Virus record (IMG/VR): IMGVR_UViG_3300021960_000023 | Location: 1 to 64,000 of that record | Direction: 5' to 3' (one strand) | Length of the DNA stretch: 64,000 nt | DNA from: a virus | In this document: positions 1-64,000 of the stretch, one piece after another | Layout of the letters: each line of letters begins with the position of its first letter | How positions within the stretch are numbered: position 1 is the first letter of the stretch | Notes under the pieces: model-generated | Databases searched by the model: none | What the model was told of the DNA's origin: nothing | What the model saw: the letters and a program-made list of their open reading frames with translations, nothing else | Program-made: the position numbers and the translations under genes

Positions 1-1
1 T

Positions 2-217
2 AGATGGAAATGTGTAGGAACAGAAGGTTCTAATACAGCATACGAAGAACAAACATGGCCAGTAGCTTTTAATAACACAGGAAGCTTTACTTCTCTTGAT
101 TCTTTAGACATAGATATAGTTCTAGGCTGGATAATGAGTGAAGCAGATAAAGACAATCAAGTAAGAAAAGTTGCAGCAAAAATAGAAATAATTAAGAACA
201 CAAAGAGTATAGGATAG
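2..217 (+). CDS. C-terminal part of a hypothetical virion protein (5' truncated)
   Basis: An open frame runs from the window edge to a TAG at 215-217 and encodes about 71 residues ending in IEIIKNTKSIG. It stands directly upstream of the tail-fibre genes and is separated by only 4 bases from the next ATG, so it probably belongs to the same late structural operon. No family is recognisable from this fragment; a tail or baseplate role is inferred from position only. Confidence 0.55.
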   Translation, partial: RWKCVGTEGSNTAYEEQTWPVAFNNTGSFTSLDSLDIDIVLGWIMSEADKDNQVRKVAAKIEIIKNTKSIG

Positions 218-221
218 ATAA

Positions 222-368
222 ATGGCAAATACAAAAGTACCAGCAAGATTAATATCGTCAACCACACTCACAGTAGTGGCAAGGTCGGCAGGAATTAATA
301 TAACATTAACAAACGGTATATTAGCCGTAATAGCACGCTCAGGAACAATCAGCGTAGGGGTAACATAA
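222..368 (+). CDS. Small tail-fibre-associated protein (48 aa)
   Basis: A 48-residue frame starts MANTKVPARLISSTTL and ends VGVT, then overlaps nothing and is followed 1 base later by the next ATG. The opening MANTKVPARL resembles the N-termini of the downstream adhesins (MATKVKTGVIDSS, MALTKVPSNL), so it may be a fibre N-terminal module standing alone or a remnant of one. Tight packing between two coding regions supports translation. Confidence 0.55.
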   Translation: MANTKVPARLISSTTLTVVARSAGINITLTNGILAVIARSGTISVGVT

Positions 369-369
369 A

Positions 370-1065
370 ATGGCAGATAGAATACCATTAATAGTTGATT
401 CAAGTTCGAATCAGGTAAAAGAATTACCAGCAGGTGATAGTATTATCCTTGCTGATAATGAAAAATTAAAAGTAGGAACAGGTTCAGATTTAAATGTTTA
501 TCATGATGGATCTAATTCTTTTATAGATGAAACAGGTACAGGTAATTTGTATGTTAAATCTAACTCAGTGTTATATGCAATGGGAGATGATATTAGATTA
601 ATGAATGCCGGAAACAGTGAGACTTTACTTCAAGCTGTTGTTAACGGGGCAGTTACATTAAGGTATGATAATACTGCTAGAATAGCTACAACAGCCACAG
701 GCATAGATGTTACAGGTAATGTTATATATTCAGGTGGTTCATTAACAGTAGAAGCTGCATTAACAGATGGTTCTACTGTATCTTGGGATGTAACTGCAAG
801 TCCAGTTGCAAAGGTAACACTTGCCGGAAATAGAACATTAGCTTTACCTTCGAATCCCTTAGGTTCAGGTCAATATGCTTCTTTATTAATTATTCAAGAT
901 GGAACTGGTTCACGAACATTAACATGGAACGCAGCATATGAATTCAAAGATGATACCGCTCCAACACTTACAACAACAGCCAGCAAAGGTGACCTATTTA
1001 CCTTTAGGTATAATGGCGCTAAATGGCTAGAGGTTGGGAGAAATCAAAACCTCTCATTGAGTTAA
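370..1065 (+). CDS. Tail-fibre-like structural protein
   Basis: The 231-aa product contains the marine fibre motif LKVGTGSDLNVYHDGSNSF followed by GTGNLYVKS, typical of repetitive shaft regions of uncultured marine T4-like phage fibres. The C-terminal half (LTWNAAYEFKDD, FTFRYNGAKWLEVGR) looks like a small beta-rich receptor-facing or trimerisation domain. It sits at the start of a six-gene adhesin array. No enzymatic motif is visible; the role in host binding is inferred. Confidence 0.7.
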   Translation: MADRIPLIVDSSSNQVKELPAGDSIILADNEKLKVGTGSDLNVYHDGSNSFIDETGTGNLYVKSNSVLYAMGDDIRLMNAGNSETLLQAVVNGAVTLRYDNTARIATTATGIDVTGNVIYSGGSLTVEAALTDGSTVSWDVTASPVAKVTLAGNRTLALPSNPLGSGQYASLLIIQDGTGSRTLTWNAAYEFKDDTAPTLTTTASKGDLFTFRYNGAKWLEVGRNQNLSLS

Positions 1066-1069
1066 TCAT

Positions 1070-2512
1070 ATGATAGATGCAGGAATAGGAGCAAACTCCG
1101 CCTCAGATACTAGGTATGGTATTGATAATTCTTTGAAGTTAAACTCAGCAAATTCAGAGTATTTATATGAAACCAGAGATGCTTCAGGTTCAGATTGGAA
1201 CAGGCTTTTATGGACTGCTTCTATGTGGGTTAAACATATGCCAACAGAAAGTTCAGCCACTTCTCCAAAAGAAAGAATGTTTGGTGCAGCAGATGCTAAT
1301 AATGATTTTGATATTCGTTTTAGAGGACAACCAATAGGATTTAGAAATAATTCAGATGTTGATGGTGTAGCTGAACTTAGAACAACAGCAGTGTATAGAG
1401 ATTATAATGCTTGGATGCACATTGTAGCAGTATGGGATACAGCCAATAGCACAGCAGGTAATAGAATGAGACTGTATGTAAATGGAGAAGAAGTAACTGG
1501 TTTTTCTACAGATACTCAACCTAGTCAAAACGAAAAATCTGTTTGGGGTAAAAAGAACGATGGTACAGACGGTAATGTTACTCACACTATTGGGGCTTAT
1601 TACAATTCTTCATCAGGTTTTGCACAAGGATTTAATGGTTATATGGCTGAAGTACACTGGGTTGAAGGACAAGCATTAGCCCCATCAGATTTTGGTGAGT
1701 TTGATACTGGTATTTGGATACCTAAAGAATACACAGGTTCTTATGGTACTAATGGTTTTTATTTAAAATTTGAAGATAGCTCTAATTTAGGTTTAGATTC
1801 AAGTGGTAATTCACATAACTGGAGTTTAAGTAACTTAACAGCAGCAGACCAAGCTACGGACACGCCTACTAATAATTTTGCTACATTAAATCAGCTACAT
1901 TACACAACTAAATACACAATAACTGAAGGAGGTACGAATCAAGTATCTTCTGTAAATGGATGGGGTACTAGTGTTGGATCTATAGGTGTCACATCTGGTA
2001 AATGGTATTTTGAAATAAAAACCCCGGACAATAATGGATATACTACGTTCGGTGCTATAGACGCAGATAGTATCTTGAGTCAATACCTAAATGGAGATGC
2101 TCATGCAGGAGATACTCCCTATGGCATAAGTTATTATGGTGGCAACGGCGGAATCATAGTGAATGGTTCTTACATATCAGGAACTTCTTTCTCCAGCTAT
2201 AACACTCAAATTATGGGATGTGCATTAGATTTAGATAACAATAAAATATATTTCTCTAAAAGCGGAACTTATGGAAATTCAGGGAATCCTGTAACTGGCG
2301 CAAATGGAATATCTTTACCATCAGGTGGAAGTGGTACTTGGTTTTTTTCAACTTCAACGTATGTACAACCGCTTGCTACTAACCAAGGTGGTTATACAAC
2401 TTTTTCAATCTCAAGTGCAGAAAGCGATGAAAACGGCTACGGAACTTTTGAATATGCACCGCCTACAGGCTACTACGCCTTATGCACTAAAAACTTAGCG
2501 GAGTACGGATAA
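1070..2512 (+). CDS. Tail fibre with LamG/concanavalin-like and SPRY-like domains
   Basis: The 480-aa product has two lectin-type beta-sandwich domains. Residues about 20-220 show the LamG pattern (WTASMWVK, MRLYVNGEEVTGF, FNGYMAEVHWVEGQAL). Residues about 290-470 show a B30.2/SPRY pattern (GKWYFEIKT, MGCALDLDNNKIYFSKSG). Such domains bind carbohydrate or protein surfaces, so the protein is probably a host-recognition adhesin at the fibre tip. The next gene starts at the last base of its stop codon (TAATG), which indicates translational coupling. Confidence 0.7.
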   Translation: MIDAGIGANSASDTRYGIDNSLKLNSANSEYLYETRDASGSDWNRLLWTASMWVKHMPTESSATSPKERMFGAADANNDFDIRFRGQPIGFRNNSDVDGVAELRTTAVYRDYNAWMHIVAVWDTANSTAGNRMRLYVNGEEVTGFSTDTQPSQNEKSVWGKKNDGTDGNVTHTIGAYYNSSSGFAQGFNGYMAEVHWVEGQALAPSDFGEFDTGIWIPKEYTGSYGTNGFYLKFEDSSNLGLDSSGNSHNWSLSNLTAADQATDTPTNNFATLNQLHYTTKYTITEGGTNQVSSVNGWGTSVGSIGVTSGKWYFEIKTPDNNGYTTFGAIDADSILSQYLNGDAHAGDTPYGISYYGGNGGIIVNGSYISGTSFSSYNTQIMGCALDLDNNKIYFSKSGTYGNSGNPVTGANGISLPSGGSGTWFFSTSTYVQPLATNQGGYTTFSISSAESDENGYGTFEYAPPTGYYALCTKNLAEYG

Positions 2513-3588
2513 TGGCATATACAAATATAGACGATCCATCAGCGCATTTTCAGACTACTACTTATGCCGGTGATTCTAGTAATTCTACTGTTATAACTAA
2601 TGGTGGAAATAGTGACTTAAAGCCAGATTTAGTTTGGATTAAAAATAGGACTTCATCTGGTGGTAACGTTAGTGATCATATGTTATTTAATTCAAATGTA
2701 GGCATTGGGACTGGGGCAAACTCTCCTTACCTAATGACAAATAGCAATGCACCAGAAACAACCAATTCAAATGGATTACAAGCAGTTAGCTCAAATGGGT
2801 TTACCCCAGGCTCTATGACCAGAACTAATGAAACTGGTAAGAATTTTGTAGCTTGGCAATGGAAAGCAAACGGTGGAACTACAAGTTCGAACACCGATGG
2901 AGATATAACTTCAACCGTGCAAGCTAATACTGATGCTGGGTTTAGTATCGTTACTTATCAAGGTAATACTTCTAACAACCAAACTGTTGGTCACGGCTTG
3001 GGCGCAGTTCCGAGTTGTATTATTATAAGAAATAGAACAAGAACAGAAGATTGGAGATTGAATTATAACCACGTAAACAGTGGTACAGGAATGATTAGAT
3101 TAAATAGCACAGATTCTTATAATACAACTGCTACAACCTTAATGAACGTAGCTCCAACCTCTAGTGTATTTAATATTAGTACTGATTGGTCAGTGAATGG
3201 TAACTATCCATTTGTAGCTTACTGCTGGGCAGAAAAACAAGGCTACAGCAAGTTTGGTTCGTATATCGGTAATGCAGATGCAAATGGTCCGTTTGTTTAT
3301 ACAGGCTTTAAGCCTGCTTGGGTGATGATTAAATTTAATGGTACAGATGATTGGTATATATTTGATCACAAAAGAGCAGGTTATAACCCTGAGGTTTTTA
3401 GATTAAGAGCAAATACAACAGGCGATGAAACAACGGGAACAGATAACACAGTTGATCATTTATCAAATGGATTTAAATTAAGGTTTACTGGTGGCTCTAT
3501 AAATGGTAGCGGTAGTACATACTTCTATATGGCCTTTGCAGAAAATCCATTTGTAACATCAACAGGAGTGCCAACAACGGCTAGATAA
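2512..3588 (+). CDS. Tail-fibre/adhesin protein (DUF7483-like)
   Basis: The 358-aa product has two related segments: KPDLVWIKNRTSSGGN with HMLFNSN near the N-terminus, and KPAWVMIKFNGTDDWYIFDH near residue 260. The pattern of W-I-K-N-R followed by a strand-rich stretch is familiar from marine phage fibre proteins classed as DUF7483. The C-terminus (TYFYMAFAENPF) is typical for that family. The start overlaps the previous stop codon by one base. A receptor-binding role is inferred from context. Confidence 0.6.
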   Translation: MAYTNIDDPSAHFQTTTYAGDSSNSTVITNGGNSDLKPDLVWIKNRTSSGGNVSDHMLFNSNVGIGTGANSPYLMTNSNAPETTNSNGLQAVSSNGFTPGSMTRTNETGKNFVAWQWKANGGTTSSNTDGDITSTVQANTDAGFSIVTYQGNTSNNQTVGHGLGAVPSCIIIRNRTRTEDWRLNYNHVNSGTGMIRLNSTDSYNTTATTLMNVAPTSSVFNISTDWSVNGNYPFVAYCWAEKQGYSKFGSYIGNADANGPFVYTGFKPAWVMIKFNGTDDWYIFDHKRAGYNPEVFRLRANTTGDETTGTDNTVDHLSNGFKLRFTGGSINGSGSTYFYMAFAENPFVTSTGVPTTAR

Positions 3589-3590
3589 TG

Positions 3591-3598
3591 TATAAATA
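3591..3598 (+). promoter_or_regulatory. T4-type late promoter
   Basis: An exact TATAAATA octamer lies in the gap after the 2512-3588 gene and about 22 bases before the next ATG, which has its own AGAGGA ribosome site. It matches the T4 late promoter recognised by gp55, which is encoded at 28348. Confidence 0.8.
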
Positions 3599-3619
3599 CA
3601 TATACAAAGAGGAATTAAT

Positions 3620-4216
3620 ATGTGGGCAATAGTAGAAAGCGGATCAATTACAAAAATGTATACAAGACCGCGAGCATTTAAAATAGGAAGTAATCAATAT
3701 CCTGCAAACACGATGGCATTATGGTCAGAATCGGAATTGCAGTCAATTGGTGTATATCCAGTTACAATCGACAATACCAATCTAAAAGATAAAGAATATT
3801 ATATTAACACTAATATTACATATGCAGTAGATGGTTTAACAGTGACCGGCACGTACGGAGCAGCTACGGCAATAAGTATGACAGATACTTTATTCACAGC
3901 ACAAGACGAAACAGATGGGCTTGGAACAGAAGGTGAAGTAGCAACAAGAGGATTAAAATATAATCATAAACAAATTATTAATCAACAAGCTGCTGGATTA
4001 CTACAAGACACAGATTGGATGGTAATAAGAGAAGCAGAAGGTGGAACAGCAGTACCAGGTGCTACTACAACTTGGAGAGCAGCAGTACGAACAAAAGCTA
4101 ATGCAATGCAAGTACAGATAGACGGTGCAGCAGATGTAGATGCATTAGCAGCTTTATACGTTTATAACGATGCAACTCCGCCAGTCAGACCACTTGGTGA
4201 ATTTCCAACACTATAG
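3620..4216 (+). CDS. Tail-fibre assembly chaperone-like protein
   Basis: The 198-aa product starts MWAIVESGSITKMYTRPRAF and ends in a segment (LLQDTDWMVIREAEGG, TWRAAVRTKANAM) that resembles the C-terminal DUF4376/tail-assembly chaperone region found next to fibre genes. These small proteins help fold or attach the neighbouring fibre. It is the first gene after a late promoter and stands just upstream of a large fibre gene. Substrate and mechanism are inferred from context. Confidence 0.55.
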   Translation: MWAIVESGSITKMYTRPRAFKIGSNQYPANTMALWSESELQSIGVYPVTIDNTNLKDKEYYINTNITYAVDGLTVTGTYGAATAISMTDTLFTAQDETDGLGTEGEVATRGLKYNHKQIINQQAAGLLQDTDWMVIREAEGGTAVPGATTTWRAAVRTKANAMQVQIDGAADVDALAALYVYNDATPPVRPLGEFPTL

Positions 4217-4226
4217 GAAAAAATAG

Positions 4227-6209
4227 ATGGCAACAAAAGTTAAAACAGGTGTAATAGATAGCTCAGCAATCACAAGTGCTTTAATCGCTAACGCAAGTAT
4301 TACAGCAGATGATTTACATACAACTTTAGATCTGACAGGAAAAACTGTTACGGTCGCTACAGCCTCGGCCGGAGATAATGATACCTCAGTCGCAAGTACA
4401 GCTTTTGTCTCAACAGCTATAGCTAACTTAGCTGATTCAGCACCATCTACCTTAAACACTTTAAACGAATTAGCCGCTGCGTTGGGCGACGATGCAAATT
4501 ATGCAACGACGACGACCAATGCGATAGCAGCAAAAGCGCCATTAGCAAGCCCTAGTTTAACAGGAACAGTTACAGTGACTGGTGCTTCAAGCGCTTATAA
4601 TACTTTACAGCTTACATCTAATTCTACCGGGCACGGAACAGTTATAAATTTAGGAGATACTTCTGATGCAGATTATGGAAGTATAACTCAATTTGCTTCT
4701 TCGGCTGGTGAAGGAGGAAGAATGAGATTCATTGCTGGTACAACAGAAACAATGAATTTAAGAGGGGGTAAAGTTGGCATAGGAACAAACAATCCAGCAG
4801 CTGCTAAATTAGATATAGTATCTGCAGATAATTCTAATACGATTGCCGTTGTTAATATCCAAAATAATATGGATAATAGCAGAGAAGCTTTAAGAATAAC
4901 CTCATTAGGTGATTATGATGCTCACATGAGTTTCTATGCCGCTGGTTCTACAAGTTATTGGGGCGGTTTTGGTATAGATTATTCTGATGCTGGTAAGTTT
5001 AAATTGCAGACTGATAATATATTATCTAATGGCACAAATCTCATGACTTGGGCTCGGGATAATAAAGTTGGAATTGGAACTGTAAACCCTAGTGCTCATT
5101 TACACATTGATGTGGCAACCCCAACAATTAAGCTTGGTGGTTATAGTTTTATAACAGAAGATGTAGGAGACGTAGATTCTCTTGGTCTTTGGACTCATAC
5201 GACTGAAAGCATACTTTTTGGTCAAACAGCTAATAATTTAACCTCTCACAACATAACATGTCGAATAGATAATAACGGAATTTTAAGGCCTACAAGATTT
5301 AGATTACCAGCAAGTGCACTTCCAACATCAGCGCTTTCAGTTGGTGAGTTACATGTGGACACAGGTGATAGTAATAAGGTTAAAGTGTATGATGGGTCTG
5401 CGTGGGTTAGTCTTAATAATGCTACACTTGGCGAATCAGGTAATCCTGCAGCTGATGGTGCAGCTCTGCTAGCGGCTTCTGCTGCAAATGGTGCTTATTA
5501 TTTTGACCATGATGGAACTGAGTATCAGACTTATTACATAGGTGATGTCTTAGGTGGAGGATGGCAACTTGCAATGTGCGTAACTAATGGTGCAGATAGT
5601 GGAGATACTGTGGCAGAGGCACTTGGAAGTGCTACTGGTAGAACTGATTGGTTTAATGGTGATACTACTGTTGGTTCTGGAAATACTGGTGTTAGTGCAA
5701 CAGGAACTAACTGGTTTACTGCATCTAACTCTAATGAGTTAAATGTAACATCAATGACAGGTCTTAATAAAACTAATTCAAGAGGAAGAGGTTTCTTTAA
5801 GAGTTTTACTAACATGATGATTCGACAAAATATTGGCGGAACTGTAGGATATAGAAGTTATGTTTTAAATGCATCTAATTCTTTATATAGCTGGTTTCAA
5901 ATAGCTGACCATACGGGATTTACAAATAGAACATCAAGTTCATCAACTGCAGGAAGTGGAGTAACAACTAATAATTCAACAGCAATTCGTTTAAGTAATA
6001 TAGATTTTAATTATCAATTAAGTAATGATGGAGGAAGAATAGTTACATCGGGATCTGTTTCGTCCGAATCTTCAGGTGGAATCGGCTGTCGAGTTGATGG
6101 TCACAGAGGATATGCCTGGACAGGTAATGTCGTAAATGACTATACAGCCCGATCATATTCCCTCGATGGAACGATTGATGACCACACACTATGGATATTC
6201 GTAAAATGA
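4227..6209 (+). CDS. Modular tail fibre with fibrinogen-like C-terminus
   Basis: The 660-aa product begins with a module shared with the genes at 6506 and 9093 (STAFVSTAIANLADSAPSTL, TLNELAAALGDDANY). The shaft carries two VGIGT-type repeats (VGIGTNNPAAAKLDI, VGIGTVNPSAHLHI), a mark of marine phage fibres. Residues about 415-660 resemble a fibrinogen C-terminal domain (YYIGDVLGGGWQLAMCV, then WFNGD and an aromatic-rich end), a likely glycan-binding tip. The last codons overlap the next small gene. Confidence 0.72.
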   Translation: MATKVKTGVIDSSAITSALIANASITADDLHTTLDLTGKTVTVATASAGDNDTSVASTAFVSTAIANLADSAPSTLNTLNELAAALGDDANYATTTTNAIAAKAPLASPSLTGTVTVTGASSAYNTLQLTSNSTGHGTVINLGDTSDADYGSITQFASSAGEGGRMRFIAGTTETMNLRGGKVGIGTNNPAAAKLDIVSADNSNTIAVVNIQNNMDNSREALRITSLGDYDAHMSFYAAGSTSYWGGFGIDYSDAGKFKLQTDNILSNGTNLMTWARDNKVGIGTVNPSAHLHIDVATPTIKLGGYSFITEDVGDVDSLGLWTHTTESILFGQTANNLTSHNITCRIDNNGILRPTRFRLPASALPTSALSVGELHVDTGDSNKVKVYDGSAWVSLNNATLGESGNPAADGAALLAASAANGAYYFDHDGTEYQTYYIGDVLGGGWQLAMCVTNGADSGDTVAEALGSATGRTDWFNGDTTVGSGNTGVSATGTNWFTASNSNELNVTSMTGLNKTNSRGRGFFKSFTNMMIRQNIGGTVGYRSYVLNASNSLYSWFQIADHTGFTNRTSSSSTAGSGVTTNNSTAIRLSNIDFNYQLSNDGGRIVTSGSVSSESSGGIGCRVDGHRGYAWTGNVVNDYTARSYSLDGTIDDHTLWIFVK

Positions 6210-6499
6210 CATATTTAGAAATAATTCAAATCACATTCGGGGATCACCCTGATACTACATTTTCTATGACAGATCCAACAGATTTGTCAACATTAACTTG
6301 GTCATCAGGTAACCTTGATAAACCAACCCAAGAACTTTTAGATGAAGCAGAAACAAGAATTCGTTCACAATACGTGATACGAAGAACGAGAGAATACCCT
6401 ACTATAGAAGAACAATTAGACGATATTTATCATAATGGAATAGATGGGTGGAAGGCAACTATTAAAATAACAAAAGATAAATATCCTAAACCGGAATAA
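6206..6499 (+). CDS. Small tail-assembly chaperone (YPTIEEQLDDIYH type)
   Basis: The 97-aa product ends with RREYPTIEEQLD-type residues (actual TREYPTIEEQLDDIYHNG) and KITKDKYPKPE. This is the familiar C-terminal signature of phage fibre or tail assembly proteins (YPsieEQLDmlyh). I chose ATG 6206 because it overlaps the fibre stop as ATGA; an in-frame ATG at 6191 would add five residues. It probably services the fibre just upstream. Confidence 0.6.
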   Translation: MTYLEIIQITFGDHPDTTFSMTDPTDLSTLTWSSGNLDKPTQELLDEAETRIRSQYVIRRTREYPTIEEQLDDIYHNGIDGWKATIKITKDKYPKPE

Positions 6500-6505
6500 G
6501 AATAA

Positions 6506-8959
6506 ATGGCATTAACAAAAGTACCAAGTAATTTAGATGCAACAATTGCAACTACACAATCACAGGGCAATAACAGTACTAATATAGCTACAACTGCTTA
6601 TGTTGACTTAGCTATATCAAACTTATCAGACTCTGCTCCTGCGGCATTAAATACGTTAAATGAAATCGCAGCGGCTTTAGGTGATGATGCCAATTACGCA
6701 TCCACAACAACTGCAGCAATCGCAGGTAAACTACCGTTAAGTGGTGGCGCTATGACCGGTGCTATTACAACTAACTCCACTTTTGATGGAGTAGACATTG
6801 CTGCTAGAGACGCTGTATTGACTTCTACAACTACGACTGCAAATGCGGCACTACCAAAAGCTGGTGGTACTATGACAGGTCAATTAAACATAGTAGATTC
6901 TTCAACAACTTTTGGTTCAATAATTACAAACAACAATGATAGCTCACAAGGCTTACAAGTAAGAACTTCAGATAATGATTCTGGTTTATATATATTAGAT
7001 TTACAAACTTCATCAAGTGCTACAGGCACAAACTATGCCTCAGTATTTAATGTAGCTAAAAGTGGCCAAGTAGTTATAGGTTCTGATTCTGGCGGTCAGA
7101 CAGCTAAGGTTTTGGAACTTATTCCACCTGATGTCATTACTGATTACTCAACTTATATCTTAAATATAGGTGGTGGTAAAGCCGACAATAGCGTGGGAGC
7201 AAAAAGCGGTATTGGATTTGGTTATACAGCCACAGCTAGGCCAACAGCTCCTGCGACAATAGGTTATCATACCGAAACCACTAGTGGTGGAACTTATGGT
7301 TATCTTTACTTTGCCACGAGATCAACTGTTGGAACAGAACAACCTACAGATAGGATGGTTATTAGCAAAGAAGGCTATGTTGGTATCGGAACAACTTCTC
7401 CAGATAAGTTATTAGAAGTATCGGGAACTGATGTTATAGCTAAATTTACAGGAACAACAGCTAACCCACCTCAAATTGAATTTGAAAACTCAGTAAGCGT
7501 ACAAGCAACAATTGGTTTAAATACTACTCATGATTTTATTATTGACACAGCAAGTGAAAATGTATACATAGGAAGTGACGCCGCTACTTTAGGTACAAGG
7601 ATACTTACCGTACTTTCTACTGGTTTGGTTGGTATTGGAACTCCATCTCCTACTGATCCTTTAACAATTCATCATGGAACTCCAGGAATAGCATTTAAAG
7701 ATACATCAAGTAATGGAGAAGCCTTTTGGCAGCTTGATGGTACACAAGTGAAATTTGTTAATAAATCATCAGCTGGAGAGATGATGTTCGGGACAGTAAA
7801 TGCTAGAAGAATGTCTATAAGCCAATACGGCGCTTTACACATTGATACTGCTAGTGACTATACTGGTAAACAATGGCTTAATGAAAATACTGCAGGTTCT
7901 CCGTTAGGTGGCACATCAGCATCGACTAATACTTATCAAAAATTACGATTGTGGGTTGATGGTGATGTTAACTTAAGTCAAGGAAGAGGAATACACTTCG
8001 GCGATGTTACAGATGCTGCGCCGCTTTGTATAAGAGAAGGATCTCCATCAGAACACGGCACAGATAGAGACAAACTAGAAATATTGGCCAGAAAACAGTT
8101 AACACTTACTTCCAATTACAGTCGTATTACACCCGGAGATACATCAGCAGCTGGTGCAGCAAGAAGCTCGAGTTTTTATATTAAAAAAGACGGACAAATG
8201 GGTGGTACATGGACAGAAGTTATTACTACTCCTAATGGCGGAGATCAAACTACTCGAATATTTGAAGACTGGACTGGAAGATGGGTAATGGTTGGAAGAT
8301 TTGCAGCGGATGCTAGAACTTCGATTCAAGGTACTTGGGGTTCAGTTTCAGGTTTAAGCACGGCCGTTGCACAAAGTACAGCCACAGCATTTAGTGCTGA
8401 TTGGGGAGATGCATATCCTTCTGAAGTAAGAATTATGGGTTGTACAGATGTTGAAGAATATATGGACACAAGAACAATAGACTTTGTCTATGGAAATAGA
8501 CCAAGTGGAGTTCATTCATATACTCCAAGACAATGGAAACATTTCTTTGCAGGACAAAATGCAGATGGTATGCTAGCAAATGCTGGTGGTTCTCCTAGAT
8601 TTGGATTCACTGTAGGATATGCATACGATGGAAAAGGAAGATGGTATAATCCAAACATGCATGGTATGGGTATGTCGGATGGAAACACAACAAATCCAAG
8701 AGCAGCTTATACTACAGCAACAGCAAATGCATTTAACTGGCATGGAGCAGCAGATGCTAAACTACTAGCAACTCATTATAGAACCTTTGCTTCTCAAGAT
8801 TCATACCAAACAACTGGTTTTGGAAGTGATGACAGTGTTCAAGGATTTTATGATTCATACCCAACCGAATATACAAATATGGGTGGTGGTACTAATGGCG
8901 GCGGTGTTCATGCAACATTAACTTCAGCAGTATTCATACTACTTAAATTACAATGGTAA
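6506..8959 (+). CDS. Long modular tail fibre
   Basis: At 817 aa this is the largest fibre in the window. It opens with the shared module (TTAYVDLAISNLSDSAP, LNEIAAALGDDANYA), then LPLSGGAMTGAI and LPKAGGTMTGQL phage-fibre repeats, then VGIGTTSPDKLLEV and VGIGTPSPTDPLTI repeats. The last 250 residues form a different Trp/Gly-rich globular tip (WTEVITTPNGGDQTT, RWVMVGRFAADA) that is possibly fibrinogen-like. It is probably the main long-tail-fibre or adhesin. Host specificity cannot be read. Confidence 0.72.
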   Translation: MALTKVPSNLDATIATTQSQGNNSTNIATTAYVDLAISNLSDSAPAALNTLNEIAAALGDDANYASTTTAAIAGKLPLSGGAMTGAITTNSTFDGVDIAARDAVLTSTTTTANAALPKAGGTMTGQLNIVDSSTTFGSIITNNNDSSQGLQVRTSDNDSGLYILDLQTSSSATGTNYASVFNVAKSGQVVIGSDSGGQTAKVLELIPPDVITDYSTYILNIGGGKADNSVGAKSGIGFGYTATARPTAPATIGYHTETTSGGTYGYLYFATRSTVGTEQPTDRMVISKEGYVGIGTTSPDKLLEVSGTDVIAKFTGTTANPPQIEFENSVSVQATIGLNTTHDFIIDTASENVYIGSDAATLGTRILTVLSTGLVGIGTPSPTDPLTIHHGTPGIAFKDTSSNGEAFWQLDGTQVKFVNKSSAGEMMFGTVNARRMSISQYGALHIDTASDYTGKQWLNENTAGSPLGGTSASTNTYQKLRLWVDGDVNLSQGRGIHFGDVTDAAPLCIREGSPSEHGTDRDKLEILARKQLTLTSNYSRITPGDTSAAGAARSSSFYIKKDGQMGGTWTEVITTPNGGDQTTRIFEDWTGRWVMVGRFAADARTSIQGTWGSVSGLSTAVAQSTATAFSADWGDAYPSEVRIMGCTDVEEYMDTRTIDFVYGNRPSGVHSYTPRQWKHFFAGQNADGMLANAGGSPRFGFTVGYAYDGKGRWYNPNMHGMGMSDGNTTNPRAAYTTATANAFNWHGAADAKLLATHYRTFASQDSYQTTGFGSDDSVQGFYDSYPTEYTNMGGGTNGGGVHATLTSAVFILLKLQW

Positions 8960-8965
8960 AATAAA

Positions 8966-9088
8966 ATGGCAGAAAATATAACAGATAAAGTCTTTCCAGC
9001 AGAAACTCTAGTAGAAGGAAGAGTTGTGGAATGGCATGATGGAAAAACTTATATATACACTAGCGGTGTATGGGTAGAACAGGAATAA
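8966..9088 (+). CDS. Small fibre-associated protein (40 aa)
   Basis: The 40-residue frame MAENITDKVFPAETLVEG to YTSGVWVEQE fits exactly between two fibre genes with gaps of 6 and 4 bases. The ending DGKTYIYTSGVWVE resembles the short W-rich beta-hairpin that caps many fibre proteins. It may be a detached fibre cap or assembly factor; function unknown. Confidence 0.5.
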   Translation: MAENITDKVFPAETLVEGRVVEWHDGKTYIYTSGVWVEQE

Positions 9089-9092
9089 TTAA

Positions 9093-10427
9093 ATGGCATT
9101 AACAAAAGTAAAAGCAGGTAATATACTATTAACTACTCCAAGCGCGAGTAGCAATGATGTTACCCCAGCAACAACAGCATATGTAACTACTGCACTCGCA
9201 AATTTAGCGGATAGTGCACCAAGTACATTAGATACATTAAACGAATTAGCAGCAGCTTTAGGCGACGATGCTAACTTCTCTACAACTGTAACAAATAGTA
9301 TTGCTGCAAAACTACCACTAAGTGGTGGTACTATGACCGGTGCTTTGATTGGAACTAGTGCTACTTTTACTCCTTCGTCAGGAGAAAACTTCGTTATAAC
9401 AAGAGATAGTGGTGGTCCTTATATTGGTGCTTCAAGTAACCATAGTTTAAGAATTATAACTAATAATACAACAAGATTAACTATTGACGCATCAGGCAAT
9501 GTTGGAATTAATCGTACAAGTATTACTCAACATGCAGCAGATGTTAATACTTTTGCAATACAATCTAATAAAAATGGTAAAGCAGGTGCAATACAGTTAT
9601 TTTCAGCAAACGATTCAGTTTCATCTGTTATACATCAAGATACTGCTGGTTTAGCTTTAATAACCAATTCATCAACATCAGGTGATAGAAATGATATTTT
9701 ATTTCAAACTGCATCATCAACAAAAATGAAAATTACTGAAGCAGGATTGGTTGGAATTGGAGAACCTTCGCCTTCAGCACCTTTAGATATTGCTGCCACT
9801 TCAGCAGGTATAGAATTACAAACTACAGATAATACTTCTTATGGATATTTAAATTTTGGTGATCCGCAGGATAATAATATAGGTCAAATACTTTACGACC
9901 ATGGAAGTAACTATATGCGTTTTCAAGTTAATAACACAGAAAAAATGCGTATACACTCTAATGGGGGTATTAGTTTAACAGGTAACCACCAGTTTAACTT
10001 CAGAGCAACTGGCCTCAGCAATTCAGGCCTTGGCGCAGTCATGGTATTTGATACTGTAGCATCAGGAAATGCTGCAGGTTGTTATAGCACAAGTTCTGGA
10101 ATGTATCAAGCAGCTATTGATGGTTGGTATATGGTTAGTGTAGGTATAAGATATGATTCAATAACTGGCTCCTCCTCCAGCTATGCAAGACCTCAGCTTA
10201 GATATTTGGCAGACGGTGGTAGCACTTGGCTATATCCACACACTGGTTTTTGGGTTGACCCTATTATTGGCACAGACTTTGGAACAGGATCTTATATGAA
10301 TTGTACTTATAGTGTACCAATGTACTTAGAAGATGGTGACAATATACAATTAATAGAGCAGGGAGCTAGTGCCACAATAACTCATAATCATGACGAATCA
10401 CATTTTGGTGTGATATTCATGGGATAA
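9093..10427 (+). CDS. Modular tail fibre with C1q-like C-terminal domain
   Basis: The 444-aa product begins with the same module as its neighbours (TTAYVTTALANLADSAP, TLNELAAALGDDANF), then LPLSGGTMTGAL and a VGIGEPSPSAPLDI repeat. Residues about 310-444 look like a C1q/TNF jelly-roll (GCYSTSSGMYQAAIDGWYMV, MYLEDGDNIQLIEQG, SHFGVIFMG). That fold is a known trimeric receptor-binding tip. A T4-type late promoter follows, so it ends this transcription block. Confidence 0.72.
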   Translation: MALTKVKAGNILLTTPSASSNDVTPATTAYVTTALANLADSAPSTLDTLNELAAALGDDANFSTTVTNSIAAKLPLSGGTMTGALIGTSATFTPSSGENFVITRDSGGPYIGASSNHSLRIITNNTTRLTIDASGNVGINRTSITQHAADVNTFAIQSNKNGKAGAIQLFSANDSVSSVIHQDTAGLALITNSSTSGDRNDILFQTASSTKMKITEAGLVGIGEPSPSAPLDIAATSAGIELQTTDNTSYGYLNFGDPQDNNIGQILYDHGSNYMRFQVNNTEKMRIHSNGGISLTGNHQFNFRATGLSNSGLGAVMVFDTVASGNAAGCYSTSSGMYQAAIDGWYMVSVGIRYDSITGSSSSYARPQLRYLADGGSTWLYPHTGFWVDPIIGTDFGTGSYMNCTYSVPMYLEDGDNIQLIEQGASATITHNHDESHFGVIFMG

Positions 10428-10432
10428 ACTTG

Positions 10433-10440
10433 TATAAATA
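10433..10440 (+). promoter_or_regulatory. T4-type late promoter
   Basis: An exact TATAAATA octamer 18 bases upstream of the gp13 start. It probably drives the neck and packaging operon (gp13 to gp17). Confidence 0.82.
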
Positions 10441-10458
10441 CATAAAAGGATAATTAAT

Positions 10459-11421
10459 ATGGCAGCACCAAACAGTAAAATAACATTAATTGATCATTGT
10501 TTAAGATCACTGGGTGCACCTGTAATCGAAATCAATGTAGATGACGATCAGGTTGATGATAGAGTAGACGAAGCTCTTCAGTTTTATCAAGCATATCATT
10601 CAGACGCAGTTGAAAAAGTTTACTTAAAACATGAAGTTAGTAATTCACAATTAACATTAAGCGCATCAGTTGCTAGTAATTTCACAATAGGTGAGATAAT
10701 TACTGGATCAACATCCGGTGCAAAAGCTTTAGTCCATTCTGTATCAGGTAATAAAATTACATATAATGTATTAGTAGATTGGAGTAAGACATTTCAAAAT
10801 GAATCAATTACAGGCGCGGACTCGAGTGCGAGCGCGACGGTTACTTCTGTTACTAAAGGCGATATGGAAAATGGATATATTACAATACCAGAATTAGTTA
10901 CGGATGTGTTAGAGGTATTTCCTATTAAAGAAGCGGTTTCATCTACTAATATGTTTGACATTAAATACCAAATGCATTTAAATGATATCTATTCATTAGG
11001 ATTTTTAGGTTCTTTAACCGAATATGTTATGACACAACAGTGGTTATCTTTATTAGATATGGTAATAGATGATGGTAAGAAACATTTAAGCTTTGATAAA
11101 CACAAAGATCAATTAAGAATCGATATGGATTGGGCAAAAGAAGTTATACCAGGTGAATATATTATCGTACATTGTAATAGAGTAATCGACCCAAATACTT
11201 ACACAGAAGTTTATAATGATTACTTTCTAAAGAAATACGCAACGGCTCTTATTAAAAGACAATGGGGAACAAACCTATTAAAATTTGAAGGAATGGTTAT
11301 GCCAGGTGGCGTAACGTTTAACGGTCGACAATTGTTTGATGATGCAAACGAAGAAATAACAAAATTAGAGGAAGAGTGTAGATTAAATTGGGAAGAACCA
11401 GTAGATTTCTATACAGGATAA
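10459..11421 (+). CDS. 13: Neck protein gp13
   Basis: The 320-aa product starts MAAPNSKITLIDHCLRSLG followed by PVIEINVDDDQVDDRVDEAL, the conserved gp13 opening in T4-like marine phages. gp13 and gp14 close the filled head and join it to the tail. The protein lies directly before gp14 and gp15, the T4 order. Residues about 60-135 (LTLSASVASNFTIGEIITG) look like an inserted beta-rich domain not present in the minimal T4 protein. A short GC-rich patch lies at 10812-10841. Confidence 0.88.
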   Translation: MAAPNSKITLIDHCLRSLGAPVIEINVDDDQVDDRVDEALQFYQAYHSDAVEKVYLKHEVSNSQLTLSASVASNFTIGEIITGSTSGAKALVHSVSGNKITYNVLVDWSKTFQNESITGADSSASATVTSVTKGDMENGYITIPELVTDVLEVFPIKEAVSSTNMFDIKYQMHLNDIYSLGFLGSLTEYVMTQQWLSLLDMVIDDGKKHLSFDKHKDQLRIDMDWAKEVIPGEYIIVHCNRVIDPNTYTEVYNDYFLKKYATALIKRQWGTNLLKFEGMVMPGGVTFNGRQLFDDANEEITKLEEECRLNWEEPVDFYTG

Positions 11422-11424
11422 ACC

Positions 11425-12369
11425 ATGCCAAGATCAGTTTTCTTTTCACAGGCGGTTAAATCAGAACAAAATCTTTACGAAGATTTAGTTATTGAAAGCC
11501 TAAAAATATTCGGACAGGATGTATATTATATTCCTCGAACATTAGTGAATAGGGATAACGTATTAAATGAAGATCCAGCATCTAAATTTGACGATGCATA
11601 TTTAATAGAAGCTTATTTAGAAAACGTAGATGGATTTGAAGGACAAGGGGATTTATATTCTAAATTCGGTTTAGAAATACGAGACGAAGCAACATTTGTA
11701 CTTTCTAGAAGACAGTGGGAAAAGATTGTTGGTATATTTTCAAGTGATTTAGTTAATCCGAGACCGCAAGAAGGTGATGTTATATTCCTTCCAATGACCA
11801 ATTCATTCTTTGAAATATCTTATGTTGAAGATGATTCACCATTCTATCAGTTATCTAACTTACCAGTATATAGACTTAACTGTTCGCTATTTGAATATTC
11901 AGACGAAGATTTCGATACAGGTGTAGAAGACATAGATCTAAAAACTGGGGCATCGGCTTACCAAACAGTTATGGATTTAGCTATTACCGATGGCAATCAT
12001 TTCCAAATAGGAGAAATGGTTAAACAAACAATTGGTATTACTGCAGCAGGATTAGATATAATTATTAAGGGTGAAGTACAGAATAGAACTAAATCTTCAG
12101 ATACTATTTCACAGGTTGGGGTTTCAAACATAGAAGTTCTTAATAGCGATGGAGTTGCTAAAGAGTTTATAGTTTCTACTAATAACCCAATGGTTGGAGA
12201 AACATCAGACTTTACAGCTTATGTAACTAAGGTATACGGAATAAACGACGTAACTGAAACATTTGATACAGATGGCGGAGCACAAAATGTTGACTTCGAA
12301 AATTTTGCTGATGACTTTATTGACTTCAGTGAAACAAATCCATTTGGCGATCCATCGGAGCTTTACTAA
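11425..12369 (+). CDS. 14: Neck protein gp14
   Basis: The 314-aa product contains the gp14 core (EDLVIESLKIFGQDVYYIPR, then VNRDNVLNEDPASKFDDAY and SRRQWEKIVG) and ends PFGDPSELY. It joins head and tail together with gp13. It follows gp13 with a 3-base gap, and its stop overlaps the gp15 ATG (TAATG). The C-terminal part contains a beta-rich repeat region longer than the T4 protein. Confidence 0.88.
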   Translation: MPRSVFFSQAVKSEQNLYEDLVIESLKIFGQDVYYIPRTLVNRDNVLNEDPASKFDDAYLIEAYLENVDGFEGQGDLYSKFGLEIRDEATFVLSRRQWEKIVGIFSSDLVNPRPQEGDVIFLPMTNSFFEISYVEDDSPFYQLSNLPVYRLNCSLFEYSDEDFDTGVEDIDLKTGASAYQTVMDLAITDGNHFQIGEMVKQTIGITAAGLDIIIKGEVQNRTKSSDTISQVGVSNIEVLNSDGVAKEFIVSTNNPMVGETSDFTAYVTKVYGINDVTETFDTDGGAQNVDFENFADDFIDFSETNPFGDPSELY

Positions 12370-13640
12370 TGTTTGGTACACATTTCTATCACGCAACAAT
12401 GCGAAAATCAGTAGCAGTGTTTGGTACATTGTTTAATAACATAAATGTTGTAAGAAAAAAAAGTGATGGATCAATTGTAAACCAGGTTAGAGTTCCTTTA
12501 GCATATGGACCTAAACAAAAATTCCTTGCAAGGCTAGATCAAGAAACAGGATTTGATGCTCCAATGGGGATTAAATTACCTCGTATGGCTTTCGAAATAA
12601 CTTCTTTAGAATTAGATGTAGTACAGAAAGGACAAAAAAGAAACAGAATTATAGAAAACCACGCATCAGACGTAACTAAAAAGAAAACACTACAAAATTA
12701 TACAGCGTATAATATTGGTATGCAGCTAAACATTTTAGCTAAAAACCAAGACGATGGATTACAAATCGTAGAACAAATACTACCATTTTTTCAACCGGAG
12801 TATACTCTTTCTATTAAACCGGTATCTGGATTTGATTTTAAACAGGATGTACCAGTTATATTAACTGGAGTAAATATTGAAGACCAATATGAAGGTAGTT
12901 TTGAAGAAAGAAGAATATTAACATATACCTTAGACTTTGTTATGAAAATGAAATTCTATGGACCAACAGTTAATACTGGCGTTATTAGAGAAATCAATCT
13001 TGACTTTGAAAACCAAACAACTGGGGAATTCTTCGAAGGATTAAACTATACAGTTCGACCTTCAGATACAGTAGATACACAGGTAGTTACAATAGCGTAC
13101 GATGAGAACCAATTCGTAGTTGGTGGTGGAGTAGCTAATTATACCGTTAACGTCGAGGCAGTGGGGGTTCAAAGAACATCTGCGTCAACAAGTTCTAACT
13201 CTACAGAAATACAGCTAGATAATACATCACAATTACAAATTGGTCATACTATAACTGGAACCGGCATATCAGGAACAGCGCAGGTATCTAGTATAGATTC
13301 ACCAACAAAAATAACTATAAGTTCCTCACAATCAATTGCAAACAATGTAACATTGACGTTTACCGCTAATAAATATAACTTATTCGGTCAAGTTCAACCA
13401 ACACTAACTCTATATAGAGGTCAAACATACATCTTTACTCACCCAAGTGCTCATCCATTTAGAATATCAACTGTCTCGGATGGAACACATGTGGCGGGAG
13501 GAACTGCTTATACAACTGGAGTGACAACATCTTCTACTACTACAACATTTGTGGTAGGAGAAAATACACCTGAGCAAATGTTCTACTACTGTGGAAACCA
13601 TGCAAAAATGGGTGGACAATTTACAATATTAACATCTTAA
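12369..13640 (+). CDS. 15: Tail terminator / sheath stabiliser gp15 with C-terminal cupredoxin-like domain
   Basis: Residues 1-230 match gp15 (MFGTHFYHATMRKSVAVFGT, PLAYGPKQKFLARLDQ), the hexameric protein that caps the tail tube and sheath below the neck. The protein is 423 aa, far longer than T4 gp15 (about 270 aa). The extension holds a beta-rich linker (LQIGHTITGTGISGTAQVSS) and, from about residue 335, a cupredoxin-like domain. In that domain H362 and the motif C408-G-N-H411-A-K-M414 supply all four usual type-1 copper ligands. Copper binding is inferred. It lies between gp14 and gp16 as in T4. Confidence 0.87.
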   Translation: MFGTHFYHATMRKSVAVFGTLFNNINVVRKKSDGSIVNQVRVPLAYGPKQKFLARLDQETGFDAPMGIKLPRMAFEITSLELDVVQKGQKRNRIIENHASDVTKKKTLQNYTAYNIGMQLNILAKNQDDGLQIVEQILPFFQPEYTLSIKPVSGFDFKQDVPVILTGVNIEDQYEGSFEERRILTYTLDFVMKMKFYGPTVNTGVIREINLDFENQTTGEFFEGLNYTVRPSDTVDTQVVTIAYDENQFVVGGGVANYTVNVEAVGVQRTSASTSSNSTEIQLDNTSQLQIGHTITGTGISGTAQVSSIDSPTKITISSSQSIANNVTLTFTANKYNLFGQVQPTLTLYRGQTYIFTHPSAHPFRISTVSDGTHVAGGTAYTTGVTTSSTTTTFVVGENTPEQMFYYCGNHAKMGGQFTILTS

Positions 13641-13650
13641 TGGATATATT

Positions 13651-14061
13651 ATGGACAAAAAAGACAAGCTACAAAAGTCATTAGAGAAAAATCTTCCTAG
13701 TAAAAGACCTCCGGCAGCTAAACTGCAGGACAAAATAGATATTAAGGATGATTATGAATTCTCTAGAAAAACCTATAAAGATTTAATCCAAACTGGAATG
13801 TATAGTTTGGATACGCTCGCCGAGCTCGCCCGCGAGAGCGAGCACCCACGTGCGTTCGAAGTATTAAGTAGAGCCATAAAAGACGTAGCAGATACTACAG
13901 AAAAGCTTATGGACTTACAAAAAAATAAAAAAGCTTTGAATAAAGAAGAAGAAGAAAAAGAAAAAGAGAGATTAGTTACTAATAATAATCTATTCGTAGG
14001 AAGCACAGCAGATTTACAAAAGATGATATTGGATAAAGATTTTATTGATGCAGAGGATTAA
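13651..14061 (+). CDS. 16: Small terminase subunit gp16
   Basis: The 136-aa product has the gp16 core (DDYEFSRKTYKDLIQTGMYS, then SEHPRAFEVLSRAIKDV) and the C-terminal signature VTNNNLFVGSTADLQKMI. gp16 recognises DNA and stimulates the gp17 packaging motor. Its end overlaps the gp17 start. Codons for residues about 54-70 (13812-13860) are strikingly GC-rich compared with the rest of the gene. Confidence 0.85.
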   Translation: MDKKDKLQKSLEKNLPSKRPPAAKLQDKIDIKDDYEFSRKTYKDLIQTGMYSLDTLAELARESEHPRAFEVLSRAIKDVADTTEKLMDLQKNKKALNKEEEEKEKERLVTNNNLFVGSTADLQKMILDKDFIDAED

Positions 14062-15655
14062 AAATAACGAATTCGGGTATCTAGGTAATCCTAATGTAAA
14101 ACGGGATGGTGTAGTCACAGAATTTAGTAAAGAAGAAATAAGGGAATACATGAAGTGTATGAAAGACCCTGCTTATTTTGCTAAAAAATATGTTAAGATT
14201 ATATCACTCGATGAAGGATTAGTACCTTTTGATTTGTATCCTTATCAAAAAAAGATGTTTAAACACTTCAATCAGAATAGATTTAGTATAGTGTTAGCAT
14301 GTAGACAAAGTGGTAAAAGTATATCTAGTGTGGTTTATATCTTATGGTATGCAGTATTTCACCCAGAGAAAACCATAGCTATACTTGCAAACAAAGGTGC
14401 GGTAGCCAGAGAAATGTTATCTCGTATTACATTGGCTTTGGAAAACTTACCTTTCTTTTTACAGCCAGGAACAAAGGCTTTAAACAAAGGGTCTATAGAG
14501 TTCAGTAATAATTCTAAGATACTAGCAGCGGCAACGTCTGGAAGTTCTATAAGGGGTTTATCCATTAACTTATTGTTCTTAGATGAGTTCGCATTTATTG
14601 ATGATGATGCTAAATTTTATACATCAACCTATCCGGTGGTATCGGCAGGTAAAGATACACAGATTATAATTTGTTCTACAGCAAATGGAATAGGTAATGT
14701 ATATCATAAGCTTTGGGAAGGTGCTTCTCAAGGAACAAATGAATATAAGCCTTTCAGAATAGATTGGTGGGATGTACCAGGAAGAAATAAAACTTGGCAA
14801 AAACAAACTATAGCGAATACATCGGAATTACAGTTTGAACAAGAGTTTGGTAATACATTCCATGGAAGAGGTAATACACTTATTGATGCTAATTACTTAT
14901 TAGCTCAACAAAGCGTTGAACCTGAATTTATAAAAGAGAATGCCTGGATATATGAAACTGCATTAGAAGGTCATGAATATATAATGACTGTGGATGTTGC
15001 AAAGGGAAGAGGACAAGATTACAGTACGTTTACTGTTATTGATGTTTCAACCGAACCGTTTAGACAAGTAGCTACGTTTAGAGATAACAATATATCTCCA
15101 ATGTTATTACCTGATATAGTTTATAAGTATGCTAAGTCGTATAATGATGCTTACGTGATTGTAGAAAGTAATGACCAGGGTTCAGTAGTTTGTAATGGAT
15201 TATATTATGATTTAGAATATGAAAACATGTTTGTAGAATCGTCAGTAAAGGCAAATGCAATTGGTGCTACGATGACACGAAGGGTAAAAAGAATAGGTTG
15301 TTCTACTATAAAAGATTTAATAGAGCAAGGTAAACTACATATCCAGGATGCTAATACAATTATAGAGATGAGTACATTTGTTTCTGTTGGATCTTCTTTT
15401 ATGGCTAAAGCACCTAACCATGATGATTTAATGATGAACCTAGTAATGTTTGCTTGGTTTACTTCAACAGATATATTTAGATCATTAACAGATATTGATA
15501 TGAAAGATATGTTATACAGAGAAAGATTAGCTGCTATACAAGATGACATGCTTCCGGTTGGTTTCTTAGGTGAGAAATCTGAAGAGCATAAATATACTAA
15601 AGACTCAGACGGTAATCTCTGGTTCGAACAAGACACTAAATTTACGAATTGGTAA
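14048..15655 (+). CDS. 17: Terminase large subunit gp17
   Basis: The ATPase-nuclease packaging motor. Counting from an in-frame TTG at 14045, the visible motifs are Walker A CRQSGKS at about residues 86-92, Walker B LLFLDE at about 176-181 and coupling motif CSTANG near 210. The RNase-H-like nuclease residues are D317 (TVDVAKGRGQD), E374 (VESNDQG) and D461 (NHDDLM). I chose ATG 14048 (MQRIKNNEF) over the TTG three bases earlier. Length about 535 aa is close to T4 gp17 minus its tail. Its gene overlaps gp16, and the next gene starts 1 base after its stop. Confidence 0.95.
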   Translation: MQRIKNNEFGYLGNPNVKRDGVVTEFSKEEIREYMKCMKDPAYFAKKYVKIISLDEGLVPFDLYPYQKKMFKHFNQNRFSIVLACRQSGKSISSVVYILWYAVFHPEKTIAILANKGAVAREMLSRITLALENLPFFLQPGTKALNKGSIEFSNNSKILAAATSGSSIRGLSINLLFLDEFAFIDDDAKFYTSTYPVVSAGKDTQIIICSTANGIGNVYHKLWEGASQGTNEYKPFRIDWWDVPGRNKTWQKQTIANTSELQFEQEFGNTFHGRGNTLIDANYLLAQQSVEPEFIKENAWIYETALEGHEYIMTVDVAKGRGQDYSTFTVIDVSTEPFRQVATFRDNNISPMLLPDIVYKYAKSYNDAYVIVESNDQGSVVCNGLYYDLEYENMFVESSVKANAIGATMTRRVKRIGCSTIKDLIEQGKLHIQDANTIIEMSTFVSVGSSFMAKAPNHDDLMMNLVMFAWFTSTDIFRSLTDIDMKDMLYRERLAAIQDDMLPVGFLGEKSEEHKYTKDSDGNLWFEQDTKFTNW

Positions 15656-15656
15656 T

Positions 15657-17108
15657 ATGAAATTTAAAGAATATATAGATCCTCAACCAATAGAGGAAGC
15701 AATAGATACCTCAGACCAGGCTTTAAAAAAGACCTCTGGTTTACATCTTGTTGTGCTCGGTCTAGGAGACGAAGAAGGTACATTTGCAGATGTAATACAA
15801 GAAGTAGCTAAAAACAAAAAAATAAAGTATACTCTAATTAACGTAGAAGAAGCTTATATAGCAGATGCGGATTTAGATGTTGGAAATCTTACGTTCCATA
15901 ATTACGACGGCGAGGATAAAAAGATTACCCTTGAGAAAGAAAAGTGTATCGTATTTGTAAGAGCTGGGGCAATACAAACATTAGTTTCCCAGGCTTTAGT
16001 ATCTACGCTAGGTGCTTATGGATTCTTTCTTATCAATGATTTAGAATCTATGATTTTATGTGATAACAAGCTATCAAGCACAATTCTTTTAGATAGGTAT
16101 GATATTAGTACCCCAAAAACTGCTATGATTAGTAACGTTAAATCTATAGAAATAGCACACGAAAAGATCGGCGGTAAATTCCCAGTTATAATTAAAACCC
16201 TTACAGGTACACAAGGTGTGGGGGTTTCTAAAGTAAACGATATGGCTTCGTTAATATCTGTAGCACAATCTCTATGGAAATATGATGCACAGATATTAAT
16301 ACAACAATTCCTAGATATAAAATCAGATATACGTACATTAGTTGTGAATGGTCATATCATAGGCGCAGCACAAAGAATAAAGCAAGATGATAAAGAATTT
16401 AGAAACAATGTACATTTAGGTGCTAAAACTGTACCATATAATCTATCGGAAGAAGAAAAAGAATTGATTAAGCGTGCAGCACGTGCGTCTGGTACTATGT
16501 ATTGTGGAGTAGATCACTGCAAAGTTGGAGATCAGTATTACATACTAGAAATAAATGGATCACCTGGAATACGTTCTTCGTTCATGGCTTATGATCCAGC
16601 AGATGGAAAAAAGATAGGCAAAATGTCCGACAAAGAAGTATTCGAAGTTATATTAGATTACTATTCTTCTGAACTACACCGAAGACCTTTATTTAGAACC
16701 GAAGCTGGTTATATAGAAAGAGTTATAGTAGAAGGATTAAATGCACCAGTAAGAGCTAAGTTTGATACAGGTAATGGCACAAATGCCACAATGTTACATG
16801 TAGATAAATTAGAAATAGATGGTGATACAGCTCATTGGGTTAAAAACGGACAGAAATTTAAAAATGAAATAATAGATGTATCACTAGCAAAGCATTTACA
16901 AACCACAGATAAAAGGCCTGTGGTAGAACTAACAATATCCTTTAATAATAAACAATACACGGTTCCTTTCGGATTAACTACAAGAGATTCTGCTTCAGAA
17001 ATGCTTGTAAATAGGAAGCTATTAAGTATATTTAAGGTATCAGTTAATCCAAATAGGAAGTTTATTTTATCGGATTGGGTTCCAAAGAACGATCGCAGCG
17101 ATGTGTAG
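15657..17108 (+). CDS. RimK-like ATP-grasp ligase fused to RimB-like retropepsin domain
   Basis: The 483-aa product has an ATP-grasp glutamate-ligase core: IIKTLTGTQGVGVS near residue 175, RTLVVNGHIIGAAQR, EFRNNVHLGAK, and ILEINGSPGIRSS near 296. The C-terminal domain (about 345-480) starts YIERVIVEGLNAPVRAKFDT with an aspartyl-protease DTG near residue 368, and continues with a LVNRKLLS segment, as in RimB-type retropepsins. In bacteria RimK adds glutamates to ribosomal protein bS6 and RimB trims them. The first residues MKFKEYIDPQPIEEA resemble a capsid-targeting leader with an I-x-E cleavage site. The target protein here is unknown. ATG 15657 follows the gp17 stop; an upstream frame extension overlaps gp17 and was rejected. 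Confidence 0.78.
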   Translation: MKFKEYIDPQPIEEAIDTSDQALKKTSGLHLVVLGLGDEEGTFADVIQEVAKNKKIKYTLINVEEAYIADADLDVGNLTFHNYDGEDKKITLEKEKCIVFVRAGAIQTLVSQALVSTLGAYGFFLINDLESMILCDNKLSSTILLDRYDISTPKTAMISNVKSIEIAHEKIGGKFPVIIKTLTGTQGVGVSKVNDMASLISVAQSLWKYDAQILIQQFLDIKSDIRTLVVNGHIIGAAQRIKQDDKEFRNNVHLGAKTVPYNLSEEEKELIKRAARASGTMYCGVDHCKVGDQYYILEINGSPGIRSSFMAYDPADGKKIGKMSDKEVFEVILDYYSSELHRRPLFRTEAGYIERVIVEGLNAPVRAKFDTGNGTNATMLHVDKLEIDGDTAHWVKNGQKFKNEIIDVSLAKHLQTTDKRPVVELTISFNNKQYTVPFGLTTRDSASEMLVNRKLLSIFKVSVNPNRKFILSDWVPKNDRSDV

Positions 17109-17128
17109 TTCCATAGAATCTTATTATG

Positions 17129-17136
17129 TATAAATA
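17129..17136 (+). promoter_or_regulatory. T4-type late promoter
   Basis: An exact TATAAATA octamer 61 bases before the gp18 ATG. The 89-base gap holds no other gene. It drives the sheath and tube genes. Confidence 0.82.
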
Positions 17137-17197
17137 AACATATTGAATATAAACGTATTATGAGACATATTAACTAACTCAAACAGAGGATAAAGCG

Positions 17198-18889
17198 ATG
17201 GCATTTCAAGTATCACCAGGCGTTGAGGTCAAAGAGATCGACGCAACTAGCGTGATTCCCGCTGTTTCTACCAACATTGGTGGATTCGCAGGGTCATTTA
17301 ACTGGGGTCCGGTTGAAGAAATTAAAACAGTAGGTTCTGAATCAGAACTCGCTGAACATTTTGGAACACCAGATGACAGTACAGCTAAATATTTTCTTAC
17401 AGCCGCGGCATTCTTAAAGTATGGCAACGCGCTGAAGGTTGTTAGGGTATTATCAGGGCATGACAATGCTACTGGTGATGGTTCCGGACAACTGATTAAG
17501 AATAAAGATGATTATGATAATAACTACGCTAACGGATCCCTTTCAAAGGGTGATTGGGTTGCTAAATATCCAGGCGTTCTAGGAAACAGTCTGAAAGTAT
17601 CAGTAATATCGCAAGGTATTTCTAGCTTTTCAGGTTGGACATATGCAGGGTCATTTGACTCAGCACCAGGAACATCGGATTATGCAATTTCAATTGGTAA
17701 ATCGGGCGCAAACGACGAATTACACGTAGCAGTTATTGATGAAGATGGTTTATTAACAGGTACTGCAGGTACTGTGTTAGAAACTTTCGCATACGTTTCC
17801 CAAGGTTCAGATGCTAAGAAGAGTGATGGAACTACTAACTATTACAAAGAGGTTATTAATAATAACTCTAAGTATATTTGGTGGACAGATCACAACACTA
17901 ACTTAGCTGAAGCAGGCTCACTTATTTCAAGTGTAGCAGGAAACAGTTTTACAACACACACAGGCGCAATGGAAGCTTCATTGGCCGGTGGATCAGACGA
18001 TAACGCACCAACAGCAGGCGAAATTCTATTAGGTTACGACCTATTCGAAGACGCTGAAACAGTTGATGTTAACTTATTGTTTGCATGTCCAGATGCTAAC
18101 GGAGCAGAGACAATAGCAGAAGATCTTATTTCAATTGCAACAGCAAGAAAAGATTGTATGGCTTTTGTATCTCCACCGATAGAGGACACAGTAGGAAGTT
18201 CAGCTCCAGCAACAGACGTAATGGCTTTTGCAAACGGACTAACTTCTTCATCATACGCATCTTGCGATAGTTCAGCTCTATACGTATACGACAAATATAA
18301 CGACGTATATAGATGGATCGGGGCAGCAGGACACGTAGCAGGTTTATGTGCTAATACAGATCAAGTAGCAGATGCTTGGTTCTCACCAGCTGGTGTTAAC
18401 CGTGGTCAGTTATTTGGCGTAACTAAACTAGCATACAATCCTAAAAAAGCAGATAGAGATACATTGTACAAAGGAAGAGTAAACCCAATCGTTTCCTTCC
18501 CAGGACAAGGTATGATGTTATTTGGAGATAAAACTCTTCTTAGCAAACCTTCTGCATTCGATAGGATTAACGTTCGAAGATTGTTCATAGCATTAGAGAA
18601 AGCAATTTCTACAGCAGCTAAGGCACAATTATTTGAATTTAACGACGAGTTCACAAGAGCTAACTTCCGTAATATGGTAGAGCCGTTCTTGAGAGACGTC
18701 AAAGGTAGACGTGGGGTTACAGACTTTTCAGTAATATGTGACACTACGAATAACACCGGAGCGGTTATTGATGGTAACAGATTCGTGGCAGATATTTTTA
18801 TCAAGCCAGCAAGATCTATTAACTTCATTACACTAAACTTCATAGCAACAAGAACAGGCGTCGATTTCTCAGAAATCGCCGGCTCATAA
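17198..18889 (+). CDS. 18: Tail sheath protein gp18
   Basis: The 563-aa product starts MAFQVSPGVEVKEIDATSVI followed by STNIGGFAGSFNWGPVEE, the conserved sheath opening. The C-terminus (ARSINFITLNFIATRTGVDF) is the strand exchanged between sheath subunits in contractile tails. It forms the contractile tube around gp19. It lies immediately upstream of gp19 with a 13-base gap, the T4 order. Confidence 0.93.
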   Translation: MAFQVSPGVEVKEIDATSVIPAVSTNIGGFAGSFNWGPVEEIKTVGSESELAEHFGTPDDSTAKYFLTAAAFLKYGNALKVVRVLSGHDNATGDGSGQLIKNKDDYDNNYANGSLSKGDWVAKYPGVLGNSLKVSVISQGISSFSGWTYAGSFDSAPGTSDYAISIGKSGANDELHVAVIDEDGLLTGTAGTVLETFAYVSQGSDAKKSDGTTNYYKEVINNNSKYIWWTDHNTNLAEAGSLISSVAGNSFTTHTGAMEASLAGGSDDNAPTAGEILLGYDLFEDAETVDVNLLFACPDANGAETIAEDLISIATARKDCMAFVSPPIEDTVGSSAPATDVMAFANGLTSSSYASCDSSALYVYDKYNDVYRWIGAAGHVAGLCANTDQVADAWFSPAGVNRGQLFGVTKLAYNPKKADRDTLYKGRVNPIVSFPGQGMMLFGDKTLLSKPSAFDRINVRRLFIALEKAISTAAKAQLFEFNDEFTRANFRNMVEPFLRDVKGRRGVTDFSVICDTTNNTGAVIDGNRFVADIFIKPARSINFITLNFIATRTGVDFSEIAGS

Positions 18890-18902
18890 GGGAGAATAAA
18901 TC

Positions 18903-19433
18903 ATGGCAATATTAGGCGTAGACGATTTTAAATCGAAACTAGTAGGCGGTGGTGCTCGTTCTAACCTATTTAAGGTTACAATGAACTTCCCTGGCTATGC
19001 AAATGGTGATGTAGAACTTACATCATTTATGTGTAAAACAGCTCAATTCCCGTCATCAATAGTAGGACCAGTTATGGTACCATTCAGAGGAAGACAACTT
19101 CAGTTAGCTGGAGATAGAACTTTTGAACCTTGGACTATAACAATTATTAATGATACTGGTTTTGAAGTGCGAAATGCTTTCGAGCAATGGAGCAACGGTA
19201 TTAACAGTCATAACGGAAATACTGGTTTAAGTAATCCTACTGATTATCAAGCAGATGCTATTATTGAGCAACTTGATAAAGAAGGTAATACTACTAAAAC
19301 TTACGACTTTAGAGGGCTTTGGCCATCTAACATCGGAGCTATTGACGTTTCCTATGAAAGTGCAGACACAATTCAAGAGTTTACTGTTGAACTGCAAGTA
19401 CAATATTGGGAATCAACTGGAACCACTACCTAA
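18903..19433 (+). CDS. 19: Tail tube protein gp19
   Basis: The 176-aa product shows the tube signature (RSNLFKVTMNFPGYANGDVE, FMCKTAQFPSS, VPFRGRQLQLAGDRTFEPW). It stacks in hexameric rings to make the inner tail tube. It is co-transcribed with gp18 and followed by a late promoter and a hairpin before gp20. Confidence 0.93.
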   Translation: MAILGVDDFKSKLVGGGARSNLFKVTMNFPGYANGDVELTSFMCKTAQFPSSIVGPVMVPFRGRQLQLAGDRTFEPWTITIINDTGFEVRNAFEQWSNGINSHNGNTGLSNPTDYQADAIIEQLDKEGNTTKTYDFRGLWPSNIGAIDVSYESADTIQEFTVELQVQYWESTGTTT

Positions 19434-19441
19434 TTTAGGGT

Positions 19442-19449
19442 TATAAATA
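19442..19449 (+). promoter_or_regulatory. T4-type late promoter
   Basis: An exact TATAAATA octamer 8 bases after the gp19 stop and 52 bases before the gp20 ATG. Confidence 0.82.
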
Positions 19450-19457
19450 TATAAGAC

Positions 19458-19479
19458 GAGAGGGATTAACCTCCCTCTC
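19458..19479 (+). other. Perfect 8-bp hairpin in the gp20 5' leader
   Basis: GAGAGGGA and TCCCTCTC flank a 6-base loop TTAACC. There is no T-run after it, so it is not a normal terminator. It would form in the 5' leader of the gp20 transcript started at the late promoter just upstream, and could protect the mRNA end or affect gp20 dosage. Confidence 0.6.
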
Positions 19480-19501
19480 TAATTATATAGAGAGATATAG
19501 T

Positions 19502-21001
19502 ATGGCAGAATTTTTCGGATTCGAAATAAATAGAAAAGGAAAGGACAAAGAAGTTCCTAAAGTTTCCTTTGTACCAAATACAGATGAAGACGGCGCAGGT
19601 GTTATTACCAGTGGCGGACATTTTGGTGCATATTTAGATATTGATGGCGACAAAGCTAAGAACGAAGTTGAGCTTATTATGAAGTATCGAGACGTAGCAT
19701 CCCAACCAGAGGCTGATGCGGCTATTGAAGATATTATTAATGAATCAATTGTTGGAGATCATAACGAAGCTCCAGTAGATATCGTTTTGGATAAAGTTGA
19801 TACATCAGATAAGATTAAGAAATTAATCAAAGGAGAGTTTGATAATATATTAGAAATGCTTAACTTTAATAGTTATGCTCATGATATATTCAAACGTTGG
19901 TATGTTGATGGTAGATTACCATACCACATTATAGTTGACGATAACCTTAAGCTTGGTATTAAAGAGCTTAGGTATATTGATCCAACTAAACTAAGAAAAG
20001 TAAAAGAGATTGAAGAAGAGGAAGATCCTAAAACAGGAGCTAAACTTATTAAATCTCAGAAAGAATTTTTTATTTTCCAAGATAATGCAATGGGAAAATA
20101 TAATCAAGGACTTAAAATACAACCAGACGCTATAGCATATGCGACTTCTGGAATGTTAGATAGTTCTAGGAAAAGAATTTTATCCTATTTACATAAAGCT
20201 ATTAAGCCGGTAAATCAATTAAGGATGATGGAAGATTCGTTGGTTATATACAGAATATCACGTGCCCCAGAACGTAGGATATTTTATATTGATGTTGGTA
20301 ACTTACCTAAGGGTAAAGCTGAAGAATACCTAAAAGGTATTATGAATCAATATAGAAACAAATTGGTATATGATGCAAAGACTGGTGATATTAAAGACGA
20401 TAAAAAGCATATGAGTATGCTTGAAGATTTCTTCTTACCACGTAGAGAAGGTGGAAGAGGAACAGAAATCACCACGCTACCAGGCGGCGAGAATTTAGGT
20501 CAAATAGATGATATAGTATATTTCCAAAAGAAATTATATAAATCACTTAACGTACCTATGAATCGATTAGAACAAGAAGCTCAATTCTCATTAGGTAGAT
20601 CTTCCGAGATCACCAGAGATGAGGTTAAGTTTAAGAAGTTTATCGATCGACTAAGAAAAAGATTTTCAGACCTTTTTATGCAGTTGTTAAAAACACAATT
20701 GTTATTAAAGGGAATTATAACCAAAGATGATTGGGCGGAATGGAAAGAATCTATAGCGTTTGATTATATAGAGGATAACTACTTCAGTGAATTAAAAGAA
20801 GCTGAAATGTACCAACAAAGGTTTGAAATGTTAAGTTCACTAGATGAGTTTATGGGTACGTTTATATCTAAAGAGTGGGTTCAGAAGAATATTCTACGCT
20901 TTAACGATGATGATATAGAAACTATGCAGAAACAAATCGATGACGAAGAGAAAGGTGGCGAACTAGATATGCCAGATCCGGATGATCCGAGATTTGGTTA
21001 A
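19502..21001 (+). CDS. 20: Portal vertex protein gp20
   Basis: The 499-aa product matches the T4 portal (ADAAIEDIINESIVGD, YHIIVDDNLKLGIKELRYID, ISRAPERRIFYIDVGNLP, LDEFMGTFISKEWVQKNIL). It forms the dodecameric ring at the special vertex through which DNA enters and the neck attaches. It starts the head operon gp20, 67-like, 21, 22, 23. Confidence 0.94.
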   Translation: MAEFFGFEINRKGKDKEVPKVSFVPNTDEDGAGVITSGGHFGAYLDIDGDKAKNEVELIMKYRDVASQPEADAAIEDIINESIVGDHNEAPVDIVLDKVDTSDKIKKLIKGEFDNILEMLNFNSYAHDIFKRWYVDGRLPYHIIVDDNLKLGIKELRYIDPTKLRKVKEIEEEEDPKTGAKLIKSQKEFFIFQDNAMGKYNQGLKIQPDAIAYATSGMLDSSRKRILSYLHKAIKPVNQLRMMEDSLVIYRISRAPERRIFYIDVGNLPKGKAEEYLKGIMNQYRNKLVYDAKTGDIKDDKKHMSMLEDFFLPRREGGRGTEITTLPGGENLGQIDDIVYFQKKLYKSLNVPMNRLEQEAQFSLGRSSEITRDEVKFKKFIDRLRKRFSDLFMQLLKTQLLLKGIITKDDWAEWKESIAFDYIEDNYFSELKEAEMYQQRFEMLSSLDEFMGTFISKEWVQKNILRFNDDDIETMQKQIDDEEKGGELDMPDPDDPRFG

Positions 21002-21019
21002 GTTTAAGACTTTTAAATG

Positions 21020-21027
21020 TATAAATA
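21020..21027 (+). promoter_or_regulatory. T4-type late promoter
   Basis: An exact TATAAATA octamer 18 bases upstream of the small prohead core gene, giving the scaffold and capsid genes a second start for strong late expression. Confidence 0.82.
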
Positions 21028-21045
21028 AATAACACAGGATAAATA

Positions 21046-21216
21046 ATGGAAATCGCAGATATTATAAACAAAGTGGGAACAGGCGACAATGTAAATGCTA
21101 ATAAAGCATTTGATACTGTTATGGCAACAAAGCTAAAAGATGCTTTGGATGCCAAAAAAATAGAGCTTGCTACTAGTATGGTTGATCGTAAGATCGAACC
21201 AGTCGAGCAAGACTAA
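21046..21216 (+). CDS. 67: Small prohead core protein (gp67-like)
   Basis: A 56-aa frame, MEIADIINKVGTGDNVNANK to RKIEPVEQD, lies between gp20 and gp21, where T4 keeps gp67 and gp68. The middle (FDTVMATKLKDALDAKKIEL) resembles the short core protein found at this place in marine T4-like phages. It would be part of the scaffold degraded by gp21. Start supported by ACAGGATAA upstream and a late promoter. Confidence 0.72.
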   Translation: MEIADIINKVGTGDNVNANKAFDTVMATKLKDALDAKKIELATSMVDRKIEPVEQD

Positions 21217-21231
21217 TTACGGAGAAACTCA

Positions 21232-21888
21232 ATGAAATTAATTTCAGAGTATTTAGATAGTAATATAACAAATTACATTACCGAAGATAAAAAAGGTAAT
21301 AAAAGCCACGTCATAGAAGGCGTGTTTATGCAGGCCGATACGAAAAATCGAAATGGCCGTGTATATGAAAAAAAGATTCTAGAGTCAGCTGTTAACAAAT
21401 ATGTTAAAGAGCAGGTGACAACTGGTAGGGCTGTTGGTGAGTTAAATCATCCAGAAGGACCTACTATTAACCTAGATAAAGTTTCACATAAGATTACCGA
21501 ACTCAAATGGGACGGAAGTAATGTTATTGGAAAGGCATCAATATTGAAAACACCTATGGGTCAGATCGTCGAAGGTCTACTTGAAGGTGGAGTTAAGCTT
21601 GGTGTATCAAGTCGTGGTATGGGAAGCCTTGTGCAAAAGAATGGTGCTAGTTACGTGAATGGTGACTTTATGTTATCAACAGTAGATATCGTTCAAGACC
21701 CTTCCGCTCCGGAGGCATTTGTCAACGGAATTATGGAAGGTAAAGAATGGGTATGGGATAACGGTATATTAGTAGCGCAAGACATTGAATTAATTGAGAC
21801 TGAAATAAAGACAGCAAAGAATATCAACTCTTCGGATGTTGAGATCAGAGCCTTTAAGAATTTCCTCTCGAAACTTGTAAATAAATAA
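21232..21888 (+). CDS. 21: Prohead core protease gp21
   Basis: The 218-aa product has the gp21 serine-protease core: GVFMQADTKNRNGRVY, GRAVGELNHPEGPTINLDKV (the likely catalytic His in NHP) and LGVSSRGMGSL (the likely catalytic Ser), then STVDIVQDPSAPEAFV. gp21 cleaves scaffold, gp23 and capsid-targeted proteins after L/I-x-E. It lies between the core genes as in T4. It starts after GGAG at 21221-21224. Confidence 0.92.
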   Translation: MKLISEYLDSNITNYITEDKKGNKSHVIEGVFMQADTKNRNGRVYEKKILESAVNKYVKEQVTTGRAVGELNHPEGPTINLDKVSHKITELKWDGSNVIGKASILKTPMGQIVEGLLEGGVKLGVSSRGMGSLVQKNGASYVNGDFMLSTVDIVQDPSAPEAFVNGIMEGKEWVWDNGILVAQDIELIETEIKTAKNINSSDVEIRAFKNFLSKLVNK

Positions 21889-21906
21889 TCCGAGGAGGAT
21901 AACGAC

Positions 21907-23031
21907 ATGTCAGAAGACGTAAAAAACGCCGAAGACGTATCAATTGACGAGCAAGCTTCTAGCGAAGAGCAACTTAACGATGAAAATCAAGTAATCGAAG
22001 ATGTTGTTGAGAGCGAGGAAGCTGTTGAAGAAACTGCAGAAGTAGAATTAGAAGAAGCTAAAGCTAAAAAAGAGGATGATCTTGAAGAAGATGCTCCTAA
22101 GGCTATAGCAACTCCTAAAACTAAAGCTGGTGTTATTCAAGCAGCCGTTGATATGCTTAAAGGTGTCAAAAAAGAAGACGCACAAAAACTATTTGCGAAA
22201 ATGGCAGCGATCTCTGATGACAAAGATCTAGACGAAGAAGAAGAAACTGGTTCACCAGTAGCTTCTAAAAAGAATGAATTAAAAGCTAAAGCGAAAGTAG
22301 AAGCTCTTGATTTTGACGAAGATCTAGACACAATCATCAAAGAGGAAGCTACGCTTTCAGATGGATTCCGTGAAAAAGCAAGCGCTATTGTAGAGGCAGT
22401 ACTAACAAGTAAATTAGCCGAATCAGTAGAGCGTTTAGAAGCAGAATACGTGCAAAACCTAGAAGAAGAGGTTTCTGAAATTCAAAATTCATTAGTAGAG
22501 AAAGTAGATTCATACTTAAACTACGTAGTGGAAAATTGGATGAAAGAAAACGAAGTTGCAGTAAGTACAGGTCTTAGGACTGAAATTGCTGAAGACTTTA
22601 TGACTTCTTTACAATCAGTGTTCAAAGAACATTATATTGAAATTCCAGAAGGCAAAGAAAACTTGTTAGATGAACTATCTGACCAAGTAGCTGAGCTAGA
22701 GGAATCTCTAAACAAAACCACAGAAGATAACATCAAACTACACGAAGCTAATCAGTCACATGAGAAAGTTTCTATAGTAAGAGAAGCATCTTCAGGGCTT
22801 GCGGAAACAGATGCTGAGAAATTTGCTAAGTTAGTGGAAGATGTAGAGTTTGATAACAAAGAAACTTTCGAACAGAAAGTTGCTACTATCAAGCAATCAT
22901 TTTTCAAAGGCGAAGTAACTGAATCAGTTGATGAAGTAAACAGCATGGCAGGCGAAGACTCAGCGGAAGTTGAGCCAGTAAGCGAAGCTATGTCTAGATA
23001 CACTCAGGCTATAACAAAATTTAATAAATAA
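21907..23031 (+). CDS. 22: Prohead core scaffolding protein gp22
   Basis: The 374-aa product is very acidic and coiled-coil rich. The N-terminal third is Glu/Asp-repeat-like (SIDEQASSEEQLNDENQVIE). The C-terminal end VSEAMSRYTQAITKFNK is the usual gp22 terminus. The ribosome site is a strong GAGGAGG. It assembles the prohead core around which gp23 polymerises and is then digested by gp21; V-S-E and L-x-E sites are plentiful. Confidence 0.9.
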   Translation: MSEDVKNAEDVSIDEQASSEEQLNDENQVIEDVVESEEAVEETAEVELEEAKAKKEDDLEEDAPKAIATPKTKAGVIQAAVDMLKGVKKEDAQKLFAKMAAISDDKDLDEEEETGSPVASKKNELKAKAKVEALDFDEDLDTIIKEEATLSDGFREKASAIVEAVLTSKLAESVERLEAEYVQNLEEEVSEIQNSLVEKVDSYLNYVVENWMKENEVAVSTGLRTEIAEDFMTSLQSVFKEHYIEIPEGKENLLDELSDQVAELEESLNKTTEDNIKLHEANQSHEKVSIVREASSGLAETDAEKFAKLVEDVEFDNKETFEQKVATIKQSFFKGEVTESVDEVNSMAGEDSAEVEPVSEAMSRYTQAITKFNK

Positions 23032-23051
23032 TCTTAAGGGGAAAAACAAAA

Positions 23052-24392
23052 ATGTTTAACGCAGATTCACAATTAATGGAAAAATGGAGCCCAGTATTAG
23101 AACATACAGGCGCGCCAGAAATCCAAGACAGATATAAAAAAGCTGTCACAGCAAGGCTTCTTGAAAACCAAGAAATTGCATTACGTGAAGAACAAGCCCA
23201 GGTACAAGGTAACTTTATTTCAGAAGCAGCAGCAGCTAATAACATTGGCACAGGCTCAGCTCCTAACAATATTGGTACTTTCGACCCTGTTCTTATTTCT
23301 TTAGTTCGTAGAGCTATGCCTAACCTCATCGCTTATGATATCGCTGGCGTTCAGCCAATGACTGGTCCAACAGGACTTATCTTCGCAATGAAATCTAAGT
23401 ACGCAACACAATCAGGAACAGAAGCATTCTTTAATGAAGCTGATACTGATTTCTCAGGTACTGGTACTCATCAAGCAGATCCAACTGGTCTAGCTGGTGT
23501 AGTAGATGCAGACACAGATGGATCTATCGCAGATACAGCTGACGTAGTCTCAACTTTCGGTTCAGGTATTGCTACCTCAGCTGCGGAAAGACTAGGCGTT
23601 GGTGCATCAGGCGACGGTTCATTCGGTGAAATGGCTTTCACAATCGAGAAAGCTACTGTAACTGCTAAGTCAAGAGCTTTAAAAGCTGAGTACACAATGG
23701 AACTAGCACAAGATCTTAAAGCTATCCACGGTTTGGATGCAGAAGGCGAATTAGCTAACATCTTATCAGCTGAAATCCTAGCGGAAATCAACAGAGAAGT
23801 AGTTAGATCAGTTCTTAAAACTGCTAAAATCGGTGCTTTACAATCTTCAACAGCCGTATCCGGTATCTTTGATGTCAACACTGACTCAGACGGTAGATGG
23901 ATGGTTGAGAGATTCAAAGGTCTTATCATGCAACTAGAAAGAGAAGCAAACGTAATTGCTAAAGAAACAAGACGTGGCAAAGGTAACTTTGTACTTTGTT
24001 CTTCAGACGTAGCTTCAGCTCTAGCAGCTGCTGGTCTTTTAGACTACACTCCTGCATTAAGTGCAAACTTAAACGTTGACGATACTGGTAATACATTTGC
24101 TGGTGTTTTAAATGGCAGAATGAAAGTTTATATAGATCCATATGCGACTGTAGACTTTGCATGTGTTGGTTATAGAGGTTCAAATCCATACGACGCAGGA
24201 CTATTCTATTGTCCATACGTTCCTTTAACTATGGTTAAAGCAGTTGGTGAGAATGACTTCCAACCAAGAATGGGATTCAAAACAAGGTACGGCATGATTG
24301 CTAATCCTTTCGTAGCTATTGACGGAACTATCGGTGCAGATAGATCTAACCAATACTTCAGAATCTTCAGAGTTGACGACATAATGGTGTAA
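23052..24392 (+). CDS. 23: Major capsid protein gp23
   Basis: The 446-aa product carries the gp23 signatures (FDPVLISLVRRAMPNLIAYD, GVQPMTGPTGLIFAM) and the C-terminal MGFKTRYGMIANPF. A likely maturation cut is after E58 in N-F-I-S-E/A-A-A-A, close to the T4 cut at residue 65. It forms the hexamers of the mature head. A strong terminator follows. Confidence 0.96.
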   Translation: MFNADSQLMEKWSPVLEHTGAPEIQDRYKKAVTARLLENQEIALREEQAQVQGNFISEAAAANNIGTGSAPNNIGTFDPVLISLVRRAMPNLIAYDIAGVQPMTGPTGLIFAMKSKYATQSGTEAFFNEADTDFSGTGTHQADPTGLAGVVDADTDGSIADTADVVSTFGSGIATSAAERLGVGASGDGSFGEMAFTIEKATVTAKSRALKAEYTMELAQDLKAIHGLDAEGELANILSAEILAEINREVVRSVLKTAKIGALQSSTAVSGIFDVNTDSDGRWMVERFKGLIMQLEREANVIAKETRRGKGNFVLCSSDVASALAAAGLLDYTPALSANLNVDDTGNTFAGVLNGRMKVYIDPYATVDFACVGYRGSNPYDAGLFYCPYVPLTMVKAVGENDFQPRMGFKTRYGMIANPFVAIDGTIGADRSNQYFRIFRVDDIMV

Positions 24393-24416
24393 ATCATTAG
24401 TTAATTCTAATTCTTT

Positions 24417-24445
24417 AAAAGGGGTGCTTCGGCACCTCTTTTTTT
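24417..24445 (+). terminator. Rho-independent terminator after gp23
   Basis: GGGGTGC, loop TTCG and GCACCTC form a 7-bp stem, extended by AAAA/TTTT pairs and followed by a run of eight T. The UUCG tetraloop is extra stable. It ends the abundant head transcript and isolates the next gene. Confidence 0.93.
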
Positions 24446-24466
24446 GTATACTAACTTTTTAATTCA

Positions 24467-24474
24467 TATAAATA
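24467..24474 (+). promoter_or_regulatory. T4-type late promoter with possible leaderless start
   Basis: An exact TATAAATA octamer stands just 5 bases before ATG 24480. In T4 the octamer spans about -13 to -6, so transcription would begin at or next to the A of the start codon. Confidence 0.75.
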
Positions 24475-24479
24475 ATAGT

Positions 24480-24950
24480 ATGGCATTAACAGATAATAAA
24501 AACTTTCTTAGCCCAGTAGGCTTTGCATTTAAAATAGATACCACAGAGTTTCCAAATCTGGAATACTTCTGCACGGCAGTTAACTTACCAGGAATTACTT
24601 CAGGCGACACACCTTTGCCTTATCGAGGAGTTAATATAGCTATGTCTGGGGATCGTATGTCATTCGAAGATCTTTCTATAAGGTTTAACATAACAGAAAA
24701 TATGGAAAACTATATAGAAACATTTGATTGGATGCACAATTTAATACAAAAGAAAGATGCTGATAAAAACTATAAAAATGACGCTACGCTATTAATATAT
24801 AGCTCACATAATAACATCAATAAAGAAATCAAATTCTTTGACATATTCCCAGTACAATTAAGTTCTGTGGAATTCAACGCTCAAGGAACCGACATAGAAT
24901 ACTTACAGGCAGATCTAGTTCTTAAGTATACTTCATTCGAATTCGTTTAA
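24480..24950 (+). CDS. 3: Tail completion / tube terminator gp3
   Basis: The 156-aa product has the gp3 layout: an N-terminal strand region, TAVNLPGITSGDTPLPYRGV, FEDLSIRFNITENMENYIET, then FPVQLSSVEFNAQGTDIEY and LKYTSFEF, matching the LPGI-EDL-ENL-W pattern of T4 gp3. It caps the tail tube. The position after gp23 is common in marine T4-like phages. I chose ATG 24480 because the upstream extension would begin before the late promoter. There is no room for a ribosome site if transcription starts at that promoter. Confidence 0.75.
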   Translation: MALTDNKNFLSPVGFAFKIDTTEFPNLEYFCTAVNLPGITSGDTPLPYRGVNIAMSGDRMSFEDLSIRFNITENMENYIETFDWMHNLIQKKDADKNYKNDATLLIYSSHNNINKEIKFFDIFPVQLSSVEFNAQGTDIEYLQADLVLKYTSFEFV

Positions 24951-24957
24951 TAAAGGG

Positions 24958-24986
24958 TTTACTTTTACGGTAAACTGTGGTATAAT
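24958..24986 (+). promoter_or_regulatory. Early promoter (sigma70-like)
   Basis: TTTACT and TATAAT with a 17-bp spacer and extended -10 TGTGGTATAAT. It is a member of the window-wide early promoter family and lies 8 bases before the uvsY ATG. Confidence 0.88.
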
Positions 24987-24993
24987 AGATACT

Positions 24994-25440
24994 ATGAATA
25001 ATTTAGAAACAATAATGGAAATGTGGAAGAAAGATAGTGAGATTGATGAAATGAATCTTGACGAATCTTCCCGTGCAACAGCAAAACTACACTCAAAATA
25101 CCTAGAACTATATACAGTAAATAAGCTTAAGTTAAGAAAATTAGATCTTGATTTAAAGGTTATATTAAGAGATAAGTTCAATCACTATAATGGTAAATTA
25201 GATCAGGAAGATTTAGATCGTCTTGGTTGGGATTACGATCCACTTAATGGGTTAACGGTACTTAAATCTGATATGGATAAATACTATGATGCAGATCCTG
25301 TAATACAAGAGCATCAATCTAAGATGATCTATACAGAAGAACTAGTCGCTGCTTTAAAAGAAATATTAGAAAGCGTTAAGTGGAGACATCAGACAATAAA
25401 AAATATGATTGAGTGGCGTAAATTTACTAGTGGAATATAG
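24994..25440 (+). CDS. uvsY: Recombination mediator UvsY
   Basis: The 148-aa product is close in size and layout to T4 UvsY (137 aa): an N-terminal acidic helix, ATAKLHSKYLELYTVNKLKL, DKFNHYNGKLDQEDLDRLG, and a final IKNMIEWRKFTSG that mirrors the T4 ending HIQDMRAFEAG. UvsY loads UvsX (49981) onto single-stranded DNA coated with gp32. It is transcribed from its own early promoter and leads the uvsY-uvsW group. Confidence 0.85.
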   Translation: MNNLETIMEMWKKDSEIDEMNLDESSRATAKLHSKYLELYTVNKLKLRKLDLDLKVILRDKFNHYNGKLDQEDLDRLGWDYDPLNGLTVLKSDMDKYYDADPVIQEHQSKMIYTEELVAALKEILESVKWRHQTIKNMIEWRKFTSGI

Positions 25441-26305
25441 AATACACCAAGAAAAATTTAAAAACATGGATCGTTTTTACGATGTAGTTCGTAGCGCCAT
25501 GAATAAGTTAGGTCATACTGAATCAAATACTAAGGGAGATATTAACTTCTATAATCATTTAGAAAATAATAACAAGTTTAGTAATGATGTTATTATATTA
25601 AAGCCTACCGCGCCTACTTCAAAACATTTTACATTAGACCGAATGGGATATGCTAATACATCAGAATTAGCCTATAAAGAGCCAAAGGTAAATGATGATA
25701 TAGAGCAAATGGATTGGCAAGGTATTATAGATCTTAGAAACACCAAGCCGAATAAATGGGATGATTCCATTTTACTTAAATGGCGACCAGCTAAAAAGAT
25801 TAAACAACATATCCTTATCATTGGCCAGCAGCCCCACGACGAAACAGTAAATGGATTTGGATTTGGTGATCATTGGAAAAAACTTACCATGATCGTGGAT
25901 TATCTATTTAATGAACCTATTATTGTTAAACTACATCCAGCTATGAAAATACGCGGTAAAGTAAAAGATCAAATAGATAGATGGATTCAAAGAGGAATAG
26001 ATGTACGAATTGGGTATAATAGCATTCATGACTTTTTACCTTATACTACTTGTGCTATTGTAGATAATAGTACAGCAGGAATAGAATGCTTAATGCACGA
26101 AGTTCCAGTTATATCATACGGTTGGCCAGAATATCATTGGGCAACTAAAAAATTACAAACATTACCCCAATTAGATATGCTAATACACAACCCAGAAGAA
26201 TGGAACAACCCTGTATACGCAAGACAGTTTATTGAATGGTACATAAACCATTACCTTTGTACTGATATAAATAATACCATGAGAAGATTAAAAGAACTTT
26301 TATAA
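25430..26305 (+). CDS. Glycosyltransferase-like protein (capsule-synthesis type)
   Basis: About 291 aa from GTG 25430, which overlaps the uvsY stop; ATG 25466 is an alternative. The second half looks like a GT-B nucleotide-sugar site (VKLHPAMKIRGK, CAIVDNSTAGIECLMHEVPV, ISYGWPEYHWATKK), similar to capsule polysaccharide transferases. The first half is unrecognised. It may glycosylate DNA, virion protein or host surface. Its place between uvsY and uvsW, translated from overlapping frames, is notable since T4 has no such gene there. Confidence 0.5.
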   Translation: MEYRIHQEKFKNMDRFYDVVRSAMNKLGHTESNTKGDINFYNHLENNNKFSNDVIILKPTAPTSKHFTLDRMGYANTSELAYKEPKVNDDIEQMDWQGIIDLRNTKPNKWDDSILLKWRPAKKIKQHILIIGQQPHDETVNGFGFGDHWKKLTMIVDYLFNEPIIVKLHPAMKIRGKVKDQIDRWIQRGIDVRIGYNSIHDFLPYTTCAIVDNSTAGIECLMHEVPVISYGWPEYHWATKKLQTLPQLDMLIHNPEEWNNPVYARQFIEWYINHYLCTDINNTMRRLKELL

Positions 26306-27798
26306 TGGACCAGATTAATATTACCAAGAAGAACGAATCGTTCCTACATTTAGAAACTGATCCTGGGATCGAGATGGAATTATCAGAGCATTTCTGCTTC
26401 TTTGTGCCTGGTTATAAATTTATGCCTGCATATCGTAATAAGTTTTGGGATGGAAAAATACGCCTGTTTGATACGCGTAAAAAAACTCTATATAATGGTT
26501 TGTATAAGTATCTTAAACAATTTGCAGCAGAGCGCGAATACGAAGTCCTGACCAATGATTCAGCACAGTATGGAAGTGTAGAGCCAGAAAAACTACCATT
26601 AGATTTTGGGACTGCGCCAATACTAACATCCAATCAAATACCTATTACCCCAAGAGATTATCAATTAGATGCATTAGAACATGCATTAAAGAACGAAAGA
26701 AGTTTATTACTATCACCAACCGCATCTGGTAAATCCCTTATAATATATCTTGCAGCGAGATGGTATATAGAACAACACCCTAGTCTTAAAATACTAATTG
26801 TAGTTCCTACAGTATCGTTAGTTGAACAAATGTATTCAGACTTCGAAGACTATAGTTCTACTGATGAGCATTTCCATACAGATGAATATGCTATGAAAAT
26901 CCATGGTGGTACTGTAAAAGGTGAACGTATGGGTAGAATAGTTATATCCACGTGGCAATCAATCTACAAAAGACCAGCTGAATTCTTTCAGAACTTTGGG
27001 ATGGTTATTGGCGATGAAGCACACCAATTTAAAGCTAAGTCTATGACTGCTTTAATGGAAAAATGTACGGAAGCTAAATATAGAATTGGAACAACAGGTA
27101 CATTAGATGGAACACAAACACACCAATTAGTGTTAGAAGGATTATTCGGTCCAGTACATAAAGTAACTACAACCAAAGATTTAATAGATGACGGGCAATT
27201 AGCTAAGTTAAATATTAGTATGCTTTTATTAAAGTATAAAGAAGAACACTGTAAAGAAATATCTAAACTAAAATACCAAGAAGAAATAGATTTTATTGTA
27301 AGGTATACACCAAGAAATAATTTTATATCTAACCTTGCTATTGACCAAGATGGTAATACATTAGTCCTGTTTAATTACGTCGAAAAGCACGGCAAACCCT
27401 TACATAACATCTTAAAAGATAAACTAAAGAATAAGAATAGAAAGCTTTTTTATGTCTCGGGCGAGACGGACGTGGACACCCGCGAGAGCGTAAGATCAAT
27501 AACCGAAAAAGAAAATGATGCTATTATTGTTGCTTCATTAGGTACATTTTCTACAGGTATAAATATTAGAAACCTACATAACATTATCTTTGCTTCTCCG
27601 AGTAAATCACAGATAAGAGTATTACAAAGTATTGGTAGAGGTTTAAGAAAAAGTGATAGAGATACAAAAGTATTTGATATAGCAGATGATTTACATTGGA
27701 AGACAAATAAGAATTATACCCTAAATCATGCAGCAGAAAGAATTAAAATATATTCAAAAGAAAAATTTGATTATGAATTATTTGAGATAAATATATAA
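26305..27798 (+). CDS. uvsW: RNA-DNA and DNA helicase UvsW
   Basis: The 497-aa SF2 helicase shows motif I SPTASGKSL (about residue 136), motif II GDEAHQF, motif III TGTLDG, and motif VI QSIGRGLRKS near 445. UvsW unwinds R-loops and branched DNA and switches replication from origin to recombination mode. Its ATG overlaps the preceding stop (TAATGG). A GC-rich patch at 27456-27490 contains the 12-mer shared with gp16. Confidence 0.93.
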   Translation: MDQINITKKNESFLHLETDPGIEMELSEHFCFFVPGYKFMPAYRNKFWDGKIRLFDTRKKTLYNGLYKYLKQFAAEREYEVLTNDSAQYGSVEPEKLPLDFGTAPILTSNQIPITPRDYQLDALEHALKNERSLLLSPTASGKSLIIYLAARWYIEQHPSLKILIVVPTVSLVEQMYSDFEDYSSTDEHFHTDEYAMKIHGGTVKGERMGRIVISTWQSIYKRPAEFFQNFGMVIGDEAHQFKAKSMTALMEKCTEAKYRIGTTGTLDGTQTHQLVLEGLFGPVHKVTTTKDLIDDGQLAKLNISMLLLKYKEEHCKEISKLKYQEEIDFIVRYTPRNNFISNLAIDQDGNTLVLFNYVEKHGKPLHNILKDKLKNKNRKLFYVSGETDVDTRESVRSITEKENDAIIVASLGTFSTGINIRNLHNIIFASPSKSQIRVLQSIGRGLRKSDRDTKVFDIADDLHWKTNKNYTLNHAAERIKIYSKEKFDYELFEINI

Positions 27799-27799
27799 T

Positions 27800-28192
27800 A
27801 TGGAAGATTTAAATATAAGACATTTTAAACTTATGAATGGTGAAGATATCATAGGTGTTGTATCTGTTAAAAATGATGATAGTTGGCTAATAGAAAGACC
27901 AGTACTTATTCAATCCAACATACTTGGCGGATTTCAGTTTACACATTGGTTCCCTTTTTCAAATACGAAAGTACATAAGCTACAATTTACTAGTATTATT
28001 AACAGTACTGGTATCGATCAAGACATAAAAGAAGATTACCTTAATTTTGTGCTCACTGCTAAGAAACGCACACGTAAGATAGAATCAGATATGGATGTGA
28101 TGGCACAAATGGAAGCAGCCGTTGATCGTAGAGTAGAGGATGAGTTTAATGAAGGTAACCTTATTAAGGATAAGAAGAAGATAATTCATTAG
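27800..28192 (+). CDS. Lsm/SH3-barrel-like small protein
   Basis: The 130-aa product opens with FKLMNGEDIIGVVSVKND and ERPVLIQ, the same pattern as the 99-aa protein at 43375 (VRLTSGEEIIANVDLN, KDSIVLIPAG). The repeated LxxGExIIxxV plus a later PF patch suggests an Sm-like or small beta-barrel fold that might bind RNA or protein. The C-terminus is charged and helical. It follows uvsW by one base. Confidence 0.5.
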   Translation: MEDLNIRHFKLMNGEDIIGVVSVKNDDSWLIERPVLIQSNILGGFQFTHWFPFSNTKVHKLQFTSIINSTGIDQDIKEDYLNFVLTAKKRTRKIESDMDVMAQMEAAVDRRVEDEFNEGNLIKDKKKIIH

Positions 28193-28285
28193 TGTACCTC
28201 TTCCCTCGAAAGTACTCTATTATTATATCATATAAACTACGATTTGTAAACCTTTTTTTTAATTATTTTTAAATTAATTTAATGG

Positions 28286-28314
28286 TTTACTTTTAGTTAA
28301 AACTATGGTATAAT
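28286..28314 (+). promoter_or_regulatory. Early promoter (sigma70-like) for gp55 operon
   Basis: TTTACT and TATAAT with a 17-bp spacer and extended -10 TATGGTATAAT. It lies in the 155-base gap 28193-28347, which otherwise holds only AT-rich sequence with a T-run and no gene. It drives gp55, the 62-aa gene, gp47 and gp46. Confidence 0.9.
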
Positions 28315-28347
28315 ATACATTACTATGCTAAATTATGGAGATTAATA

Positions 28348-28914
28348 ATGGCAACAAAAAAGAACAAAGCTCATTATATTAACAATAAAGAGTTTTCTTT
28401 AGCTGTAGTAGATTACGTTAAATCTGCCACACTAGCTAAAGAGAAAAATAAAACAATACCTGTCGTAACAGATTATATTGCTAGATGCTTTATAAAGATT
28501 GCGGAAGGATTATCCCACAGACCAAACTTTGTAAGATATACCTATAGAGAAGAAATGGTTATGGATGCAGTAGAAAACTGTTTAAGAGCTATAAACAATT
28601 ATAATATTGACACAGCTACAAGAACAGGAAATCCAAATGCATTCTCTTACTTTACTCAGATTTGCTTCTACGCTTTTATTCGTAGGATTACTAAAGAGAA
28701 AAAACAACAAGAGATTAAATTTAAATTCATCGAAAAGATGGGTATAGAGGATTTTGTTGAAATGGGTATGGATGGAAATGTAGCTCAGGAAACAATGAAC
28801 TACGTAGATACTTTAAGGCAAAGAATTAGCCAGATCGCAACTAAAGATAAGGCAGTAAAAGAATTTGCTCAAAAGGAAAAGAAAGAAAAGAAATTAGAAC
28901 TGTTTATGGGGTAA
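28348..28914 (+). CDS. 55: Late-promoter sigma factor gp55
   Basis: The 188-aa product matches T4 gp55 (185 aa): DYIARCFIKIAEGLSHRPNF, REEMVMDAVENCLRAINNYN, AFSYFTQICFYAFIRRITKE. This is a reduced sigma region 2 that melts TATAAATA promoters together with the gp45 clamp and a coactivator. Seven exact octamers with consistent gene positions in this window are its likely targets. No clear gp33 coactivator was recognised here. Confidence 0.92.
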   Translation: MATKKNKAHYINNKEFSLAVVDYVKSATLAKEKNKTIPVVTDYIARCFIKIAEGLSHRPNFVRYTYREEMVMDAVENCLRAINNYNIDTATRTGNPNAFSYFTQICFYAFIRRITKEKKQQEIKFKFIEKMGIEDFVEMGMDGNVAQETMNYVDTLRQRISQIATKDKAVKEFAQKEKKEKKLELFMG

Positions 28915-28916
28915 TT

Positions 28917-29105
28917 ATGAAGAAGATGTCAACCAAACAAAAAACTGCTCACAATAGAGTGACCGCCAAAAGGCGTAAGTCATTTATGAAAAGACGAGCA
29001 CATGTTGCTATACTAAAAGCAGCTTATAAAAAATCATCTGAGATATCTAGACAATTAGAAAAGATTAGATATAGACAAGTCAAAGCGGCCAAGGCAGCAC
29101 AATGA
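28917..29105 (+). CDS. Small basic protein of unknown function
   Basis: The 62-aa product is Lys/Arg-rich (AKRRKSFMKRRAHVAILKAA) and helical, with no recognised family. It sits between gp55 and gp47; its stop overlaps the gp47 ATG as ATGA. The charge suggests nucleic-acid or polymerase binding. A coactivator role for late transcription is possible but not supported by any motif. Confidence 0.55.
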   Translation: MKKMSTKQKTAHNRVTAKRRKSFMKRRAHVAILKAAYKKSSEISRQLEKIRYRQVKAAKAAQ

Positions 29106-30163
29106 AGGTAGCAATATTAAATGACACCCACTGCGGTGTTAGGAATTCAAGCGATATATTTTTAAACTATCAAGGTGCTTTTTATAGGGATGTATTTTTT
29201 CCATATTTAAAAGAACATGGTATTAAAAACATATTACACTTAGGTGATTACTATGAGCATAGAAAGTTTGTTAACTTTAAAGCTTTAAACCAAAATAGAA
29301 AAGACTTCTTAGAACCTATGCGTGATGCTGGTATTACTATGGATATTATTCCTGGCAATCATGATGTATACTTTAAGAATACCAATGAGCTATGCTCCCT
29401 TAAAGAGCTTCTAGGCTACTTTACATCTAATGTTAACATTATCATGAAGCCAACCGTATTAGATTACGATGGTTTGGGCGTAGCAGTTATACCATGGATC
29501 AACAATGCTAACTATGAAGAATACACAAAATGGGCTATGAATTGCAAAGCTCCTATCCTTGGTGCACATCTAGAATTAAAAGGTTTTGAAATGATGGCAG
29601 GTATGCCTAATCCACATGGCATGAATGCAGATATATTTGGTAATTATGAATCAGTATTATCTGGACACTTCCATACAAAATCATCACAGAACAATGTACA
29701 TTATCTAGGTTCGCAAATGGAATTCACCTGGGCAGATGTTGACGATCCTAAATATTTTCATATATTAGATACTGAGACACGCGAGATCACGCCCGTGCGT
29801 AACCCTATTACTATGTTTAAAAAGATTGTATACGATGATAGCAAAACAGATTATAACGCTGTAGATGTTAGCGAATACGAAAAGAAATTTATTAAACTAA
29901 TTGTTCTTAAGAAAGACGATTTATACATGTTTGATAAGTTCATAGATAAACTACAGAGTATAGAAACTTATGAGCTAAAGATAGCAGAATCATTTGAAGA
30001 GTATATGGGAGAAAGCGTCGAAGACGAGAAAATATCCCTCGAAGATACAACACAACTTCTAGATTCCTATGTCGATGCAGTAGAAACCGATCTGGATAAA
30101 GATCACATTAAGGTAGAGTTAAGAAAACTTTACACTGAGGCGCAGAACCTAGAGGTAGTATGA
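29102..30163 (+). CDS. 47: Recombination nuclease subunit gp47 (SbcD/Mre11-like)
   Basis: The 353-aa metallophosphatase carries the five-motif core: NDTHCG at residue 7, HLGDYYEHR, PGNHDVY, and LSGHFHTKS. With gp46 it processes DNA ends for recombination and host DNA breakdown. The ATGA overlap with gp46 suggests coupled expression. A GC-rich patch is at 29776-29800. Confidence 0.92.
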   Translation: MKVAILNDTHCGVRNSSDIFLNYQGAFYRDVFFPYLKEHGIKNILHLGDYYEHRKFVNFKALNQNRKDFLEPMRDAGITMDIIPGNHDVYFKNTNELCSLKELLGYFTSNVNIIMKPTVLDYDGLGVAVIPWINNANYEEYTKWAMNCKAPILGAHLELKGFEMMAGMPNPHGMNADIFGNYESVLSGHFHTKSSQNNVHYLGSQMEFTWADVDDPKYFHILDTETREITPVRNPITMFKKIVYDDSKTDYNAVDVSEYEKKFIKLIVLKKDDLYMFDKFIDKLQSIETYELKIAESFEEYMGESVEDEKISLEDTTQLLDSYVDAVETDLDKDHIKVELRKLYTEAQNLEVV

Positions 30164-31875
30164 TACAATTTAAATCATGTAAGTGGGAGAATTTTCTTTC
30201 CACAGGCAGTGACCCAATAACAATATTATTAGATAAATCCCCAACAACATTAATCGTAGGACAAAACGGAGCAGGTAAATCTACTTTACTTGACGCTTTA
30301 TCGTTTGCTTTATTTAATAAACCACATAGAGATATAAACAAAAACCAATTAGTGAATAGTATTAATGGTAAGAAAACTTTAGTAGAAGTAGAATTTAAAA
30401 TAGGAAACCAAGACTTTAAAATTGTAAGAGGTATTAAGCCTGCACGATTTGAAATTTGGCAGAACAATAATATGATTAATCAATCTAGTAATGCTAGAGA
30501 TTATCAAAAGTTCCTAGAGCAGAACATATTAAAGCTAAATCATAAATCATTCCACCAAGTGGTTGTATTAGGATCTAGTTCTTTTATTCCTTTTATGCAA
30601 TTACCTGCTTGGTCACGTAGATCTGTTATAGAAGACTTATTGGATATTAATATATTCTCTAAGATGAATACACTGTTAAAAGAACGTAACTCCAAAATAA
30701 AAGACGAGTTAGTTGATATTAACCATAGGATAGAATTACTTAAAACAAAGATAACTGGGCAAAATAAGTACATTAAAGATTTACAATCGCTTAACCAAGA
30801 CCAGATAGAAAAGAAAGAAGATTCAATCGAAGTACATAAAAAAGAAATTAAATCTACCTTTGAGGAAAGCAGAGACTTAGGACAAAATCTCGAGACCTTA
30901 TTAAAAGAGGAGGATAAACGGTATAAAACTACTAATGACGAAATGTCCAATTTAAAGTCCCATGACCTCCAGCATACCAGTAAGATTAAAGAGTTAGTAG
31001 GTCAGGCAAGATTTTATGAAGATAATGATCAATGCCCAACCTGTGATCAAGATATAGAACAATCATTAAAAGAAAGTAAAATAGAAGATATTAAAAAATC
31101 TGCTGCTAACGTTCAACAAAATAAAACTATATTAAGTAAACAGATAGAAGATGCTAAGGCAGAACTACAGGATATTCAAAACAAAACTAATCAGCTTAGA
31201 CAGAAACAACAAAAGATTAATTCTAACAATGAGAAGATTACGGTATTACAAAAAGAAATAGATCGGGTACAAAAAGAAATTGGTCAGCTAAGTAGCGCCA
31301 CGGGAGATGTATCTAAGGCTAAGAAAGAGCTAAACAATAGCAGAAAATCCAAAGAAGATATTACCGAAAAGAAATTACAGTATGTAGAAGAAAGAACATA
31401 CAATGAAGTCATTGGGGAAATGCTTAAAGACACCGGTATTAAAACTAAGGTCATTAAGCAGTACCTACCGGTTATGAATAGGTTAATTAATCAATACTTA
31501 CAAATACTAGACTTCTTCGTAGCATTCCACTTAGATGAAAACTTTAATGAAACAATTAGATCAAGACATAGAGATAGTTTTAATTATAGCTCTTTTTCTG
31601 AAGGTGAAAAACAAAGAATCGATTTAAGTTTATTATTTACTTGGAGACAGGTTGCTAAGATGAAGAATAGTGCAGCTACCAATTTGTTGGTCCTCGATGA
31701 AACATTTGATAGTTCATTAGACCACGATGGAATAGAAAGCTTAACTAAGATTTTATCTACTTTAGAAGATGGAACAAACGTATTCATTATCTCCCATAAA
31801 GGTGATATCCTGGAGAACAAGTTCAGATCTAAGATAGAATTCTTTAAACAAAAGAACTTCTCAAAGATAAAATAA
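30160..31875 (+). CDS. 46: Recombination ATPase subunit gp46 (SbcC/Rad50-like)
   Basis: The 571-aa SMC-like ATPase has Walker A GQNGAGKSTLLDAL near residue 40, long coiled coils, a zinc-hook CPTC near 295, signature FSEGEKQRIDLSLLF and Walker B LLVLDETFDSSLD. Size is close to T4 gp46 (560 aa). It partners gp47. A repeat-bearing regulatory gap follows. Confidence 0.92.
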   Translation: MIQFKSCKWENFLSTGSDPITILLDKSPTTLIVGQNGAGKSTLLDALSFALFNKPHRDINKNQLVNSINGKKTLVEVEFKIGNQDFKIVRGIKPARFEIWQNNNMINQSSNARDYQKFLEQNILKLNHKSFHQVVVLGSSSFIPFMQLPAWSRRSVIEDLLDINIFSKMNTLLKERNSKIKDELVDINHRIELLKTKITGQNKYIKDLQSLNQDQIEKKEDSIEVHKKEIKSTFEESRDLGQNLETLLKEEDKRYKTTNDEMSNLKSHDLQHTSKIKELVGQARFYEDNDQCPTCDQDIEQSLKESKIEDIKKSAANVQQNKTILSKQIEDAKAELQDIQNKTNQLRQKQQKINSNNEKITVLQKEIDRVQKEIGQLSSATGDVSKAKKELNNSRKSKEDITEKKLQYVEERTYNEVIGEMLKDTGIKTKVIKQYLPVMNRLINQYLQILDFFVAFHLDENFNETIRSRHRDSFNYSSFSEGEKQRIDLSLLFTWRQVAKMKNSAATNLLVLDETFDSSLDHDGIESLTKILSTLEDGTNVFIISHKGDILENKFRSKIEFFKQKNFSKIK

Positions 31876-31918
31876 CGTAACGTCACAGCCACGTCACAAA
31901 TACGTAACGAATCGTCAC
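31876..31918 (+). promoter_or_regulatory. Phased CGTCAC/CGTAAC repeat array (operator-like)
   Basis: CGTAAC at 31876, CGTCAC at 31881 and 31892, CGTAAC at 31903 and CGTCAC at 31913. Four of them are spaced 11, 11 and 10 bases apart, one helical turn, so they lie on one face of the DNA. The array ends 16 bases before the -35 of an early promoter. The same half-sites recur upstream of the promoters at 34233 and 53645. Confidence 0.72.
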
Positions 31919-31934
31919 AGATGCAAAATAGTTG

Positions 31935-31963
31935 TTTACATCTACCTTGAACTACGGTATAAT
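31935..31963 (+). promoter_or_regulatory. Early promoter for the VWA-metalloprotease gene
   Basis: TTTACA and TATAAT with a 17-bp spacer and extended -10 TACGGTATAAT. A strong AAGGAG site precedes ATG 31996. Confidence 0.88.
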
Positions 31964-31995
31964 ACATCTATACTTTAAAAAAATAAGGAGTTTTA

Positions 31996-34188
31996 ATGTT
32001 ACAATCATCTATATTACCAAAATTACTAGCTAAGGAAGATATTACTATTAGACATGGTAATTATCATACTGCCTGGTTCGATGTAAAAAATAGGGTCCTA
32101 GGATTACCTAATTGGAAAGATATGGGCAAAGACGTTTATGATCTATTATGTGGTCATGAAGTTGGTCATGCATTATTTACTCCAGAGTCTGGATGGCATG
32201 ATAGCCCAGAAAAATTAAAAGGCGCTCCTAGATCTTACTTAAATGTTATCGAAGATGCTAGAATAGAAAGAGAAATTAGAAACACATATCCTGGTTTAAT
32301 CGCTGCAATGCAACGTGGTTATAACCAATTACTTAAAAGAGATTTCTTTGGTGATATCTATAATTTAGAATGGGACCAAATTAAACTTATTGATAAGATT
32401 AACCTTAAAACAAAATTAGGTTCTATGATCGAAGTTCCATTTAATGATGTAGAACAAGGATTTTTAGATAGAGCTTTTACCAACAAAACTTGGGATCAAG
32501 TAGTTCAGTTAGCAAAAGACGTCCTAAAGTATACTCAAGAAAACCAAGACGAGCTATTACAGCCACAGGAATTACCGCAAGTTGTTCAAGACGTTATGGA
32601 TAAAATCGAAGAGATGGAAGATAACCAAGAGCAAGAAGATCAGGGCCCACAAGGCGGTCATGATGATTATCCAGCAGACCAGGAAGAAGCTCCAGAGTCT
32701 AATGAAGGTGAAGAAGAAGTTCAGAATGCAAACGCAGAAGAATCTGAAGAAGAATCCCTAGAATCATTAAAAGAAAAATTAGAAGAATTATCTTCTCGAC
32801 CAGAATATCAACCAGATGAAGATATATCTGTTACAGATGAAACCTATAGATCTAAAGAAGAAGAGTTATTGGATCTCGGCAGAGATGGTAGTGGTTATAC
32901 TACAATAAACGAACTAAGACCTTTTCATATTGAAAATGCTGTTATTGGATATGACCAATTAACAAAAGAAAGAGAATGGAAAGCTAAGTACTTTGAAGAA
33001 GATCTAACTAAGGATGTAGAAAATTTTAAAAAGTATGTTAAAGAAACTAAAAGATCTGTTAACTTTGCAGTTAAAGAATTCGAGCAAAGAAAGGCAGCGT
33101 TTAGATATCAAAGAGCAACTACTGCCAAAACCGGTAGATTGGATGTTGGCAAGCTTTGGTCTTACAAAACTTCAGAAGATATATTCTCTCAAGTAACTAC
33201 CTTAGCAGATGCTAAAAATCACGGTATGATTATGCTTGTAGATTATTCTGGTTCAATGGCTAATTCAATGCCTTATGTTATGGATCAGCTTTTACATATG
33301 GTTCACTTCTGTAAAGCTATTAATATCCCATTCGATGTTTATGGATTTACTACACAAAACTCAGCATTCAAATATGACGAAACTACATTTACTAGCCAAA
33401 TTCAAGATGGCGATTTAGACATGGGTGATCTTTCTATGCCTTTAGTTTGTTCTTCAAGCTTTAATAAAAAACAATTTACAGATGCTATCTATCACATGTA
33501 CTTAAGAAAGGCAGATGATTACTGGGGATCAAGAGCACCTTTAGCTAAAAGCGAAGAGTATGGCGGCACTCCACTAGATCAAGCGCTAGTGGTATCTCAC
33601 CACTTGGTTAAAGAGTTTAAGAATAAGCATAGAGTAGAAAAAATGAATTTCGTTACTTTTACAGATGGCGATTCAGGAACTATGCATGCAATCCAAGACG
33701 AAAAGATGGCAAGCAAAAAAGTTAGTTCTAGAAGTTATAGAGGCGAAAGAATTATTATTATAAACAAAAAAAGAATAGAGCTAAATAGCTATAGAGCTAC
33801 TGAGGATCTTCTTCAAAATATGGCTAAGACCCTAAACGTAAAAACAATGGGCTTTTTTATGGCAGATGATGCTCATCACTTTAGACAAAGAGTTGGTATG
33901 CTAGCACAATACTGTGATCAAGATATCTATCATAATGAAGATTTTAGAAAAGAATGTACTAAAGAATTTACTAAAAACAAATGCATCCACAAACCGAATG
34001 CTTTTGGATATGATAACTACTACTTGCTTAAAGGTGGTAAAACTCTATCTGCAGAGAATGGTGAATTCGAAGAAAAGGTTACAGAAGATATGTCAGATGC
34101 TCAGATCAGAACAGCGTTTAAGAAGTTTAGCAAAGGTAAGAAAACCAATAAGGTTCTTATGACATCCATTGGTCAAGCAGTTGCTTAA
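31996..34188 (+). CDS. CobT-like protein with HExxH metallopeptidase and VWA domains
   Basis: The 730-aa product has an N-terminal zinc-protease motif LCGHEVGHALFTP at residues 52-64 and a helper YLNVIEDARIEREIR near 80-95. An acidic, low-complexity middle (residues about 200-270, Glu/Asn-rich) follows. The C-terminal VWA domain near 408 has a complete MIDAS start VDYSGSM and a later FTDGDSG. VWA proteins of this type pair with MoxR AAA+ ATPases such as CobS, and that partner is the next gene. Cobaltochelatase activity is unlikely because no other cobalamin gene is near; a chaperone or protease role is inferred. Confidence 0.8.
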   Translation: MLQSSILPKLLAKEDITIRHGNYHTAWFDVKNRVLGLPNWKDMGKDVYDLLCGHEVGHALFTPESGWHDSPEKLKGAPRSYLNVIEDARIEREIRNTYPGLIAAMQRGYNQLLKRDFFGDIYNLEWDQIKLIDKINLKTKLGSMIEVPFNDVEQGFLDRAFTNKTWDQVVQLAKDVLKYTQENQDELLQPQELPQVVQDVMDKIEEMEDNQEQEDQGPQGGHDDYPADQEEAPESNEGEEEVQNANAEESEEESLESLKEKLEELSSRPEYQPDEDISVTDETYRSKEEELLDLGRDGSGYTTINELRPFHIENAVIGYDQLTKEREWKAKYFEEDLTKDVENFKKYVKETKRSVNFAVKEFEQRKAAFRYQRATTAKTGRLDVGKLWSYKTSEDIFSQVTTLADAKNHGMIMLVDYSGSMANSMPYVMDQLLHMVHFCKAINIPFDVYGFTTQNSAFKYDETTFTSQIQDGDLDMGDLSMPLVCSSSFNKKQFTDAIYHMYLRKADDYWGSRAPLAKSEEYGGTPLDQALVVSHHLVKEFKNKHRVEKMNFVTFTDGDSGTMHAIQDEKMASKKVSSRSYRGERIIIINKKRIELNSYRATEDLLQNMAKTLNVKTMGFFMADDAHHFRQRVGMLAQYCDQDIYHNEDFRKECTKEFTKNKCIHKPNAFGYDNYYLLKGGKTLSAENGEFEEKVTEDMSDAQIRTAFKKFSKGKKTNKVLMTSIGQAVA

Positions 34189-34198
34189 TCGAAAAGTT

Positions 34199-34228
34199 AC
34201 GTCACAATTTCGTGAACTTTTCAAATTA
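34199..34228 (+). promoter_or_regulatory. Conserved 30-bp element upstream of the cobS-like promoter
   Basis: Starts ACGTCACAATTTCGTGAA and ends CTTTTCAAATTA. It matches the element at 53601-53630 at 27 of 30 positions. It contains CGTCAC and CGTGAA half-sites 11 bases apart and ends 4 bases before the -35 hexamer. Confidence 0.78.
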
Positions 34229-34232
34229 GGGG

Positions 34233-34261
34233 TTTACATCCCCTTAAAAATACGGTATAAT
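34233..34261 (+). promoter_or_regulatory. Early promoter for cobS-like gene
   Basis: TTTACA and TATAAT with a 17-bp spacer, extended -10 TACGGTATAAT. The ribosome site AAGGAG lies before ATG 34297. Confidence 0.88.
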
Positions 34262-34296
34262 GGTACCTATATTTAAAAAGATAAGGAGTCTATATA

Positions 34297-35424
34297 ATGA
34301 ATAACATGAAAATATCAACCCAAAGAATCTTAGAAGAAATTTCTAATAAGTTTCCAGGCCAAACGGATTTCCGTAGAGCCATAATCGAAGACGTGGCAAA
34401 ATCCATGGGCTTTACCGCTAAGGATTTTTATCCTTTACTTTCTTCTGACAACAGAGTTAAGATCGGTACTTATTCCCTAGAAGGATTATTACCAGAAGCA
34501 GCTCCGGCAGCTATGGACCAGGTCCCAGCTACTGCGGCTCAAATGCAATCTATTACAAGCGATGAAAGAACTTTCGCTACAGTGGATCCTACATTCGTCC
34601 CATGGGGTTCTTTTAAAGATGTTACCCAGATTATTAAATCTGAAATGTTTTATCCTACTTACGTTTCTGGCTTATCCGGAAATGGTAAAACTTTTATGAT
34701 CGAGCAAGCTTGTGCTAAGCTCGGCAAAGAATTCATTAGAGTTCAAATCAATCCAGAAACGGATGAAGATGATTTACTTGGTGGATTTAGATTAATTAAC
34801 GGCGAAACAGTTTTCGCTAAAGGCCCAGTTCTAAAAGCAATGGAATCCGGTGCAATACTTTTACTCGATGAGATCGATAGAGCTACCAACAAGATCATGT
34901 GTCTTCAAGGTATCTTAGAAGGCAAACCAGTACTTGTTAAAAAGACTGGTGAAACAATTACACCTAAAAAAGGTTTCAACGTATTCGCTACTGCCAATAC
35001 TAAAGGCAAAGGTTCAGACGATGGTAGATTTACCGCAGCTAGTATCTTAGATGATGCTTTCTTAGAAAGATTTACTATCTCAGTAGATATGCAATTCCCT
35101 TCAGTTTCTGTAGAGAAAAGAATTCTACAAAAACATATGGATAAATTTGATACCCAAGATACAGAGTTTGTAACCAAGCTTGTTACTTGGGCAGATATTA
35201 TCCGTAAAACATTTTACGATGATGGCGTAGACGAAGTTATTTCTACTAGAAGACTTTGCCACGTTGTCCAAACATTCTCGATCTTTAAAGACAAAATGAA
35301 ATCAATCGATCTTTGTATTTCTAGATTCGACGAAGATACAAAAATAGCTTTCTTGGATCTCTATACAAAAGTAGATTCAGGGGTAGAGCTAGAAATACCA
35401 GGAGATGAAGATGCCCAAATCTAA
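34297..35424 (+). CDS. cobS: CobS-like MoxR-family AAA+ ATPase
   Basis: The 375-aa product has Walker A SGLSGNGKTFMIEQ near residue 129, Walker B AILLLDEIDRA near 190, sensor ATANTKGKG near 232, and an arginine-finger stretch DDAFLERFTIS. This is the cobS gene known from cyanophages, whose role there is not settled. The adjacent VWA/HExxH gene is its probable partner. Both have their own promoter with the same phased upstream motif. Confidence 0.85.
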   Translation: MNNMKISTQRILEEISNKFPGQTDFRRAIIEDVAKSMGFTAKDFYPLLSSDNRVKIGTYSLEGLLPEAAPAAMDQVPATAAQMQSITSDERTFATVDPTFVPWGSFKDVTQIIKSEMFYPTYVSGLSGNGKTFMIEQACAKLGKEFIRVQINPETDEDDLLGGFRLINGETVFAKGPVLKAMESGAILLLDEIDRATNKIMCLQGILEGKPVLVKKTGETITPKKGFNVFATANTKGKGSDDGRFTAASILDDAFLERFTISVDMQFPSVSVEKRILQKHMDKFDTQDTEFVTKLVTWADIIRKTFYDDGVDEVISTRRLCHVVQTFSIFKDKMKSIDLCISRFDEDTKIAFLDLYTKVDSGVELEIPGDEDAQI

Positions 35425-35692
35425 ACCAAACTATAAATTTAACGAAGGAGCTTTGATTGCAGAGCTCCAAGGTTATATCGATGCTACCTATAATGGTCAC
35501 TATTCTAAAAACAAATTCCAATCAACGGAATTTATTTCAGACTGCGGTCATGGTATGGGTTTTGCAATTGGTAATATACTTAAATACGCGCAGAGGTACG
35601 GCCGTAAGGGCACACGCGACGATCACCGAAAAGATCTAATGAAAGTATTACATTACTCTTTAATTGCGCTTAGCGAACACGACAGGTCTTAA
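35405..35692 (+). CDS. DUF3310-like small protein
   Basis: The 95-aa product contains YIDATYNGHYSKNKFQSTEF, then GMGFAIGNILKYAQRYGRKG and DLMKVLHYSLIALSEHD, the HYS / GN-KY-RYG / DL-K-HY pattern of DUF3310. That family is common in phage early regions; biochemical role unknown, sometimes linked to nucleotide metabolism. It overlaps the cobS-like gene by 20 bases. A GC-rich patch lies at 35587-35628. Confidence 0.68.
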   Translation: MKMPKSKPNYKFNEGALIAELQGYIDATYNGHYSKNKFQSTEFISDCGHGMGFAIGNILKYAQRYGRKGTRDDHRKDLMKVLHYSLIALSEHDRS

Positions 35693-35693
35693 T

Positions 35694-36224
35694 ATGAATG
35701 TAATACTTAATTTTTGGAACAAACACATATGGACAATAACATTTGTTATTTGTTTACCCCTTATATTAGCTTTTATTTCCCAAAAGGTATATGGATCAAA
35801 TAGTGACATTGGAGAACAAAGAGTATGCTTAGCACAAAACATTTACTTTGAATCTGCTAACCAACCTGATGCAGGTAGAGTGGCAGTAGCCCAAGTGGTT
35901 TTAAATAGAGTGGACGATTTACAATTTCCCAATACAATTTGTGGAGTAGTTTATCAAGCTAAGATGAGAACTAATTGGAAAGGACAAGAAGTACCTATCC
36001 TAAACCAATGTCAATTTAGCTGGTTTTGTGATGGTAAGTCTGATGAACCTACAGATTCTATTACTTGGATGCAATCCATTCGTATAGCAGATCAGGTTAT
36101 GTTTGATTTTAACTTTGATCTTACCGAAGGTGCTTTATACTATCACACAATTCATATCGATCCTTACTGGAACGATTACTTAACCCCCACGGTTATTATT
36201 AATGACCATATTTTTTACAAATAG
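35694..36224 (+). CDS. SleB-type cell-wall hydrolase (endolysin) with N-terminal membrane segment
   Basis: The 176-aa product has an N-terminal hydrophobic segment (WTITFVICLPLILAFI, about residues 12-27) that may act as a signal-arrest anchor. The SleB/CwlJ hydrolase core follows: VCLAQNIYFESANQPDAGRV, AVAQVVLNRVDD, and CQFSWFCDGKSD. It would cut peptidoglycan at lysis. ATG 35694 is 1 base after the previous stop; an upstream TTG extension was rejected. No holin is adjacent. Confidence 0.82.
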   Translation: MNVILNFWNKHIWTITFVICLPLILAFISQKVYGSNSDIGEQRVCLAQNIYFESANQPDAGRVAVAQVVLNRVDDLQFPNTICGVVYQAKMRTNWKGQEVPILNQCQFSWFCDGKSDEPTDSITWMQSIRIADQVMFDFNFDLTEGALYYHTIHIDPYWNDYLTPTVIINDHIFYK

Positions 36225-36227
36225 GGA

Positions 36228-36256
36228 TTTACATTCAACACAAACTATGGTATAAT
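36228..36256 (+). promoter_or_regulatory. Early promoter for gp45
   Basis: TTTACA and TATAAT with a 17-bp spacer and extended -10 TATGGTATAAT. The site AAAGGAATA precedes ATG 36286. Confidence 0.9.
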
Positions 36257-36285
36257 AGTACCATTAAACTAAAAAGGAATATATT

Positions 36286-36957
36286 ATGCAATTATCAACC
36301 GACACAGTAGAAGTTCTAAAAAACTTTTCTACAATTAACCCAAACCTAGTTATCGAACCTGGTCAAAAACTACATACGATCTCTGAATCTAAAACAGTTA
36401 TGGCTAAGGCAGAAATCGTAGAAGACTTTCCTAATCAGGTTGGGATTTATGATATGAATGAATTCCTTTCTGTGTTAAATCTAATACCAGGAAACAATAT
36501 TGATTTCCACGATAAACATCTAACGATTTCTTCTGGACAACAGAATGTAAATTACTTTTATTCTAATACGGAAATTCTAACTACACCACAGAAAGACATT
36601 AATATGCCTGATGTAGATGTTGGCGTTACCTTATCAGAAGATGTACTATCTAAAATTAAACAAGCAGCAAATGTTTTAGGACATACAGATTTATCTATTA
36701 CAGGTAACGAAGGTTCTATCATAGCTAAAGTATTCGACGCAAAAGATGCTACAGCAAATGATTATACTTTTAGTATTGAATCAGATAATACAGCTAAAGG
36801 CAAATTTAATTTTGATTTTAACATTGGTAACCTTAAGTTAATCCCAGGTGATTACTTTTTAAGCTTATCAGAAAAGAAAATATCCCACTGGCAGAATATG
36901 AATTTCCCAGTAGAATATTTTGTTGCCCTAGAGCAATCAACAAATTTTAATGTATAA
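36286..36957 (+). CDS. 45: Sliding clamp gp45
   Basis: The 223-aa product matches T4 gp45 (228 aa): an N-terminal VEVLKNFSTINPNLVIEPG, then AEIVEDFPNQVGIYDMNEFL and FSIESDNTAKGKFNFDFNIG, and C-terminal WQNMNFPVEYFVALEQSTNF. The trimeric ring tethers gp43 polymerase and activates late promoters through gp55. It starts the gp45-44-62-regA-43 replication block in T4 order. Confidence 0.93.
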   Translation: MQLSTDTVEVLKNFSTINPNLVIEPGQKLHTISESKTVMAKAEIVEDFPNQVGIYDMNEFLSVLNLIPGNNIDFHDKHLTISSGQQNVNYFYSNTEILTTPQKDINMPDVDVGVTLSEDVLSKIKQAANVLGHTDLSITGNEGSIIAKVFDAKDATANDYTFSIESDNTAKGKFNFDFNIGNLKLIPGDYFLSLSEKKISHWQNMNFPVEYFVALEQSTNFNV

Positions 36958-36960
36958 ATA
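36953..36960 (+). promoter_or_regulatory. T4-type late promoter inside the gp45 end
   Basis: An exact TATAAATA octamer overlaps the gp45 stop codon. It most likely serves the 37060 gene, which has an AAAGGAG site. Confidence 0.72.
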
Positions 36961-36961
36961 T

Positions 36962-37063
36962 ATGCATGAAAAGAATTCTCCATTTAATTATGGGGATAAT
37001 GGTGGAGGTGCTGATTATCAGGCCTCTATATTTAGTCTACTTTGCAAAGGAGAAATAAAATGA
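36962..37063 (+). CDS. Possible 33-aa ORF
   Basis: MHEKNSPFNYGDNGGGADYQ and then ASIFSLLCKGEIK, ending in a TGA that overlaps the next ATG (ATGA). It could be translated only from transcripts begun upstream, because the start lies 1 base after the late octamer. The ATGA coupling supports it weakly. Function unknown. Confidence 0.35.
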   Translation: MHEKNSPFNYGDNGGGADYQASIFSLLCKGEIK

Positions 37064-37311
37064 CAGACGCAGTAGAAACTCAAGCAGCAGAAGAGCCTGT
37101 ACAACTCTCGCTAGGGGATATCCAATTATTTGTTCAGATCATAGATCTATGTTCAAAAAGAGGAGCATTCGAAGGCCAAGAGTTAGAACCAATTGGAGCA
37201 TTAAGAGGAAAGGTTGTAAGATTCCTGGAAGCTAATGTACCAGCCGAAGAAGGCGCACCGGTTCAAGGTGAAATGGATGTTGAACCTTCAGAAGAAGAAG
37301 CATCAAGCTAA
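37060..37311 (+). CDS. Small acidic conserved protein
   Basis: The 83-aa product has a helical core (LSLGDIQLFVQIIDLCSKRG, AFEGQELEPIGALRGKVVRF) and an acidic tail. Similar small proteins occur next to clamp genes in marine T4-like phages, function unknown to me. A late promoter and a strong AAAGGAG ribosome site suggest high late expression. An upstream TTG extension was rejected in favour of ATG 37060. Confidence 0.6.
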   Translation: MTDAVETQAAEEPVQLSLGDIQLFVQIIDLCSKRGAFEGQELEPIGALRGKVVRFLEANVPAEEGAPVQGEMDVEPSEEEASS

Positions 37312-37330
37312 ACTTGAAAACAAGCCTATT

Positions 37331-37350
37331 GCGGGAGGGTCAAATCCCGC
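37331..37350 (+). other. 6-bp GC-rich hairpin between genes
   Basis: GCGGGA and TCCCGC with an 8-base loop, 20 bases after the stop at 37311 and upstream of the 37373 gene. No T-run follows; it may stabilise the late mRNA end or act as a weak attenuator. Confidence 0.5.
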
Positions 37351-37372
37351 TAACCTTAATTAGGATTATATA

Positions 37373-37630
37373 ATGGATAAAAATGAAAAACAAGAGCTAA
37401 TCACAGCTCTAAAAAATGGTACCGTTCAGGTAACATTTCAAAAGGTAAACTCAGATGAAATTAGAGTTATGCCTTGTACCCTTAACCCACTTGTATTAGA
37501 AGCACATAATGTTAAGCCAACAATTGGTGGTATAACATCTGATTCAGATCAAATACCTGCCTGGTCTATAGACAAACAGGCTTGGCGTTCTTTTATTGCT
37601 GATACAGTATTAGGTTGGGAAGTACTATGA
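37373..37630 (+). CDS. SH3-barrel-like small protein (DUF2693-like)
   Basis: The 85-aa product LITALKNGTVQVTFQKVNSD followed by RVMPCTL and WRSFIADTVLGWEVL has the GxVxVTFxK...RxMxCTL...WRSF pattern of DUF2693. The family is a small beta-barrel found in phage early regions. Its stop overlaps the gp44 ATG. The role is unknown; in this operon it could assist replication. Confidence 0.6.
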   Translation: MDKNEKQELITALKNGTVQVTFQKVNSDEIRVMPCTLNPLVLEAHNVKPTIGGITSDSDQIPAWSIDKQAWRSFIADTVLGWEVL

Positions 37631-38562
37631 ATGAATTCTTATGGGTCGAGAAATATCGACCACAAATTATTGCAGACGTAATACTGCCTTCTCATATAAA
37701 AGCTACATTCGAGGATATTGTTAACGGAGGTGAATTACACAATATGCTTTTAACCGGAACAGCCGGTCTGGGAAAAACCACCGTAGCAAAGGCATTATGC
37801 AATGAACTAGATTTAGATTACCTACTGATCAATGGATCAGAAGAGGGTAATATAGACACGCTTAGAAATAAGATTAAACAATTTGCCAGCACAGTAAGTT
37901 TACAGGGTGGATACAAGGTGGTGATTTTAGATGAAGCAGATTATCTAAACCCCCAGTCCACCCAACCAGCACTAAGAGGTTTCATAGAAGAATTCTCAGG
38001 TAACTGTAGGTTTATACTTACTTGCAATTTTAAAAACAGAATTATAGAACCACTACATTCCAGATGTTCGGTTATAGAATTCAATATAGCTAAAAAGGAC
38101 ATGCCTCCTCTTCTTTCAGATTTTATGAAAAGAGTGGAATACATCCTCGGCGCAGAAGGCGTTAGCTACGATAAGCAAGTAATTGCGGATCTAATTATGA
38201 AGCATATGCCAGATTGGCGTAGAGTCTTAAACGAATTACAAAGATATAGTACCAGTGGAAACATTGATACAGGCATCCTAGTGAGCGTTAGCGAGACTTC
38301 TATCAATGATCTAATGCTTCATATTAAAGTAAAAGACTTTAAACGTATGCGTCAATGGGTAGCAGACAACATGGATACGGAACCAGCTTCCGTCTTTAGA
38401 AAGATCTATGATAACATGTATGAATATATTGACCCTAAATCTATACCTCAGTTAGTTCTTATTCTAGCTGATTATCAATACAAGAATGCATTCGTGGCAG
38501 ATCACGAACTAAATCTTGTGGCGTGTTTAACCGAAATAATGGCAGGAGTAGAAATAAAATGA
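37627..38562 (+). CDS. 44: Clamp loader large subunit gp44
   Basis: The 311-aa AAA+ protein has FLWVEKYRPQIIADVILPSH, Walker A TGTAGLGKTTVAKAL near residue 43, Walker B VVILDEADYL near 104 and the SRC arginine finger LHSRCSVIEF. Four gp44 and one gp62 load the gp45 ring. ATG 37627 overlaps the previous stop (ATGA); a GTG start 12 bases earlier was rejected. Confidence 0.94.
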   Translation: MNEFLWVEKYRPQIIADVILPSHIKATFEDIVNGGELHNMLLTGTAGLGKTTVAKALCNELDLDYLLINGSEEGNIDTLRNKIKQFASTVSLQGGYKVVILDEADYLNPQSTQPALRGFIEEFSGNCRFILTCNFKNRIIEPLHSRCSVIEFNIAKKDMPPLLSDFMKRVEYILGAEGVSYDKQVIADLIMKHMPDWRRVLNELQRYSTSGNIDTGILVSVSETSINDLMLHIKVKDFKRMRQWVADNMDTEPASVFRKIYDNMYEYIDPKSIPQLVLILADYQYKNAFVADHELNLVACLTEIMAGVEIK

Positions 38563-38729
38563 TCTATGAAATTAACCAAGTATATTATGAAAAGGGTAGA
38601 ACTGCATATAGGGTATGTATTAAAGATGCAGATAGCAATGAGCTTAAATCCGAAAGAATATTTAGAACAAAAGAAGATGCTAAGAGTTACATAGCACTTA
38701 AGAAGTTATATAAAAATGAATCCCTTTGA
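38559..38729 (+). CDS. Small protein between gp44 and gp62
   Basis: The 56-aa frame MIYEINQVYYEKGRTAYRVC to YIALKKLYKNESL begins at an ATGA overlap with the gp44 stop and overlaps gp62 by 14 bases. The beta-then-helix layout looks like a small folded protein. Such a gene is absent from the T4 gp44-62 junction. Function unknown. Confidence 0.6.
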   Translation: MIYEINQVYYEKGRTAYRVCIKDADSNELKSERIFRTKEDAKSYIALKKLYKNESL

Positions 38730-39096
38730 TTACATAAATGCAATTAATTTTACTAAGAAGAATCTAATAGTAGATGATGAGACAGAAAAAGCTTATCAAC
38801 CATTCTTAGTTAATAGAACTTTATCTCACTTTAGAGATACTGTATTATATGCTAATGAGATGAACATAAATCACCACCTAGATAGTGCGCTTCAGAATCA
38901 ATTTTATATAAATATAATAAGAAAGAAGAAAAGATTCTCTAAGTGGGTTAAGCCATCAGAGATAGAATGTTTGGAAGTGATTAAAGAAAATTATGGATAT
39001 AGTAATGAAAAAGCAAAATCAGTATTGTCCCTTTTTACTCCAGACCAAATTGAACAGTTGAAACATAGGATTTATAAAGGTGGAAAAAGAAAATAA
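38716..39096 (+). CDS. 62: Clamp loader small subunit gp62
   Basis: The 126-aa product starts MNPFDYINAINFTKKNL, continues NRTLSHFRDTVLYANEMN, and has RFSKWVKPSEIECLEVIKEN. It is shorter than T4 gp62 (187 aa) but typical in size for marine relatives. It is the non-ATPase stator of the clamp loader. It overlaps regA by 17 bases. Confidence 0.85.
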   Translation: MNPFDYINAINFTKKNLIVDDETEKAYQPFLVNRTLSHFRDTVLYANEMNINHHLDSALQNQFYINIIRKKKRFSKWVKPSEIECLEVIKENYGYSNEKAKSVLSLFTPDQIEQLKHRIYKGGKRK

Positions 39097-39508
39097 TGAA
39101 ATAAAAGAATGGGTCCCAGCTGATATGCTGGAAGTGACTCTAAACGAACCGGATGACTTTCTTAAGATAAGAGAAACATTAACACGTATCGGTGTTGCAT
39201 CCCGCAAAGATCAAAAGCTATATCAATCTTGCCATATATTACATAAGCAAGGTAGATACTTTATAGTTCACTTTAAAGAACTATTTCTATTGGATGGTAA
39301 GCCATCTAATTTAATTGAAAATGATGTACAACGTAGAAATACAATTGCTACATTATTATCGGACTGGGGATTGGTTACAATGAATAAGCCATCTCAAGCC
39401 CAAGACACTGCGCCTCTCAGGCAGATCAAGGTCATACCTTTCAAAGAGAAAACTGAGTGGGAGCTATGTCCTAAATATAATATCGGAAATACTAAGCAAC
39501 AAGATTAA
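39080..39508 (+). CDS. regA: Translational repressor RegA
   Basis: The product contains the RegA core: MLEVTLNEPDDFLKIRETLT, SCHILHKQGRYFIVHFKEL, RRNTIATLLSDWGL and WELCPKYNIGN, which mirrors T4 RegA to its end. It binds ribosome sites of early mRNAs. GTG 39080 gives 142 aa; the internal ATG at 39125 aligns with the T4 start and is a fair alternative. Confidence 0.9.
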   Translation: MEKENNEIKEWVPADMLEVTLNEPDDFLKIRETLTRIGVASRKDQKLYQSCHILHKQGRYFIVHFKELFLLDGKPSNLIENDVQRRNTIATLLSDWGLVTMNKPSQAQDTAPLRQIKVIPFKEKTEWELCPKYNIGNTKQQD

Positions 39509-39594
39509 TTAGATATGCATTATCTTTACAATCTTGTTAATTCTCCCGGCTTTCATAAACTTATGAAATCGTTTGAATAATTTTTTCATATTAT

Positions 39595-39602
39595 TATTTA
39601 TA
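39595..39602 (-). promoter_or_regulatory. Minus-strand late-promoter octamer, back-to-back with a plus-strand variant
   Basis: TATTTATA here reads TATAAATA on the minus strand. It joins CG and TATAAAAA (39605-39612) on the plus strand, giving the palindrome TTTATACGTATAAA. Minus-strand transcripts would run antisense into regA. The 198-base gap 39509-39706 holds no protein gene that I can see. Confidence 0.45.
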
Positions 39603-39634
39603 CGTATAAAAATAGCATCTAGTTAATTAGTACG

Positions 39635-39642
39635 TATAAATA
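39635..39642 (+). promoter_or_regulatory. T4-type late promoter for Hsp20
   Basis: An exact TATAAATA octamer within GTACGTATAAATA, 65 bases before ATG 39707, which has a strong AGGAGG site. Confidence 0.8.
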
Positions 39643-39706
39643 TAATCGAAGAATGCGGCATTGGGCCGGTTCTCAATAACCTTGCTATATATAGGAGGAA
39701 ATAACT

Positions 39707-40162
39707 ATGGTAAGAAGTAATCTGAACGTACCACGTTCACTATTCGTTGGTTTTGATGGATTGTTTGAAGACTTAGAAAGGATTCACAATTCGGCTAGAA
39801 CTGGAACTGATAACTACCCACCACACAACATTGTTCGTGTAGATGATGAAAATTTCATTATTGAACTAGCAGTGGCTGGATTCAGCATGGATGATCTCGA
39901 GATTGAGGTCAAAGATGGGATCTTAAAGGTGAAAGGTAATACTGGTGACGATGAAAGGTCGTATGCGTACAAGGGTATCTCATCCCGCAAATTCGAGAAG
40001 AGCTTCCGACTCTCTGAATTTGTCGTAATCGATGGGGCTGACCTTAAAGATGGAATACTCGTGGTGAATGCCAGGGTCGAAATCCCAGAGGAACAGCGTC
40101 CAAGGAAGATCAAAATAGGGTCTACTGGGGCATCAAAGAAGAAGGAATTCTTGAAAGAGTAA
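39707..40162 (+). CDS. Small heat-shock protein Hsp20
   Basis: The 151-aa product has an alpha-crystallin domain: PPHNIVRVDDENFIIELAVA, GFSMDDLEIEVKDGILKVKG, and FRLSEFVVIDGADLKDGILV. Hsp20 genes occur in many marine T4-like phages and probably hold folding virion proteins. Late promoter and strong ribosome site suggest high late output. Its codon use is less AT-biased than the neighbours. Confidence 0.92.
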   Translation: MVRSNLNVPRSLFVGFDGLFEDLERIHNSARTGTDNYPPHNIVRVDDENFIIELAVAGFSMDDLEIEVKDGILKVKGNTGDDERSYAYKGISSRKFEKSFRLSEFVVIDGADLKDGILVVNARVEIPEEQRPRKIKIGSTGASKKKEFLKE

Positions 40163-40218
40163 TTCCGGTGAGCAGCGAAACTCGGTAGGTTATAATAATA
40201 ATTTACCGGAGATAAATC

Positions 40219-40359
40219 ATGACACAATTAAAAGCTTACTTAGCTGATAATCATGACATCGTTAGGACCTTAAAAGATATGTTGGTAACTGCTATGATCG
40301 CCATAGCCTGCGCAGGTACAGCACCTGCACTGATTTGGTTATCATTATTATCTTATTAA
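40219..40359 (+). CDS. Small membrane protein (46 aa)
   Basis: The frame MTQLKAYLADNHDIVRTLKD has a hydrophobic C-terminal helix (TAMIAIACAGTAPALIWLSL). ACCGGAGA precedes its ATG by 6 bases. It lies between Hsp20 and the gp43 promoter. It could be a small holin-like or membrane-modifying protein; no family recognised. Confidence 0.55.
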   Translation: MTQLKAYLADNHDIVRTLKDMLVTAMIAIACAGTAPALIWLSLLSY

Positions 40360-40384
40360 GGCTCTCGATATACAATTCATGCGG

Positions 40385-40402
40385 GGGGTAAGAAATTACC
40401 CC
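40385..40402 (+). other. GAAA-capped hairpin upstream of the gp43 promoter
   Basis: GGGGTAA, loop GAAA, TTACCCC, a 7-bp stem with a stable GNRA tetraloop. No T-run follows. It may end or stabilise the Hsp20 transcript. RegA in T4 acts near the gp43 start, but this hairpin is upstream of the promoter so it is not in the gp43 leader. Confidence 0.6.
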
Positions 40403-40426
40403 ACCGTTCCTTGATTGAAAAAAAGG

Positions 40427-40455
40427 TTTACAAACCTTCTAAACTATGGTATAAT
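40427..40455 (+). promoter_or_regulatory. Early promoter for gp43
   Basis: TTTACA and TATAAT with a 17-bp spacer and extended -10 TATGGTATAAT, only 9 bases before ATG 40465, so the gp43 leader is very short. Confidence 0.9.
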
Positions 40456-40464
40456 ATACTCACT

Positions 40465-43026
40465 ATGCAATTTTATACAAACATTTCTCGCTATGGCAAT
40501 ATGCTACTTTATCGTGGTATAGAAAACGGCCAAAGAGTTCAAAAGAAAATTAAATACAAGCCCACATTATTCGTGGCAACCACCAAAGCAACCAAATGGA
40601 AATCCTTAGATGGATATCCTGTTGCTCCCATACAATTCGAATCTATGCGTGATGCTAAAGATTGGGTTCAGCAAAACAAAGATGTAGCTGGCCGTAAGAT
40701 CTTTGGTAATACTAAACATCAGGCAGCTCTGGCTAACGATCTATTTCCTGGCCATATAGAGTTTGATAGATCTAAAATTAACGTAACCACTATTGATATA
40801 GAAGTTCAATCCGATGATGGATTCCCAGAACCTTCTGCAGCAGCTAAAATAGTTACGGCTATATGTCTTAAAAATAATATCGACAATACATATTATGTTT
40901 GGGGCTTAGGCGATTACGATGTAAGTAAATCCCTAATGAAAACCAATCGCGTGATCTATAAAAAATGTGTCGATGAACAAGAACTTCTTATAGACTTTAT
41001 TAATCATTGGGCTACACCTTCGCACACGCCCGATGTTATTACTGGCTGGAACTCTAAGTTCTTCGATATACCTTATTTGGTTAATCGTATTCGTAGAGTC
41101 TTCGGCCCAGATCTTGGCGAACAAAATATTAAAAAGCTTTCACCTTGGGGTATGGTAGAATCCAGAGAGGTGGCAATTGGCTACAAATCTAGCAACAGAA
41201 ATCAAACGTATGACTTCCAGGGTATATCCCAAATGGATTATATGGAAGTATTTAAAAAGTTTGGTTATGCTTATGGTCAACAAGAATCATATTCACTTAA
41301 TAATATTGCTCACGTAGTTCTTGGCGAAGAGAAACTATCATACGAAGAACACGGATCACTATTCGATTTATATAAAGCTGATCATCAAAAGTTTATTGAT
41401 TATAATATTAAAGATGTAGAATTGGTAGATCGCTTCGAGGATAAAATGGGTTTAATTACCCTTGGCCTTACTATGGCATACCGAGGCGGAGTTAACTATA
41501 CTGACGTATTTGGTACTACCGCAATATGGGATTCTATTATCTTCCGTGATCTATATCAAAACAACGTAATAGTTCCTTTCCCGAAAGATCAACTCAAAGG
41601 TGATTACCCTGGTGGTTATGTAAAAGAACCACAGGTTGGCATGCACGATCATGTAGTTAGTTTCGATTTAAACTCTCTATATCCATCGCTCATTATGCAA
41701 TACAATATGTCACCAGAAACAATTCTGAATAAAACAACAGCAGGAGTAGATGTAGAAAATGTATTAAAAGCAACTAAGATCGAAAGATCATCAGATGAAT
41801 GCATAGCAGTTGGCGGACAACATTTTAGAACAGATGTCCAAGGTGTATTACCTAAGATCATCGAAGAGATGTACACTGAACGGGTAGATGTTAAAAAAGC
41901 TATGATTAAAGCTCAGCAAGAATTACAGAGAATAGACAAAAGTGACAAACAAGAACTCTACAGAATACAAAAAGAAATATCGCTCAACGAAAATAGACAA
42001 ATGGCAATTAAGATTCTTCTTAATAGTCTTTACGGTGCTCTCGGCAATCGTTATTTTAGGTTCTTCGACCAACGGGTCGCAGAAGCAATTACGCTATCCG
42101 GACAAGCCATCATACGATGGGGTGAAAATGCAGCCAATGATTACCTAAACAAGGCCCTTAAAACCTCCTCAGACTACGTCTTAGCAATAGATACTGATTC
42201 ATTATATATTGGGTTAGGTCCTTTAGTAGATGCGGTTAAACCGGATAATCCTATAGATTTCCTAGATAAAGTTGGCCGTGAAGCCATAGAACCTGTCTTT
42301 GAAAAAGCATATCAAAAGTTCTACGACATATTTGGCGGCTACGGAAACAAAATGGTTATGTCCCGAGAGGTTATAGCAGATCGTGGTATATATCTGGCTA
42401 AGAAAAGATATATTCTAAATGTGTTAGATAATGAAGGCGTTAGATATGCACAACCTAAAATTAAAACAATTGGCGTAGAAGCTAATAAAAGTTCTACTCC
42501 GCAAGCTTGCCGTGAAGCTCTAAAAGAAATGTTTAAGCTAATTATTTCTTCTGATGAAGCTACAGTCCAGGCAGCAGTACAACAATTCAAAGATCATTAC
42601 TTTGCTCTTAGACCAGACCAGATTGCTTTCCCGCGTGGTGCTAATAATATTACTGGTTGCATAGAAAGACGTACGTATAGAAACCAAGCGGGCGAGCAGG
42701 TTACTACCGAATTTTATAAGAAAGGTACACCGATTCACGTGCGTGCGGCCCTCGCGTACAACTGGCTAAGAAAAGATCTAGATCTAAAACAATATCCAGA
42801 ACTTAGAAATGGCGATAAGATTAAATTCTTATATTTAAAAGAAGGTAAGTTTAAGCAAAATGTAATTGCTTTCCCAGACTTTCTCCCAAAAGAATTTAAC
42901 TTAGAACAACACATTGATAAGGAATTACAATTCCAAAAAACATTTACCGATGCAATAGAACCAATTCTAAATGCTATTGGCTGGACATCAGTCAAAGTTA
43001 ATTCACTGGAGGATTTCTTTGGATAA
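40465..43026 (+). CDS. 43: DNA polymerase gp43 (family B)
   Basis: The 853-aa product has exonuclease residues D111 and E113 in TTIDIEV, YNIKDVELVDR, polymerase motif A SFDLNSLYPSLI near 398, motif B KILLNSLYGALGN, and motif C AIDTDSLYI near 575. The length is near T4 gp43 (898 aa). ATG 40465 is chosen because the longer frame begins before the promoter. Its stop is embedded in the start of the next gene. GC-rich patches lie at 42687-42700 and 42730-42758. Confidence 0.96.
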   Translation: MQFYTNISRYGNMLLYRGIENGQRVQKKIKYKPTLFVATTKATKWKSLDGYPVAPIQFESMRDAKDWVQQNKDVAGRKIFGNTKHQAALANDLFPGHIEFDRSKINVTTIDIEVQSDDGFPEPSAAAKIVTAICLKNNIDNTYYVWGLGDYDVSKSLMKTNRVIYKKCVDEQELLIDFINHWATPSHTPDVITGWNSKFFDIPYLVNRIRRVFGPDLGEQNIKKLSPWGMVESREVAIGYKSSNRNQTYDFQGISQMDYMEVFKKFGYAYGQQESYSLNNIAHVVLGEEKLSYEEHGSLFDLYKADHQKFIDYNIKDVELVDRFEDKMGLITLGLTMAYRGGVNYTDVFGTTAIWDSIIFRDLYQNNVIVPFPKDQLKGDYPGGYVKEPQVGMHDHVVSFDLNSLYPSLIMQYNMSPETILNKTTAGVDVENVLKATKIERSSDECIAVGGQHFRTDVQGVLPKIIEEMYTERVDVKKAMIKAQQELQRIDKSDKQELYRIQKEISLNENRQMAIKILLNSLYGALGNRYFRFFDQRVAEAITLSGQAIIRWGENAANDYLNKALKTSSDYVLAIDTDSLYIGLGPLVDAVKPDNPIDFLDKVGREAIEPVFEKAYQKFYDIFGGYGNKMVMSREVIADRGIYLAKKRYILNVLDNEGVRYAQPKIKTIGVEANKSSTPQACREALKEMFKLIISSDEATVQAAVQQFKDHYFALRPDQIAFPRGANNITGCIERRTYRNQAGEQVTTEFYKKGTPIHVRAALAYNWLRKDLDLKQYPELRNGDKIKFLYLKEGKFKQNVIAFPDFLPKEFNLEQHIDKELQFQKTFTDAIEPILNAIGWTSVKVNSLEDFFG

Positions 43027-43351
43027 GATAATATATGTAGGTACTAAGCCAGGTAATTTCCCACCAGAGAAATCACCGACTATTCGTAGGATAACTAAAT
43101 GGTCAGAGCAGGCTGGAGTACAAGATTGGGATTGGACCAATCTATCAGATAACAACATGATAGAAAAGATTAAAGGTTGCAAAGTAATAGCTATGGGTAA
43201 TGAAGTCCATAATTACTTTGTAAAGAATAAAATAGAACACTTAAAGGTTCCACATCCATCTGGATTGAACCGAATGTGGAATAACCCAGAACTAGAACCT
43301 TCGGTAATAGATCAAATTAGGGGTTTACATTTAAATGAAACTATGGTATAA
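43019..43351 (+). CDS. Uracil-DNA-glycosylase-superfamily-like protein
   Basis: The 110-aa frame IIYVGTKPGNFPPEKSPTIR ends with VPHPSGLNRMWNNPELEP. The VGxxPG start and PHPSGxNR end are the hallmarks of UDG-fold proteins; the spacing is shorter than in true UDGs. TTG 43019 is the best start, with GGAGGA 4 bases upstream, and it overlaps the gp43 stop. The next promoter is buried in its last codons. It might repair or sense modified bases. Confidence 0.5.
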   Translation: MDKIIYVGTKPGNFPPEKSPTIRRITKWSEQAGVQDWDWTNLSDNNMIEKIKGCKVIAMGNEVHNYFVKNKIEHLKVPHPSGLNRMWNNPELEPSVIDQIRGLHLNETMV

Positions 43352-43352
43352 T
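43324..43352 (+). promoter_or_regulatory. Early promoter inside the UDG-like gene end
   Basis: TTTACA and TATAAT, 17-bp spacer, extended -10 TATGGTATAAT. The last codons of the UDG-like gene read through it. Confidence 0.9.
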
Positions 43353-43374
43353 ATACCACTATACGGAGAAATAT

Positions 43375-43674
43375 ATGAAAAATATACAATTAGTTAGGCT
43401 TACATCCGGCGAAGAAATAATCGCTAACGTAGATCTAAATGGTATCGATACTGATACTATAATCTTAAAAGATAGCATTGTTCTTATCCCAGCCGGCGAA
43501 GGCAAGATTGGATTTATGCCTTTTATGCCATACACTGAAGCTAAAGATGGATTAGAAATTGATCTTAAGTTTGTTATGTTTATGGTCGAACCAAACAAAC
43601 AGCTAGTGGAACAACACAGAGCAGCTACTTCTGAAATACAGATAGCAACACCAAACACAGGAATCATAGTATAA
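43375..43674 (+). CDS. Lsm/SH3-barrel-like small protein (paralogue of 27800)
   Basis: The 99-aa product NIQLVRLTSGEEIIANVDLN, then KDSIVLIPAGEGKIGFMPFM, repeats the pattern of the 27800 protein. A small RNA-binding-like barrel is likely. It is coupled to the next gene through TAATG overlap and is the first gene of an early operon ending at the tRNA. Confidence 0.5.
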   Translation: MKNIQLVRLTSGEEIIANVDLNGIDTDTIILKDSIVLIPAGEGKIGFMPFMPYTEAKDGLEIDLKFVMFMVEPNKQLVEQHRAATSEIQIATPNTGIIV

Positions 43675-44075
43675 TGTCTAAGAACTGGGTACAAGATATA
43701 GCTTTAATGCATAGCAAATATGGCGTTAAACAATGGGTTGCAGATAACCCTGAAAAGCTAGAACAGCTATTGCATTTTCGTATATCATTCTTAAAAGAAG
43801 AATATGAAGAAACATTTAAAGCAGTTGGAGAAAAAGATCCTGAAGAAATAGTAGATGGTCTAATAGATCTATGCGTTGTAGCAATTGGAACATTAGATGC
43901 ATTCGGTATTGATTCCGAAAAAGCATGGGATGAAGTACTAAAAGCCAATATGAAAAAAGAAGTTGGAGTAAAAGAAACAAGACCTAACCCTTTAGGTTTA
44001 CCAGATTTGATTAAACCCGAAGGTTGGACAGCTCCATCACACGAGGATAACCATGGTAAGTTGCACAATATTTAA
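43674..44075 (+). CDS. MazG-like nucleotide pyrophosphohydrolase
   Basis: The 133-aa product has the all-alpha NTP-PPase motif: RISFLKEEYEETFKAVGEKD followed by EEIVDGLIDLCVVAIGTLDA, giving ExxE and ExxD metal sites. It would hydrolyse (d)NTPs or keep modified nucleotides out of pools. It sits in the early operon upstream of a primase-like gene and overlaps it by 23 bases. Confidence 0.75.
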   Translation: MSKNWVQDIALMHSKYGVKQWVADNPEKLEQLLHFRISFLKEEYEETFKAVGEKDPEEIVDGLIDLCVVAIGTLDAFGIDSEKAWDEVLKANMKKEVGVKETRPNPLGLPDLIKPEGWTAPSHEDNHGKLHNI

Positions 44076-44970
44076 TAGCATTTATGATAACAAAACAGAC
44101 AAAAGAATGGACTACGAGTCCTTCGAAGAGTTTGAAGCAGTCCTCGTTGGACTACACAACTCTGACAAATATTCTAAAAAGTCTGAAGCTCCTCTTATCA
44201 GTCCTGCTACATATTTGCCTGATAGTACTCGTGCTAACGATAACGTGGTTTCTTGGGGCGGTTTTGGTATTCTTGATGTCGATGACTTTGTAGGTGAAAT
44301 GAATGAGATCGAAAAGAAATACGAGCAATATAGATATTTCTGTTATTCGACTGCTAGTTCTAGCTTAACAAATCCTAAATTTCGTTTAGTATTTCCTTTA
44401 ACCCAATGGGTGAATAAAGAAGATATTAAACACTTTTGGTTTGCACTAAATAAAGAAATCGGTGATATCGCTGATGCACAAACTAAAGACCTTTCCCGAA
44501 TGTATTATGTTCCATCGCAATATAAAGATGCGAACAACTTCTGCTTTTCACACGATGGTGATATAATGGATCCGACAGTATTAATGTCTAAGCATCCATA
44601 TCTAAATCCAGCAGAATCTTTCTTTGATAGATTACCTAATAAAATAAAAGAAGGTTTAATTGAACATAGAAAGTCACAATTAAAAAACACAAACTATACC
44701 TGGACATCTTATTTTGATTGTCCATTTGTTAATAAAAAACAGGTCGAAGAATACAAAGGTATTTCCGGCACTGGTTGGTATTTAAAAATGTATCAGATAA
44801 TGGTTTCAACCGCAGGCAATGCAATGCAACGTGGTTATCCTATTACTCCTGAAGAAATTGCCCATATCTGTAGATCTTTAGATATGGACACAGGTAATTG
44901 GTATGCAAAAAGAGATCTAGTAACAGAAGCAAATAGAGCAATCGACTTTGTCTTTAAAAATAATTTATAA
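44053..44970 (+). CDS. Primase-polymerase-like replication protein (tentative)
   Basis: The 305-aa product contains WGGFGILDVDDFVGEMN, YFCYSTASSSLTNPKFRLVF, and DAQTKDLSRMYYVPSQYKDA, an order seen in AEP-type primases and plasmid replication proteins (D-x-D metal site, YSTaSs, SRmyyvP). The C-terminal third (GTGWYLKMYQIMVSTAGNAM) could be a PriCT-type helical part. No DnaG-like gp61 is present in the window, which makes the idea worth testing. It precedes the tRNA. Confidence 0.4.
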   Translation: MVSCTIFNSIYDNKTDKRMDYESFEEFEAVLVGLHNSDKYSKKSEAPLISPATYLPDSTRANDNVVSWGGFGILDVDDFVGEMNEIEKKYEQYRYFCYSTASSSLTNPKFRLVFPLTQWVNKEDIKHFWFALNKEIGDIADAQTKDLSRMYYVPSQYKDANNFCFSHDGDIMDPTVLMSKHPYLNPAESFFDRLPNKIKEGLIEHRKSQLKNTNYTWTSYFDCPFVNKKQVEEYKGISGTGWYLKMYQIMVSTAGNAMQRGYPITPEEIAHICRSLDMDTGNWYAKRDLVTEANRAIDFVFKNNL

Positions 44971-44975
44971 TATAT

Positions 44976-45051
44976 GGGGCGGTAGCTCAGTAGGGAGAGC
45001 GCCTGGTTTGCAACCAGGAGGTCGTGGGTTCGATCCCCTCTCGCTCCACCA
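44976..45051 (+). tRNA. tRNA-Ala (UGC)
   Basis: A 76-base cloverleaf: acceptor GGGGCGG/TCGCTCC with two wobble pairs, D stem GCTC/GAGC, anticodon stem CCTGG/CCAGG with loop TTTGCAA and anticodon TGC at 45009-45011, T loop TTCGATC, one U-U mismatch in the T stem, and a genomic CCA at 45049-45051. It lies between the primase-like gene and groES. Confidence 0.95.
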
Positions 45052-45065
45052 TTTAGGAGAATAAT

Positions 45066-45359
45066 ATGGGAATACAAGTACTAGGTGATAATGTTTTAAT
45101 CGCCGAAACAGAAAAAGAAGAACAAACAGCAGGTGGGATTATTCTTACTGAAGCTATTGATAAAGGTAATAAACCAGGATTGGTATTAGCAATTGGTGAT
45201 TATATCCAACAAGATAATGCAGATCCAGAAAACGTATTTGCTAAGATAGAACCAGGAAACAGAGTGTTTGTTAAATGGTCAGAGGCAATGCCAGTTAACG
45301 TCGAAGGACAAGCTGCGGTATTAATAGATCGAAATCACATCAAAGCGATATTAAGTTAA
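45066..45359 (+). CDS. GroES-like co-chaperonin
   Basis: The 97-aa product has the GroES fold: IQVLGDNVLIAETEKEEQTA, the mobile loop AGGIILTEA, and C-terminal AAVLIDRNHIKAIL. T4 replaces GroES with gp31 to fold gp23; this protein may do the same with the host GroEL. ATTTAGGAGAA precedes its ATG. Confidence 0.9.
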   Translation: MGIQVLGDNVLIAETEKEEQTAGGIILTEAIDKGNKPGLVLAIGDYIQQDNADPENVFAKIEPGNRVFVKWSEAMPVNVEGQAAVLIDRNHIKAILS

Positions 45360-45365
45360 AAGGGG

Positions 45366-45394
45366 TTTACAAATACCTGAAACTATGGTATAAT
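45366..45394 (+). promoter_or_regulatory. Early promoter for the nuclease-like/methyltransferase operon
   Basis: TTTACA and TATAAT, 17-bp spacer, extended -10 TATGGTATAAT, 11 bases before ATG 45406. The leader is very short. Confidence 0.9.
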
Positions 45395-45405
45395 ACATCT
45401 ATATT

Positions 45406-45918
45406 ATGGAAAAATTAATCGAATATATTAACACCTTAGACTTAAAAATAAGTCAGGAAATGTTTGACCGACATGATGAAGAATATGCTACTACTAAACG
45501 TGGCTATTCTTCTCGTGCTAATCTGGATTCAGAATATCTAGAAGACATGGTCGTAGAAAATGTAAAAGGCGCTAAAGAAGTTACTGGCAAAGATAGATAT
45601 TTTGCCGATATTAAATACAAAGGTATGGTTATAGACTTTAAAGAAATAGCTTCTGTTTGGTATAACTTACAACATGATTACATTAGATATATGGATGCTA
45701 ACCGCAAAGGTAAGCTTACCCATTTTCTATTTTTTAAAAGCAATAGACTAAGATACGACAACAATCTTCCAGATGTTATCCCAGTAGATTATGATCTAAA
45801 GTTTGAATTTTTAGGTATTTACGATGTAGATACCGTTATGAGTGGATTGGATAGAAACATGAAACGAGTGAATGTATATAATTTAGGAGACAATTATGGC
45901 AGGCGAATCAACATTTAA
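45406..45918 (+). CDS. PD-(D/E)xK-nuclease-like protein (tentative)
   Basis: The 170-aa product has ADIKYKGMVIDFKE at residues 67-80, giving D68 and D77-F-K79, the D-x8-(D/E)-x-K spacing of many restriction-like nucleases. A helix precedes it, and LTHFLFFKSNRL follows as a likely strand. The fold is inferred from this short motif only. The gene overlaps the DNA methyltransferase by 23 bases, so the two are translated together. Confidence 0.45.
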   Translation: MEKLIEYINTLDLKISQEMFDRHDEEYATTKRGYSSRANLDSEYLEDMVVENVKGAKEVTGKDRYFADIKYKGMVIDFKEIASVWYNLQHDYIRYMDANRKGKLTHFLFFKSNRLRYDNNLPDVIPVDYDLKFEFLGIYDVDTVMSGLDRNMKRVNVYNLGDNYGRRINI

Positions 45919-46807
45919 AAAAGTAGGTATCACAGATACACTACATCATAGAATGGAAATACCAGAGGATTATCATGGTAAAGATATTATTATTGGTGAT
46001 TGGTTGGGCGAAATATATCACACACCTACAGATCAATATTACACACAAAGTACTAGATCACAATACTATTTTCCAGATGTAAAACCAGAAGGTGGATTCG
46101 ATAAACATATTTGTCCAGGACATTGGTCTGGATATAGATGGGCAGTTCAACAATTTACAAATCCTGGTGATTATGTTTTAGATCCTACAGTAGGTACAGG
46201 AACAGCAGTTGTAGAATCTATGAATCATGGAAGACATGGCGTAGGAATAGAATTAGAATTCTCAGAGATTACAAGAAGAACAATTCAAGTACAAACAGAC
46301 AGAGGTGCACCAGGTAATGGTACTATTATAGAAGGTGACGCTAGAGATCTACACGAACACGTTGGAGATCAACAATTTGATATGGTAATTAATGGAACAC
46401 CTTATCCAGTTCTTGGCGGTGGTCAATCAGATGCACCAGAAAGAGGTATGACTTCTAAAGGTTTAGGAGCATCGATACAATATCAGAAAGATAAAAACGT
46501 TGGTGTTCTAAAAGGTAAAGTATACTGGGAAACCATACTAGAAATATATACAGCTTCTATAGAGAAATTAAAACCAGGCGGAAAGTTTATTACGCTTATT
46601 AAAGATCCAACACAAAAGAAAGCTCCATGGTTATTACACAAAATGGTTGCTGAATTACTAATGGAAAATCTTCCAGTAAAACCTTATGGTACTTTTGTAC
46701 ACAAGCATTTGCCACAAACTTTGTTTATGAATACATATCCAAAACAATGGCCAGATGCAAAACAGATTCCCTTATATCAAACAGGTACAGTGCTTGAAAA
46801 ATATTAG
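45896..46807 (+). CDS. DNA methyltransferase (N6-A/N4-C type, variant motif)
   Basis: The 303-aa product has FxGxG-type motif I VLDPTVGTGTAVVESM near residue 98, GVGIELEFSEI, DNA/product acid GDARDLHEH, and motif IV-like MVINGTPYPVLGG near 162, where T-P-Y replaces the usual P-P-Y. The SAM site is convincing; the catalytic variant needs testing. It overlaps the nuclease-like gene, and a new early promoter follows its stop. Confidence 0.75.
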   Translation: MAGESTFKKVGITDTLHHRMEIPEDYHGKDIIIGDWLGEIYHTPTDQYYTQSTRSQYYFPDVKPEGGFDKHICPGHWSGYRWAVQQFTNPGDYVLDPTVGTGTAVVESMNHGRHGVGIELEFSEITRRTIQVQTDRGAPGNGTIIEGDARDLHEHVGDQQFDMVINGTPYPVLGGGQSDAPERGMTSKGLGASIQYQKDKNVGVLKGKVYWETILEIYTASIEKLKPGGKFITLIKDPTQKKAPWLLHKMVAELLMENLPVKPYGTFVHKHLPQTLFMNTYPKQWPDAKQIPLYQTGTVLEKY

Positions 46808-46810
46808 GGG

Positions 46811-46839
46811 TTTACTTTTAACTAAAACTATGGTATAAT
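46811..46839 (+). promoter_or_regulatory. Early promoter for the nucleotide-modification operon
   Basis: TTTACT and TATAAT, 17-bp spacer, extended -10 TATGGTATAAT, 7 bases before ATG 46847. Confidence 0.9.
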
Positions 46840-46846
46840 ATACATT

Positions 46847-47194
46847 ATGAAACCACTACACATACTTAAACAAGCCGCTGATCTTATAGCTAAGAAAGGC
46901 AATGACTACCAAAATCCTAAATCTAGGATTAGACAATCAGACTACTATCCAAATGGCGCACAAACCATTTTAGATATTATGACTGGCAAAGTTAATCGTA
47001 TGCATTCTGTTTTGGATGCTATGAAAGACGATGAAAACTATATGGAAAACTTCGAATCACTACAAGATTCTGCAATAGATTTAATTAACTATTCTGCCTT
47101 CTTCTCATCATATTTAGATTATGATATTGACGGCCAAACCCCAGACAAAGACATATTTAACAGGAACATAATCAGAGATGACAATAGCAAGTAA
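46847..47194 (+). CDS. Nmad1/DUF1599-like nucleotide-associated protein
   Basis: The 115-aa all-helical product KGNDYQNPKSRIRQSDYYPN, GKVNRMHSVLDAM and LQDSAIDLINYSAFFSSYLD resembles the nucleotide-modification-associated domain 1 (DUF1599), a MazG-fold relative. The family is often beside base-modification genes. It is the first gene of the operon holding the TS-family enzyme, which it overlaps by 17 bases. Confidence 0.55.
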   Translation: MKPLHILKQAADLIAKKGNDYQNPKSRIRQSDYYPNGAQTILDIMTGKVNRMHSVLDAMKDDENYMENFESLQDSAIDLINYSAFFSSYLDYDIDGQTPDKDIFNRNIIRDDNSK

Positions 47195-47909
47195 TTTAAA
47201 ACTAGGATTACACGACTTAAGAAGTAATTTATTAAATCTTGGTTATGAAATAGAAACCGAAAGATGGCAAGGCGGAACAGAACATCCTGCCTTCCTAGAA
47301 ATATTACATGCAAGTATGAAAGCAAATATGTACGATAATGCAGAAGAAGCTAGTACAGAATTAAAAGCTACCCAACCATGGGCAGATATTCATTTCGACG
47401 AAAGAGTAGGTGGTATACCTTGCAATCCACCGCCATCACATACAATGTGGTTAAAAGACACAGATAAATATTTAATGGATACGGCTTTTTCACATAGCTA
47501 TCCAGAAAGAATGTGGCAAGATACAGAACAAATGGGAGTTAGATTTAATATAGCAGATCTAAACACAGCAGTTAAACTATTACAAAAAGAACCTAAAACA
47601 AGGCAATGTTATATACCAATCTGGTTTCCAGAAGATGGTACAGCCGCTCTCGCGGGCGAACGCGTCCCGTGCACGTTCGGGTGGCATTTTATGTTACGTG
47701 ATGGTAAATTACATTGTGCATATCATATGCGATCATGCGATGTAATGCGACACTTACATAACGATTTATATTTCGCTAATAGGTTATGCTTATGGTTAAT
47801 AGAACAATCAGGCTTAGATGCAGTACCAGGAATCATGCATTTCTCTGCTAGCTCTTTACATTGCTTTACAGTAGATAAATATGGACTTAACAATTTGGTA
47901 AATGAATAA
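47178..47909 (+). CDS. Thymidylate-synthase-family dCMP hydroxymethylase-like enzyme
   Basis: The 243-aa product has catalytic C165 in ERVPCTFGWHF and R185-S-C-D188 followed by D196, with the same C-to-R-S-x-D spacing as E. coli thymidylate synthase (C146, R166-D169). Position 196 corresponds to N177 of that enzyme. T4 dCMP hydroxymethylase (gp42) also has Asp at this site, which turns specificity from dUMP to dCMP. The rest is divergent. So a dCMP hydroxymethylase or methylase is likely. A GC-rich patch at 47643-47685 covers the active-site Cys codon. The next gene starts on its stop (TAATG). Confidence 0.62.
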   Translation: MTIASNLKLGLHDLRSNLLNLGYEIETERWQGGTEHPAFLEILHASMKANMYDNAEEASTELKATQPWADIHFDERVGGIPCNPPPSHTMWLKDTDKYLMDTAFSHSYPERMWQDTEQMGVRFNIADLNTAVKLLQKEPKTRQCYIPIWFPEDGTAALAGERVPCTFGWHFMLRDGKLHCAYHMRSCDVMRHLHNDLYFANRLCLWLIEQSGLDAVPGIMHFSASSLHCFTVDKYGLNNLVNE

Positions 47910-49225
47910 TGTGCGGATTTTTAATAAGCAATAGAACACAAACAACAGCTAATGGAATGCAATCTCTTAAAGAGATGGAATACCGTGGGCTAAGAACTAA
48001 GTATCGTGGATATAAAACATGGAAAGATTATGATATGTTCCATACTGCTTTACCTATGATCGATGCAGATCCAGCTATAGCAATCCAACCTATTCAATAC
48101 GATGACGAACCACCTTCACTTTTTGTTGGTGAAATATTTAATTATAAAGACTTTGGTGAATATGCAAGCGATGCTCATATGATACATCAAAGATATAGAG
48201 AAGAACTTTCACATGAATTCTTTCATAAGTTCGATGGCTTCTGGAGTTATGTTACATTTTTTAATGAACATCCAATTGCTTATACAGATTTCCTAGGTAT
48301 TAAACCAATCTATTATCGTAAAGATGTAGAAGTTATGGCATCAGAACCTGATGTACTAAAAGCCTATGGCCCAGTCACACCGGATGAAATATTCCATTCT
48401 AATGTTATGAAATGGGGTTATGATCCCCAAGGCGGAACACCATGGAATGAAATACATCAACTAAAGCCTGGACACTTTTTATATAAAGGTCGAGAATATC
48501 CTTATTGGGATTGGGCTTCAGTTCCGGTGACCAATTTGTACGATGACCTAGCCTTAGCGGTTAAATTAAGATTAGGTGGATTCAGAGAAGCAGCCGTTCT
48601 ACTGTCAGGTGGGTTAGACTCCACTATCGTATACCAACTTATTAAACAGCAAGGACTAAACGTTACAGCTATTCATGTTGATAACCACGAAGAAAAATAT
48701 GCTAAGATGGTAGAAGCCGATTTAGTAAAAGTTACTTTAGAAGAGGTTAGCGATCAGGATGCTATTAGAATACACCAAAGCCCTGTAGATCTTGGATCAG
48801 TTAAACCACAAATTGCTATGGCAAGAAAGCTAAAAGAAGAAGGTTACCATATGGTATTAACCGGCGATGGCGCAGATGAACTATTTGGTGGCTATAGAAG
48901 AGCAGAAGAATATGATTCTCAAATGTCAGATGTGTTCTGTGAATTACCTTTTTACCATTTGCCTAAGCTAGATAGAACTATGATGAGATCAACTGTAGAG
49001 CTACGTGCTCCATTCTTATCGCCAGCAGTTATAGTTCATGCATTATCTATTCCATACGAAGATAGAAACGGCGAAAAGAAAGTATTAAAAGAAACATTTA
49101 AAGATATTGTTCCACCTAAAATACTAAATCGTAAAAAAGAACCATTAAAGACAGATGCTATACGTGAAGATAAAATGAAGCAAAGACAAATTAATAATAA
49201 AATATGGAGAGAGCTTTATGAGTGA
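47909..49225 (+). CDS. Asparagine-synthase-like glutamine amidotransferase
   Basis: The 438-aa product has the Ntn nucleophile C2 (MCGFLISNRTQTT), YRGLRTKYRG, a PP-loop VLLSGGLDSTIVYQ near residue 232 and TGDGADELFGGYRRAEE near 318. It is shorter than bacterial AsnB (about 550 aa). It makes asparagine or transfers ammonia to another carboxylate. Its overlap with the TS-family gene and dCMP deaminase suggests a joint pathway, but host nitrogen metabolism is an alternative. Confidence 0.85.
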   Translation: MCGFLISNRTQTTANGMQSLKEMEYRGLRTKYRGYKTWKDYDMFHTALPMIDADPAIAIQPIQYDDEPPSLFVGEIFNYKDFGEYASDAHMIHQRYREELSHEFFHKFDGFWSYVTFFNEHPIAYTDFLGIKPIYYRKDVEVMASEPDVLKAYGPVTPDEIFHSNVMKWGYDPQGGTPWNEIHQLKPGHFLYKGREYPYWDWASVPVTNLYDDLALAVKLRLGGFREAAVLLSGGLDSTIVYQLIKQQGLNVTAIHVDNHEEKYAKMVEADLVKVTLEEVSDQDAIRIHQSPVDLGSVKPQIAMARKLKEEGYHMVLTGDGADELFGGYRRAEEYDSQMSDVFCELPFYHLPKLDRTMMRSTVELRAPFLSPAVIVHALSIPYEDRNGEKKVLKETFKDIVPPKILNRKKEPLKTDAIREDKMKQRQINNKIWRELYE

Positions 49226-49664
49226 TAAATGGGATAAAAGATACTTAGCTTTAGCTGAGCAGGTCGCTGGTTGGAGTAAAGATCCAAGTACGCAGGTTGG
49301 CGCAGTTGCTGTAAACGATCAAGGTAATGTTGTTGCTCAAGGATATAATGGATTTCCAAGAGGCATAGAAGACACCGAATTAAGATATAATGACAGAGAG
49401 CTTAAATATAAATATGTGGTACATGCAGAAACAAACTGTATATACAATGCGGCATTTAATGGTAATTCATTAGATGGATGTACAATGTATGTTTGGCCAT
49501 TACCAGTATGCCATGAATGTGCAAAAGCCATTATACAATCAGGAGTTTGCAGAGTTGTGTCCCCACAATTTACTAATTCCGAAACCGAGCTAAGATGGAA
49601 AGATTCATGCTCACAAACCCTGGATATGTTTGAAGAAGCTTATATCCAATATGATTTCATTTAG
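49218..49664 (+). CDS. dCMP deaminase
   Basis: The 148-aa product has the zinc motif VHAETNCIYNAA and PVCHECAKAIIQSGVCRVV, plus STQVGAVAVNDQGNVVAQGYN at the N-terminus (quoted in part). It converts dCMP to dUMP for dTMP synthesis. It ends the operon 46847-49664. Confidence 0.9.
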   Translation: MSDKWDKRYLALAEQVAGWSKDPSTQVGAVAVNDQGNVVAQGYNGFPRGIEDTELRYNDRELKYKYVVHAETNCIYNAAFNGNSLDGCTMYVWPLPVCHECAKAIIQSGVCRVVSPQFTNSETELRWKDSCSQTLDMFEEAYIQYDFI

Positions 49665-49667
49665 GGG

Positions 49668-49696
49668 TTTACAAACACCTTAATCTGTGGTATAAT
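49668..49696 (+). promoter_or_regulatory. Early promoter for rpsU-like/uvsX operon
   Basis: TTTACA and TATAAT, 17-bp spacer, extended -10 TGTGGTATAAT. Two bases after the dCMP deaminase stop; AGAGGAAT precedes ATG 49728. Confidence 0.9.
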
Positions 49697-49727
49697 GTAC
49701 CATACAAACAAATAATAAGAGGAATTA

Positions 49728-49979
49728 ATGCCAAGTATAAATTTAATGCCTAGGAAAAGACATCCTAAGGATAAAAGACCTTCTAGCCCAATGCCATTCG
49801 ATATTGCGTTAAGAAAGTTTAGAAAGGCCTGCGATAGAGCAGGTATTGTTAACGAAGTTCGTAAAAGAGAATTTTATGAAAAACCAACCGCAAAGCGCAA
49901 ACGTAAAAAAGCAGAGGCAGTAGCCCGAACCAGAAAAGAAGAGCGTATGAATAAACTAGGACCAGCAAGGAGATATTAA
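49728..49979 (+). CDS. rpsU: Ribosomal protein bS21
   Basis: The 83-aa basic product has the S21 core: [20 protein letters not shown] followed by [20 protein letters not shown]. bS21 sits on the 30S platform and helps choose mRNAs. Phage copies are known in SAR11 and other phages and may retune host ribosomes. It is coupled to uvsX by a 1-base gap. Confidence 0.92.
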
Positions 49980-49980
49980 T

Positions 49981-51030
49981 ATGGGAATAATGGATAAACT
50001 AAAAAAGAATAGCAGGATTAAAGGTACAGCAGTACTAGAAGATTCTATTTACTTTGGAGAAAAAGACGTAGTAACGACAGAAGTTCCTATGATTAATGTT
50101 GCTTTAAGTGGCGATATAGAAGGTGGGCTTACAAACGGTTTAACTGTTTTAGCAGGTCCAAGTAAACATTTTAAAACATCATTTGCCTTATTAATGGCAG
50201 GTGCTTATATGAAAGAACACGATGATGCAGTTCTAATGTTCTATGATTCAGAGTTTGGATCACCACAATCATATTTCGAATCATTCGGTATCGATACTTC
50301 AAGAGTATTACATACACCAATCACAGACGTAGAACAACTAAAATTCGATCTAGTTAACCAATTAGATGAGATAGAACGCGACGATAAAGTTATTATTATC
50401 ATAGATTCTATTGGTAACTTAGCATCTAAAAAAGAATTAGAAGATGCTTTAAACGAAAAATCAGTTGCAGATATGTCAAGAGCTAAAGCTTTAAAGGGAT
50501 TATTCAGGATGGTTACTCCTTATCTTACCATGAAGAATATCCCTTTGCTTGCTGTGAATCACACTTATCAAGAAATGGGATTATTTCCTAAAGCAATCGT
50601 ATCAGGCGGAACAGGTATTTACTATTCAGCAGATAACATTTGGATTATAGGAAGACAACAACAAAAAGTTGGAACAGAAGTTAAAGGTTATAACTTTGTT
50701 ATTAATGTAGAGAAATCTAGATTCGTAAAAGAAAAAAGCAAAGTACCTATTTCGGTTACCTGGGAAGGTGGCATTAGCCAATATAGTGGACTACTAGATG
50801 TAGCACTGGCAGGTGGATATGTACAAAAACCTAACGTTGGTTGGTATTGTAGAGTCGATAGAGAAACTGGCGAACTAGTACAACCAAAGGTTAGAGAGAA
50901 AGATACCCTCACAGAAGAATTCTGGGATCCAATATTCACTGGCACAGATTTTAAAAAGTTTGTTAAAGCCCACTACTCTATTGGACATAAACCAATGTTA
51001 GATGTAGAAATAGATTTACAAGAAGAGTAA
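49981..51030 (+). CDS. uvsX: Recombinase UvsX (RecA-like)
   Basis: The 349-aa product has Walker A AGPSKHFKTSFALLMAGA near residue 57, VIIIIDSIGNLASKKELEDA (Walker B), and LLAVNHTYQEMGLFPK. It forms filaments on ssDNA for strand exchange and works with UvsY, gp32 and UvsW. It is 42 residues shorter than T4 UvsX (391 aa). Confidence 0.95.
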   Translation: MGIMDKLKKNSRIKGTAVLEDSIYFGEKDVVTTEVPMINVALSGDIEGGLTNGLTVLAGPSKHFKTSFALLMAGAYMKEHDDAVLMFYDSEFGSPQSYFESFGIDTSRVLHTPITDVEQLKFDLVNQLDEIERDDKVIIIIDSIGNLASKKELEDALNEKSVADMSRAKALKGLFRMVTPYLTMKNIPLLAVNHTYQEMGLFPKAIVSGGTGIYYSADNIWIIGRQQQKVGTEVKGYNFVINVEKSRFVKEKSKVPISVTWEGGISQYSGLLDVALAGGYVQKPNVGWYCRVDRETGELVQPKVREKDTLTEEFWDPIFTGTDFKKFVKAHYSIGHKPMLDVEIDLQEE

Positions 51031-51043
51031 AATAGTGTATAAT
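51015..51043 (+). promoter_or_regulatory. Possible early promoter at the uvsX end
   Basis: TTTACA (51015-51020) and TATAAT (51038-51043) with a 17-bp spacer. The -10 extension is weaker (GTGTATAAT) than in the family. Its start site would fall after the GTG of the next frame, so it might instead serve gp41. Confidence 0.4.
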
Positions 51044-51367
51044 ATAACACATAATGATTATACCTTTGTTGAACATGAGGATATCGATTTCTACGGAATT
51101 AGATTAAATAATAAATACAAAGGCGTAAAACTTATATACGGTAAAGTCGGGATTAAAGAATCCCCTGAACTAGACATAGCAACTTTATCTTTTACATATC
51201 AGATCCAAGATCCATCAGATCACGATCATGACGAATTATGTAAAGATGAATATTTTAATAACTATATCGGAGCCGTTTTACAACATATAATTGATGAAGC
51301 GGTAGAAGACAAATTAAACGAGGATATAATTGGACATAACAAATCAAATACAGACACATTCGCTTAA
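51035..51367 (+). CDS. Conserved small protein between uvsX and gp41
   Basis: About 110 aa from GTG 51035 (VYNITHNDYTFVEHEDIDFY to HNKSNTDTFA). No ATG is available near the 5' end. The beta-rich N-terminal part and acidic C-terminal helix do not match a family I know; T4 has gp40 here, but identity is not shown. It overlaps gp41 by 38 bases. Confidence 0.5.
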   Translation: MYNITHNDYTFVEHEDIDFYGIRLNNKYKGVKLIYGKVGIKESPELDIATLSFTYQIQDPSDHDHDELCKDEYFNNYIGAVLQHIIDEAVEDKLNEDIIGHNKSNTDTFA

Positions 51368-52718
51368 TCACTTATTAAACAACGAGGATTATTGCAGGCG
51401 TGTTATACCTTTCTTAAAGAAAGAATACTTTGACGAATCACATAAAGTTGTATTCGATCTTATGGTTAAGTTTGTTGCAGCTCATAACAAACTACCTACA
51501 GCCAAAGTTCTAGAGTTAGAACTACAAAAACTAAAACTACCGCATGAACAATTAAATTCATCTGCGGTATTAATTAATGAGCTAAGAACTAAATCAGATG
51601 TTGATACTGAATATTTAATTAATGAAACTGAGAAATGGTGCAAAGAAAAAGCAGTCTATAATGCTATTATGGAATCCATTCAGATCATTGATGGTAAAAC
51701 CGAAAAGAGCGACGGAGCTATCCCAGAGATATTATCCGAAGCTCTTGGTACATCTTTCGACCAAGCTATTGGTCATGATTATATTGACAACTCAGATGAT
51801 AGGTTTGATTTCTATAATAAGAAAGAAAACAGAATACCATTTGATCTAGATTATATGAATAAGATTACGAAGGGAGGCTTACCCAATAAGACCTTAAACA
51901 TTGCGCTAGCAGGTACCGGCGTGGGTAAGTCCCTATTCATGTGTCATTGTGCAGCATCTAATTTACAACTCGGCAAAAACGTTTTATACATTACAATGGA
52001 AATGGCAGAAGAACGTATAGCAGAAAGAATAGATGCTAACCTAATGGATTATCCAATACAATCTCTTGGTACTTTACCAAAGAATGTGTTTAACAGTAAG
52101 ATCGAAAAGATTGCTCAGGCATCTATCGGTAAGCTTATTGTTAAAGAATATCCAACAGGCGCAGCACACACTGGACATTTCAGAGCTTTACTCAATGAGT
52201 TAAAGCTAAAAAAGAACTTCAAGCCCGATATAATTTATATCGATTACTTGAACATTTGTGCTTCTTCCCGTATGCGTGGGCTCGGAGGAAGTATAAATAG
52301 TTATTCGTACATCAAAGCTATCGCAGAGGAAATGCGTGGTCTTGCTGTCGAATTTAATGTGCCGATAATGTCAGCAACCCAGACCACGAGGTCTGGATTC
52401 GGTAATACCGACGTTGGCTTAGAGGACACTTCGGAATCATTTGGATTACCGGCGACAGCTGATCTAATGTTTGCTCTAATATCTACAGAGGAACTTGATG
52501 AGCTAGGTCAAATTCTGGTAAAACAGTTGAAGAATCGTTATAACGATCCGACCAAATACAAACGCTTTGTTATTGGTATAGATCGTTCCCGCATGAAACT
52601 ATACGATGTAGAGGAATCCGCTCAGACAGATATTATGTCTGACATGATACCGGATAAACCAATAAATAATTTTGGTAATAGGGATTCGAAAGATACCTTT
52701 ACCGATTTTAAAATATAG
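51330..52718 (+). CDS. 41: Replicative helicase gp41 (DnaB-like)
   Basis: The 462-aa product has an N-terminal NEDYCRRVIPFLKKEYFDES, Walker A LAGTGVGKSLFMCH near residue 193, Walker B IIYIDYLNICASSRM, and QTTRSGFG. It unwinds the fork ahead of gp43. TTG 51330 is accepted because ACGAGGA lies 6 bases upstream and the N-terminus matches relatives. Confidence 0.93.
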   Translation: MDITNQIQTHSLNHLLNNEDYCRRVIPFLKKEYFDESHKVVFDLMVKFVAAHNKLPTAKVLELELQKLKLPHEQLNSSAVLINELRTKSDVDTEYLINETEKWCKEKAVYNAIMESIQIIDGKTEKSDGAIPEILSEALGTSFDQAIGHDYIDNSDDRFDFYNKKENRIPFDLDYMNKITKGGLPNKTLNIALAGTGVGKSLFMCHCAASNLQLGKNVLYITMEMAEERIAERIDANLMDYPIQSLGTLPKNVFNSKIEKIAQASIGKLIVKEYPTGAAHTGHFRALLNELKLKKNFKPDIIYIDYLNICASSRMRGLGGSINSYSYIKAIAEEMRGLAVEFNVPIMSATQTTRSGFGNTDVGLEDTSESFGLPATADLMFALISTEELDELGQILVKQLKNRYNDPTKYKRFVIGIDRSRMKLYDVEESAQTDIMSDMIPDKPINNFGNRDSKDTFTDFKI

Positions 52719-52730
52719 AGGAAAAAAAAT

Positions 52731-52913
52731 ATGGACGTATTATTAAACGCCAAAAACTGGTTACTCGATCGAGTAAAAGAAAGAACTTCACATGATGGAA
52801 TCTTATTGATTGCATGTTGTGGGTCTGTGCTTTTATTTGGTGGACTTGCCAAACTACTCGCATGGGTAGGATTATTATGGGGTGTATACACACTCGTAGG
52901 GAAGGAGAGCTAA
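52731..52913 (+). CDS. Small membrane protein (60 aa)
   Basis: A basic N-terminal amphipathic part (NAKNWLLDRVKERTSHDG) precedes a hydrophobic stretch (ILLIACCGSVLLFGGLAKLL) and a second one (AWVGLLWGVYTLVG). It is separated by 1 base from the porin gene, so the two are likely co-expressed at the envelope. Function unknown. Confidence 0.6.
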   Translation: MDVLLNAKNWLLDRVKERTSHDGILLIACCGSVLLFGGLAKLLAWVGLLWGVYTLVGKES

Positions 52914-52914
52914 T

Positions 52915-53538
52915 ATGTTTAAGAAATTATTAATGCCATTATTTGTGGCAACTTGTTTCTCACCTTTCACGTTTGCTGATGTTTCAGGTAAAGTTGGAGT
53001 AATGTCTGACTATATGTGGAGAGGGCAAACACAATCCATGGGAGATACTTCCTACAATCTAGGCATAGATTATAATCACGACAACGGATTATACGGAAGC
53101 GCTTGGATGGGACAGGTCGACTTTGGAGACGAAGCTGAATGGGAATATGATTTAGCAGTAGGATATAATCTTACCGTTACTGATAATCTTTCACTCGGTG
53201 GTGGAGTTATACAATACTCTTATAATGAAGGCTATGATGATATTGAAGAGCTTTTTGTTAACGCAAGTTACAAGAACTCAAGTATATATTACTATGTAGA
53301 TAGCGACAACTCAGATAATACATATATGGAATTTACGCAACATCTTGCGTTTCTTTCAGATGTACCTGGGGATTTCTATGTTAAATATGGCGACTTTAAC
53401 AATGGGGATGATTGGGCAGCGCTCAAGTATTCCAACATGGTAGCTCCGAATGTACAATTAAGTTTGCACATTATGGATGGAGTTAGACATGGAGATGCCA
53501 CAGATAGCATGGTACTAGCTATGCATTACCTTTTCTAA
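52915..53538 (+). CDS. TorF-family outer-membrane porin-like protein
   Basis: The 207-aa product has a signal peptide (MFKKLLMPLFVATCFSPFTF, cut near A21/D22) and the Gcw_chp/TorF motif SDYMWRGQTQSMGDTSYNLG, followed by alternating beta strands and a terminal Phe. It should insert in the host outer membrane as a small barrel. A receptor mask, superinfection exclusion or nutrient uptake role is possible. A clear terminator follows. Confidence 0.75.
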   Translation: MFKKLLMPLFVATCFSPFTFADVSGKVGVMSDYMWRGQTQSMGDTSYNLGIDYNHDNGLYGSAWMGQVDFGDEAEWEYDLAVGYNLTVTDNLSLGGGVIQYSYNEGYDDIEELFVNASYKNSSIYYYVDSDNSDNTYMEFTQHLAFLSDVPGDFYVKYGDFNNGDDWAALKYSNMVAPNVQLSLHIMDGVRHGDATDSMVLAMHYLF

Positions 53539-53564
53539 AAGAATCGGGAATTTATATCATAACG

Positions 53565-53600
53565 AAGCCAGGTAGGAATTCTCTTATCTGGCTTTTTTTT
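53565..53600 (+). terminator. Rho-independent terminator after the porin gene
   Basis: GCCAGGTA, a 10-base loop and TATCTGGC form an 8-bp stem with one G-U pair, extended by AA/TT and followed by eight T. Confidence 0.92.
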
Positions 53601-53630
53601 ACGTCACGATTACGTGAATTTTTCAAATTA
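53601..53630 (+). promoter_or_regulatory. Conserved 30-bp element, second copy
   Basis: Starts ACGTCACGATTACGTGAA and ends TTTTTCAAATTA. It matches the element at 34199-34228 at 27 of 30 positions, with CGTCAC and CGTGAA half-sites 11 bases apart, 14 bases before the -35. Confidence 0.78.
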
Positions 53631-53644
53631 ATTGCAATTAGGGG

Positions 53645-53673
53645 TTTACAAGCCTCCTCTTTTATGGTATAAT
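53645..53673 (+). promoter_or_regulatory. Early promoter for the 53708 operon
   Basis: TTTACA and TATAAT, 17-bp spacer, extended -10 TATGGTATAAT. ATAGGAGTT precedes ATG 53708. Confidence 0.9.
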
Positions 53674-53707
53674 ACACCTATCATTTAAAATAATATAGGA
53701 GTTAAAA

Positions 53708-54022
53708 ATGAAAAAAGCAAAATCAACTTACAACGGACTTAACTGGGATACCACCGGTAAGATTGCGGTTGAGATAAATGGCCTTGATAACATGCAAGAT
53801 CTAAACGATATAATTGCAGTTCTGAAAGCTAAACAAAAAGCCCTAAGAAATGAATTGGCTAGAACAGCTAGATCCCAATTCTCTATTGGTGATAAAGTTT
53901 CAGTTAAAGCCAAAGGCAGAATCTTAAAAGGTTCTATTATGGAAATTAAAATAAAAAATGCTACCGTTAAAATTAACGACATTCTTTATAATGTTCCACT
54001 ATCAATTATGGAGGCAGCGTAA
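53708..54022 (+). CDS. KOW/SH3-like small protein
   Basis: The 104-aa product has a helical middle (LNDIIAVLKAKQKALRNELA) and a C-terminal beta part FSIGDKVSVKAKGRILKGSI, with YNVPLSIMEAA, that looks like a KOW-type barrel. It shares the phased upstream element with the cobS-like gene. It starts the early small-gene operon 53708-54941. The stop overlaps the next ATG (TAATG). Confidence 0.5.
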   Translation: MKKAKSTYNGLNWDTTGKIAVEINGLDNMQDLNDIIAVLKAKQKALRNELARTARSQFSIGDKVSVKAKGRILKGSIMEIKIKNATVKINDILYNVPLSIMEAA

Positions 54023-54252
54023 TGTACGATAAACCAATTATTAAACCAAATCTTTTAAAGATGACACACCTCGCAACAGGATACCCTGTAGAGGTAGAAC
54101 TATCAGATGCTGAAATGACTTTAGCTAAAGACAAATCAGATAGCATGAACGCATCATGGGAAATTATGTGTAATTCTGTACAGTGGAGAACTGGAATAGA
54201 AATCATAGGTCAAATGGAGCTTGATAGCTTAGGCGGGAGACCATGTCACTAA
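54022..54252 (+). CDS. Conserved small protein, unknown
   Basis: The 76-aa product IKPNLLKMTHLATGYPVEVE, with SWEIMCNSVQWRTGIEIIGQ, has no motif I recognise. Its ends overlap both neighbours by 1 and 10 bases, which supports translation as part of the operon. Confidence 0.55.
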   Translation: MYDKPIIKPNLLKMTHLATGYPVEVELSDAEMTLAKDKSDSMNASWEIMCNSVQWRTGIEIIGQMELDSLGGRPCH

Positions 54253-54614
54253 TGAGAGCTGAAATAGATACACTAATCGAAGACATTAAATCTGACTTTG
54301 TAAAATTCGCAAACGGAGATGAAAGACAAATAGATTCTTTTAATAACAATATAAGAATTAGCGAAGGTTCTAAGTATATTAAGATCGAAACAGGAACATC
54401 TGTTTGGGGTTTTATAAATAAGACTAACAAGAATTTTCATCCAGGTGATATATTTAAATCCAAGAATTGGAAAACACCTACGTTGAACAGAGCAAGAGGT
54501 AATATACTTTCTGGCAAATATGTAGTTAGATGGACTGGTCCTTTATATCTACATGATATAGCTGGTAAAGGTTTTTATAGTTGGCAATCAGATGAACTTG
54601 CAAGAAAATCTTAA
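54243..54614 (+). CDS. Conserved small protein, unknown (123 aa)
   Basis: The product has an N-terminal helix (RAEIDTLIEDIKSDFVKFAN) and a beta-rich C-terminal half (KYIKIETGTSVWGFINKTNK, RGNILSGKYVVRWTGPLYLH). It is translated from an ATG inside the previous frame's end. No family recognised. Confidence 0.55.
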   Translation: MSLMRAEIDTLIEDIKSDFVKFANGDERQIDSFNNNIRISEGSKYIKIETGTSVWGFINKTNKNFHPGDIFKSKNWKTPTLNRARGNILSGKYVVRWTGPLYLHDIAGKGFYSWQSDELARKS

Positions 54615-54765
54615 TAAAGTCTGGGAATGCATAGAGTCATTCGATACGGAAAAAGAAAGAACTCATAGAAGATGGGTTCTTAAAGACCGTAAAGAAAACG
54701 TCCAGAATCTAGTAGATTTTCAATTGGATGAAAAATTTAACCTGAGGTATGAAATATGGAAATAA
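54592..54765 (+). CDS. Small charged protein (57 aa)
   Basis: The frame MNLQENLNKVWECIESFDTE to FNLRYEIWK overlaps the previous gene by 23 bases and the next by 10. It is rich in Lys, Glu and Arg and probably helical. The dense overlaps favour a real gene. Function unknown. Confidence 0.55.
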   Translation: MNLQENLNKVWECIESFDTEKERTHRRWVLKDRKENVQNLVDFQLDEKFNLRYEIWK

Positions 54766-54941
54766 CATTAGCGCATTTTATATTAGCTAGCATTATCACG
54801 GGATATGCATGTCTTTATTATTATAAGCAAGGAATGAAAGAAGGTGCAGAAAGATGCATCCGGGTATTGCACGAACAAAAAGTAATTGCATACGATAGCA
54901 CGGGGGAAATTTACCCCAATCCATTCTTTAAGAAAAAATAA
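54756..54941 (+). CDS. Small membrane-anchored protein (61 aa)
   Basis: The N-terminal hydrophobic helix (LAHFILASIITGYACLYYYK) could span the inner membrane, and the rest (GAERCIRVLHEQKVIAYDS) stays cytoplasmic. It is the last gene of the early small-gene operon before the late cassette. Confidence 0.55.
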   Translation: MEITLAHFILASIITGYACLYYYKQGMKEGAERCIRVLHEQKVIAYDSTGEIYPNPFFKKK

Positions 54942-54943
54942 GT

Positions 54944-54951
54944 CATAAATA
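54944..54951 (+). promoter_or_regulatory. Near-consensus late promoter with possible leaderless start
   Basis: CATAAATA differs from TATAAATA at the first base and stands 5 bases before ATG 54957, the same distance as the gp3 octamer at 24467. Transcription would begin at or near the A of the start codon. Confidence 0.55.
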
Positions 54952-54956
54952 GATCT

Positions 54957-56345
54957 ATGAATTCATTTAAATCTTTTACAGTTGAACCTATTCTTATTAA
55001 AGAAGTTTCTGGGTTGTCGGCAACAGAGTTAGACAAACCAAACGGACAAACTGGCGAACATCGTTTAGATATCCTAAAGAAACTTATAAAAGGTAAAACA
55101 CCTTTGGAATTAAAGAAAGGCGGAACTACGGTCGTTACTGATATAGAAGATGCATTAGCTAAACTTGATGTTTTCCTTAAGCAACCTTCTAACTTAGTAT
55201 TCCAAACAAAAAATGGTCCAATTAAACTAACACAATTAGCAAAGAGTAAAGTCTTTGGCGGTGGTGTTGGTGGAGCAGGAGCTGGTACGGCAGACACAGA
55301 AAGAAATGAATCTCATAATGCATGTATGATGAAAGCTATGGTAGATAACCCAGGGCACGATTTATCATACTATGATGACGAAGTAATAGCTCAGGCTTAC
55401 AAAGATAATGGCACATCAAATGTTAGTGCTAATACAGACAAGATATTAGAAACTCCAGAAAATTGGTGGGCATCGTCATACTATATAACAAAATACCTAG
55501 TTAGTAAAAAGCTAATTCATAAGAACATGGAATTCCATCGTGGATCAAAAGAGATGATAAAGATATATGCTATGAAAAATCTAGCATTTAAAAATTCAGG
55601 CTTTGCCCCACTAAAAGATGATAAGTGGAATCCAGGCGATGTATGGGCAATACAAAAAGGATTTAATTTAGATAAGTTAAATACTATGTCAATACACGGT
55701 TTTAATAAATCTTTAATTGCGGCATTTACAAAAAGAGAAATAGTAGGTATATCACTAAAACTAGTTAAGAATGATTCTGTTCCTTTTAGTGTAAATAATT
55801 ATAAACAACCACCGGAAGTACTCCTACACAAGATAGCTTCTATGGGGTTTGAATCTGGAAGAGGATCGTTTTGGTCTTCAAAAGGTTCTTTTATTAAAAC
55901 TACGTCATTACAATTAGACTTAAAAGATAACACTCCTGGTGGAACTATTAAGGCTGAAGTAAAAGGTAAAACATCTAGAGGTGGTGGAATTAGCTGGGGC
56001 ATTATGCAAGATATAGTCCAACATGAAGCAGGTAAAAAATTACCTAAACATACTGGTGGTATAACTAAATCAGCTAAAAATATCGCAATGGGTAAACCAA
56101 AAGATGTACAAGCTATGTACAAAATGTTTAATGAATTTTATAAGAACGTAAGCTATGAAGCTTTTGTAGCTGAACTAGAAGAAAAAGATTGGCAATGGAT
56201 TAGTGCTAAACTAGCTTCTTTAACTTTACTTTATACTATAAACAAAGCTGGTGGCAAGAAATCTAATGCCATCGTAACAAGAATGATTAACTACGCCGGA
56301 TCAACGACTGCTGAAGGCGGAGTATATGTTAAATTAGGAAAATAA
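54957..56345 (+). CDS. Capsid-targeted-leader protein of unknown function (462 aa)
   Basis: The first residues MNSFKSFTVEPILIKEVSG look like a T4 capsid-targeting leader with an I-K-E/V site. The middle has ESHNACMMKAMVDNPGHD and NPGDVWAIQKGFNLDKLNTM, followed by REIVGISLKLVKN. This WNPGDVW ... ISLK pair might be a nuclease-like core, but that is only a motif guess. It starts the packaged-protein cassette and is followed directly by the KWDG gene. Confidence 0.55.
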   Translation: MNSFKSFTVEPILIKEVSGLSATELDKPNGQTGEHRLDILKKLIKGKTPLELKKGGTTVVTDIEDALAKLDVFLKQPSNLVFQTKNGPIKLTQLAKSKVFGGGVGGAGAGTADTERNESHNACMMKAMVDNPGHDLSYYDDEVIAQAYKDNGTSNVSANTDKILETPENWWASSYYITKYLVSKKLIHKNMEFHRGSKEMIKIYAMKNLAFKNSGFAPLKDDKWNPGDVWAIQKGFNLDKLNTMSIHGFNKSLIAAFTKREIVGISLKLVKNDSVPFSVNNYKQPPEVLLHKIASMGFESGRGSFWSSKGSFIKTTSLQLDLKDNTPGGTIKAEVKGKTSRGGGISWGIMQDIVQHEAGKKLPKHTGGITKSAKNIAMGKPKDVQAMYKMFNEFYKNVSYEAFVAELEEKDWQWISAKLASLTLLYTINKAGGKKSNAIVTRMINYAGSTTAEGGVYVKLGK

Positions 56346-57584
56346 ATGATATCATTTAAAAACCATAACCTTACAGAAGCCAAAAACACTCACATGACTC
56401 ATATAGAGGATTTAGTGTTGGATGGCGGAGTTAAGGGAGCCCGCCAAGCTATCAACGCTCTACGCAGTATGAGAGATATGTTGAGTGGTCACGCAAAATC
56501 ACCTGTAGACGTGACCGTAAAATGGGACGGGGCTCCCGCCGTATTCGCAGGTGAAGATCCAAGAGATGGATCGTTCTTCGTAGCTAAAAAAGGAATCTTT
56601 AATGCAGATCCTAAAGTATATAAAAGCCACGAAGATATAAAGGCTGATACCTCAGGTGATCTATCCAAAAAGCTTATTATGGCTTTTGATGGATTAAAGG
56701 ACTTAGGTATCAAGGGTGTAATACAAGGTGACTTTATGTTTGATAAATCGGACCTTAAAGGTGAAACGATTAACGGACAAAAGATGATTACCTTTCACCC
56801 AAACACTATTGTTTATGCAGTACCATATGGATCTAAATTAGAGAAAGATATATCTAAAGCAGATGTTGGTATTGTATGGCATACATCTTATAAAGGTGGA
56901 ACATTCGAAACTATGCAAGCTTCTTTTGGCGGTGACATAGTTGGTAAATTAAAAAAGAGTTCTAAGGTATGGCAGGTAAATGCAGACCTAGAAGAGCTAT
57001 CAGGTAAAGCTACATTTACCGCAGCAGACAATATGAAAGTAACTAAATTGTTATCTGAAGCTGGTAAACTATTCCAAAAGATATCTTCTGGGGTATTAAA
57101 AGAATTAGAAAACAATAAAGAATTAAATTTAGTTATTAATGTTTATAATAATAGTATGGTGAGAAAAGGCCAAAGAATTAAAGACGAGAAGAAACACGCT
57201 AAGGGATTAATCCAGTTTGTTACTGATCGATACGCTAAACAAATCGATAAGCGTAGTTCACAGAAAGGAAAAGATATACAAATAGGTAAAAGAGATGAAT
57301 TATTATCGTTTTTCTCTACTAGTAACTTAAAAAACTTAGAAAATGTCTTTAAATTACAGAATTATCTTGTAGACAGTAAATTAATTATTATAAATAAACT
57401 TAACAAACTAAATAAAATCGGAACGTTTGTTAAAACAACATCCGGATTTAAAGTAACCAACCCAGAAGGTTTTGTTGCTATAGATCGTATGGAAGGTGGA
57501 GCAGTTAAGCTTGTTGATAGATTGGAATTTTCTGCCAACAACTTTAGCAAAGATATTATAAAAGGTTGGGATAATCCTAACTAA
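56346..57584 (+). CDS. KWDG nucleotidyltransferase-superfamily protein (DUF6267-like, ligase-like)
   Basis: The 412-aa product has a ligase-type lysine motif VTVKWDGAPAVFAG with K59, a motif III-like GVIQGDFMFD near residue 125, and a C-terminal NPEGFVAIDR then AVKLVDRLEFS near 372-395, which mirror motif IV (EGxV) and motif V (K388). So it may be a DNA or RNA ligase or capping-like enzyme. MISFKNHNLTEAKN is a leader with L-T-E/A. It follows the 54957 gene without a gap. Confidence 0.62.
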   Translation: MISFKNHNLTEAKNTHMTHIEDLVLDGGVKGARQAINALRSMRDMLSGHAKSPVDVTVKWDGAPAVFAGEDPRDGSFFVAKKGIFNADPKVYKSHEDIKADTSGDLSKKLIMAFDGLKDLGIKGVIQGDFMFDKSDLKGETINGQKMITFHPNTIVYAVPYGSKLEKDISKADVGIVWHTSYKGGTFETMQASFGGDIVGKLKKSSKVWQVNADLEELSGKATFTAADNMKVTKLLSEAGKLFQKISSGVLKELENNKELNLVINVYNNSMVRKGQRIKDEKKHAKGLIQFVTDRYAKQIDKRSSQKGKDIQIGKRDELLSFFSTSNLKNLENVFKLQNYLVDSKLIIINKLNKLNKIGTFVKTTSGFKVTNPEGFVAIDRMEGGAVKLVDRLEFSANNFSKDIIKGWDNPN

Positions 57585-57602
57585 AATGGGAATTCAAAGG
57601 AT

Positions 57603-59069
57603 ATGCAAATTAAATCATTTAGTGATTACTTAGTCGAAGACACAAAAGAAGTCACATTCGTGTTCGGGCGTTTTAATCCGCCTACTATTGGTCATGAGAA
57701 ACTATTTGACCAAACAAAAAAACTAGCCAGATCTGGCACATATCGTATATACGCATCTAAATCTGTAGATGCTAAAAAGAATCCATTACAATTTAAAGAC
57801 AAAGTTAAGTTTTTACGTAAGATGTTTCCTAAACATGCTCGCCAAGTTATGGCTGATAAGGATGTAAGAAACGTTTTAGATATTGCTACCAAATTATACG
57901 ATCAAGGATTTACAAAAGCAAGTATGGTAGCAGGTTCAGATAGAGTAAAAGAGTTTGAAGTATTACTTAACAAATATAATGGTGTTAAGTCTAGACATGG
58001 TTTTTATGAATTCCAAGGTCTGATTAAAGTTTTAAGCGCAGGCGAGCGCGACCCGGACGCAGAAGGTATATCAGGTATGTCAGCATCTAAAATGCGACAA
58101 GCAGCAGTAGATGGTAACCTACCATTATTTGCAAAAGGATTACCAGCAAGATTTTATCCAACAGATTTATATAATGCTGTTAGAGCAGGTATGGGTTTAA
58201 AATCAGAAGGATTTAGACCACACGTTGAATTAGAAACTGTATCAGATATCAGAGAAGATTACGTGGAAGGAAAAATATTTAGAATTGGTACTATGATTCG
58301 TATGAAAGAATCAGGTGAAGTAGGTAAAGTGGTTATAAGAGGAACTAATTATATTCTTGCAGAATTCAACGGAAGAAAAAGACGTTGTTGGCTAGATTCA
58401 ATTCAAGAAGAAGGCGGTGCTGGAGATCATGGCACAGGCAAGCTTACCAAGAAATACAAAAAAGATACTCCGAAGATGGAGCTAAAAGATTCACCTTATA
58501 ATAAAATAGTTAAAGACAATACGATCTTATCCTTCGGTAAGAAGAAAGATAAGAAAGAAGGTTATAACGACGGTGATTCTTCCCGTGGAGATAAAAATTA
58601 CGATTCATTTAAGACTGGAAAAAAATCTACAGATTCTAAAAGAAGAGCTCAGCAGAATAAGCAAAAGGATATGAAAGATGATAATCCAGATGCATACAAA
58701 GATTTACCAGGTGATAAGAAAGCAAGAAAGAAAGGTTTACCACAATCTAAGTTTACAAGTAAATATAAACAGATGTATGGTGAAAACTTTGAAATGACTT
58801 TTGAAGATTTTATTATAGAGAATAAAGGTCAGGTAAAAACAGCTTTAAAAAAGAAATCAAAAGCAACAGGTGTTTCAATGTCTATACTAAATAAAGTATT
58901 TGATAGAGGATATGCTGCATGGAAAACAGGTCATAAACCAGGAACAACTCCAGTACAATGGGGATTGGCAAGAGTTAACTCTTTCTTAGTTGGCGGTCCA
59001 GTTTGGAAAAAGTTTGATAGCGATCAAGCGGAACTAGCAAGAAAGGGCGGATTTAGCCCAGGAAAATAA
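57603..59069 (+). CDS. HxGH-type adenylyltransferase with DUF5824-like C-terminus
   Basis: Residues 18-35 contain VFGRFNPPTIGHEKLFDQ (GRFNPPTxGH), and near 156-166 ISGMSASKMRQA, the two motifs of cytidylyl/adenylyltransferases such as NadM. The central basic part is likely flexible. The C-terminal end (KTALKKKSKATGVSMSILNK, GYAAWKTGHKPGTTPVQWGL) matches DUF5824. The leader MQIKSFSDYLVEDTKE has an L-V-E/D cut site. It may act on NAD precursors or on RNA ends in the new host cell. Confidence 0.72.
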   Translation: MQIKSFSDYLVEDTKEVTFVFGRFNPPTIGHEKLFDQTKKLARSGTYRIYASKSVDAKKNPLQFKDKVKFLRKMFPKHARQVMADKDVRNVLDIATKLYDQGFTKASMVAGSDRVKEFEVLLNKYNGVKSRHGFYEFQGLIKVLSAGERDPDAEGISGMSASKMRQAAVDGNLPLFAKGLPARFYPTDLYNAVRAGMGLKSEGFRPHVELETVSDIREDYVEGKIFRIGTMIRMKESGEVGKVVIRGTNYILAEFNGRKRRCWLDSIQEEGGAGDHGTGKLTKKYKKDTPKMELKDSPYNKIVKDNTILSFGKKKDKKEGYNDGDSSRGDKNYDSFKTGKKSTDSKRRAQQNKQKDMKDDNPDAYKDLPGDKKARKKGLPQSKFTSKYKQMYGENFEMTFEDFIIENKGQVKTALKKKSKATGVSMSILNKVFDRGYAAWKTGHKPGTTPVQWGLARVNSFLVGGPVWKKFDSDQAELARKGGFSPGK

Positions 59070-59080
59070 AAAGGAATAAA

Positions 59081-59539
59081 ATGAAATCATTTAAAGAATT
59101 AAGAGAAAATAATACTAAGTTTAAGTCATCTAATCCTACGAAAGATGTTGCAGGATATCCTGAAGCAAAGGGCGTAGTTGGAAAAATTATTAAGTTTAGT
59201 GATAGAGATGGCAGAGGAGTTGGCATCGGAACAACAGTCTTAGATAATGGTAAACCTGCAAAAAATGGAAGTAGAGACGAAGTTATTAAAGTAATTAAAA
59301 AACATGATATTAAAGGATTTAGATTTGGTGGAGACTTTATGAGAAAAGAAGTTAACGCAAACAAAAACCTAGAATATCCAACTTCTCTTGCTAAGAAAAC
59401 CGGACTAGTTAAATCAATAGATGGTTATAATGCATCTAAATTTTTACTAGACGTAATTAAAAAATTTCCAAAAACGGAAACAAAAGGTAAAGAATATGTG
59501 GATTACGATAATGTAATGATCCACTTCATCGAGGTATAA
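59081..59539 (+). CDS. Capsid-targeted-leader protein, unknown (152 aa)
   Basis: MKSFKELRENNTKFK is a leader of the M-K-x-F-K-E type with L-R-E/N. The rest (VVGKIIKFSDRDGRGVGIGT, GFRFGGDFMRKEVN) is basic and beta-like, with no recognised family. It sits 11 bases after the adenylyltransferase gene in the cassette. Confidence 0.6.
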   Translation: MKSFKELRENNTKFKSSNPTKDVAGYPEAKGVVGKIIKFSDRDGRGVGIGTTVLDNGKPAKNGSRDEVIKVIKKHDIKGFRFGGDFMRKEVNANKNLEYPTSLAKKTGLVKSIDGYNASKFLLDVIKKFPKTETKGKEYVDYDNVMIHFIEV

Positions 59540-59540
59540 A

Positions 59541-60557
59541 ATGAAATTTAAAGAATTAAGAGACGTAGTAGAAAAAATGTCAGGTTCTAAATTAACAGGA
59601 CAAGAGATATCTGTTTGGTACAGAAAGAACAAAGACGTAGATAAAGCAGCTAAGAAAGACAAGAATATTAAAAAAGCTGTTGAGATAGCATTAGATCACG
59701 GCGGAGCTATGAACTTTGCTATTAAGAAGATCGAAAAGATTAAAAGAGGTTTAGCTGACAATCCTCATGTAGCTAAAGCACTATCTTTTGCAAACTTTGG
59801 TGAAGACAAAGATACTATTTCAGAAGGTACATGGGCAGTTCCTGATTCATATGAGAATTTACAAAAACTACAATTTAATTTCTTAAATAAAAAAACCCCT
59901 GGTACTAAAGCCAATGCTAAACTACTCGCTAGAAAAATATACGGCATATTCGGGGATGATTCTTTCTTTGATGATTTACTAAGAATAGAAACCGATCCAG
60001 ACCCTAAAGTCGATCTAAGAGATATAATTGTTAAGCATCTAGAAGATTGGAACATGAAATTTAAAAAGGGTGGAGTCTATGTAATCACCCACGCACCTAA
60101 AGACTGGTGGGAAAAAGAAGGAGTAGGTGAATCAGCTAAGAAAAGAAAATCTGGTAATATTAAACCAACAGGTCTTGGTTCTCCTGTAAGAGGTAAACTT
60201 ATGCCTGTAACGGAAGGTGTTAAAAAAGTAGATTCATTGGATAAAGCAGAAAGAATGCTTAACTATAAGATTAAAGAACTACAATATAAAACAGCATTAA
60301 AAACGTTTAATGAATATGATGCAGATCCAGAAGTAAAGAAAGAAGCTAAAGGAGCTACAGGATTAAACAATGCAGCTTTAGCAAAAAGAGTTCCAGAAAG
60401 ATTTAAAGGGATAGATCAAAAAACAGCCCAAAGAGTAGCAGATGCAGTTAAGCCAAAAGGTATGATTAGCACTAAACTCTATATGGAGTTAGGTGATCTT
60501 TGGGATAAAAAGAATACAAAAGGGTTTGAAGCTCTTCTTAAGAAACATAAGGTATAA
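59541..60557 (+). CDS. Capsid-targeted-leader protein, unknown (338 aa)
   Basis: MKFKELRDVVEKMSGSKL opens the protein, and FGEDKDTISEGTWAVPDS has an I-S-E/G site near residue 96, so a longer leader might be removed. Central DDLLRIETDPDPKVDLRDII and VYVITHAPKDWWEKEGVG are conserved-looking but unrecognised. The basic helical C-terminus has LNNAALAKRVPERFKG. Function unknown. Confidence 0.58.
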   Translation: MKFKELRDVVEKMSGSKLTGQEISVWYRKNKDVDKAAKKDKNIKKAVEIALDHGGAMNFAIKKIEKIKRGLADNPHVAKALSFANFGEDKDTISEGTWAVPDSYENLQKLQFNFLNKKTPGTKANAKLLARKIYGIFGDDSFFDDLLRIETDPDPKVDLRDIIVKHLEDWNMKFKKGGVYVITHAPKDWWEKEGVGESAKKRKSGNIKPTGLGSPVRGKLMPVTEGVKKVDSLDKAERMLNYKIKELQYKTALKTFNEYDADPEVKKEAKGATGLNNAALAKRVPERFKGIDQKTAQRVADAVKPKGMISTKLYMELGDLWDKKNTKGFEALLKKHKV

Positions 60558-60559
60558 AC

Positions 60560-61075
60560 ATGAGAAAATATAATCCAACAAATTCAAAAATTACAGTAGA
60601 CGAAAGCGGTAGAGTAAAATTTAAATATCCGCAAGAAGATATATCTGAAGCTAAGATGAAAGATCTTCTTCGTAAACATAAAAGAGAATTACAAAAAGCA
60701 CAAAGAAGCGGTAATTTAGAATTATCTAAAAAAGCAGAAGAAGATCTAATGCAATGGGCAATGGATGCTGGAGAAATTAAAACTGACGATCCAGATGATT
60801 TTAGCGATTGGTTAGATGATAACCTTGACGATATAATTAAAGGTAGAATTAAAGAAGATGTAGATTTATCAGAAGCTAAATTTAATTCAAAGAAAGAATT
60901 ATCAGATGTTGCAAAGCTAGATAAACTACTAGAGAATGCATACAAAGGTATGGGTAAATTACAACATGGTAAGTCAGAATACCTAAGAAAATTAAATGAT
61001 GGTATTGTAGAAGCTAGAAGAGCTCTAGATACTTACGTTGATGCTATTAAGAGTGGAAAGTTAGACGACAAATGA
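60560..61075 (+). CDS. Putative internal virion or core protein with two SEA sites (171 aa)
   Basis: YPQEDISEAKMKDLLRKHKR and REDVDLSEA-like residues (actual KEDVDLSEAKFNSKKEL) give two I/L-S-E/A sites like that in gp23. The middle is a charged helix (KAQRSGNLELSKKAEEDLMQ) and the end a coiled coil. It is the type of protein that gp21 would trim. Function unknown. Confidence 0.58.
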   Translation: MRKYNPTNSKITVDESGRVKFKYPQEDISEAKMKDLLRKHKRELQKAQRSGNLELSKKAEEDLMQWAMDAGEIKTDDPDDFSDWLDDNLDDIIKGRIKEDVDLSEAKFNSKKELSDVAKLDKLLENAYKGMGKLQHGKSEYLRKLNDGIVEARRALDTYVDAIKSGKLDDK

Positions 61076-61404
61076 AAAAGTTTAAAGCATTTAAGAAAGA
61101 AGAAGATTCACCTTGTTGGCCTGGATATAAGCAGGTTGGAACTAAGATGAAGAATGGTAAAGAAGTTCCTAACTGTGTTCCAATTGGGGAAGATTTAGAC
61201 GAAGCTCCATTAGTAATGAATGATATGGATATGGTAAAAGCTATATTAAAAAAGGTCGAAGATGATATAGCAAAGCTTAGTTTAAGGAAGAAAATAGAAC
61301 AAGCCTGGCCGAAGATTCAGATACTAGCTAAAATGGCTGGTTATAAAGTAACCAAAACTGCACAAGAAAAAGGCAGAATATTTAGGTCGGACATTAAGAA
61401 ATAA
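61072..61404 (+). CDS. Capsid-targeted-leader protein with CWPGYKQVGTK motif (110 aa)
   Basis: MKKFKAFKKEEDSPCWPGYK, QVGTKMKNGKEVPNCVP and GEDLDEAPLV give the C-W-x-G-Y...NGKxVPNCVP module often seen in phage proteins linked to heads and proteases, plus two cleavage sites (I-G-E, L-D-E). Two cysteines could bind metal. It overlaps the previous gene by 4 bases (ATGA). Confidence 0.58.
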   Translation: MKKFKAFKKEEDSPCWPGYKQVGTKMKNGKEVPNCVPIGEDLDEAPLVMNDMDMVKAILKKVEDDIAKLSLRKKIEQAWPKIQILAKMAGYKVTKTAQEKGRIFRSDIKK

Positions 61405-61778
61405 TGTATACTTTTAAAGAAAAGGATTTTGGAATGTATGAAGGTAAAACTTATCCACTAGAAACTCCTATGTTAGAAGGTGGACCAGAGCCAGAGTTAA
61501 ATAAACCAAAGCGAAGTGGACCAGATGATCCTAAAAAATTCGTGGTTTATGTAAAAGACCCAAAGACAGGAAACGTTAGAAAAATAAATTTTGGTAATGA
61601 AAAAGATTTTGATGGCGGTAACGCTAAGATAAATAATAAAGATAGAGCTAAGGCTTTCTCAGATAGACATAATTGTCCAGCTAAGAAAGATAAACTATCT
61701 CCAGGTTATTGGTCTTGTAACTTACCGAGATATGCTAAAGAGCTAGGACTTACAGGTGGTGGAAATTACTTTTGGTAA
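61404..61778 (+). CDS. KPxR...RHNC...YWSC protein (124 aa)
   Basis: The product has NKPKRSGPDDPKKFVVYVKD, PKTGNVRKINFGNEKD, DRHNCPAKKDKLSPGYWSCN, a module I know from phage capsid-linked and structural genes. It contains a C-x10-C pair likely to bind metal. MYTFKEKDFGMYEGK is a leader-like start. Its start shares a base with the previous stop. Confidence 0.6.
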   Translation: MYTFKEKDFGMYEGKTYPLETPMLEGGPEPELNKPKRSGPDDPKKFVVYVKDPKTGNVRKINFGNEKDFDGGNAKINNKDRAKAFSDRHNCPAKKDKLSPGYWSCNLPRYAKELGLTGGGNYFW

Positions 61779-62031
61779 ACCATACGAAGACTCTAGTAAC
61801 ATAAGAGAATTCGATGTTAAACGGGATGATGCCGAATATGTATGGCATAAGGATCCTGAGAACAGAGAATGTGAAATATTGGAAGGGGATGGATGGCAAT
61901 TCCAATACGAAAATGCACTACCTTGGGCTATTCACCCAGGGATGATTTTTGAAATAAGAGGAAAGAATCATATGCATAGGTTAATTAAAGGAAAGAATAA
62001 CTTAAAAATTAGGATAAAAAAACATGAGTAG
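61756..62031 (+). CDS. Small cupin-like beta-barrel protein (91 aa)
   Basis: From GTG 61756 the product reads VEITFGKPYEDSSNIREF, then EILEGDGWQFQYENALPW and HMHRLIKGKNNLKIRIKKHE. The ExLxGxGWQ...LP...HRLIKG pattern resembles a one-domain cupin. It overlaps both neighbours. The GTG start is the only nearby option; GTG 61759 is the alternative. Confidence 0.5.
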   Translation: MVEITFGKPYEDSSNIREFDVKRDDAEYVWHKDPENRECEILEGDGWQFQYENALPWAIHPGMIFEIRGKNHMHRLIKGKNNLKIRIKKHE

Positions 62032-62341
62032 AGAAACTCAGGCGACCAAACTTTCGCGTATAGAGGCGGATGCTACCGCAAGATTTGATCGTATAGAAAA
62101 CAAAATGGACAAACTGTCCGAAGCAATCATCGCGCTTGCGAGGGCAGAAGAAAAGATTTTAACTCTTACATCTTTCAGTAAACAACAATCTGAACAGATT
62201 CAAAGGGTTATAAATAGGGTTGATAGTATAGAAGAACTGGTTACATCCAATGCTTCAACTATCAATATTATTAACAAGATATTCTGGATTATCATGGCCT
62301 CAGCGGCCACTGTGATTACTGGAATGCTTATATTGCAATAG
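62024..62341 (+). CDS. Coiled-coil tail-anchored protein (XhlA-like, possible lysis or ejection factor)
   Basis: The 105-aa product has a long coiled coil (RFDRIENKMDKLSEAIIALA, IQRVINRVDSIEELVTSNAS) and one C-terminal membrane helix (IIMASAATVITGMLILQ). This layout matches XhlA-type holin partners. No holin is otherwise recognised near the SleB gene. An internal TATAAATA at 62209-62216 could drive the next gene. Confidence 0.5.
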   Translation: MSRETQATKLSRIEADATARFDRIENKMDKLSEAIIALARAEEKILTLTSFSKQQSEQIQRVINRVDSIEELVTSNASTINIINKIFWIIMASAATVITGMLILQ

Positions 62342-62353
62342 AGGAAAATATAA

Positions 62354-63193
62354 ATGAATAATTTATGGAACGATGACCTAACTCAAAGCATTGCTAGCAC
62401 AGTAAACGATGTACTAGAAGGTAAAAAGAGTTATAAAAAAGAAGAAATGGATCCAAAAGATCATGTCAAATCTGGCAAAGATGGTGGATTCGATGTTGTA
62501 GATGCTAATGGCGACGTAGTTAAATCTTTCGGTAAGAAAGAAGAAGCTGAAGGTTATGCTATTAAAAACCACGACAAATTAATGTCTGCTAAAAACGAAG
62601 TAGCAGAACCAGAACCAAAAGGCGAGAAGGAATTCAAAGCTAAGCATAAGGTTAAAAAGTCTGGCGACAAAGAAGACGGTACTAACATGAAAGAAGAGAT
62701 TACTATCTCTATTGATTACATGCATAAGATCGACGAAAAGCTTAAGCCAGGAAAAGGTAAAGAAACAATCGATGTAGATTACATTGGTGATAAAGGTCTT
62801 ACCAAAAAACTAGAAAGCAAGTTTAAAGTAAAGATTAAACAAACTGGTTCTACAACAGCTGATATAACAGGCGAGAAGAAAAATATTCTATCTTTCATGA
62901 AATCAGATGCTTATATGATGGATGATGGAGATATCGAAGAACTATTTCCAGAACTATTAGAATCTGTTTCTCCAGAGATGGCAGACGAACTTCCAGCAGC
63001 TGGTAAAGAAACTGGTTACATGGACGAAGAAGAAAAAGATCTTTCTCCAGCTCAGAAAAAATATCAAGCGTTTTTTAAGAAAGCTCTTAAGAAATTTGAC
63101 GCTGAATCACCAGCTGATTTAGACGACGAAAAGAAAAAAGAATTCTTTAACTACATTGATAAAAATTATAAAGGCGACAACGAAAGCGACTAA
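62354..63193 (+). CDS. Putative prohead-core or internal head protein (279 aa)
   Basis: NLWNDDLTQSIASTVNDVLE opens the protein, then GGFDVVDANGDVVKSFGKKE with EGYAIKNHDKLMSA, a basic stretch, and a C-terminal LSPAQKKYQAFFKKALKKFD. Acidic and Lys-rich composition resembles internal head or core proteins. It lies in the late cassette. Exact role unknown. Confidence 0.55.
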   Translation: MNNLWNDDLTQSIASTVNDVLEGKKSYKKEEMDPKDHVKSGKDGGFDVVDANGDVVKSFGKKEEAEGYAIKNHDKLMSAKNEVAEPEPKGEKEFKAKHKVKKSGDKEDGTNMKEEITISIDYMHKIDEKLKPGKGKETIDVDYIGDKGLTKKLESKFKVKIKQTGSTTADITGEKKNILSFMKSDAYMMDDGDIEELFPELLESVSPEMADELPAAGKETGYMDEEEKDLSPAQKKYQAFFKKALKKFDAESPADLDDEKKKEFFNYIDKNYKGDNESD

Positions 63194-63205
63194 ACAGGAA
63201 AAAAA

Positions 63206-63661
63206 ATGAAAACATTTAAAGAAATGAAACAATACATTCAGGTACATGAAAGGTTTAAAGCTAAACCGCCTATGTCAGGTATGCACTTAACAGGGTTTGA
63301 GGGCAAATTAAAACTAAATCAACAATCTGGGCACGAAGATAATCATAGTGATGCAGTTATTAAGGACTTCAAAGCTGCGGTTAAAATAGTAGATAAACAT
63401 CTTAAAAAATTAGGAATGAAATCTGTTCCTGAAGTTTTTGTTGGACCTAAAGACGTTGCAAAAGAAAAAGGCGTTAAGGTTGGAGCATTTGCTAGTGATT
63501 TTGCTATTAGCGTATATCCAGGATTTCGAGATGGCCCTAAATTGCCATCTGGTAAAAAAGATTCTGAAATTAATTTAGACCCAATGGTAGCTGAATTAGG
63601 CAAGCTAAAATCCTTCGTCAACTTTCCAAGAAGCGACTGGAGCGATAACTGGGACAAATAA
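63206..63661 (+). CDS. Capsid-targeted-leader protein, unknown (151 aa)
   Basis: MKTFKEMKQYIQVHERFKAK resembles the T4 internal protein leader MKTYQEFIAEA. The rest (DSEINLDPMVAELGKLKSFV, FPRSDWSDNWDK) is unrecognised and partly basic. There is no clear L/I-x-E site near the start, so cleavage is uncertain. Confidence 0.58.
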   Translation: MKTFKEMKQYIQVHERFKAKPPMSGMHLTGFEGKLKLNQQSGHEDNHSDAVIKDFKAAVKIVDKHLKKLGMKSVPEVFVGPKDVAKEKGVKVGAFASDFAISVYPGFRDGPKLPSGKKDSEINLDPMVAELGKLKSFVNFPRSDWSDNWDK

Positions 63662-63679
63662 GCTATCATAGATAGTTAC

Positions 63680-64000
63680 ATGATGAAAATATTTGACGAG
63701 CTAAACGCTAAGAACTTTAAACTGTTCGCAGCCAAACATTATAGCAATCCAGAATGCACTGATGCATCTGAGTTTGAAGAAGATCTTTCTAGATTTAAAT
63801 ATCTAAAAAGGTTATTAAGACGATATGAAGAAGCAGAAGATTTACAGGAACGACTGATTCTTAACCATATAATTGTCTTATATAATGTATTTGGAATAAA
63901 AGCTGCGAACAAAATGATGTGGTATAAAATACAACCAGAATACTGGCATTATATAAAACCGTTCTTAGTATTTTTAAATTATCTACCTGAACAGGAAAAG
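63680..64000 (+). CDS. Conserved hypothetical T4-like protein (3' truncated)
   Basis: The frame from ATG 63680 (or 63683) encodes MMKIFDELNAKNFKLFAAKH, LSRFKYLKRLLRRYEEAEDL and ERLILNHIIVLYNVFG, running off the window end. Short helical proteins of this layout occur in many T4-like phages; function unknown. About 107 residues are visible. Confidence 0.6.
   Translation, partial: MMKIFDELNAKNFKLFAAKHYSNPECTDASEFEEDLSRFKYLKRLLRRYEEAEDLQERLILNHIIVLYNVFGIKAANKMMWYKIQPEYWHYIKPFLVFLNYLPEQEK

Follow-up and report, generated by a model that had tools for sequence, protein, structure and literature searches.

The window, a stretch of 64,000 nucleotides (positions 1 to 64,000 of the IMG/VR virus record IMGVR_UViG_3300021960_000023), comes from a marine T4-like phage. 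It carries a tail terminator gene whose product is prolonged by a C-terminal arm. The gene, the first parts of its product and the neighbouring genes are as follows.

10459..12369, + strand: gp13 and gp14 (head-tail adaptor and head closure), neck context
12369..13640, + strand: gp15 gene, tail terminator / tail sheath stabiliser with a C-terminal arm (423 aa, ATG to TAA)
12369..13079, + strand: T4 gp15 tail terminator domain, residues 1-237 (PF16724, E 7.1e-68)
12960..13124, + strand: end of the terminator domain and flexible linker, residues 198-252 (pLDDT below 50)
13651..15655, + strand: gp16 and gp17 (small and large terminase subunits), context

The ORF at 12369-13640 is assigned from its sequence as gp15, an ordinary T4-type tail terminator, and several computations support this identity. 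Residues 5-237 match PF16724 with 228.8 bits against a curated cut-off of 25, the alignment covering profile positions 1-231 of 245, and the same residues match the solved T4 gp15 chains (PDB 4huh/3j2m) with E ~2e-21. The PHROG tail sheath stabiliser family is matched with E 4.6e-77. The gene order gp13-gp14-gp15-gp16-gp17 is present as in T4, the tail sheath and portal genes are also neighbours of gp15 in the genome, and the portal is 56-63% identical to the portals of HTVC008M, S-CREM1 and phage C48C1. The N-terminal domain and the gene order are therefore common to the window protein and T4 gp15 (PF16724; PDB 3j2m, 4huh, 9mkb), whereas the T4 gp15 chains in the PDB, 261-272 residues long, are without the C-terminal arm of ~170 residues. 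Between gp17 and the tail sheath gene, at window positions 15570-17108, lies a gene for a fusion of two domains, a RimK ATP-grasp (PF08443, E 4e-37) and a RimB-like ATP-dependent zinc protease (PF05618, E 8e-8).

The arm is predicted to fold as a cupredoxin domain in two separated parts.

13125..13163, + strand: cupredoxin strand 1, residues ~253-265 (NYTVNVEAV); structural matches begin at 252/253
13164..13367, + strand: nested mobile beta module in the beta1-beta2 loop, residues ~266-333
13368..13637, + strand: remainder of the cupredoxin domain, residues 334-423, delimited by conservation, model and structural matches

A model of residues 334-423 built from 49 sequences has a mean pLDDT of 88.7. 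In searches with Foldseek and VIA-align, AcoP, rusticyanin, amicyanin, plastocyanin and the cupredoxin domains of nitrite reductases stand at or near the top for this model; the first Foldseek match is 8co1_A2 ('Type II Secretion System'), with E 2.9e-4. A rusticyanin-type chain superimposes with Z 7.8 (rmsd 2.3, 83 residues), and Ig-type domains, at Z ~6, come near the cupredoxin scores. The full-length gp15 model has a mean pLDDT of only 68.7, yet reaches ~90 over most of residues 255-423, and its nitrite-reductase cupredoxin match has Z 9.7 (rmsd 2.1, 89 residues). Rusticyanin, AcoP and the N-terminal cupredoxin domain of Hyphomicrobium nitrite reductase are thus the best structural matches of both the partial and the full-length model. 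They differ from the gp15 domain in being periplasmic redox proteins with longer ligand loops, at ~19-27% identity in the structural alignments.

Since the cupredoxin matches of the full-length model start at residue 252/253, with Z up to 9.7, we place strand 1 at about residues 253-265 and read residues 266-333 as an inserted beta module. The domain is thereby predicted, on the models, to be discontinuous (253-265 plus 334-423). In copies without the insert, a (Y/F)(T/A)VTV strand immediately precedes NKY, and the pattern [VIL]x[VIL] occurs at this strand in 138 of 164 such copies against a background of 47%. The gp15 proteins of L023-L026 have no insert in their cupredoxin, and in those of L006-L017 a further insert of this kind, the second, lies more deeply inside the domain. 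The preliminary description had set the domain limits at 335-423; its C-terminal location holds, but the limits have to be widened to 253-423, and the fragment 335-423 would be a cupredoxin without its first strand. The beta module nested in gp15 recurs elsewhere in this genome, in a baseplate-type protein (G000:C1:108562-108792).

Four residues of the second part are the predicted copper ligands.

13452..13454, + strand: H362 (CAT), first predicted copper ligand
13590..13592, + strand: C408 (TGT), predicted copper thiolate ligand and the only Cys of gp15
13599..13601, + strand: H411 (CAT), predicted copper ligand
13608..13610, + strand: M414 (ATG), predicted axial ligand; Gln or His in a few relatives

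Their sequence context is YYCGNHAKMGGQ. The extra domain on a 423-aa gp15 and the positions of these four residues had already been given in the preliminary description, and both are confirmed here together with the extent of PF16724 over residues 5-237. The same description had named a lack of ligand conservation among relatives as an outcome that would speak against a copper site. Among 49 diverse copies of the domain, all four residues fall in nearly invariant columns. As some contigs had been fetched with peptides from the C-terminal motif, the count was repeated on 117 distinct copies retrieved with peptides that avoid this C-H-M motif. Of these, 117/117 have Cys and the second His, and 116/117 each have the first His and Met; the ligands are thus conserved beyond what chance would give, in copies that are related and not independent, from collection scans that were seeded by peptides.

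A wider set of 217 distinct copies from phages and bacteria reveals how the ligands are lost. The quartet is HCHM in 207 copies, HCHQ in two, HCHH in one and DCHL in one, while the remaining six (NSAM, NSLM, KGTL, DATM, RDVY and RDTA) are without His, Cys and His and stem, by inspection, from about five distinct lineages of proteins. The copies without Cys and those without the second His are exactly the same six of the 217 (Fisher 7e-12, a value overstated by the relatedness of the sequences). Of 330 quartets drawn from other conserved columns, none reached the share of joint loss seen for the ligands. In an earlier pass over phage-side copies, made before the later bacterial genome copies were added, every copy with two or more ligands missing still had the fold residues F22, L79 and G90. 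In these sequences the equatorial trio appears nearly all-or-none, and the axial Met can switch alone to Gln, which is also the axial ligand in stellacyanin and auracyanin (PMC517927). The all-or-none loss points to one metal site, and the joint loss of the trio with an independent change of Met to Gln is the pattern that a type-1 copper site predicts. Cyanophage PSS2 encodes a stand-alone copy of the domain of 112 aa (CSPG_00077; L268:2992-3330), in which three ligands are lost (D, A, T) and Met is kept.

In comparison to the curated cupredoxin families, the domain stands apart. Neither Pfam nor NCBIfam holds a model specific to these ~90 residues. The window gp15 gives no match to PF00127 (Copper-bind), and among the 49 copies five match it weakly, the best with E 0.011. 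The PROSITE type-1 copper signature PS00196 is matched by none of the 49 copies, the window gp15 included, and is matched by amicyanin and by secreted proteins of Prochlorococcus. PF25489, an At5g54830-like domain, is hit below threshold (20 bits against a cut-off of 27). A direct profile search of the PDB (A1) returned chance-level matches, with pseudoazurin (E 0.78) as the sole cupredoxin.

The Prochlorococcus proteins provide the connection. These small secreted blue-copper-like proteins (L361-L365), with the loop CSPHASFGM, were found with the phage profile and match it with E 4e-9 to 4e-8; the two that were tested exceed the PF00127 cut-off, at 27.7 and 32.4 bits against 21.2. In hhalign, the domain family and the Prochlorococcus secreted proteins align with E 1.5e-10 and with the four ligand columns in register. 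A profile comparison with bacterial PF00127 proteins and amicyanin aligns the same columns with E 3e-4 and a moderate probability of 39. Because the Prochlorococcus proteins bridge to PF00127 with the ligand columns aligned, we take the domain to be a cupredoxin by common ancestry, in a separate family that lies beyond the curated limit of PF00127. The features by which the superfamily is recognized were found in prediction and alignment, namely the fold, the His-Cys-His-Met/Gln order with a short loop, and the conservation of the ligands as a unit. The earlier assignment to a cupredoxin domain with type-1 ligands is therefore upheld in its ligand set, its predicted fold and its path to PF00127, but not as membership of PF00127 or PS00196, both of which miss the window protein.

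Residues 334-423 match at least 344 confirmed stretches of viral contigs, and a consensus search located the domain in at least 365 phage records and at least 939 places. Among the matches listed, the organism groups are phages of marine picoplankton (Synechococcus, Prochlorococcus, 'Cyanophage', Pelagibacter, Methylophilales). The PHROG families that hold the domain are the gp9 baseplate-fibre connector, baseplate wedges and tail fibres, and 13 named phages and the source genome contain one to six domain matches each. A second copy in the same phage (G000:C1:121322-121594) belongs to a 1207-aa fibre-like protein (HPLRF, CSAHGYMGG). The gp9 connectors of S-RIM2, P-SSM4, S-CAM22 and ACG-2014d (L257, L258, L260, L261) end in this same domain, with its four ligands present. 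The gp15 domain is accordingly one copy of a mobile virion module and not a speciality of gp15, and this mobility is supported by the searches. The preliminary description was correct that the domain is on gp15, but had called it unexpected at the neck, a judgement to be recast because many marine phages carry the module on their gp9 connectors, on baseplate wedges and on fibres.

The module is also present in marine bacteria. In the SAR86 order that includes genome G006, 69 of 151 genomes contain it, commonly in proteins that begin with a lipobox-like stretch (CGGGGG); within the genus Prochlorococcus it was found in 10 of the 101 genomes searched, mostly in small secreted proteins. Many genomes of the SAR86 order encode lipoprotein-like proteins of ~635-670 aa (L367-L372) that combine a cadherin-like repeat with a diverged HCHM cupredoxin close to their C-terminus.

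Among gp15 proteins themselves, the arm follows the phylogeny. In the gp15 tree, 17 sequences with the cupredoxin, 12 bare sequences and 7 with another C-terminal domain separate with the minimum possible number of changes; the support is only 77/84 for the cupredoxin group and 100/99 for the 11-row group of the window. Judged from this tree, the arm is a clade-level trait among gp15 relatives, and a single origin of it is possible. Bare gp15 proteins that are ~65-71% identical to the window gp15 stop directly after the terminator domain, which shows that the head-tail joint can do without the arm. A stabilizing role at this joint, which had been proposed earlier, is thus weakened, the more so as the arm sits on the low-confidence linker of residues 198-252. 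A different C-terminal domain of ~100 aa is present on the gp15 proteins of L065-L082, which makes the tail end of gp15 a recurrent site of fusion.

On this evidence we consider it probable that gp15 carries a mobile, discontinuous cupredoxin module, probably stabilized by copper, with a site of type-1 design and with a role most likely in adhesion and not in electron transfer. H362, C408, H411 and M414 would together form this one site, whose loop C-x2-H-x2-M is as short as that of amicyanin. Virions are assembled in the cytoplasm, where copper is scarce, and gp15 would be made there, in the reducing environment of the host, in a metal-free form. Since the cytoplasm offers little free copper, we infer that the metal would be acquired in the periplasm or, once the protein has been released, from seawater. 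When bound, it may fix the two ligand-bearing loops of this small surface domain in place. Each virion would, in analogy to the gp15 hexamer of T4, display six such arms on flexible linkers around the neck, where they might attach to the host surface, to particles or to the virion's own fibres. An adhesive role is suggested by the presence of the module on connectors, fibres and surface lipoproteins and by its persistence without the metal site. The module moves among neck, baseplate-connector, wedge and fibre proteins, and is also carried by marine bacterial surface lipoproteins.

Other explanations of the same data have to be weighed. The site may have the cupredoxin fold but bind another metal from the cell, either Zn(II) or Cu(I) in a purely structural role, and serve as a structural staple only. 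Assembly in the cytoplasm, where zinc is easier to obtain than copper, the conservation of the ligand set as a unit and the presence of the domain on proteins without a known redox partner are all compatible with this, but we regard it as unlikely because a fourth ligand that is Met, or Gln in two relatives, is the pattern of type-1 copper and not the usual zinc set, and because the closest matches are copper proteins. It is improbable that the domain is a cupredoxin relic serving as an adhesin, its four residues kept for packing or folding with no metal in nature. The six copies that hold the fold without His, Cys and His do show that the fold needs no metal; however, near-perfect conservation of a solitary Cys, two His and a Met across highly diverged proteins, and their loss as a unit, would be unexpected for packing residues.

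An active copper function, in which the domain senses redox conditions or transfers electrons at the cell surface or docks to copper-protein partners of the host, could draw on the complete type-1 ligand set and on the homologous domains of marine bacterial surface lipoproteins. The domain is nevertheless scattered over many structural proteins and persists in ligand-less copies, so that we hold this to be very improbable, and redox sensing, as raised in the preliminary description, finds no support. That an ordinary Ig-like phage domain has acquired H, C, H and M by chance is hardly credible. Ig-like domains are common on phage particles and score Z ~6 here, but the conservation of the ligands, their joint loss and the sequence path to PF00127, through proteins above its cut-off, led us to reject this candidate. 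A broader form of the copper-stabilized adhesion reading, in which the particles of abundant marine phages would be copper proteins, displaying at neck, baseplate connector and fibres a mobile type-1 module that picks up copper from seawater or the host periplasm and aids attachment to hosts or particles, appears rather improbable. It would, if true, extend the Trojan-horse idea from iron to copper and point to a possible pool of organic copper in seawater.

Cupredoxins are familiar from textbooks as proteins that carry electrons in respiration and photosynthesis, and phage petE genes and proposed iron-binding phage fibres are known as well. We found no description in the open-access literature of a virion cupredoxin with conserved type-1 ligands, and an earlier description elsewhere is possible. 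A complete ligand set kept as a unit on the particles of cyanophages, pelagiphages and their kin would make these particles metalloproteins of a kind undescribed in that literature. Annotators would also gain a name for a domain within several families labelled 'tail fibre', 'baseplate' or 'hypothetical', which is without a Pfam model of its own. The HxH motifs of the T4 gp37 tail fibre have been proposed to bind iron in the Trojan horse hypothesis (PMC11705849); they are likewise a metal site on a phage tail protein, as predicted for gp15, but hold octahedral iron by HxH pairs. A site of this type was ruled out for gp15, whose sequence contains no His-x-His. The plastocyanin encoded by cyanophage petE (PMC2984593) is, like the gp15 domain, a phage-encoded cupredoxin, but is a homologue of a host photosynthetic electron carrier and not a virion domain.

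Amicyanin, with ligands H53, C92, H95 and M98 and the spacing C-x2-H-x2-M (PMC517927), shares this spacing with the gp15 domain, and the plastocyanin-azurin family as a whole (PF00127) shares the Greek-key beta sandwich and the order His...Cys-x2-His-x2-Met, with ligand columns that align. The gp15 domain differs from amicyanin in a conserved TAYTTGVT stretch, in being part of a large virion protein and in the insert in the beta1-beta2 loop, and from the PF00127 family in scoring below the Pfam cut-off and failing PS00196. Its nearest counterpart on a virion is the same HCHM domain at the C-terminus of gp9 in marine cyanomyoviruses (phrog_677; S-RIM2, P-SSM4, S-CAM22), which occupies another position in the virion than gp15 and whose copies are ~40% identical to the family consensus.

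Follow-up and report, generated by a model that had tools for sequence, protein, structure and literature searches.

A RimK–RimB fusion protein of T4-like phages with a predicted capsid-targeting leader

A T4-like phage, represented by a 130-kb IMG/VR virus record (IMGVR_UViG_3300021960_000023), encodes between gp17 (terminase) and gp18 (sheath) a protein that joins a complete RimK-type ligase and a RimB-like retropepsin in one chain, in the order K-B. We refer to this protein as RimKB and analysed it within positions 1 to 64,000 of the record, a stretch of 64,000 nucleotides that we call the window. RimKB of T4-like phages is predicted to be a bifunctional alpha-L-glutamate ligase and polyglutamate protease. 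In the reading that we favour, and consider probable, RimKB carries both activities as a head-internal virion protein and enters the host with the DNA, where bS6 would be its most likely target. The parts of this reading differ in strength. Packaging in the head is very likely and injection into the host is rather likely, whereas the choice of host bS6 as the target is plausible but tentative.

The RimKB reading frame spans 15657-17108 of the window on the + strand (483 residues). The ATG at 15657 is taken as the correct start, because an in-frame GTG at 15570, which was considered and rejected, lies inside gp17 and is not conserved, and because a stop interrupts the frame immediately 5′ of the initial MKFK[DE]Y in several close relatives. 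The local gene order is gp16, gp17, RimKB, gp18, gp19, gp20 and recurs in relatives, confirming the late-gene position within the packaging-tail block that the original prediction had given (Table 1). The closest relatives of the gp23 of this phage are those of Methylophilales phage Melnitz and Pelagibacter phage HTVC008M. A TAAATA motif is found upstream of the RimKB gene in 43 of 55 cases in the window clade and 30 of 45 in the Mosig clade. It was rejected as a late promoter, since it coincides with lysine-tyrosine codons that are conserved in the upstream gene and so is no independent evidence of one; ATAAATA showed no enrichment in the window.

Table 1 Features of RimKB, its neighbours and other leader-bearing proteins in the window. 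A slash marks a predicted cut.
Feature	Position	Strand	Basis
Leader MKFKEYIDPQPIEE, T4 capsid-targeting-like; predicted prohead-protease cut after residue 14 (IEE/A)	15657..15698	+	Sequence; pattern in relatives and T4 ipII/ipIII; pLDDT <50
RimK pre-ATP-grasp domain, residues 29-135	15741..16061	+	TIGR00768 from residue 48; VIA-align to RimK 7qys/5zk6, model residues 29-343
RimK ATP-grasp domain, residues 136-308	16062..16580	+	PF08443 4.9e-37; alignment with RimK 7qyr, 5zct
RimB-like retropepsin domain, residues 351-470	16707..17066	+	PF05618 9.4e-8; profile match 9g59/9g58/2pma
Retropepsin catalytic motif D370-T-G	16764..16772	+	D370, G372 invariant in 39 aligned relatives
gp17 terminase large subunit, upstream neighbour	14045..15655	+	Recovered 5′ of relatives by tblastn
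gp18 tail sheath, downstream neighbour	17198..18889	+	Recovered 3′ of relatives by tblastn
gp21 prohead protease (Peptidase_S77), predicted processing enzyme, begins MKLISEYL	21232..21888	+	PF03420 2.9e-43; leader scan
DUF6267 protein, leader MISFKNHNLTE/A, unrelated to RimKB	56346..57584	+	Pfam; leader recurs, with variation, in its relatives
Nucleotidyltransferase-like protein, leader MQIKSFSDYLVE, unrelated to RimKB	57603..59069	+	Pfam; strict T4 pattern present

Both domains gave significant profile matches and have intact motif residues, which bears out the earlier description of an ATP-grasp core and a DTG retropepsin in one chain. The ATP-grasp domain is of RimK type, scoring 127.8 bits with PF08443 (cut-off 21), and the TIGR00768 score of 140.1 bits is slightly below the cut-off of that family (143.4). 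The metal- and ATP-site residues K138, K180, R249, N251, D286, E298 and N300 are kept in alignments with Pseudomonas RimK and with the RimK structures 7qyr and 5zct, and are invariant in nine diverse relatives. An AlphaFold model of RimKB (mean pLDDT 77, residues 1-24 below 50) matched RimK structures with Z of 25-26, including the RimK-RpsF complex 5zk6. The C-terminal domain scored 32.5 bits with PF05618 (cut-off 27) and contains the DTG motif; in the Mosig clade, 77 of 78 complete proteins have FD[TS]GN. PF05618 is named 'Zn_protease', although its members have since been recognised as retropepsins. A profile built from the C-terminal domain matched the solved RimB/RloA-type proteins 9g59, 9g58 and 2pma (1.2e-9 to 3.9e-7), and it is this profile search that supports the retropepsin fold, because the fold search with the whole model was filled with ATP-grasp proteins.

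We compared RimKB to the known RimK and RimB systems. It shares the ATP-grasp fold and motif residues with RimK of E. coli and Pseudomonas, but these are free-standing proteins without a leader or protease domain. Similarly, its C-terminal domain is homologous to the RimB/RloA retropepsins, which are separate proteins, whereas the phage version is a diverged domain of a ligase. The original prediction also held that bacteria encode RimK and RimB separately, and this is wrong, as RimBK hybrids of bacteria have been published: Little et al. 2025 (PMC11957791) report them for 12% of rim-bearing accessions. The hybrids likewise combine a RimK ligase and a RimB retropepsin in one chain; however, they are described as bacterial proteins and have RimB N-terminal to RimK, while the protein studied here has the order K-B, begins with a leader of capsid-targeting type and is encoded by phages. 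The B-K hybrid of Desulfotalea psychrophila (DP2392) had protease activity on polyglutamylated RpsF and gave no glutamylation of the tested RpsF (PMC11957791), for which reason bS6 may not be the target of RimKB. The RimK 'S6 glutaminyl transferase' of cyanophages S-RIM12, S-RIM8 and S-CAM8 is also a RimK-family ligase of T4-like marine phages, but lacks both leader and RimB domain and belongs to a separate clade. A limited literature search found no paper describing a packaged phage RimK, which does not prove that there is none.

The N-terminus of RimKB was compared to those of T4 ipII and ipIII, which both start MKTYQEFIAEA. The point of comparison is a leader of the ipII/ipIII type, [FY]xx[FY][IL]xE, while the bodies of the proteins differ, such that only the leaders are comparable. 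In T4 this leader targets proteins to the prohead core (PMC9958956), and gp21 removes the N-terminal peptides of the internal proteins, IPI-III and Alt among them (PMC3012670); for RimKB, cleavage is predicted from the motif. A strict leader pattern, M-x(1,5)-[FY]-x-x-[FY]-[ILV]-x-E, was present in 32/32 distinct N-termini of the Mosig clade, 23/29 of the Melnitz clade (RimK only) and 26/57 of the window clade, where a looser core of the pattern was present in 53/57; these counts come from related sequences and are not independent of each other. The window RimKB itself has the relaxed core and not the strict pattern. The background among first-ATG reading frames was 2 of 214 in this genome, both probable leader proteins, and 0 of 230 in three Mosig stretches. 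The pattern persists across phage relatives that are only 27–29% identical, and F6, [FY]9, [IL]10 and E12 are fixed in all 27 distinct N-termini aligned for the Mosig clade, with variation at neighbouring positions. It is kept where the gene sits elsewhere, near DNA polymerase in Mosig, and where the RimB domain is missing, in Melnitz. No leader was found in RimK of the three cyanophages or of E. coli. The residue after the presumed cut (n = 117) is E in 35, A in 31, Q in 16, K in 15 and D in 15 cases, and is thus often not A or G; an ISE/A motif also occurs in gp23 of this phage. The proposal of a packaging-like leader with an I-E-E/A cut began as a guess on one sequence, and with hundreds of relatives and the T4 internal proteins behind it, the argument for a packaging leader with an I/L-x-E cut site is now strong.

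By its distribution the leader is modular, being common to unrelated protein bodies in the same genome, and unrelated bodies with one shared leader are how T4-type internal proteins are described (PMC3012670). Alongside the nucleotidyltransferase-like protein and the DUF6267 protein, which has a variant form of the leader, a HAD-like protein outside the window (78272-78868 of the full record; L094:14773-15369) begins MINFKTYLSEA; among its relatives, the T4 leader pattern is present in 37 of 39 distinct N-termini. The start of gp21 fits the leader loosely. The leader also gives a simple means of predicting which further proteins of marine T4-like phages are packaged. At 54957-61778 of the window, a series of proteins has MxSFK- or MKxF-like starts (MNSFKSF, MISFKNHNLTEA, MQIKSFSDYLVE, MKSFKEL, MKFKEL and MKKFKAF), some with internal [IL]SE[AG] sites; this block probably encodes proteins of the core or packaged in the head.

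Scans of IMG/VR returned at least 595 and at least 221 stretches bearing relatives, and a Melnitz query returned 68, sets which may overlap. A search for the fusion in related phages had been named as a check, and K-B fusions, the order of the window protein, were found in Mosig, YerA41 and the gut contigs. Where contigs extend far enough, most of the closest relatives have the order gp17-RimKB-gp18, while a more distant group starting MKSISEY has the gene elsewhere in the genome. In the isolates Mosig (host Pelagibacter HTCC1062) and Melnitz (host OM43 H5P1), the gene neighbours those for DNA polymerase. In a tree built from 31 ATP-grasp parts, thinly sampled outside the leader clade and with long branches, every leader-bearing phage protein groups with YerA41 in a single clade (97/98) that excludes RimK of E. 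coli and of cyanophages. Within it lies the Melnitz group, which has RimK only, and the protease domain was therefore probably lost there. Three MAG contigs from gut samples encode K-B fusions with leader-like starts, and one of them adjoins a baseplate wedge gene, so that at least this one is from a phage. K-B fusions starting MKKFKEHL and MKTFNQFL (L255:2774-4417 and L257:2759-4435) lie on contigs binned as Firmicutes/Clostridia; the contig that L255 comes from is 410 kb long and may represent a very large phage. A RimB-like C-terminal domain was also observed in proteins of Bacteroidota/Flavobacteriales (L250:3260-4489, L251:3260-4489, L252:1274-2473 and L253:3260-4459). Their N-terminal half, which had no Pfam match (tested for L251), resembles a decayed ATP-grasp domain, and the L251 gene has a chromosomal context.

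Particle data are available for Yersinia phage YerA41, in which g112, a 'Ribosomal protein modification protein', is marked as identified by LC-MS/MS in purified particles (PMC7354516). The fused homologue, YerA41_066, is annotated 'structural protein' and adjoins ribonucleotide reductase genes. We equate g112 with YerA41_066 since both are beside ribonucleotide reductase genes, and by this gene-order argument the fused homologue appears to be present in purified YerA41 particles. The T4-type leader is absent from the YerA41 homologue. The particle list comprises 63 proteins, including many replication enzymes (PMC7354516), and contamination is therefore possible.

We propose that the leader brings RimKB into the prohead core, where gp21 would remove it at IEE/A, and that DNA would be packaged around the protein in the head. 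RimKB would then enter the host together with the phage DNA at infection. Its ligase would extend a host protein at the C-terminus with glutamates, which its own retropepsin, with two such domains pairing within an oligomer, would trim or reset. The precedents of RimK/RimB and of T4 Alt, a packaged modifier of host RNA polymerase, would make bS6 the most likely single target, with the effect of retuning translation in favour of the phage; RimKB is compared with Alt and IPI in its delivery. A broader proposal, that a large phage-specific lineage of virion-carried, injected RimK-RimB fusions polyglutamylates bS6 before any phage gene expression and so reprograms the host ribosome, is possible but speculative. 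Well-known examples of phage enzymes that are injected and modify host machinery are few, T4 Alt being the classic, and a polyglutamylating enzyme with a built-in eraser in the particle would, if true, add new chemistry to that short list. The carriers are marine phages of wide distribution, phage isolates of SAR11 and OM43 among them, and ribosome glutamylation would gain a concrete and testable use during infection.

Alternatively, RimKB could be packaged but act in head assembly or in the particle, glutamylating and trimming a phage structural or core protein and not primarily modifying the host. The late-gene position beside gp17 and gp18 would suit this role, as would a leader that by analogy with T4 directs to the prohead core and a YerA41 homologue reported in particles. 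However, the location beside DNA polymerase genes and not structural ones in Mosig and Melnitz argues otherwise, and acidic C-terminal tails suited to RimK are found in just 2 of 150 reading frames of this genome, which led us to reject phage proteins with such tails as ligase targets. We consider an assembly role unlikely. It is similarly improbable that RimKB is an auxiliary protein expressed in the infected cell, where it modifies host bS6 or makes poly-glutamate and the leader has some other role. Cyanophages of the same family have RimK genes annotated in this way, and two of these phages carry theirs in the neighbourhood of photosystem and purine genes, but cyanophage RimK has no leader and is not part of the leader clade, whereas the RimKB leader matches the tested T4 targeting signal and is common to unrelated proteins.

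More difficult to set aside is the possibility, which we still doubt, that RimKB is packaged but has lost ligase activity on bS6, and that the K-B fusion instead makes or edits a different acidic peptide tag, or else a small peptide, perhaps in counter-defence. The lack of RpsF glutamylation by the tested bacterial hybrid, which retained protease activity, is in keeping with this, and so are the many substrates of ATP-grasp ligases of this superfamily and the description of T4 internal proteins as defence proteins (PMC3012670). Against it, the closest solved structures are those of RimK itself, including the complex with RpsF, and the C-terminal domain resembles RimB/RloA, which cleave polyglutamate.

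Elsewhere in the window, a phage bS21 gene is located at 49728-49979 (4e-17); it is also found in three of the four related records checked and is annotated in Mosig. As bS21 is common among pelagimyophages, it was not used as evidence for the reading of RimKB. A weak match to a capsule-synthesis domain (PF05159, 3e-5) at 25409-26305 lies shortly 3′ of gp23 and directly before a helicase-like gene, and a tRNA-Ala (TGC) gene is present at 44976-45051.

Follow-up and report, generated by a model that had tools for sequence, protein, structure and literature searches.

In marine T4-like phages of bacteria, the group to which the virus studied here belongs, a conserved and helically phased element, regulatory to judge by its sequence, marks a distinct class of promoters. 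The reading that we prefer, with a probability of roughly 0.55, is that an activator of the OmpR/PhoB type, most likely a sensor-controlled response regulator of the host, uses the element as its tandem box and would in this way drive a small phage regulon. The window, which is the whole stretch of 64,000 nt that was analysed, forms part of a virus record of 130,478 bp, and the remaining record was scanned too.

An upstream tandem element at five promoters

An earlier note on this DNA had described four CGTCAC half-sites, 10-11 bp apart, before the promoter of the VWA (cobT-like) gene. Four half-sites are present there at steps of 11, 11 and 10 bp, but the third reads CGTAAC (Table 1). An extra CGTAAC at 31876 overlaps this array, whose final half-site ends 16 bp upstream of the -35 box. 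As the note had reported, the 30-mers at 34199-34228 and 53601-53630, which precede the cobS-like gene and the 53708 operon, are identical at 27 of 30 positions, and in both of them CGTCAC and CGTGAA start 11 bp apart. The record of 130,478 bp has two copies of a composite pattern, TTACGTCACNNTTNCGTGAA, and none of its reversed control; a relaxed tandem was also found at 88467 (step of 11 bp) and at 89158, before two strong promoters beyond the window. The regulon of three promoters proposed at first thus keeps all three members, but the record holds five, with the addition of promoters 88499 and 89204.

Strong promoters were taken as matches to TT[TG]AC[AT]-N17-TATAAT. The element lies before five of the 23 such promoters in the whole record, always with an intact TTTACA as the -35 box, and the earlier statement that the remaining ones lack it was borne out for the 10 others in the window and the 18 others record-wide. 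The hexamer CGTCAC by itself is not enriched in the window (8 observed against 7.85 expected); the excess over chance lies in the 11-bp tandem and its promoter position. A motif scan of the whole record gave no random genomic placement.

Two of the genes around these promoters deserve mention. The gene directly upstream of the 88467 element (L004:2716-4563, record 86616-88463) encodes a CHASE2 domain with a class III adenylate/guanylate cyclase, relatives of which are known from Pelagibacter phage HTVC008M and Methylophilales phage Melnitz. The gene downstream of promoter 89204 (L004:5364-5864, record 89264-89764) encodes a conserved protein of 166 aa with the motifs NTQYREN and YWKFKGG.

Table 1. 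Elements, promoters and genes of the five element-bearing loci (window coordinates unless stated otherwise)
Feature	Position	Strand	Remarks
Half-site array, VWA gene	31876..31918	+	CGTCAC 31881, CGTCAC 31892, CGTAAC 31903, CGTCAC 31913
VWA (cobT-like) gene promoter, TTTACA-N17-TATAAT	31935..31963	+	CGG, not TGG, before -10
VWA/peptidase (cobT-like) gene	31996..34188	+	PHROG 459, E 7e-169
Element CGTCAC-N5-CGTGAA, cobS-like gene	34200..34216	+	16 bp upstream of -35
cobS-like gene promoter, TTTACA-N17-TATAAT	34233..34261	+	CGG before -10
cobS-like AAA ATPase gene	34297..35424	+	AAA_5; PHROG 249
Terminator-like hairpin AGCCAGGTA/TATCTGGCT and T-run	53566..53600	+	Abuts the 53602 element; seen in the sequence
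Element CGTCAC-N5-CGTGAA, 53708 operon	53602..53618	+	26 bp upstream of -35
53708 operon promoter, TTTACA-N17-TATAAT	53645..53673	+	TGG before -10
104-aa gene, first in the 53708 operon	53708..54022	+	Element retained in three relatives
Promoter 88499 (record coordinates)	Element 88467-88483		Precedes a short ORF and a PNKP-like phosphatase gene
Promoter 89204 (record coordinates)	Half-sites around 89158-89194		Four GTGAC/GTCAC half-sites; precedes a 166-aa gene

Conservation in related phages

The regulon had also been called private to this phage, a description that has to be corrected because the element is common to related phages and its architecture recurs in a divergent lineage. Among relatives of the cobS-like protein the phased repeat before cobS is often kept and its letters drift, from CGTCAC-N5-CGTGAAC in close relatives to TTCACG, TGTAACA, TGTTACA or TTGTCACACAA in those farther away. 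The element is retained as well at homologues of 53708 and at close homologues of 89264. A scan of IMG/VR with CGTCACRATYWCGTGAA returned 68 matches. In low-GC phage contigs every match directly precedes a strong promoter (51 placed by script and a few, with TATACA-type -35 boxes, by eye; one match cut by a contig end was set aside), and in GC-rich contigs the matches are not promoter-associated. At cobS and cobT of the nearest named phages, Mosig and AG-345-L05, the element was not seen. Two other viral contigs (L313:219-258 and L337:2303-2341) carry four TGTCACA repeats at steps of 10-11 bp and, after them, a promoter-like sequence with TTGACT; the architecture may therefore not be confined to this phage group.

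In the bacterial genome sets tested we found no sign that the strict box serves a chromosomal regulon; the matches are only chance-like. Bacterial genome contigs gave 81 scattered matches to the strict element; of 80 bacterial matches, one lay near a promoter and 79 did not. Across 57 small gammaproteobacterial genomes the strict element was not enriched (3 matches against 7 for reversed controls), and one bacterial family had none, against about 20 controls.

Phasing relative to the -35 box

The distance between the element and the -35 box is quantised, being 15/16, 26 or 37 bp in one orientation and 9, 19/20 or 30 bp in the other, and the element never overlaps the -35 or the -10 box. Regular expressions alone gave distances of 15/16, 26 and 28 for one orientation; for the other they gave 9 (with 19/20 and more half-sites in arrays). 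We also scored 155 distinct clade promoters with the CenR matrix described below, and these fell into two groups of 45 high and 110 low scorers. In the 45 high scorers the matrix ends lie 16/17, 27, 29 (one case) and 38 bp from the -35 box, or 10, 20 and 30 bp, with a periodicity R at 10.5 bp of 0.96 and 0.98, as against 0.29-0.30 for the low scorers. Orthologous promoters differ by whole helical turns, the distance being 16 or 26 bp both at cobT and at the 53708 locus; at orthologues of the PNKP operon the element is found at 15/16, 26 or 28 bp. A scan with TGTNACACAATTGTNACA revealed the same architecture in a second lineage with TGTNACA half-sites, at 14/15, 24/25 and 36/37 bp in the opposite orientation and 8/9 and 19 bp in the same orientation, some of the promoter calls being weak, notably those of a family with a distance of 36 whose -10 box is poor.

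A phase that is fixed in both orientations argues for a protein that touches the polymerase from a set face of the helix. The offset of 6-7 bp between the orientations would point to a directional binder arranged head to tail, and not to a symmetrical dimer. The first account had left open whether the site was an operator or an activator site; the idea of a regulatory site is supported, and the phasing, together with a position at -50 to -90 and clear of the core promoter, favours an activator over a repressor.

These data also bear on two explanations that need no regulator. Functionless similarity, arising by chance or by common descent of duplicated promoter DNA, might be read from the cobS and 53708 elements, which at 27 of 30 resemble a recent copy, and from the unenriched hexamer. 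However, the element is kept at orthologous promoters of divergent phages despite 10-bp jumps and orientation flips, and the matrix threshold is reached by 29% of clade promoters against 1.3% of random 70-mers; the phasing and conservation refute this explanation as far as sequence can, and we regard it as extremely improbable. Direct action on RNA polymerase, with the element serving as an UP element or as phased bent DNA, is also quite improbable, if somewhat less so. There are A/T runs between the element and the -35 box, and phased GTGAAAAAAA repeats in some distant lineages, as such an explanation would have it, but the conserved letters contain G and C (CGTCAC/CGTGAA, GTNAC) and are not A-tracts, the element is used in reverse with a different offset, and A/T-rich DNA also lies upstream of other strong promoters of this phage that have no such element.

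Core promoters with and without the element

The two sets of promoters differ also in their core sequences. The TG of an extended -10 box occurs in one of the five element promoters and in 17 of the 18 others of this record (Fisher p 0.0027), and four of the five have CGG before TATAAT. In the clade TG was found in 9 of 45 matrix-positive and 93 of 110 matrix-negative promoters, counts that are not phylogenetically independent. A leader with an AGGAG-type ribosome site follows all five element promoters but only 2 of the 18 others; in about half of the non-element promoters an ATG lies 6-11 bases after the -10 box, which predicts leaderless messages. As the TG of the extended -10 box is missing from most element promoters, they would depend more on an activator.

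Strong promoters of the extended -10, leaderless type were noted at 24957, 40426, 45365 and 46810 of the window, and further ones at 67147, 72019, 75645, 78236 and 91265 of the record. Two strong promoters stand back to back at 28251 (- strand) and 28285 (+ strand) of the window, about 35 bp apart, and relatives retain this divergent arrangement.

An operator for a repressor that delays the element promoters is an unlikely alternative, though one that deserves more weight than the two explanations without a regulator. Tandem operators before strong promoters do exist, and a common site would give joint timing. Against this, the element does not overlap the -35 or -10 box, it keeps its helical phase at several distances in each orientation, which fits contact with the polymerase, and repressing sites of CenR were seen to overlap the core promoter or the start (PMC9275681). 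Moreover, most element promoters are without an extended -10 box, so that repression seems less needed.

Co-variation of the cobT and cobS elements

Both a cobT-like and a cobS-like promoter were visible in 24 distinct lineages. Similarity between the regions upstream of cobT and cobS averaged 19.8 within a phage and 10.4 between phages, a difference that none of 10,000 permutations reproduced, and within a contig the two regions are closer to each other than either is to the remaining promoters (Wilcoxon p 1.4e-6). In lineage L031 the elements of cobT and cobS are exact reverse complements of each other. Among distant lineages GTNAC-N6-GTNAC was found at 9 of 52 cobT/cobS promoters as against 0 of 57 other promoters (p 0.0009), and the remaining distant lineages share upstream elements of other kinds. 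A different cobT/cobS element, the near palindrome GTTATA-N4-TATAAC (for example GTTATAAGTATATAAC), was observed in L036, L046, L048, L057, L080 and L091. The proposal of a small regulon with a common regulatory site finds strong support in this co-variation, together with the promoter-only location, the phasing and the use of either orientation.

Resemblance to known boxes

OmpR/PhoB-family response regulators bind direct repeats at a step of 10-11 bp (PMC4832192), and by that repeat step the element reads as a tandem response-regulator box of this type. PhoP recognises direct repeats of 7 bp set 4 bp apart, and its binding can grow to trimers and tetramers (PMC4832192), a behaviour that fits phage arrays of two to four half-sites.

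The closest likeness is to the CenR box of Rhodobacter sphaeroides (PMC9275681), which shares the 11-bp step of its half-sites, the letters TNAC-N6/7-GTNA and a place upstream of the -35 box. CenR is the OmpR-family response regulator of the two-component system CenKR. A matrix built from 31 published Rhodobacter sites (PMC9275681 Table 1), with no phage data used, ranked the five promoters 1, 2, 3, 4 and 7 among 261,416 positions of the record; the cobS-like element came first, the 53708 element second and the VWA array seventh (31896, - strand). Several published motifs had been tried before this matrix, and the rank result far exceeds that number of trials. None of 300 column permutations came close (in the best of them the worst promoter stood at rank 180), and the reversed matrix, spacings of 10 and 12 bp and other published consensuses did worse on the five together. 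The best readings of the five promoters score 13.4-16.1 bits, as compared to 1.2-14.3 for known CenR sites.

There are also differences. Rhodobacter promoters activated by CenR have co-directional sites in 28 of 31 cases, whereas for four of the five phage elements the reverse reading has the higher score; the box is near-symmetrical with a high score both ways, and relatives use both orientations. The phage boxes stand at phage promoters and hold up to four half-sites, and no CenR is known from the host. Activating sites of CenR lie directly upstream of the -35 box, where contact with the alpha subunit has been proposed (PMC9275681). The element may be said to work like and read like a CenR/OmpR-type box, and not to be a CenR site.

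With the consensuses of the E. coli-type Pho box, the CtrA box, the CRP site and the alphaproteobacterial LexA box, most of the five promoters ranked between the hundreds and the tens of thousands. CRP was considered because the phage CHASE2-cyclase adjoins one element, and was set aside for poor ranks and the wrong spacing. The LexA box had been considered because L030/L031 carry GTTC-N7-GTTC, and its ranks were poor too. The CreB tag, TTCAC-N6-TTCAC, is perfect in L030/L031 but only ties at rank 94 in this record, and the ChvI motif differs in its consensus. In T4, too, the middle promoters, with their MotA box and AsiA, form a class set apart by an upstream box. The MotA box, however, takes the place of the -35 box, and here TTTACA is intact at all five promoters with the box 9-37 bp farther upstream, and no such regulator is among the families found.

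Phage genes under a host regulator of the OmpR/PhoB family have precedents. In cyanophages these are PhoB boxes (PMC10976474), although theirs read PyTTAAPyPyT/A and are tied to phosphate starvation. In phages of Alphaproteobacteria they are CtrA boxes (PMC9437464), which are also direct repeats at an 11-bp step for an OmpR-family host regulator and are bound in vitro by the host protein, but read TTAA-N7-TTAA, which ranks poorly here. The E. coli OmpR site GTTACA-N4-GTTACA (PMC7315122) shares the GTNACA half-sites, clear in the TGTNACA lineage, but its step is 10 bp and not 11, and it ranked 46 to 4404.

Candidate regulators and the host

A search of the phage record by Pfam, PHROGs and protein family found no regulator of the right kind and no OmpR-type (PF00486) or Crp-type domain. 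The only transcription-class PHROG matches are a gp55-like late sigma factor and an FmdB-like small protein, to which Pfam adds a late coactivator. The 89264 product was considered as an autoregulator and rejected, its model being beta-rich and confident (pLDDT 90) with no significant match in the PDB. As Pfam and PHROGs show no regulator of this type in the record, a host protein is our first choice, and a phage protein that escapes recognition its main rival.

This rival would be a phage-encoded activator of unrecognised fold that reads the site, a functional replacement of MotA with a 'middle' promoter class of its own. Half-site letters that vary between lineages, with cobT and cobS matched within a phage, are what one would expect of a factor co-evolving with the phage, and the bacterial genomes tested gave no chromosomal use of the box. 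Furthermore, middle promoters were reported as not findable in marine T4-like phages (pelagimyophages and Melnitz), and pelagimyophages are reported to lack motA, asi and other T4 genes that govern early and middle transcription (PMC7029224, PMC9004378). The families listed above, the fold of the regulated 89264 protein and the match of the box to a bacterial response-regulator matrix all speak against it, and we hold a phage-encoded activator to be possible but clearly the less probable choice, ahead of a repressor.

The phage encodes a bS21 protein (window 49728-49979), an IscU-like NifU_N protein (L003:17149-17583) and a GroES-like protein (window 45066-45359). The best E-value of bS21 is 1e-19 in Gammaproteobacteria and 1e-9 in Alphaproteobacteria; the IscU-like protein is also nearer Gammaproteobacteria than Alphaproteobacteria, with its best match (8e-55) in a 0.9-Mb genome. 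These affinities may give a hint at the host, with the caution that phage genes need not mirror the current host, as SAR11-like tRNAs in the OM43 phage Melnitz illustrate (PMC9004378). CenKR has been reported only from some Alphaproteobacteria (PMC9275681), so that a host to which such Gammaproteobacteria-like proteins point may not have CenR itself.

Proposed mechanism and significance

In the host-regulator reading, the predicted box would be a head-to-tail tandem of half-sites with the core GTNAC/GTNA, repeated at 11 bp as for response regulators of the OmpR/PhoB type, and placed between about -50 and -90, where it would always present the same side of the helix to RNA polymerase. We infer that a protein binds it, most likely an OmpR-family regulator encoded by the host and with a specificity like that of CenR, and that the bound activator probably contacts the alpha subunit of RNA polymerase. 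Transcription would thereby be raised at the cobT-like and cobS-like genes, the 53708 operon, the PNKP-phosphatase operon and the 89264 gene.

That phages use host response-regulator boxes is already known for PhoB (PMC10976474) and CtrA (PMC9437464); in the literature searched we found no description of this class of box, of its promoter architecture or of its link to cobT and cobS. The element can be scanned for, and it joins the puzzling cobT/cobS pair to a common signal. The analysis predicts a host response regulator as the switch, and for uncultured phages the box letters might offer a clue to the host. Tentatively, and at odds that we would not put high, widespread marine T4-like phages may have replaced middle transcription of the MotA/AsiA type by a promoter class under a host OmpR-family, envelope-sensing regulator, marked by phased GTNAC tandem boxes and the lack of an extended -10 box. 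In that case cobT/cobS and a few other genes would respond to the state of the host cell, and the letters of the box would track the regulator of each host lineage.

Follow-up and report, generated by a model that had tools for sequence, protein, structure and literature searches.

Likely T4-type virion-internal proteins encoded by a leader-bearing gene cassette of a T4-like marine myovirus

The window analysed here, i.e. the whole stretch of 64,000 nucleotides (positions 1 to 64,000 of IMG/VR record IMGVR_UViG_3300021960_000023), contains a run of genes whose products begin with short, similar leaders, which raises the question of why unrelated proteins, several of them putative enzymes, should share one type of N-terminus. 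A first-pass annotation had read these leaders as capsid-targeting sequences (CTSs) and the proteins, some enzymatic, as packaged with DNA and injected. The most likely answer is that the cassette encodes virion-internal proteins of T4 type, targeted by a CTS, trimmed by the gp21 protease and ejected with DNA; it would thus probably correspond to the T4 internal-protein (IP) system, already known in its basic form, greatly expanded and carrying enzymes.

Short leaders on adjoining genes

All eight open reading frames (ORFs) listed by the first-pass annotation as bearing a leader (54957, 56346, 57603, 59081, 59541, 61072, 61404 and 63206; genes are designated by their start) are present on the plus strand with the N-termini it had read (Table 1). 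A leader rule was modelled on the T4 leader, namely M-x1-4-[FY]-[KRQSN] with [LIVMF]-x-E within residues 4-20, and was satisfied by 9/15 cassette genes vs. 3/148 genes in the rest of the contig (Fisher p=5.5e-9); when the N-termini were shuffled, a mean of 0.37 genes passed, with a maximum of 2 in 500 shuffles. Some nine adjoining unrelated proteins thus bear one short leader type, several of them being enzymes by inference.

The leaders span 9-16 residues. Their description as M-K-x-F-K-E held only in part, this exact form being found in some only, and the terminal sites that had been claimed for several of them (LTE/A, LVE/D, LRE/N and IKE/V) are present in the sequences, as predicted cuts. 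Aromatics at positions 4 and 7 are clear in 54957, 56346, 57603 and 61072, and position 7 is non-aromatic in 59081, 61404 and 63206. The L/I-x-E site is clear in 54957, 56346, 57603 and 59081 and weak or absent in 61072 and 63206, where no clean site closely follows the aromatics. Inspection of the N-terminus of 62354 revealed no leader of F/Y-K type. Beyond the interval originally delimited, two further carriers were found on the contig, at 64635 (N-terminus MRRTFQEYIKQWED) and at 78272 (MINFKTYLSE/A, on a HAD-type phosphatase).

Table 1. Cassette genes with their leaders, and head genes relevant to the proposed processing
Coordinates	Strand	Product	Leader (coding positions)	Predicted cut or remark
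54957..56345	+	462 aa, phrog_1462, fold unidentified	MNSFKSFTVEPILIKE (54957-55004)	IKE/V
56346..57584	+	DUF6267, ligase-like nucleotidyltransferase motifs	MISFKNHNLTE (56346-56378)	LTE/A
57603..59069	+	Cytidylyltransferase/NMNAT-like, C-terminal DUF5824	MQIKSFSDYLVE (57603-57638)	LVE/D
59081..59539	+	152 aa, unknown protein	MKSFKELRE (59081-59107)	N-terminus reads MKSFKELRE/N
59541..60557	+	338 aa, unknown protein	MKFKELRDVVE (59541-59573)	N-terminus reads MKFKELRDVVE/K
60560..61075	+	171 aa, same gene run	At most marginal, MRKYNPTNSK	Weak assignment
61072..61404	+	110 aa, N-terminus MKKFKAFKKEED	MKKFKAFKKE (61072-61101)	Aromatic residues at 4 and 7; weak cleavage motif
61404..61778	+	124 aa, phrog_7595 body	MYTFKEKDFGMYE (61404-61442)	N-terminus reads MYTFKEKDFGMYE/G
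63206..63661	+	151 aa, unknown protein	MKTFKEMKQYIQVHE (63206-63250)	Reads MKTFKEMKQYIQVHE/R, no clean L/I-x-E
21232..21888	+	T4 gp21-like prohead protease, presumed processing enzyme		Synteny and sequence resemblance, without profile search
21907..23031	+	gp22-like scaffold core protein, presumed leader docking partner		Position and Glu-rich composition; role inferred from T4
23052..24392	+	gp23 major capsid protein		PF07068, 2e-145

Correspondence with the T4 leader and spread in viral contigs

The T4 leader MKTYQEFIAEA, with which the comparison had been opened, proved to be that of IPII and IPIII. A leader matrix was derived from relatives of the cassette proteins and peaks at F4 and Y/H/F7; the leader register, i.e. 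F4, aromatic 7, L/I 8 and E10, coincides with the residues governing targeting and gp21 cleavage as mapped experimentally in the IPIII CTS (PMC9026906). The same matrix ranks T4 IPI, IPII and IPIII 2nd, 4th and 5th of 267 T4 ORFs. Its final version is plus-strand and family-weighted with heavier pseudocounts, a first one built on single-linkage clusters having been dropped as over-fitted after absorbing spurious reverse-strand ORFs; its seed was a consensus picked once the leaders had been inspected. As the matrix offsets miss leaders shorter by one residue (MKFKELR, MRFRQF), the resulting counts are conservative.

Besides leader length, F/Y4, aromatic 7, I/L8 and E10/A11 (IPI itself begins MKTFKEF), the likeness to T4 extends to head genes of T4 type, a gp21-like protease among them, and to the clustering of accessory genes with diverse bodies. 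While T4 has three small basic IPs, the phage studied has about nine cassette genes and others elsewhere, with bodies of up to 488 aa, several of them enzymes, and a more variable leader (residues displaced by -1 to +2 positions, F replacing Y at 4). T4 Alt, a large ADP-ribosyltransferase that is packaged and ejected, offers a precedent for enzymatic cargo, but its leader ranks only 137/267 in the matrix, i.e. no match, and the cassette yielded no Alt-like body. The inner-body (ejection) proteins of phiKZ and SPN3US are likewise numerous and packaged via protease-cleaved N-terminal propeptides, these however being mostly longer than 100 residues and of other sequence (PMC5694885).

Among relatives of three cassette families, [LIVMF]xE occurs at the leader-body junction in 77-94% vs. 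6-15% in controls. For 56346, leader and site are found together in 77% of 61 relatives (control 6%), for 57603 the leader in 92% of 49 relatives (control 15%), and for 54957, whose 30 relatives vary in leader length, conservation of the site Glu still reaches at least 90%. Relatives of 59541 show the form MKFKELRE- at the same place, and 59081 has the best leader score among all contig ORFs, tblastn finding no relative of it in annotated phages. Residues 1-15 are disordered in both AF2 models available (54957 and 56346), the body of the latter reaching a pLDDT of ~90.

Regarding its spread, the leader pattern was reverse-translated and searched in viral contigs with a permuted pattern as control, yielding at least 120 matches vs. 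0. The matches lie at ORF starts, on at least 44 unrelated bodies (body clusters without detectable similarity) that include adenylate kinase, RNA ligase, phosphatase and glucosaminidase, and the T4 gp21-type protease family is present in 10/19 of the longest leader-bearing contigs. In the open literature searched, no description of a CTS in cyanophages or pelagiphages was found, subscription papers and supplements being outside the scope of that search.

It could be argued that the leaders are coincidental or stem from recent duplication of a single gene, duplication being a route by which families of phage genes grow. This explanation is all but excluded, considering that the 44 bodies share no detectable similarity, that the motif is bound to the ORF start with no match for the permuted control, and that synonymous codons occur in the leaders at the frequencies of the bodies. 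Since leader codons follow body codon usage, the leader is not a DNA or RNA signal and selection bears on the peptide.

Virion proteomes of related cyanophages

Packaging is well supported, with the reservation that no proteome exists for the phage studied and that the virion data come from related cyanophages. In the published virion proteome of S-CREM2, a separate T4-like cyanophage, non-structural proteins bear the leader in 6/14 cases when detected by mass spectrometry (MS) vs. 2/167 when undetected (p=1.7e-6), the figures for all proteins being 8/50 vs. 2/167 (p=1.5e-4); the detected carriers include the homologue of the 57603 cytidylyltransferase, a SAM lyase and a kinase. Both the structural/non-structural split and the score cut-off were the analyst's choice, and several cut-offs as well as the all-protein test were run. 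A cut-off-free rank test on the non-structural set gave an AUC of only 0.68 (p=0.013), as the detected set also contains proteins without a leader. For some proteins, detection in virions relies on only 1-5 peptides.

Homologues of the 57603 enzyme have been detected by MS in the virions of S-CREM2 (gp154), S-SZBM1 (S-SZBM1_140), S-SM1 (T4-GC190) and, as NMNAT, S-SCSM1 (ORF91). The S-CREM2 and S-SCSM1 reports left contamination open and are not known to mention a leader; the leader provides a mechanism for the presence of the enzyme in virions. Exceptions exist in S-SZBM1, where two proteins with perfect leaders (S-SZBM1_191 and _192) are absent from the 30 MS-detected proteins and two detected proteins (S-SZBM1_136 and _139) have no leader. 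An enzyme lacking the leader in a related phage had been proposed as grounds for refutation, and the DUF6267 protein of S-SZBM1 is such a case, but it is also missing from the virion list of that phage, as the packaging model predicts.

According to a first alternative, the leader is merely a core-binding tag, the tagged proteins being prohead assembly factors (scaffold accessories such as T4 gp67 and gp68) that would be lost from the maturing head by degradation or expulsion and would not reach the host. In its favour, gp67 and gp68 behave in this way, IPIII affects head assembly (PMC9026906) and several leaders of the window lack a clear cleavage site. It remains very unlikely, as many bodies are enzymes, which are improbable scaffold builders, and finished virions contain leader-bearing proteins. 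A second alternative takes the leader for an N-terminal signal of an unrelated kind, serving translation or targeting to the membrane or the replisome, and ascribes virion detections to carry-over of abundant proteins, which the S-CREM2 and S-SCSM1 authors could not rule out; moreover, M-K-x-F-K-x-[YF]-[LI] may form an amphipathic stretch. This is also most improbable: carry-over would not favour leader-bearing proteins over the 167 undetected ones, the register and the L/I-x-E/A site fit the T4 CTS with a matrix that recovers the T4 IPs, and codon usage argues against a DNA or RNA signal.

The capsid-targeting reading of the first-pass annotation is thus supported by the T4 register, the cross-prediction of T4 IPs, the S-CREM2 enrichment and the virion homologues of 57603, as well as by the modular leader and the gp21-type protease in viral contigs. 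Injection, trimming in the phage studied and effector functions stay inferred.

Putative cargo, head genes and proposed mechanism

The functions of the cargo enzymes are inferred. The 57603 product, which also matches PF19141, is assigned as cytidylyltransferase/NMNAT-like by motif and family match (PF01467, 9.5e-5; PHROG cytidyltransferase, 2e-76), GRFNPPTIGH and ISGMSASKMR being read in its sequence and the (H/T)xGH nucleotide-binding motif being met; its substrate is unknown and its activity inferred. The 56346 product matches PF19782 (E=1.1e-100), i.e. DUF6267, in which KWDG, QGD, PEG and KLVDR are conserved and K59, D61, G62, Q127, D129, E374, G375, K388, V390 and R392 are invariant in 43 relatives, meeting the motif order KxDG ... 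EG ... K of the covalent nucleotidyltransferase (ligase/capping) superfamily. With Foldseek, its two best matches are DNA ligases and further ligase and guanylyltransferase entries appear in the top 50, but all are weak (best E=0.15, low TM-score). Sequence searches of the PDB returned nothing significant for 56346 or 57603, and a fold search against the PDB gave no match for 54957.

In the mechanism proposed for this T4-like marine myovirus, each leader-bearing protein would carry a 9-16-residue N-terminal CTS of T4 IP type, whose aromatics near 4 and 7 would bind the new protein to the prohead scaffold core, as inferred from T4. The gp21 protease would then cut after L/I-x-E, freeing the mature protein in the head, a step inferred from the conserved site and supported by sequence only. 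As inferred from T4, the internal proteins would exit with DNA at infection. The putative cargo includes the cytidylyl/NMN-adenylyltransferase-like protein, the ligase-like DUF6267 nucleotidyltransferase and the HAD-type phosphatase encoded elsewhere in the contig, whose most probable targets would be nucleotide/NAD pools and the ends of nucleic acids, or else host defence, at a stage preceding phage gene expression; T4 IPs are reported to inhibit GmrSD restriction (PMC12373910). Injection into the host and all enzyme or effector functions are inferences.

A bolder reading, towards which the evidence leans slightly, is that T4-like phages from natural waters have in common an "injectome" recognisable from sequence and based on a shared CTS. 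It seems a little more probable than the converse that this CTS makes almost any gene a virion cargo and is used by dozens of enzyme families, tentatively including nucleotide/NAD synthesis, nucleic-acid ligases, SAM lyase, kinases, phosphatases, cell-wall hydrolases and acetyltransferases; with the same modest preference, the enzymes, entering along with DNA, may reprogramme the host or disarm it ahead of the onset of transcription. What phages inject other than DNA is largely unknown except in T4 and phiKZ-like phages, and a sequence-readable leader would allow internal proteins of abundant ocean T4-like phages to be listed from genomes alone. It also suggests by what mechanism cytidylyltransferase/NMNAT, SAM lyase and kinases, repeatedly but doubtfully reported from cyanophage virions, may have entered them. 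The leader-bearing proteins form a pool from which candidate early effectors and anti-defence proteins can be drawn, and their leaders provide many naturally occurring CTS variants with which cargo could be loaded into T4-like heads.

Late promoters were not used as support for packaging: NATAAATA lies ~22-69 nt upstream of most head genes, and no convincing instance precedes the cassette, where only CATAAATA was found, 13 nt before 54957. In the head region, the gp21-like gene sits between a gp67-like gene and gp22. The gp21 site predicted in gp23 reads NFISE/AAAANN, i.e. FISE/A, the corresponding site in S-CREM2 being LLTE/A. The gp21-like protease has YITE/D in its own N-terminus.

Leaders of the cassette and their register with the T4 capsid-targeting sequence

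The first-pass annotation, made by a model from the sequence alone, reported leaders of M-K-x-F-K-E type on eight cassette proteins, and all eight N-termini were confirmed as written. Under a loose rule, whose residue classes were chosen by us after the T4 leader (M-x1-4-[FY]-[KRQSN] and [LIVMF]-x-E somewhere in residues 4-20), leaders are found in 9 of the 15 genes between 54957 and 64700 vs. 3 of 148 in the rest of the contig (p=5.5e-9), while shuffled controls gave a mean of 0.37 matches and a maximum of 2 in 500; a stricter rule that asks for a pair of aromatics at a distance of three residues is satisfied by 5/15 vs. 7/148 (p=0.002).

Features of the contig, S-CREM2 and T4
Genome	Position	Feature	Remark
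contig	21232	gp21-like protease	gene order and sequence
contig	21907	gp22-like scaffold	gene order and sequence
contig	23052	gp23	profile match, PF07068 E=2e-145
contig	54957	462-aa protein	
contig	56346-57584	DUF6267 protein	
contig	57603	cytidylyltransferase/NMNAT-like enzyme	motifs GRFNPPTIGH and ISGMSASKMR; also DUF5824
contig	60560		merely marginal match to leader rule
contig	61072-61404		incomplete leader, no clean cleavage site; includes CWPGYKQVGTKMKNGKEVPNCVP
contig	62354-63193		N-terminus of different kind, no F-K leader
contig	63206		incomplete leader, no clean cleavage site
contig	64635	leader carrier	outside first-pass interval (54957-63661)
contig	78272	HAD-type phosphatase	perfect leader MINFKTYLSE/A, outside the same interval
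contig	84691-85854 and 86616-88463	two genes resembling those of a FecR-type protein and a CHASE2-type sensor	by eye
S-CREM2		gp6, SAM hydrolase (S-AdoMet_lyase)	leader MKDFDSFLEEF
S-CREM2		gp14, kinase	leader MKRFDAFLTEE
S-CREM2		gp154, cytidylyltransferase	leader MKNFSSFLTEA
S-CREM2	7704-10313	gp12, virion protein annotated Cas9-like nuclease	leader-like RFASFMAEA at residues 18-26; no Pfam match
T4	18966-19130, minus strand	gp61.1, 54-aa hypothetical protein	starts MKTFKEFIKEDMV

In T4, packaging of the internal protein IPIII needs no more than its first ten residues, residues 4 and 7 setting the targeting and residues 8 and 10 the processing by the prohead protease gp21, which cuts after L/I-x-E (PMC9026906). 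The leaders of this phage and its relatives are in identical register with this capsid-targeting sequence (CTS), and a leader scoring matrix trained without T4 ranks IPI, IPII and IPIII 2, 4 and 5 among 267 T4 ORFs, the chance of three given proteins all falling in the top five being about 3 in a million by our arithmetic. A leader plus [LIVMF]xE is present in 77, 92 and 94% of the relatives in three cassette families vs. 6-15% in random stretches of those proteins; the position after it is chiefly occupied by A, S or G in two families and by E/S/D/N among the cytidylyltransferases, and the site Glu is at least 90% conserved in the 462-aa family despite varying leader length. Predicted gp21 sites in the major head protein gene product gp23 read FISE/A in this phage and LLTE/A in S-CREM2. 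In AF2 models of two cassette proteins, residues 1-15 are disordered and the bodies behind are well folded. Trimming of the leaders has support at the sequence level only.

Besides, T4 gp61.1 has the highest leader score among all T4 ORFs, exceeding IPI-III, and could be an unrecognised internal protein. The protein at 62354 begins with another conserved stretch ending VLE/G (MNNLWNDDLTQSIASTVNDVLEGK; in relatives MKFNDDITMSIASTVRDVLEGK), conceivably a second type of cleavable leader. In one clade of DUF6267 genes (loci L128, L135, L146, L149, L201 and L240), F4 and F7 are kept (MFSFKGF) and the cleavage site is altered (VTKG, ITKE, LTRD); these proteins may be packaged without trimming or cut under other rules. 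Regarding 61072-61404, the initial ~45 residues match parts of several PHROG families of very different length.

Leader carriers in published virion proteomes

Mass spectrometry of virions of the T4-like cyanophage S-CREM2 listed 52 proteins (PMC10665884). With leader-positive defined as a score above 5 in a matrix built from the window's relatives, leaders occur in 6/14 detected vs. 2/167 undetected non-structural proteins (p=1.7e-6), and in 8/50 vs. 2/167 when all proteins are considered (p=1.5e-4); the carriers include all three proteins termed regulatory by the S-CREM2 authors, namely gp6, gp14 and gp154. The cytidylyltransferase was also detected in virions of S-SZBM1 (N-terminus MRFRQFIIEA), S-SM1 and, as NMNAT, S-SCSM1, the S-CREM2 and S-SCSM1 authors remaining undecided as to whether it is carried in the virion or merely carried over. 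As the packaging model predicts, the DUF6267 protein of S-SZBM1 has no leader (MAKNTHLEH...) and is missing from the virion list. Against the match between leader and detection, S-SZBM1_191 and _192 escaped detection despite perfect leaders, and _136 and _139 were among the detected proteins although leaderless.

The data are best explained by packaging through a T4-type CTS, a reading we regard as likely, and the first-pass suggestion that these proteins are packaged with DNA is supported in this sense by the T4 register, the ranks of the T4 internal proteins and the S-CREM2 enrichment; the accompanying suggestion of injection rests on analogy with T4.

A leader shared by unrelated bodies

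The same leader opens many unrelated proteins in 105 IMG/VR loci, fetched via two cassette enzymes, and a family-weighted matrix (39 families) has its maxima at F4 and at an aromatic in position 7, followed by R/L/I in position 8 and E in position 10. Independently of the bodies, MK[ST]FK[DEHQ][YF][LIF]xEA was reverse-translated and scanned against viral contigs, returning at least 120 stretches, while a control pattern of the same codons reordered gave no match in the same scan. ORFs of at least 50 aa are opened by 80/86 leader matches (80 loci), at a median of five codons past an in-frame stop, and the bodies behind these 80 form 44 clusters without detectable similarity between them; names from Pfam/PHROGs include adenylate kinase, RNA ligase, DUF6267, HAD acid phosphatase, glucosaminidase, lytic transglycolase, lysozyme, GNAT and cytidyltransferase. 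At K2, F4 and K5, codon usage matches that of the bodies; it is therefore the peptide rather than the DNA that is conserved. A T4 gp21-type Peptidase_S77 is encoded in 10/19 of the longest leader contigs, several of them partial. Compared with the T4 internal proteins, the present system is larger in number, protein size and enzymatic content, and it is widespread among T4-like phages of the environment; a search of the open literature returned no description of it.

Proposed cargo enzymes and cassette location

In the DUF6267 protein, K-x-D-G, Q-x-D, E-G and K-x-V-x-R are invariant across 43 relatives with identity down to 27%, and they follow one another as expected for motifs I, III, IV and V of ligases, an order typical of covalent nucleotidyltransferases (ligases and capping enzymes). 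Its AF2 model shows a helical insertion between motifs, and the two top Foldseek matches are DNA ligases at non-significant values (E=0.15-0.18), so that a ligase relationship on this ground is a suggestion only. Both the cytidylyltransferase-like and DUF6267 domains lie within one PHROG profile, phrog_455, and therefore probably work together. Our proposal, an inference, is that the two replenish nucleotide/NAD pools or join nucleic-acid ends as infection begins, and may perhaps counter NAD-depleting or nucleic-acid-cutting defences.

The source is a 130,478 bp viral contig of a T4-like myovirus, whose first 64 kb, covered by the window, keep the T4 order of terminase, tail, portal, gp67-like, gp21-like, gp22-like and gp23 genes, only gp23 being assigned by profile and the others by order and sequence. 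Among annotated phages, the enzymes of the cassette have their nearest relatives in phage C48C1, the methylophages Melnitz and Pelagibacter phage HTVC008M, followed by hundreds of T4-like cyanophages. The cassette is flanked by uvsX/gp41 helicase genes and nrdA, a homologous one occupies the same position in S-SZBM1, S-SSM5, HTVC008M and Melnitz, and a cytidylyltransferase group of S-CREM2 stands immediately ahead of the primase and nrdA genes. Further along the contig, the two genes that by eye resemble a FecR-type protein and a CHASE2-type sensor are odd in a phage, and the stretches around them hold few plausible ORFs.
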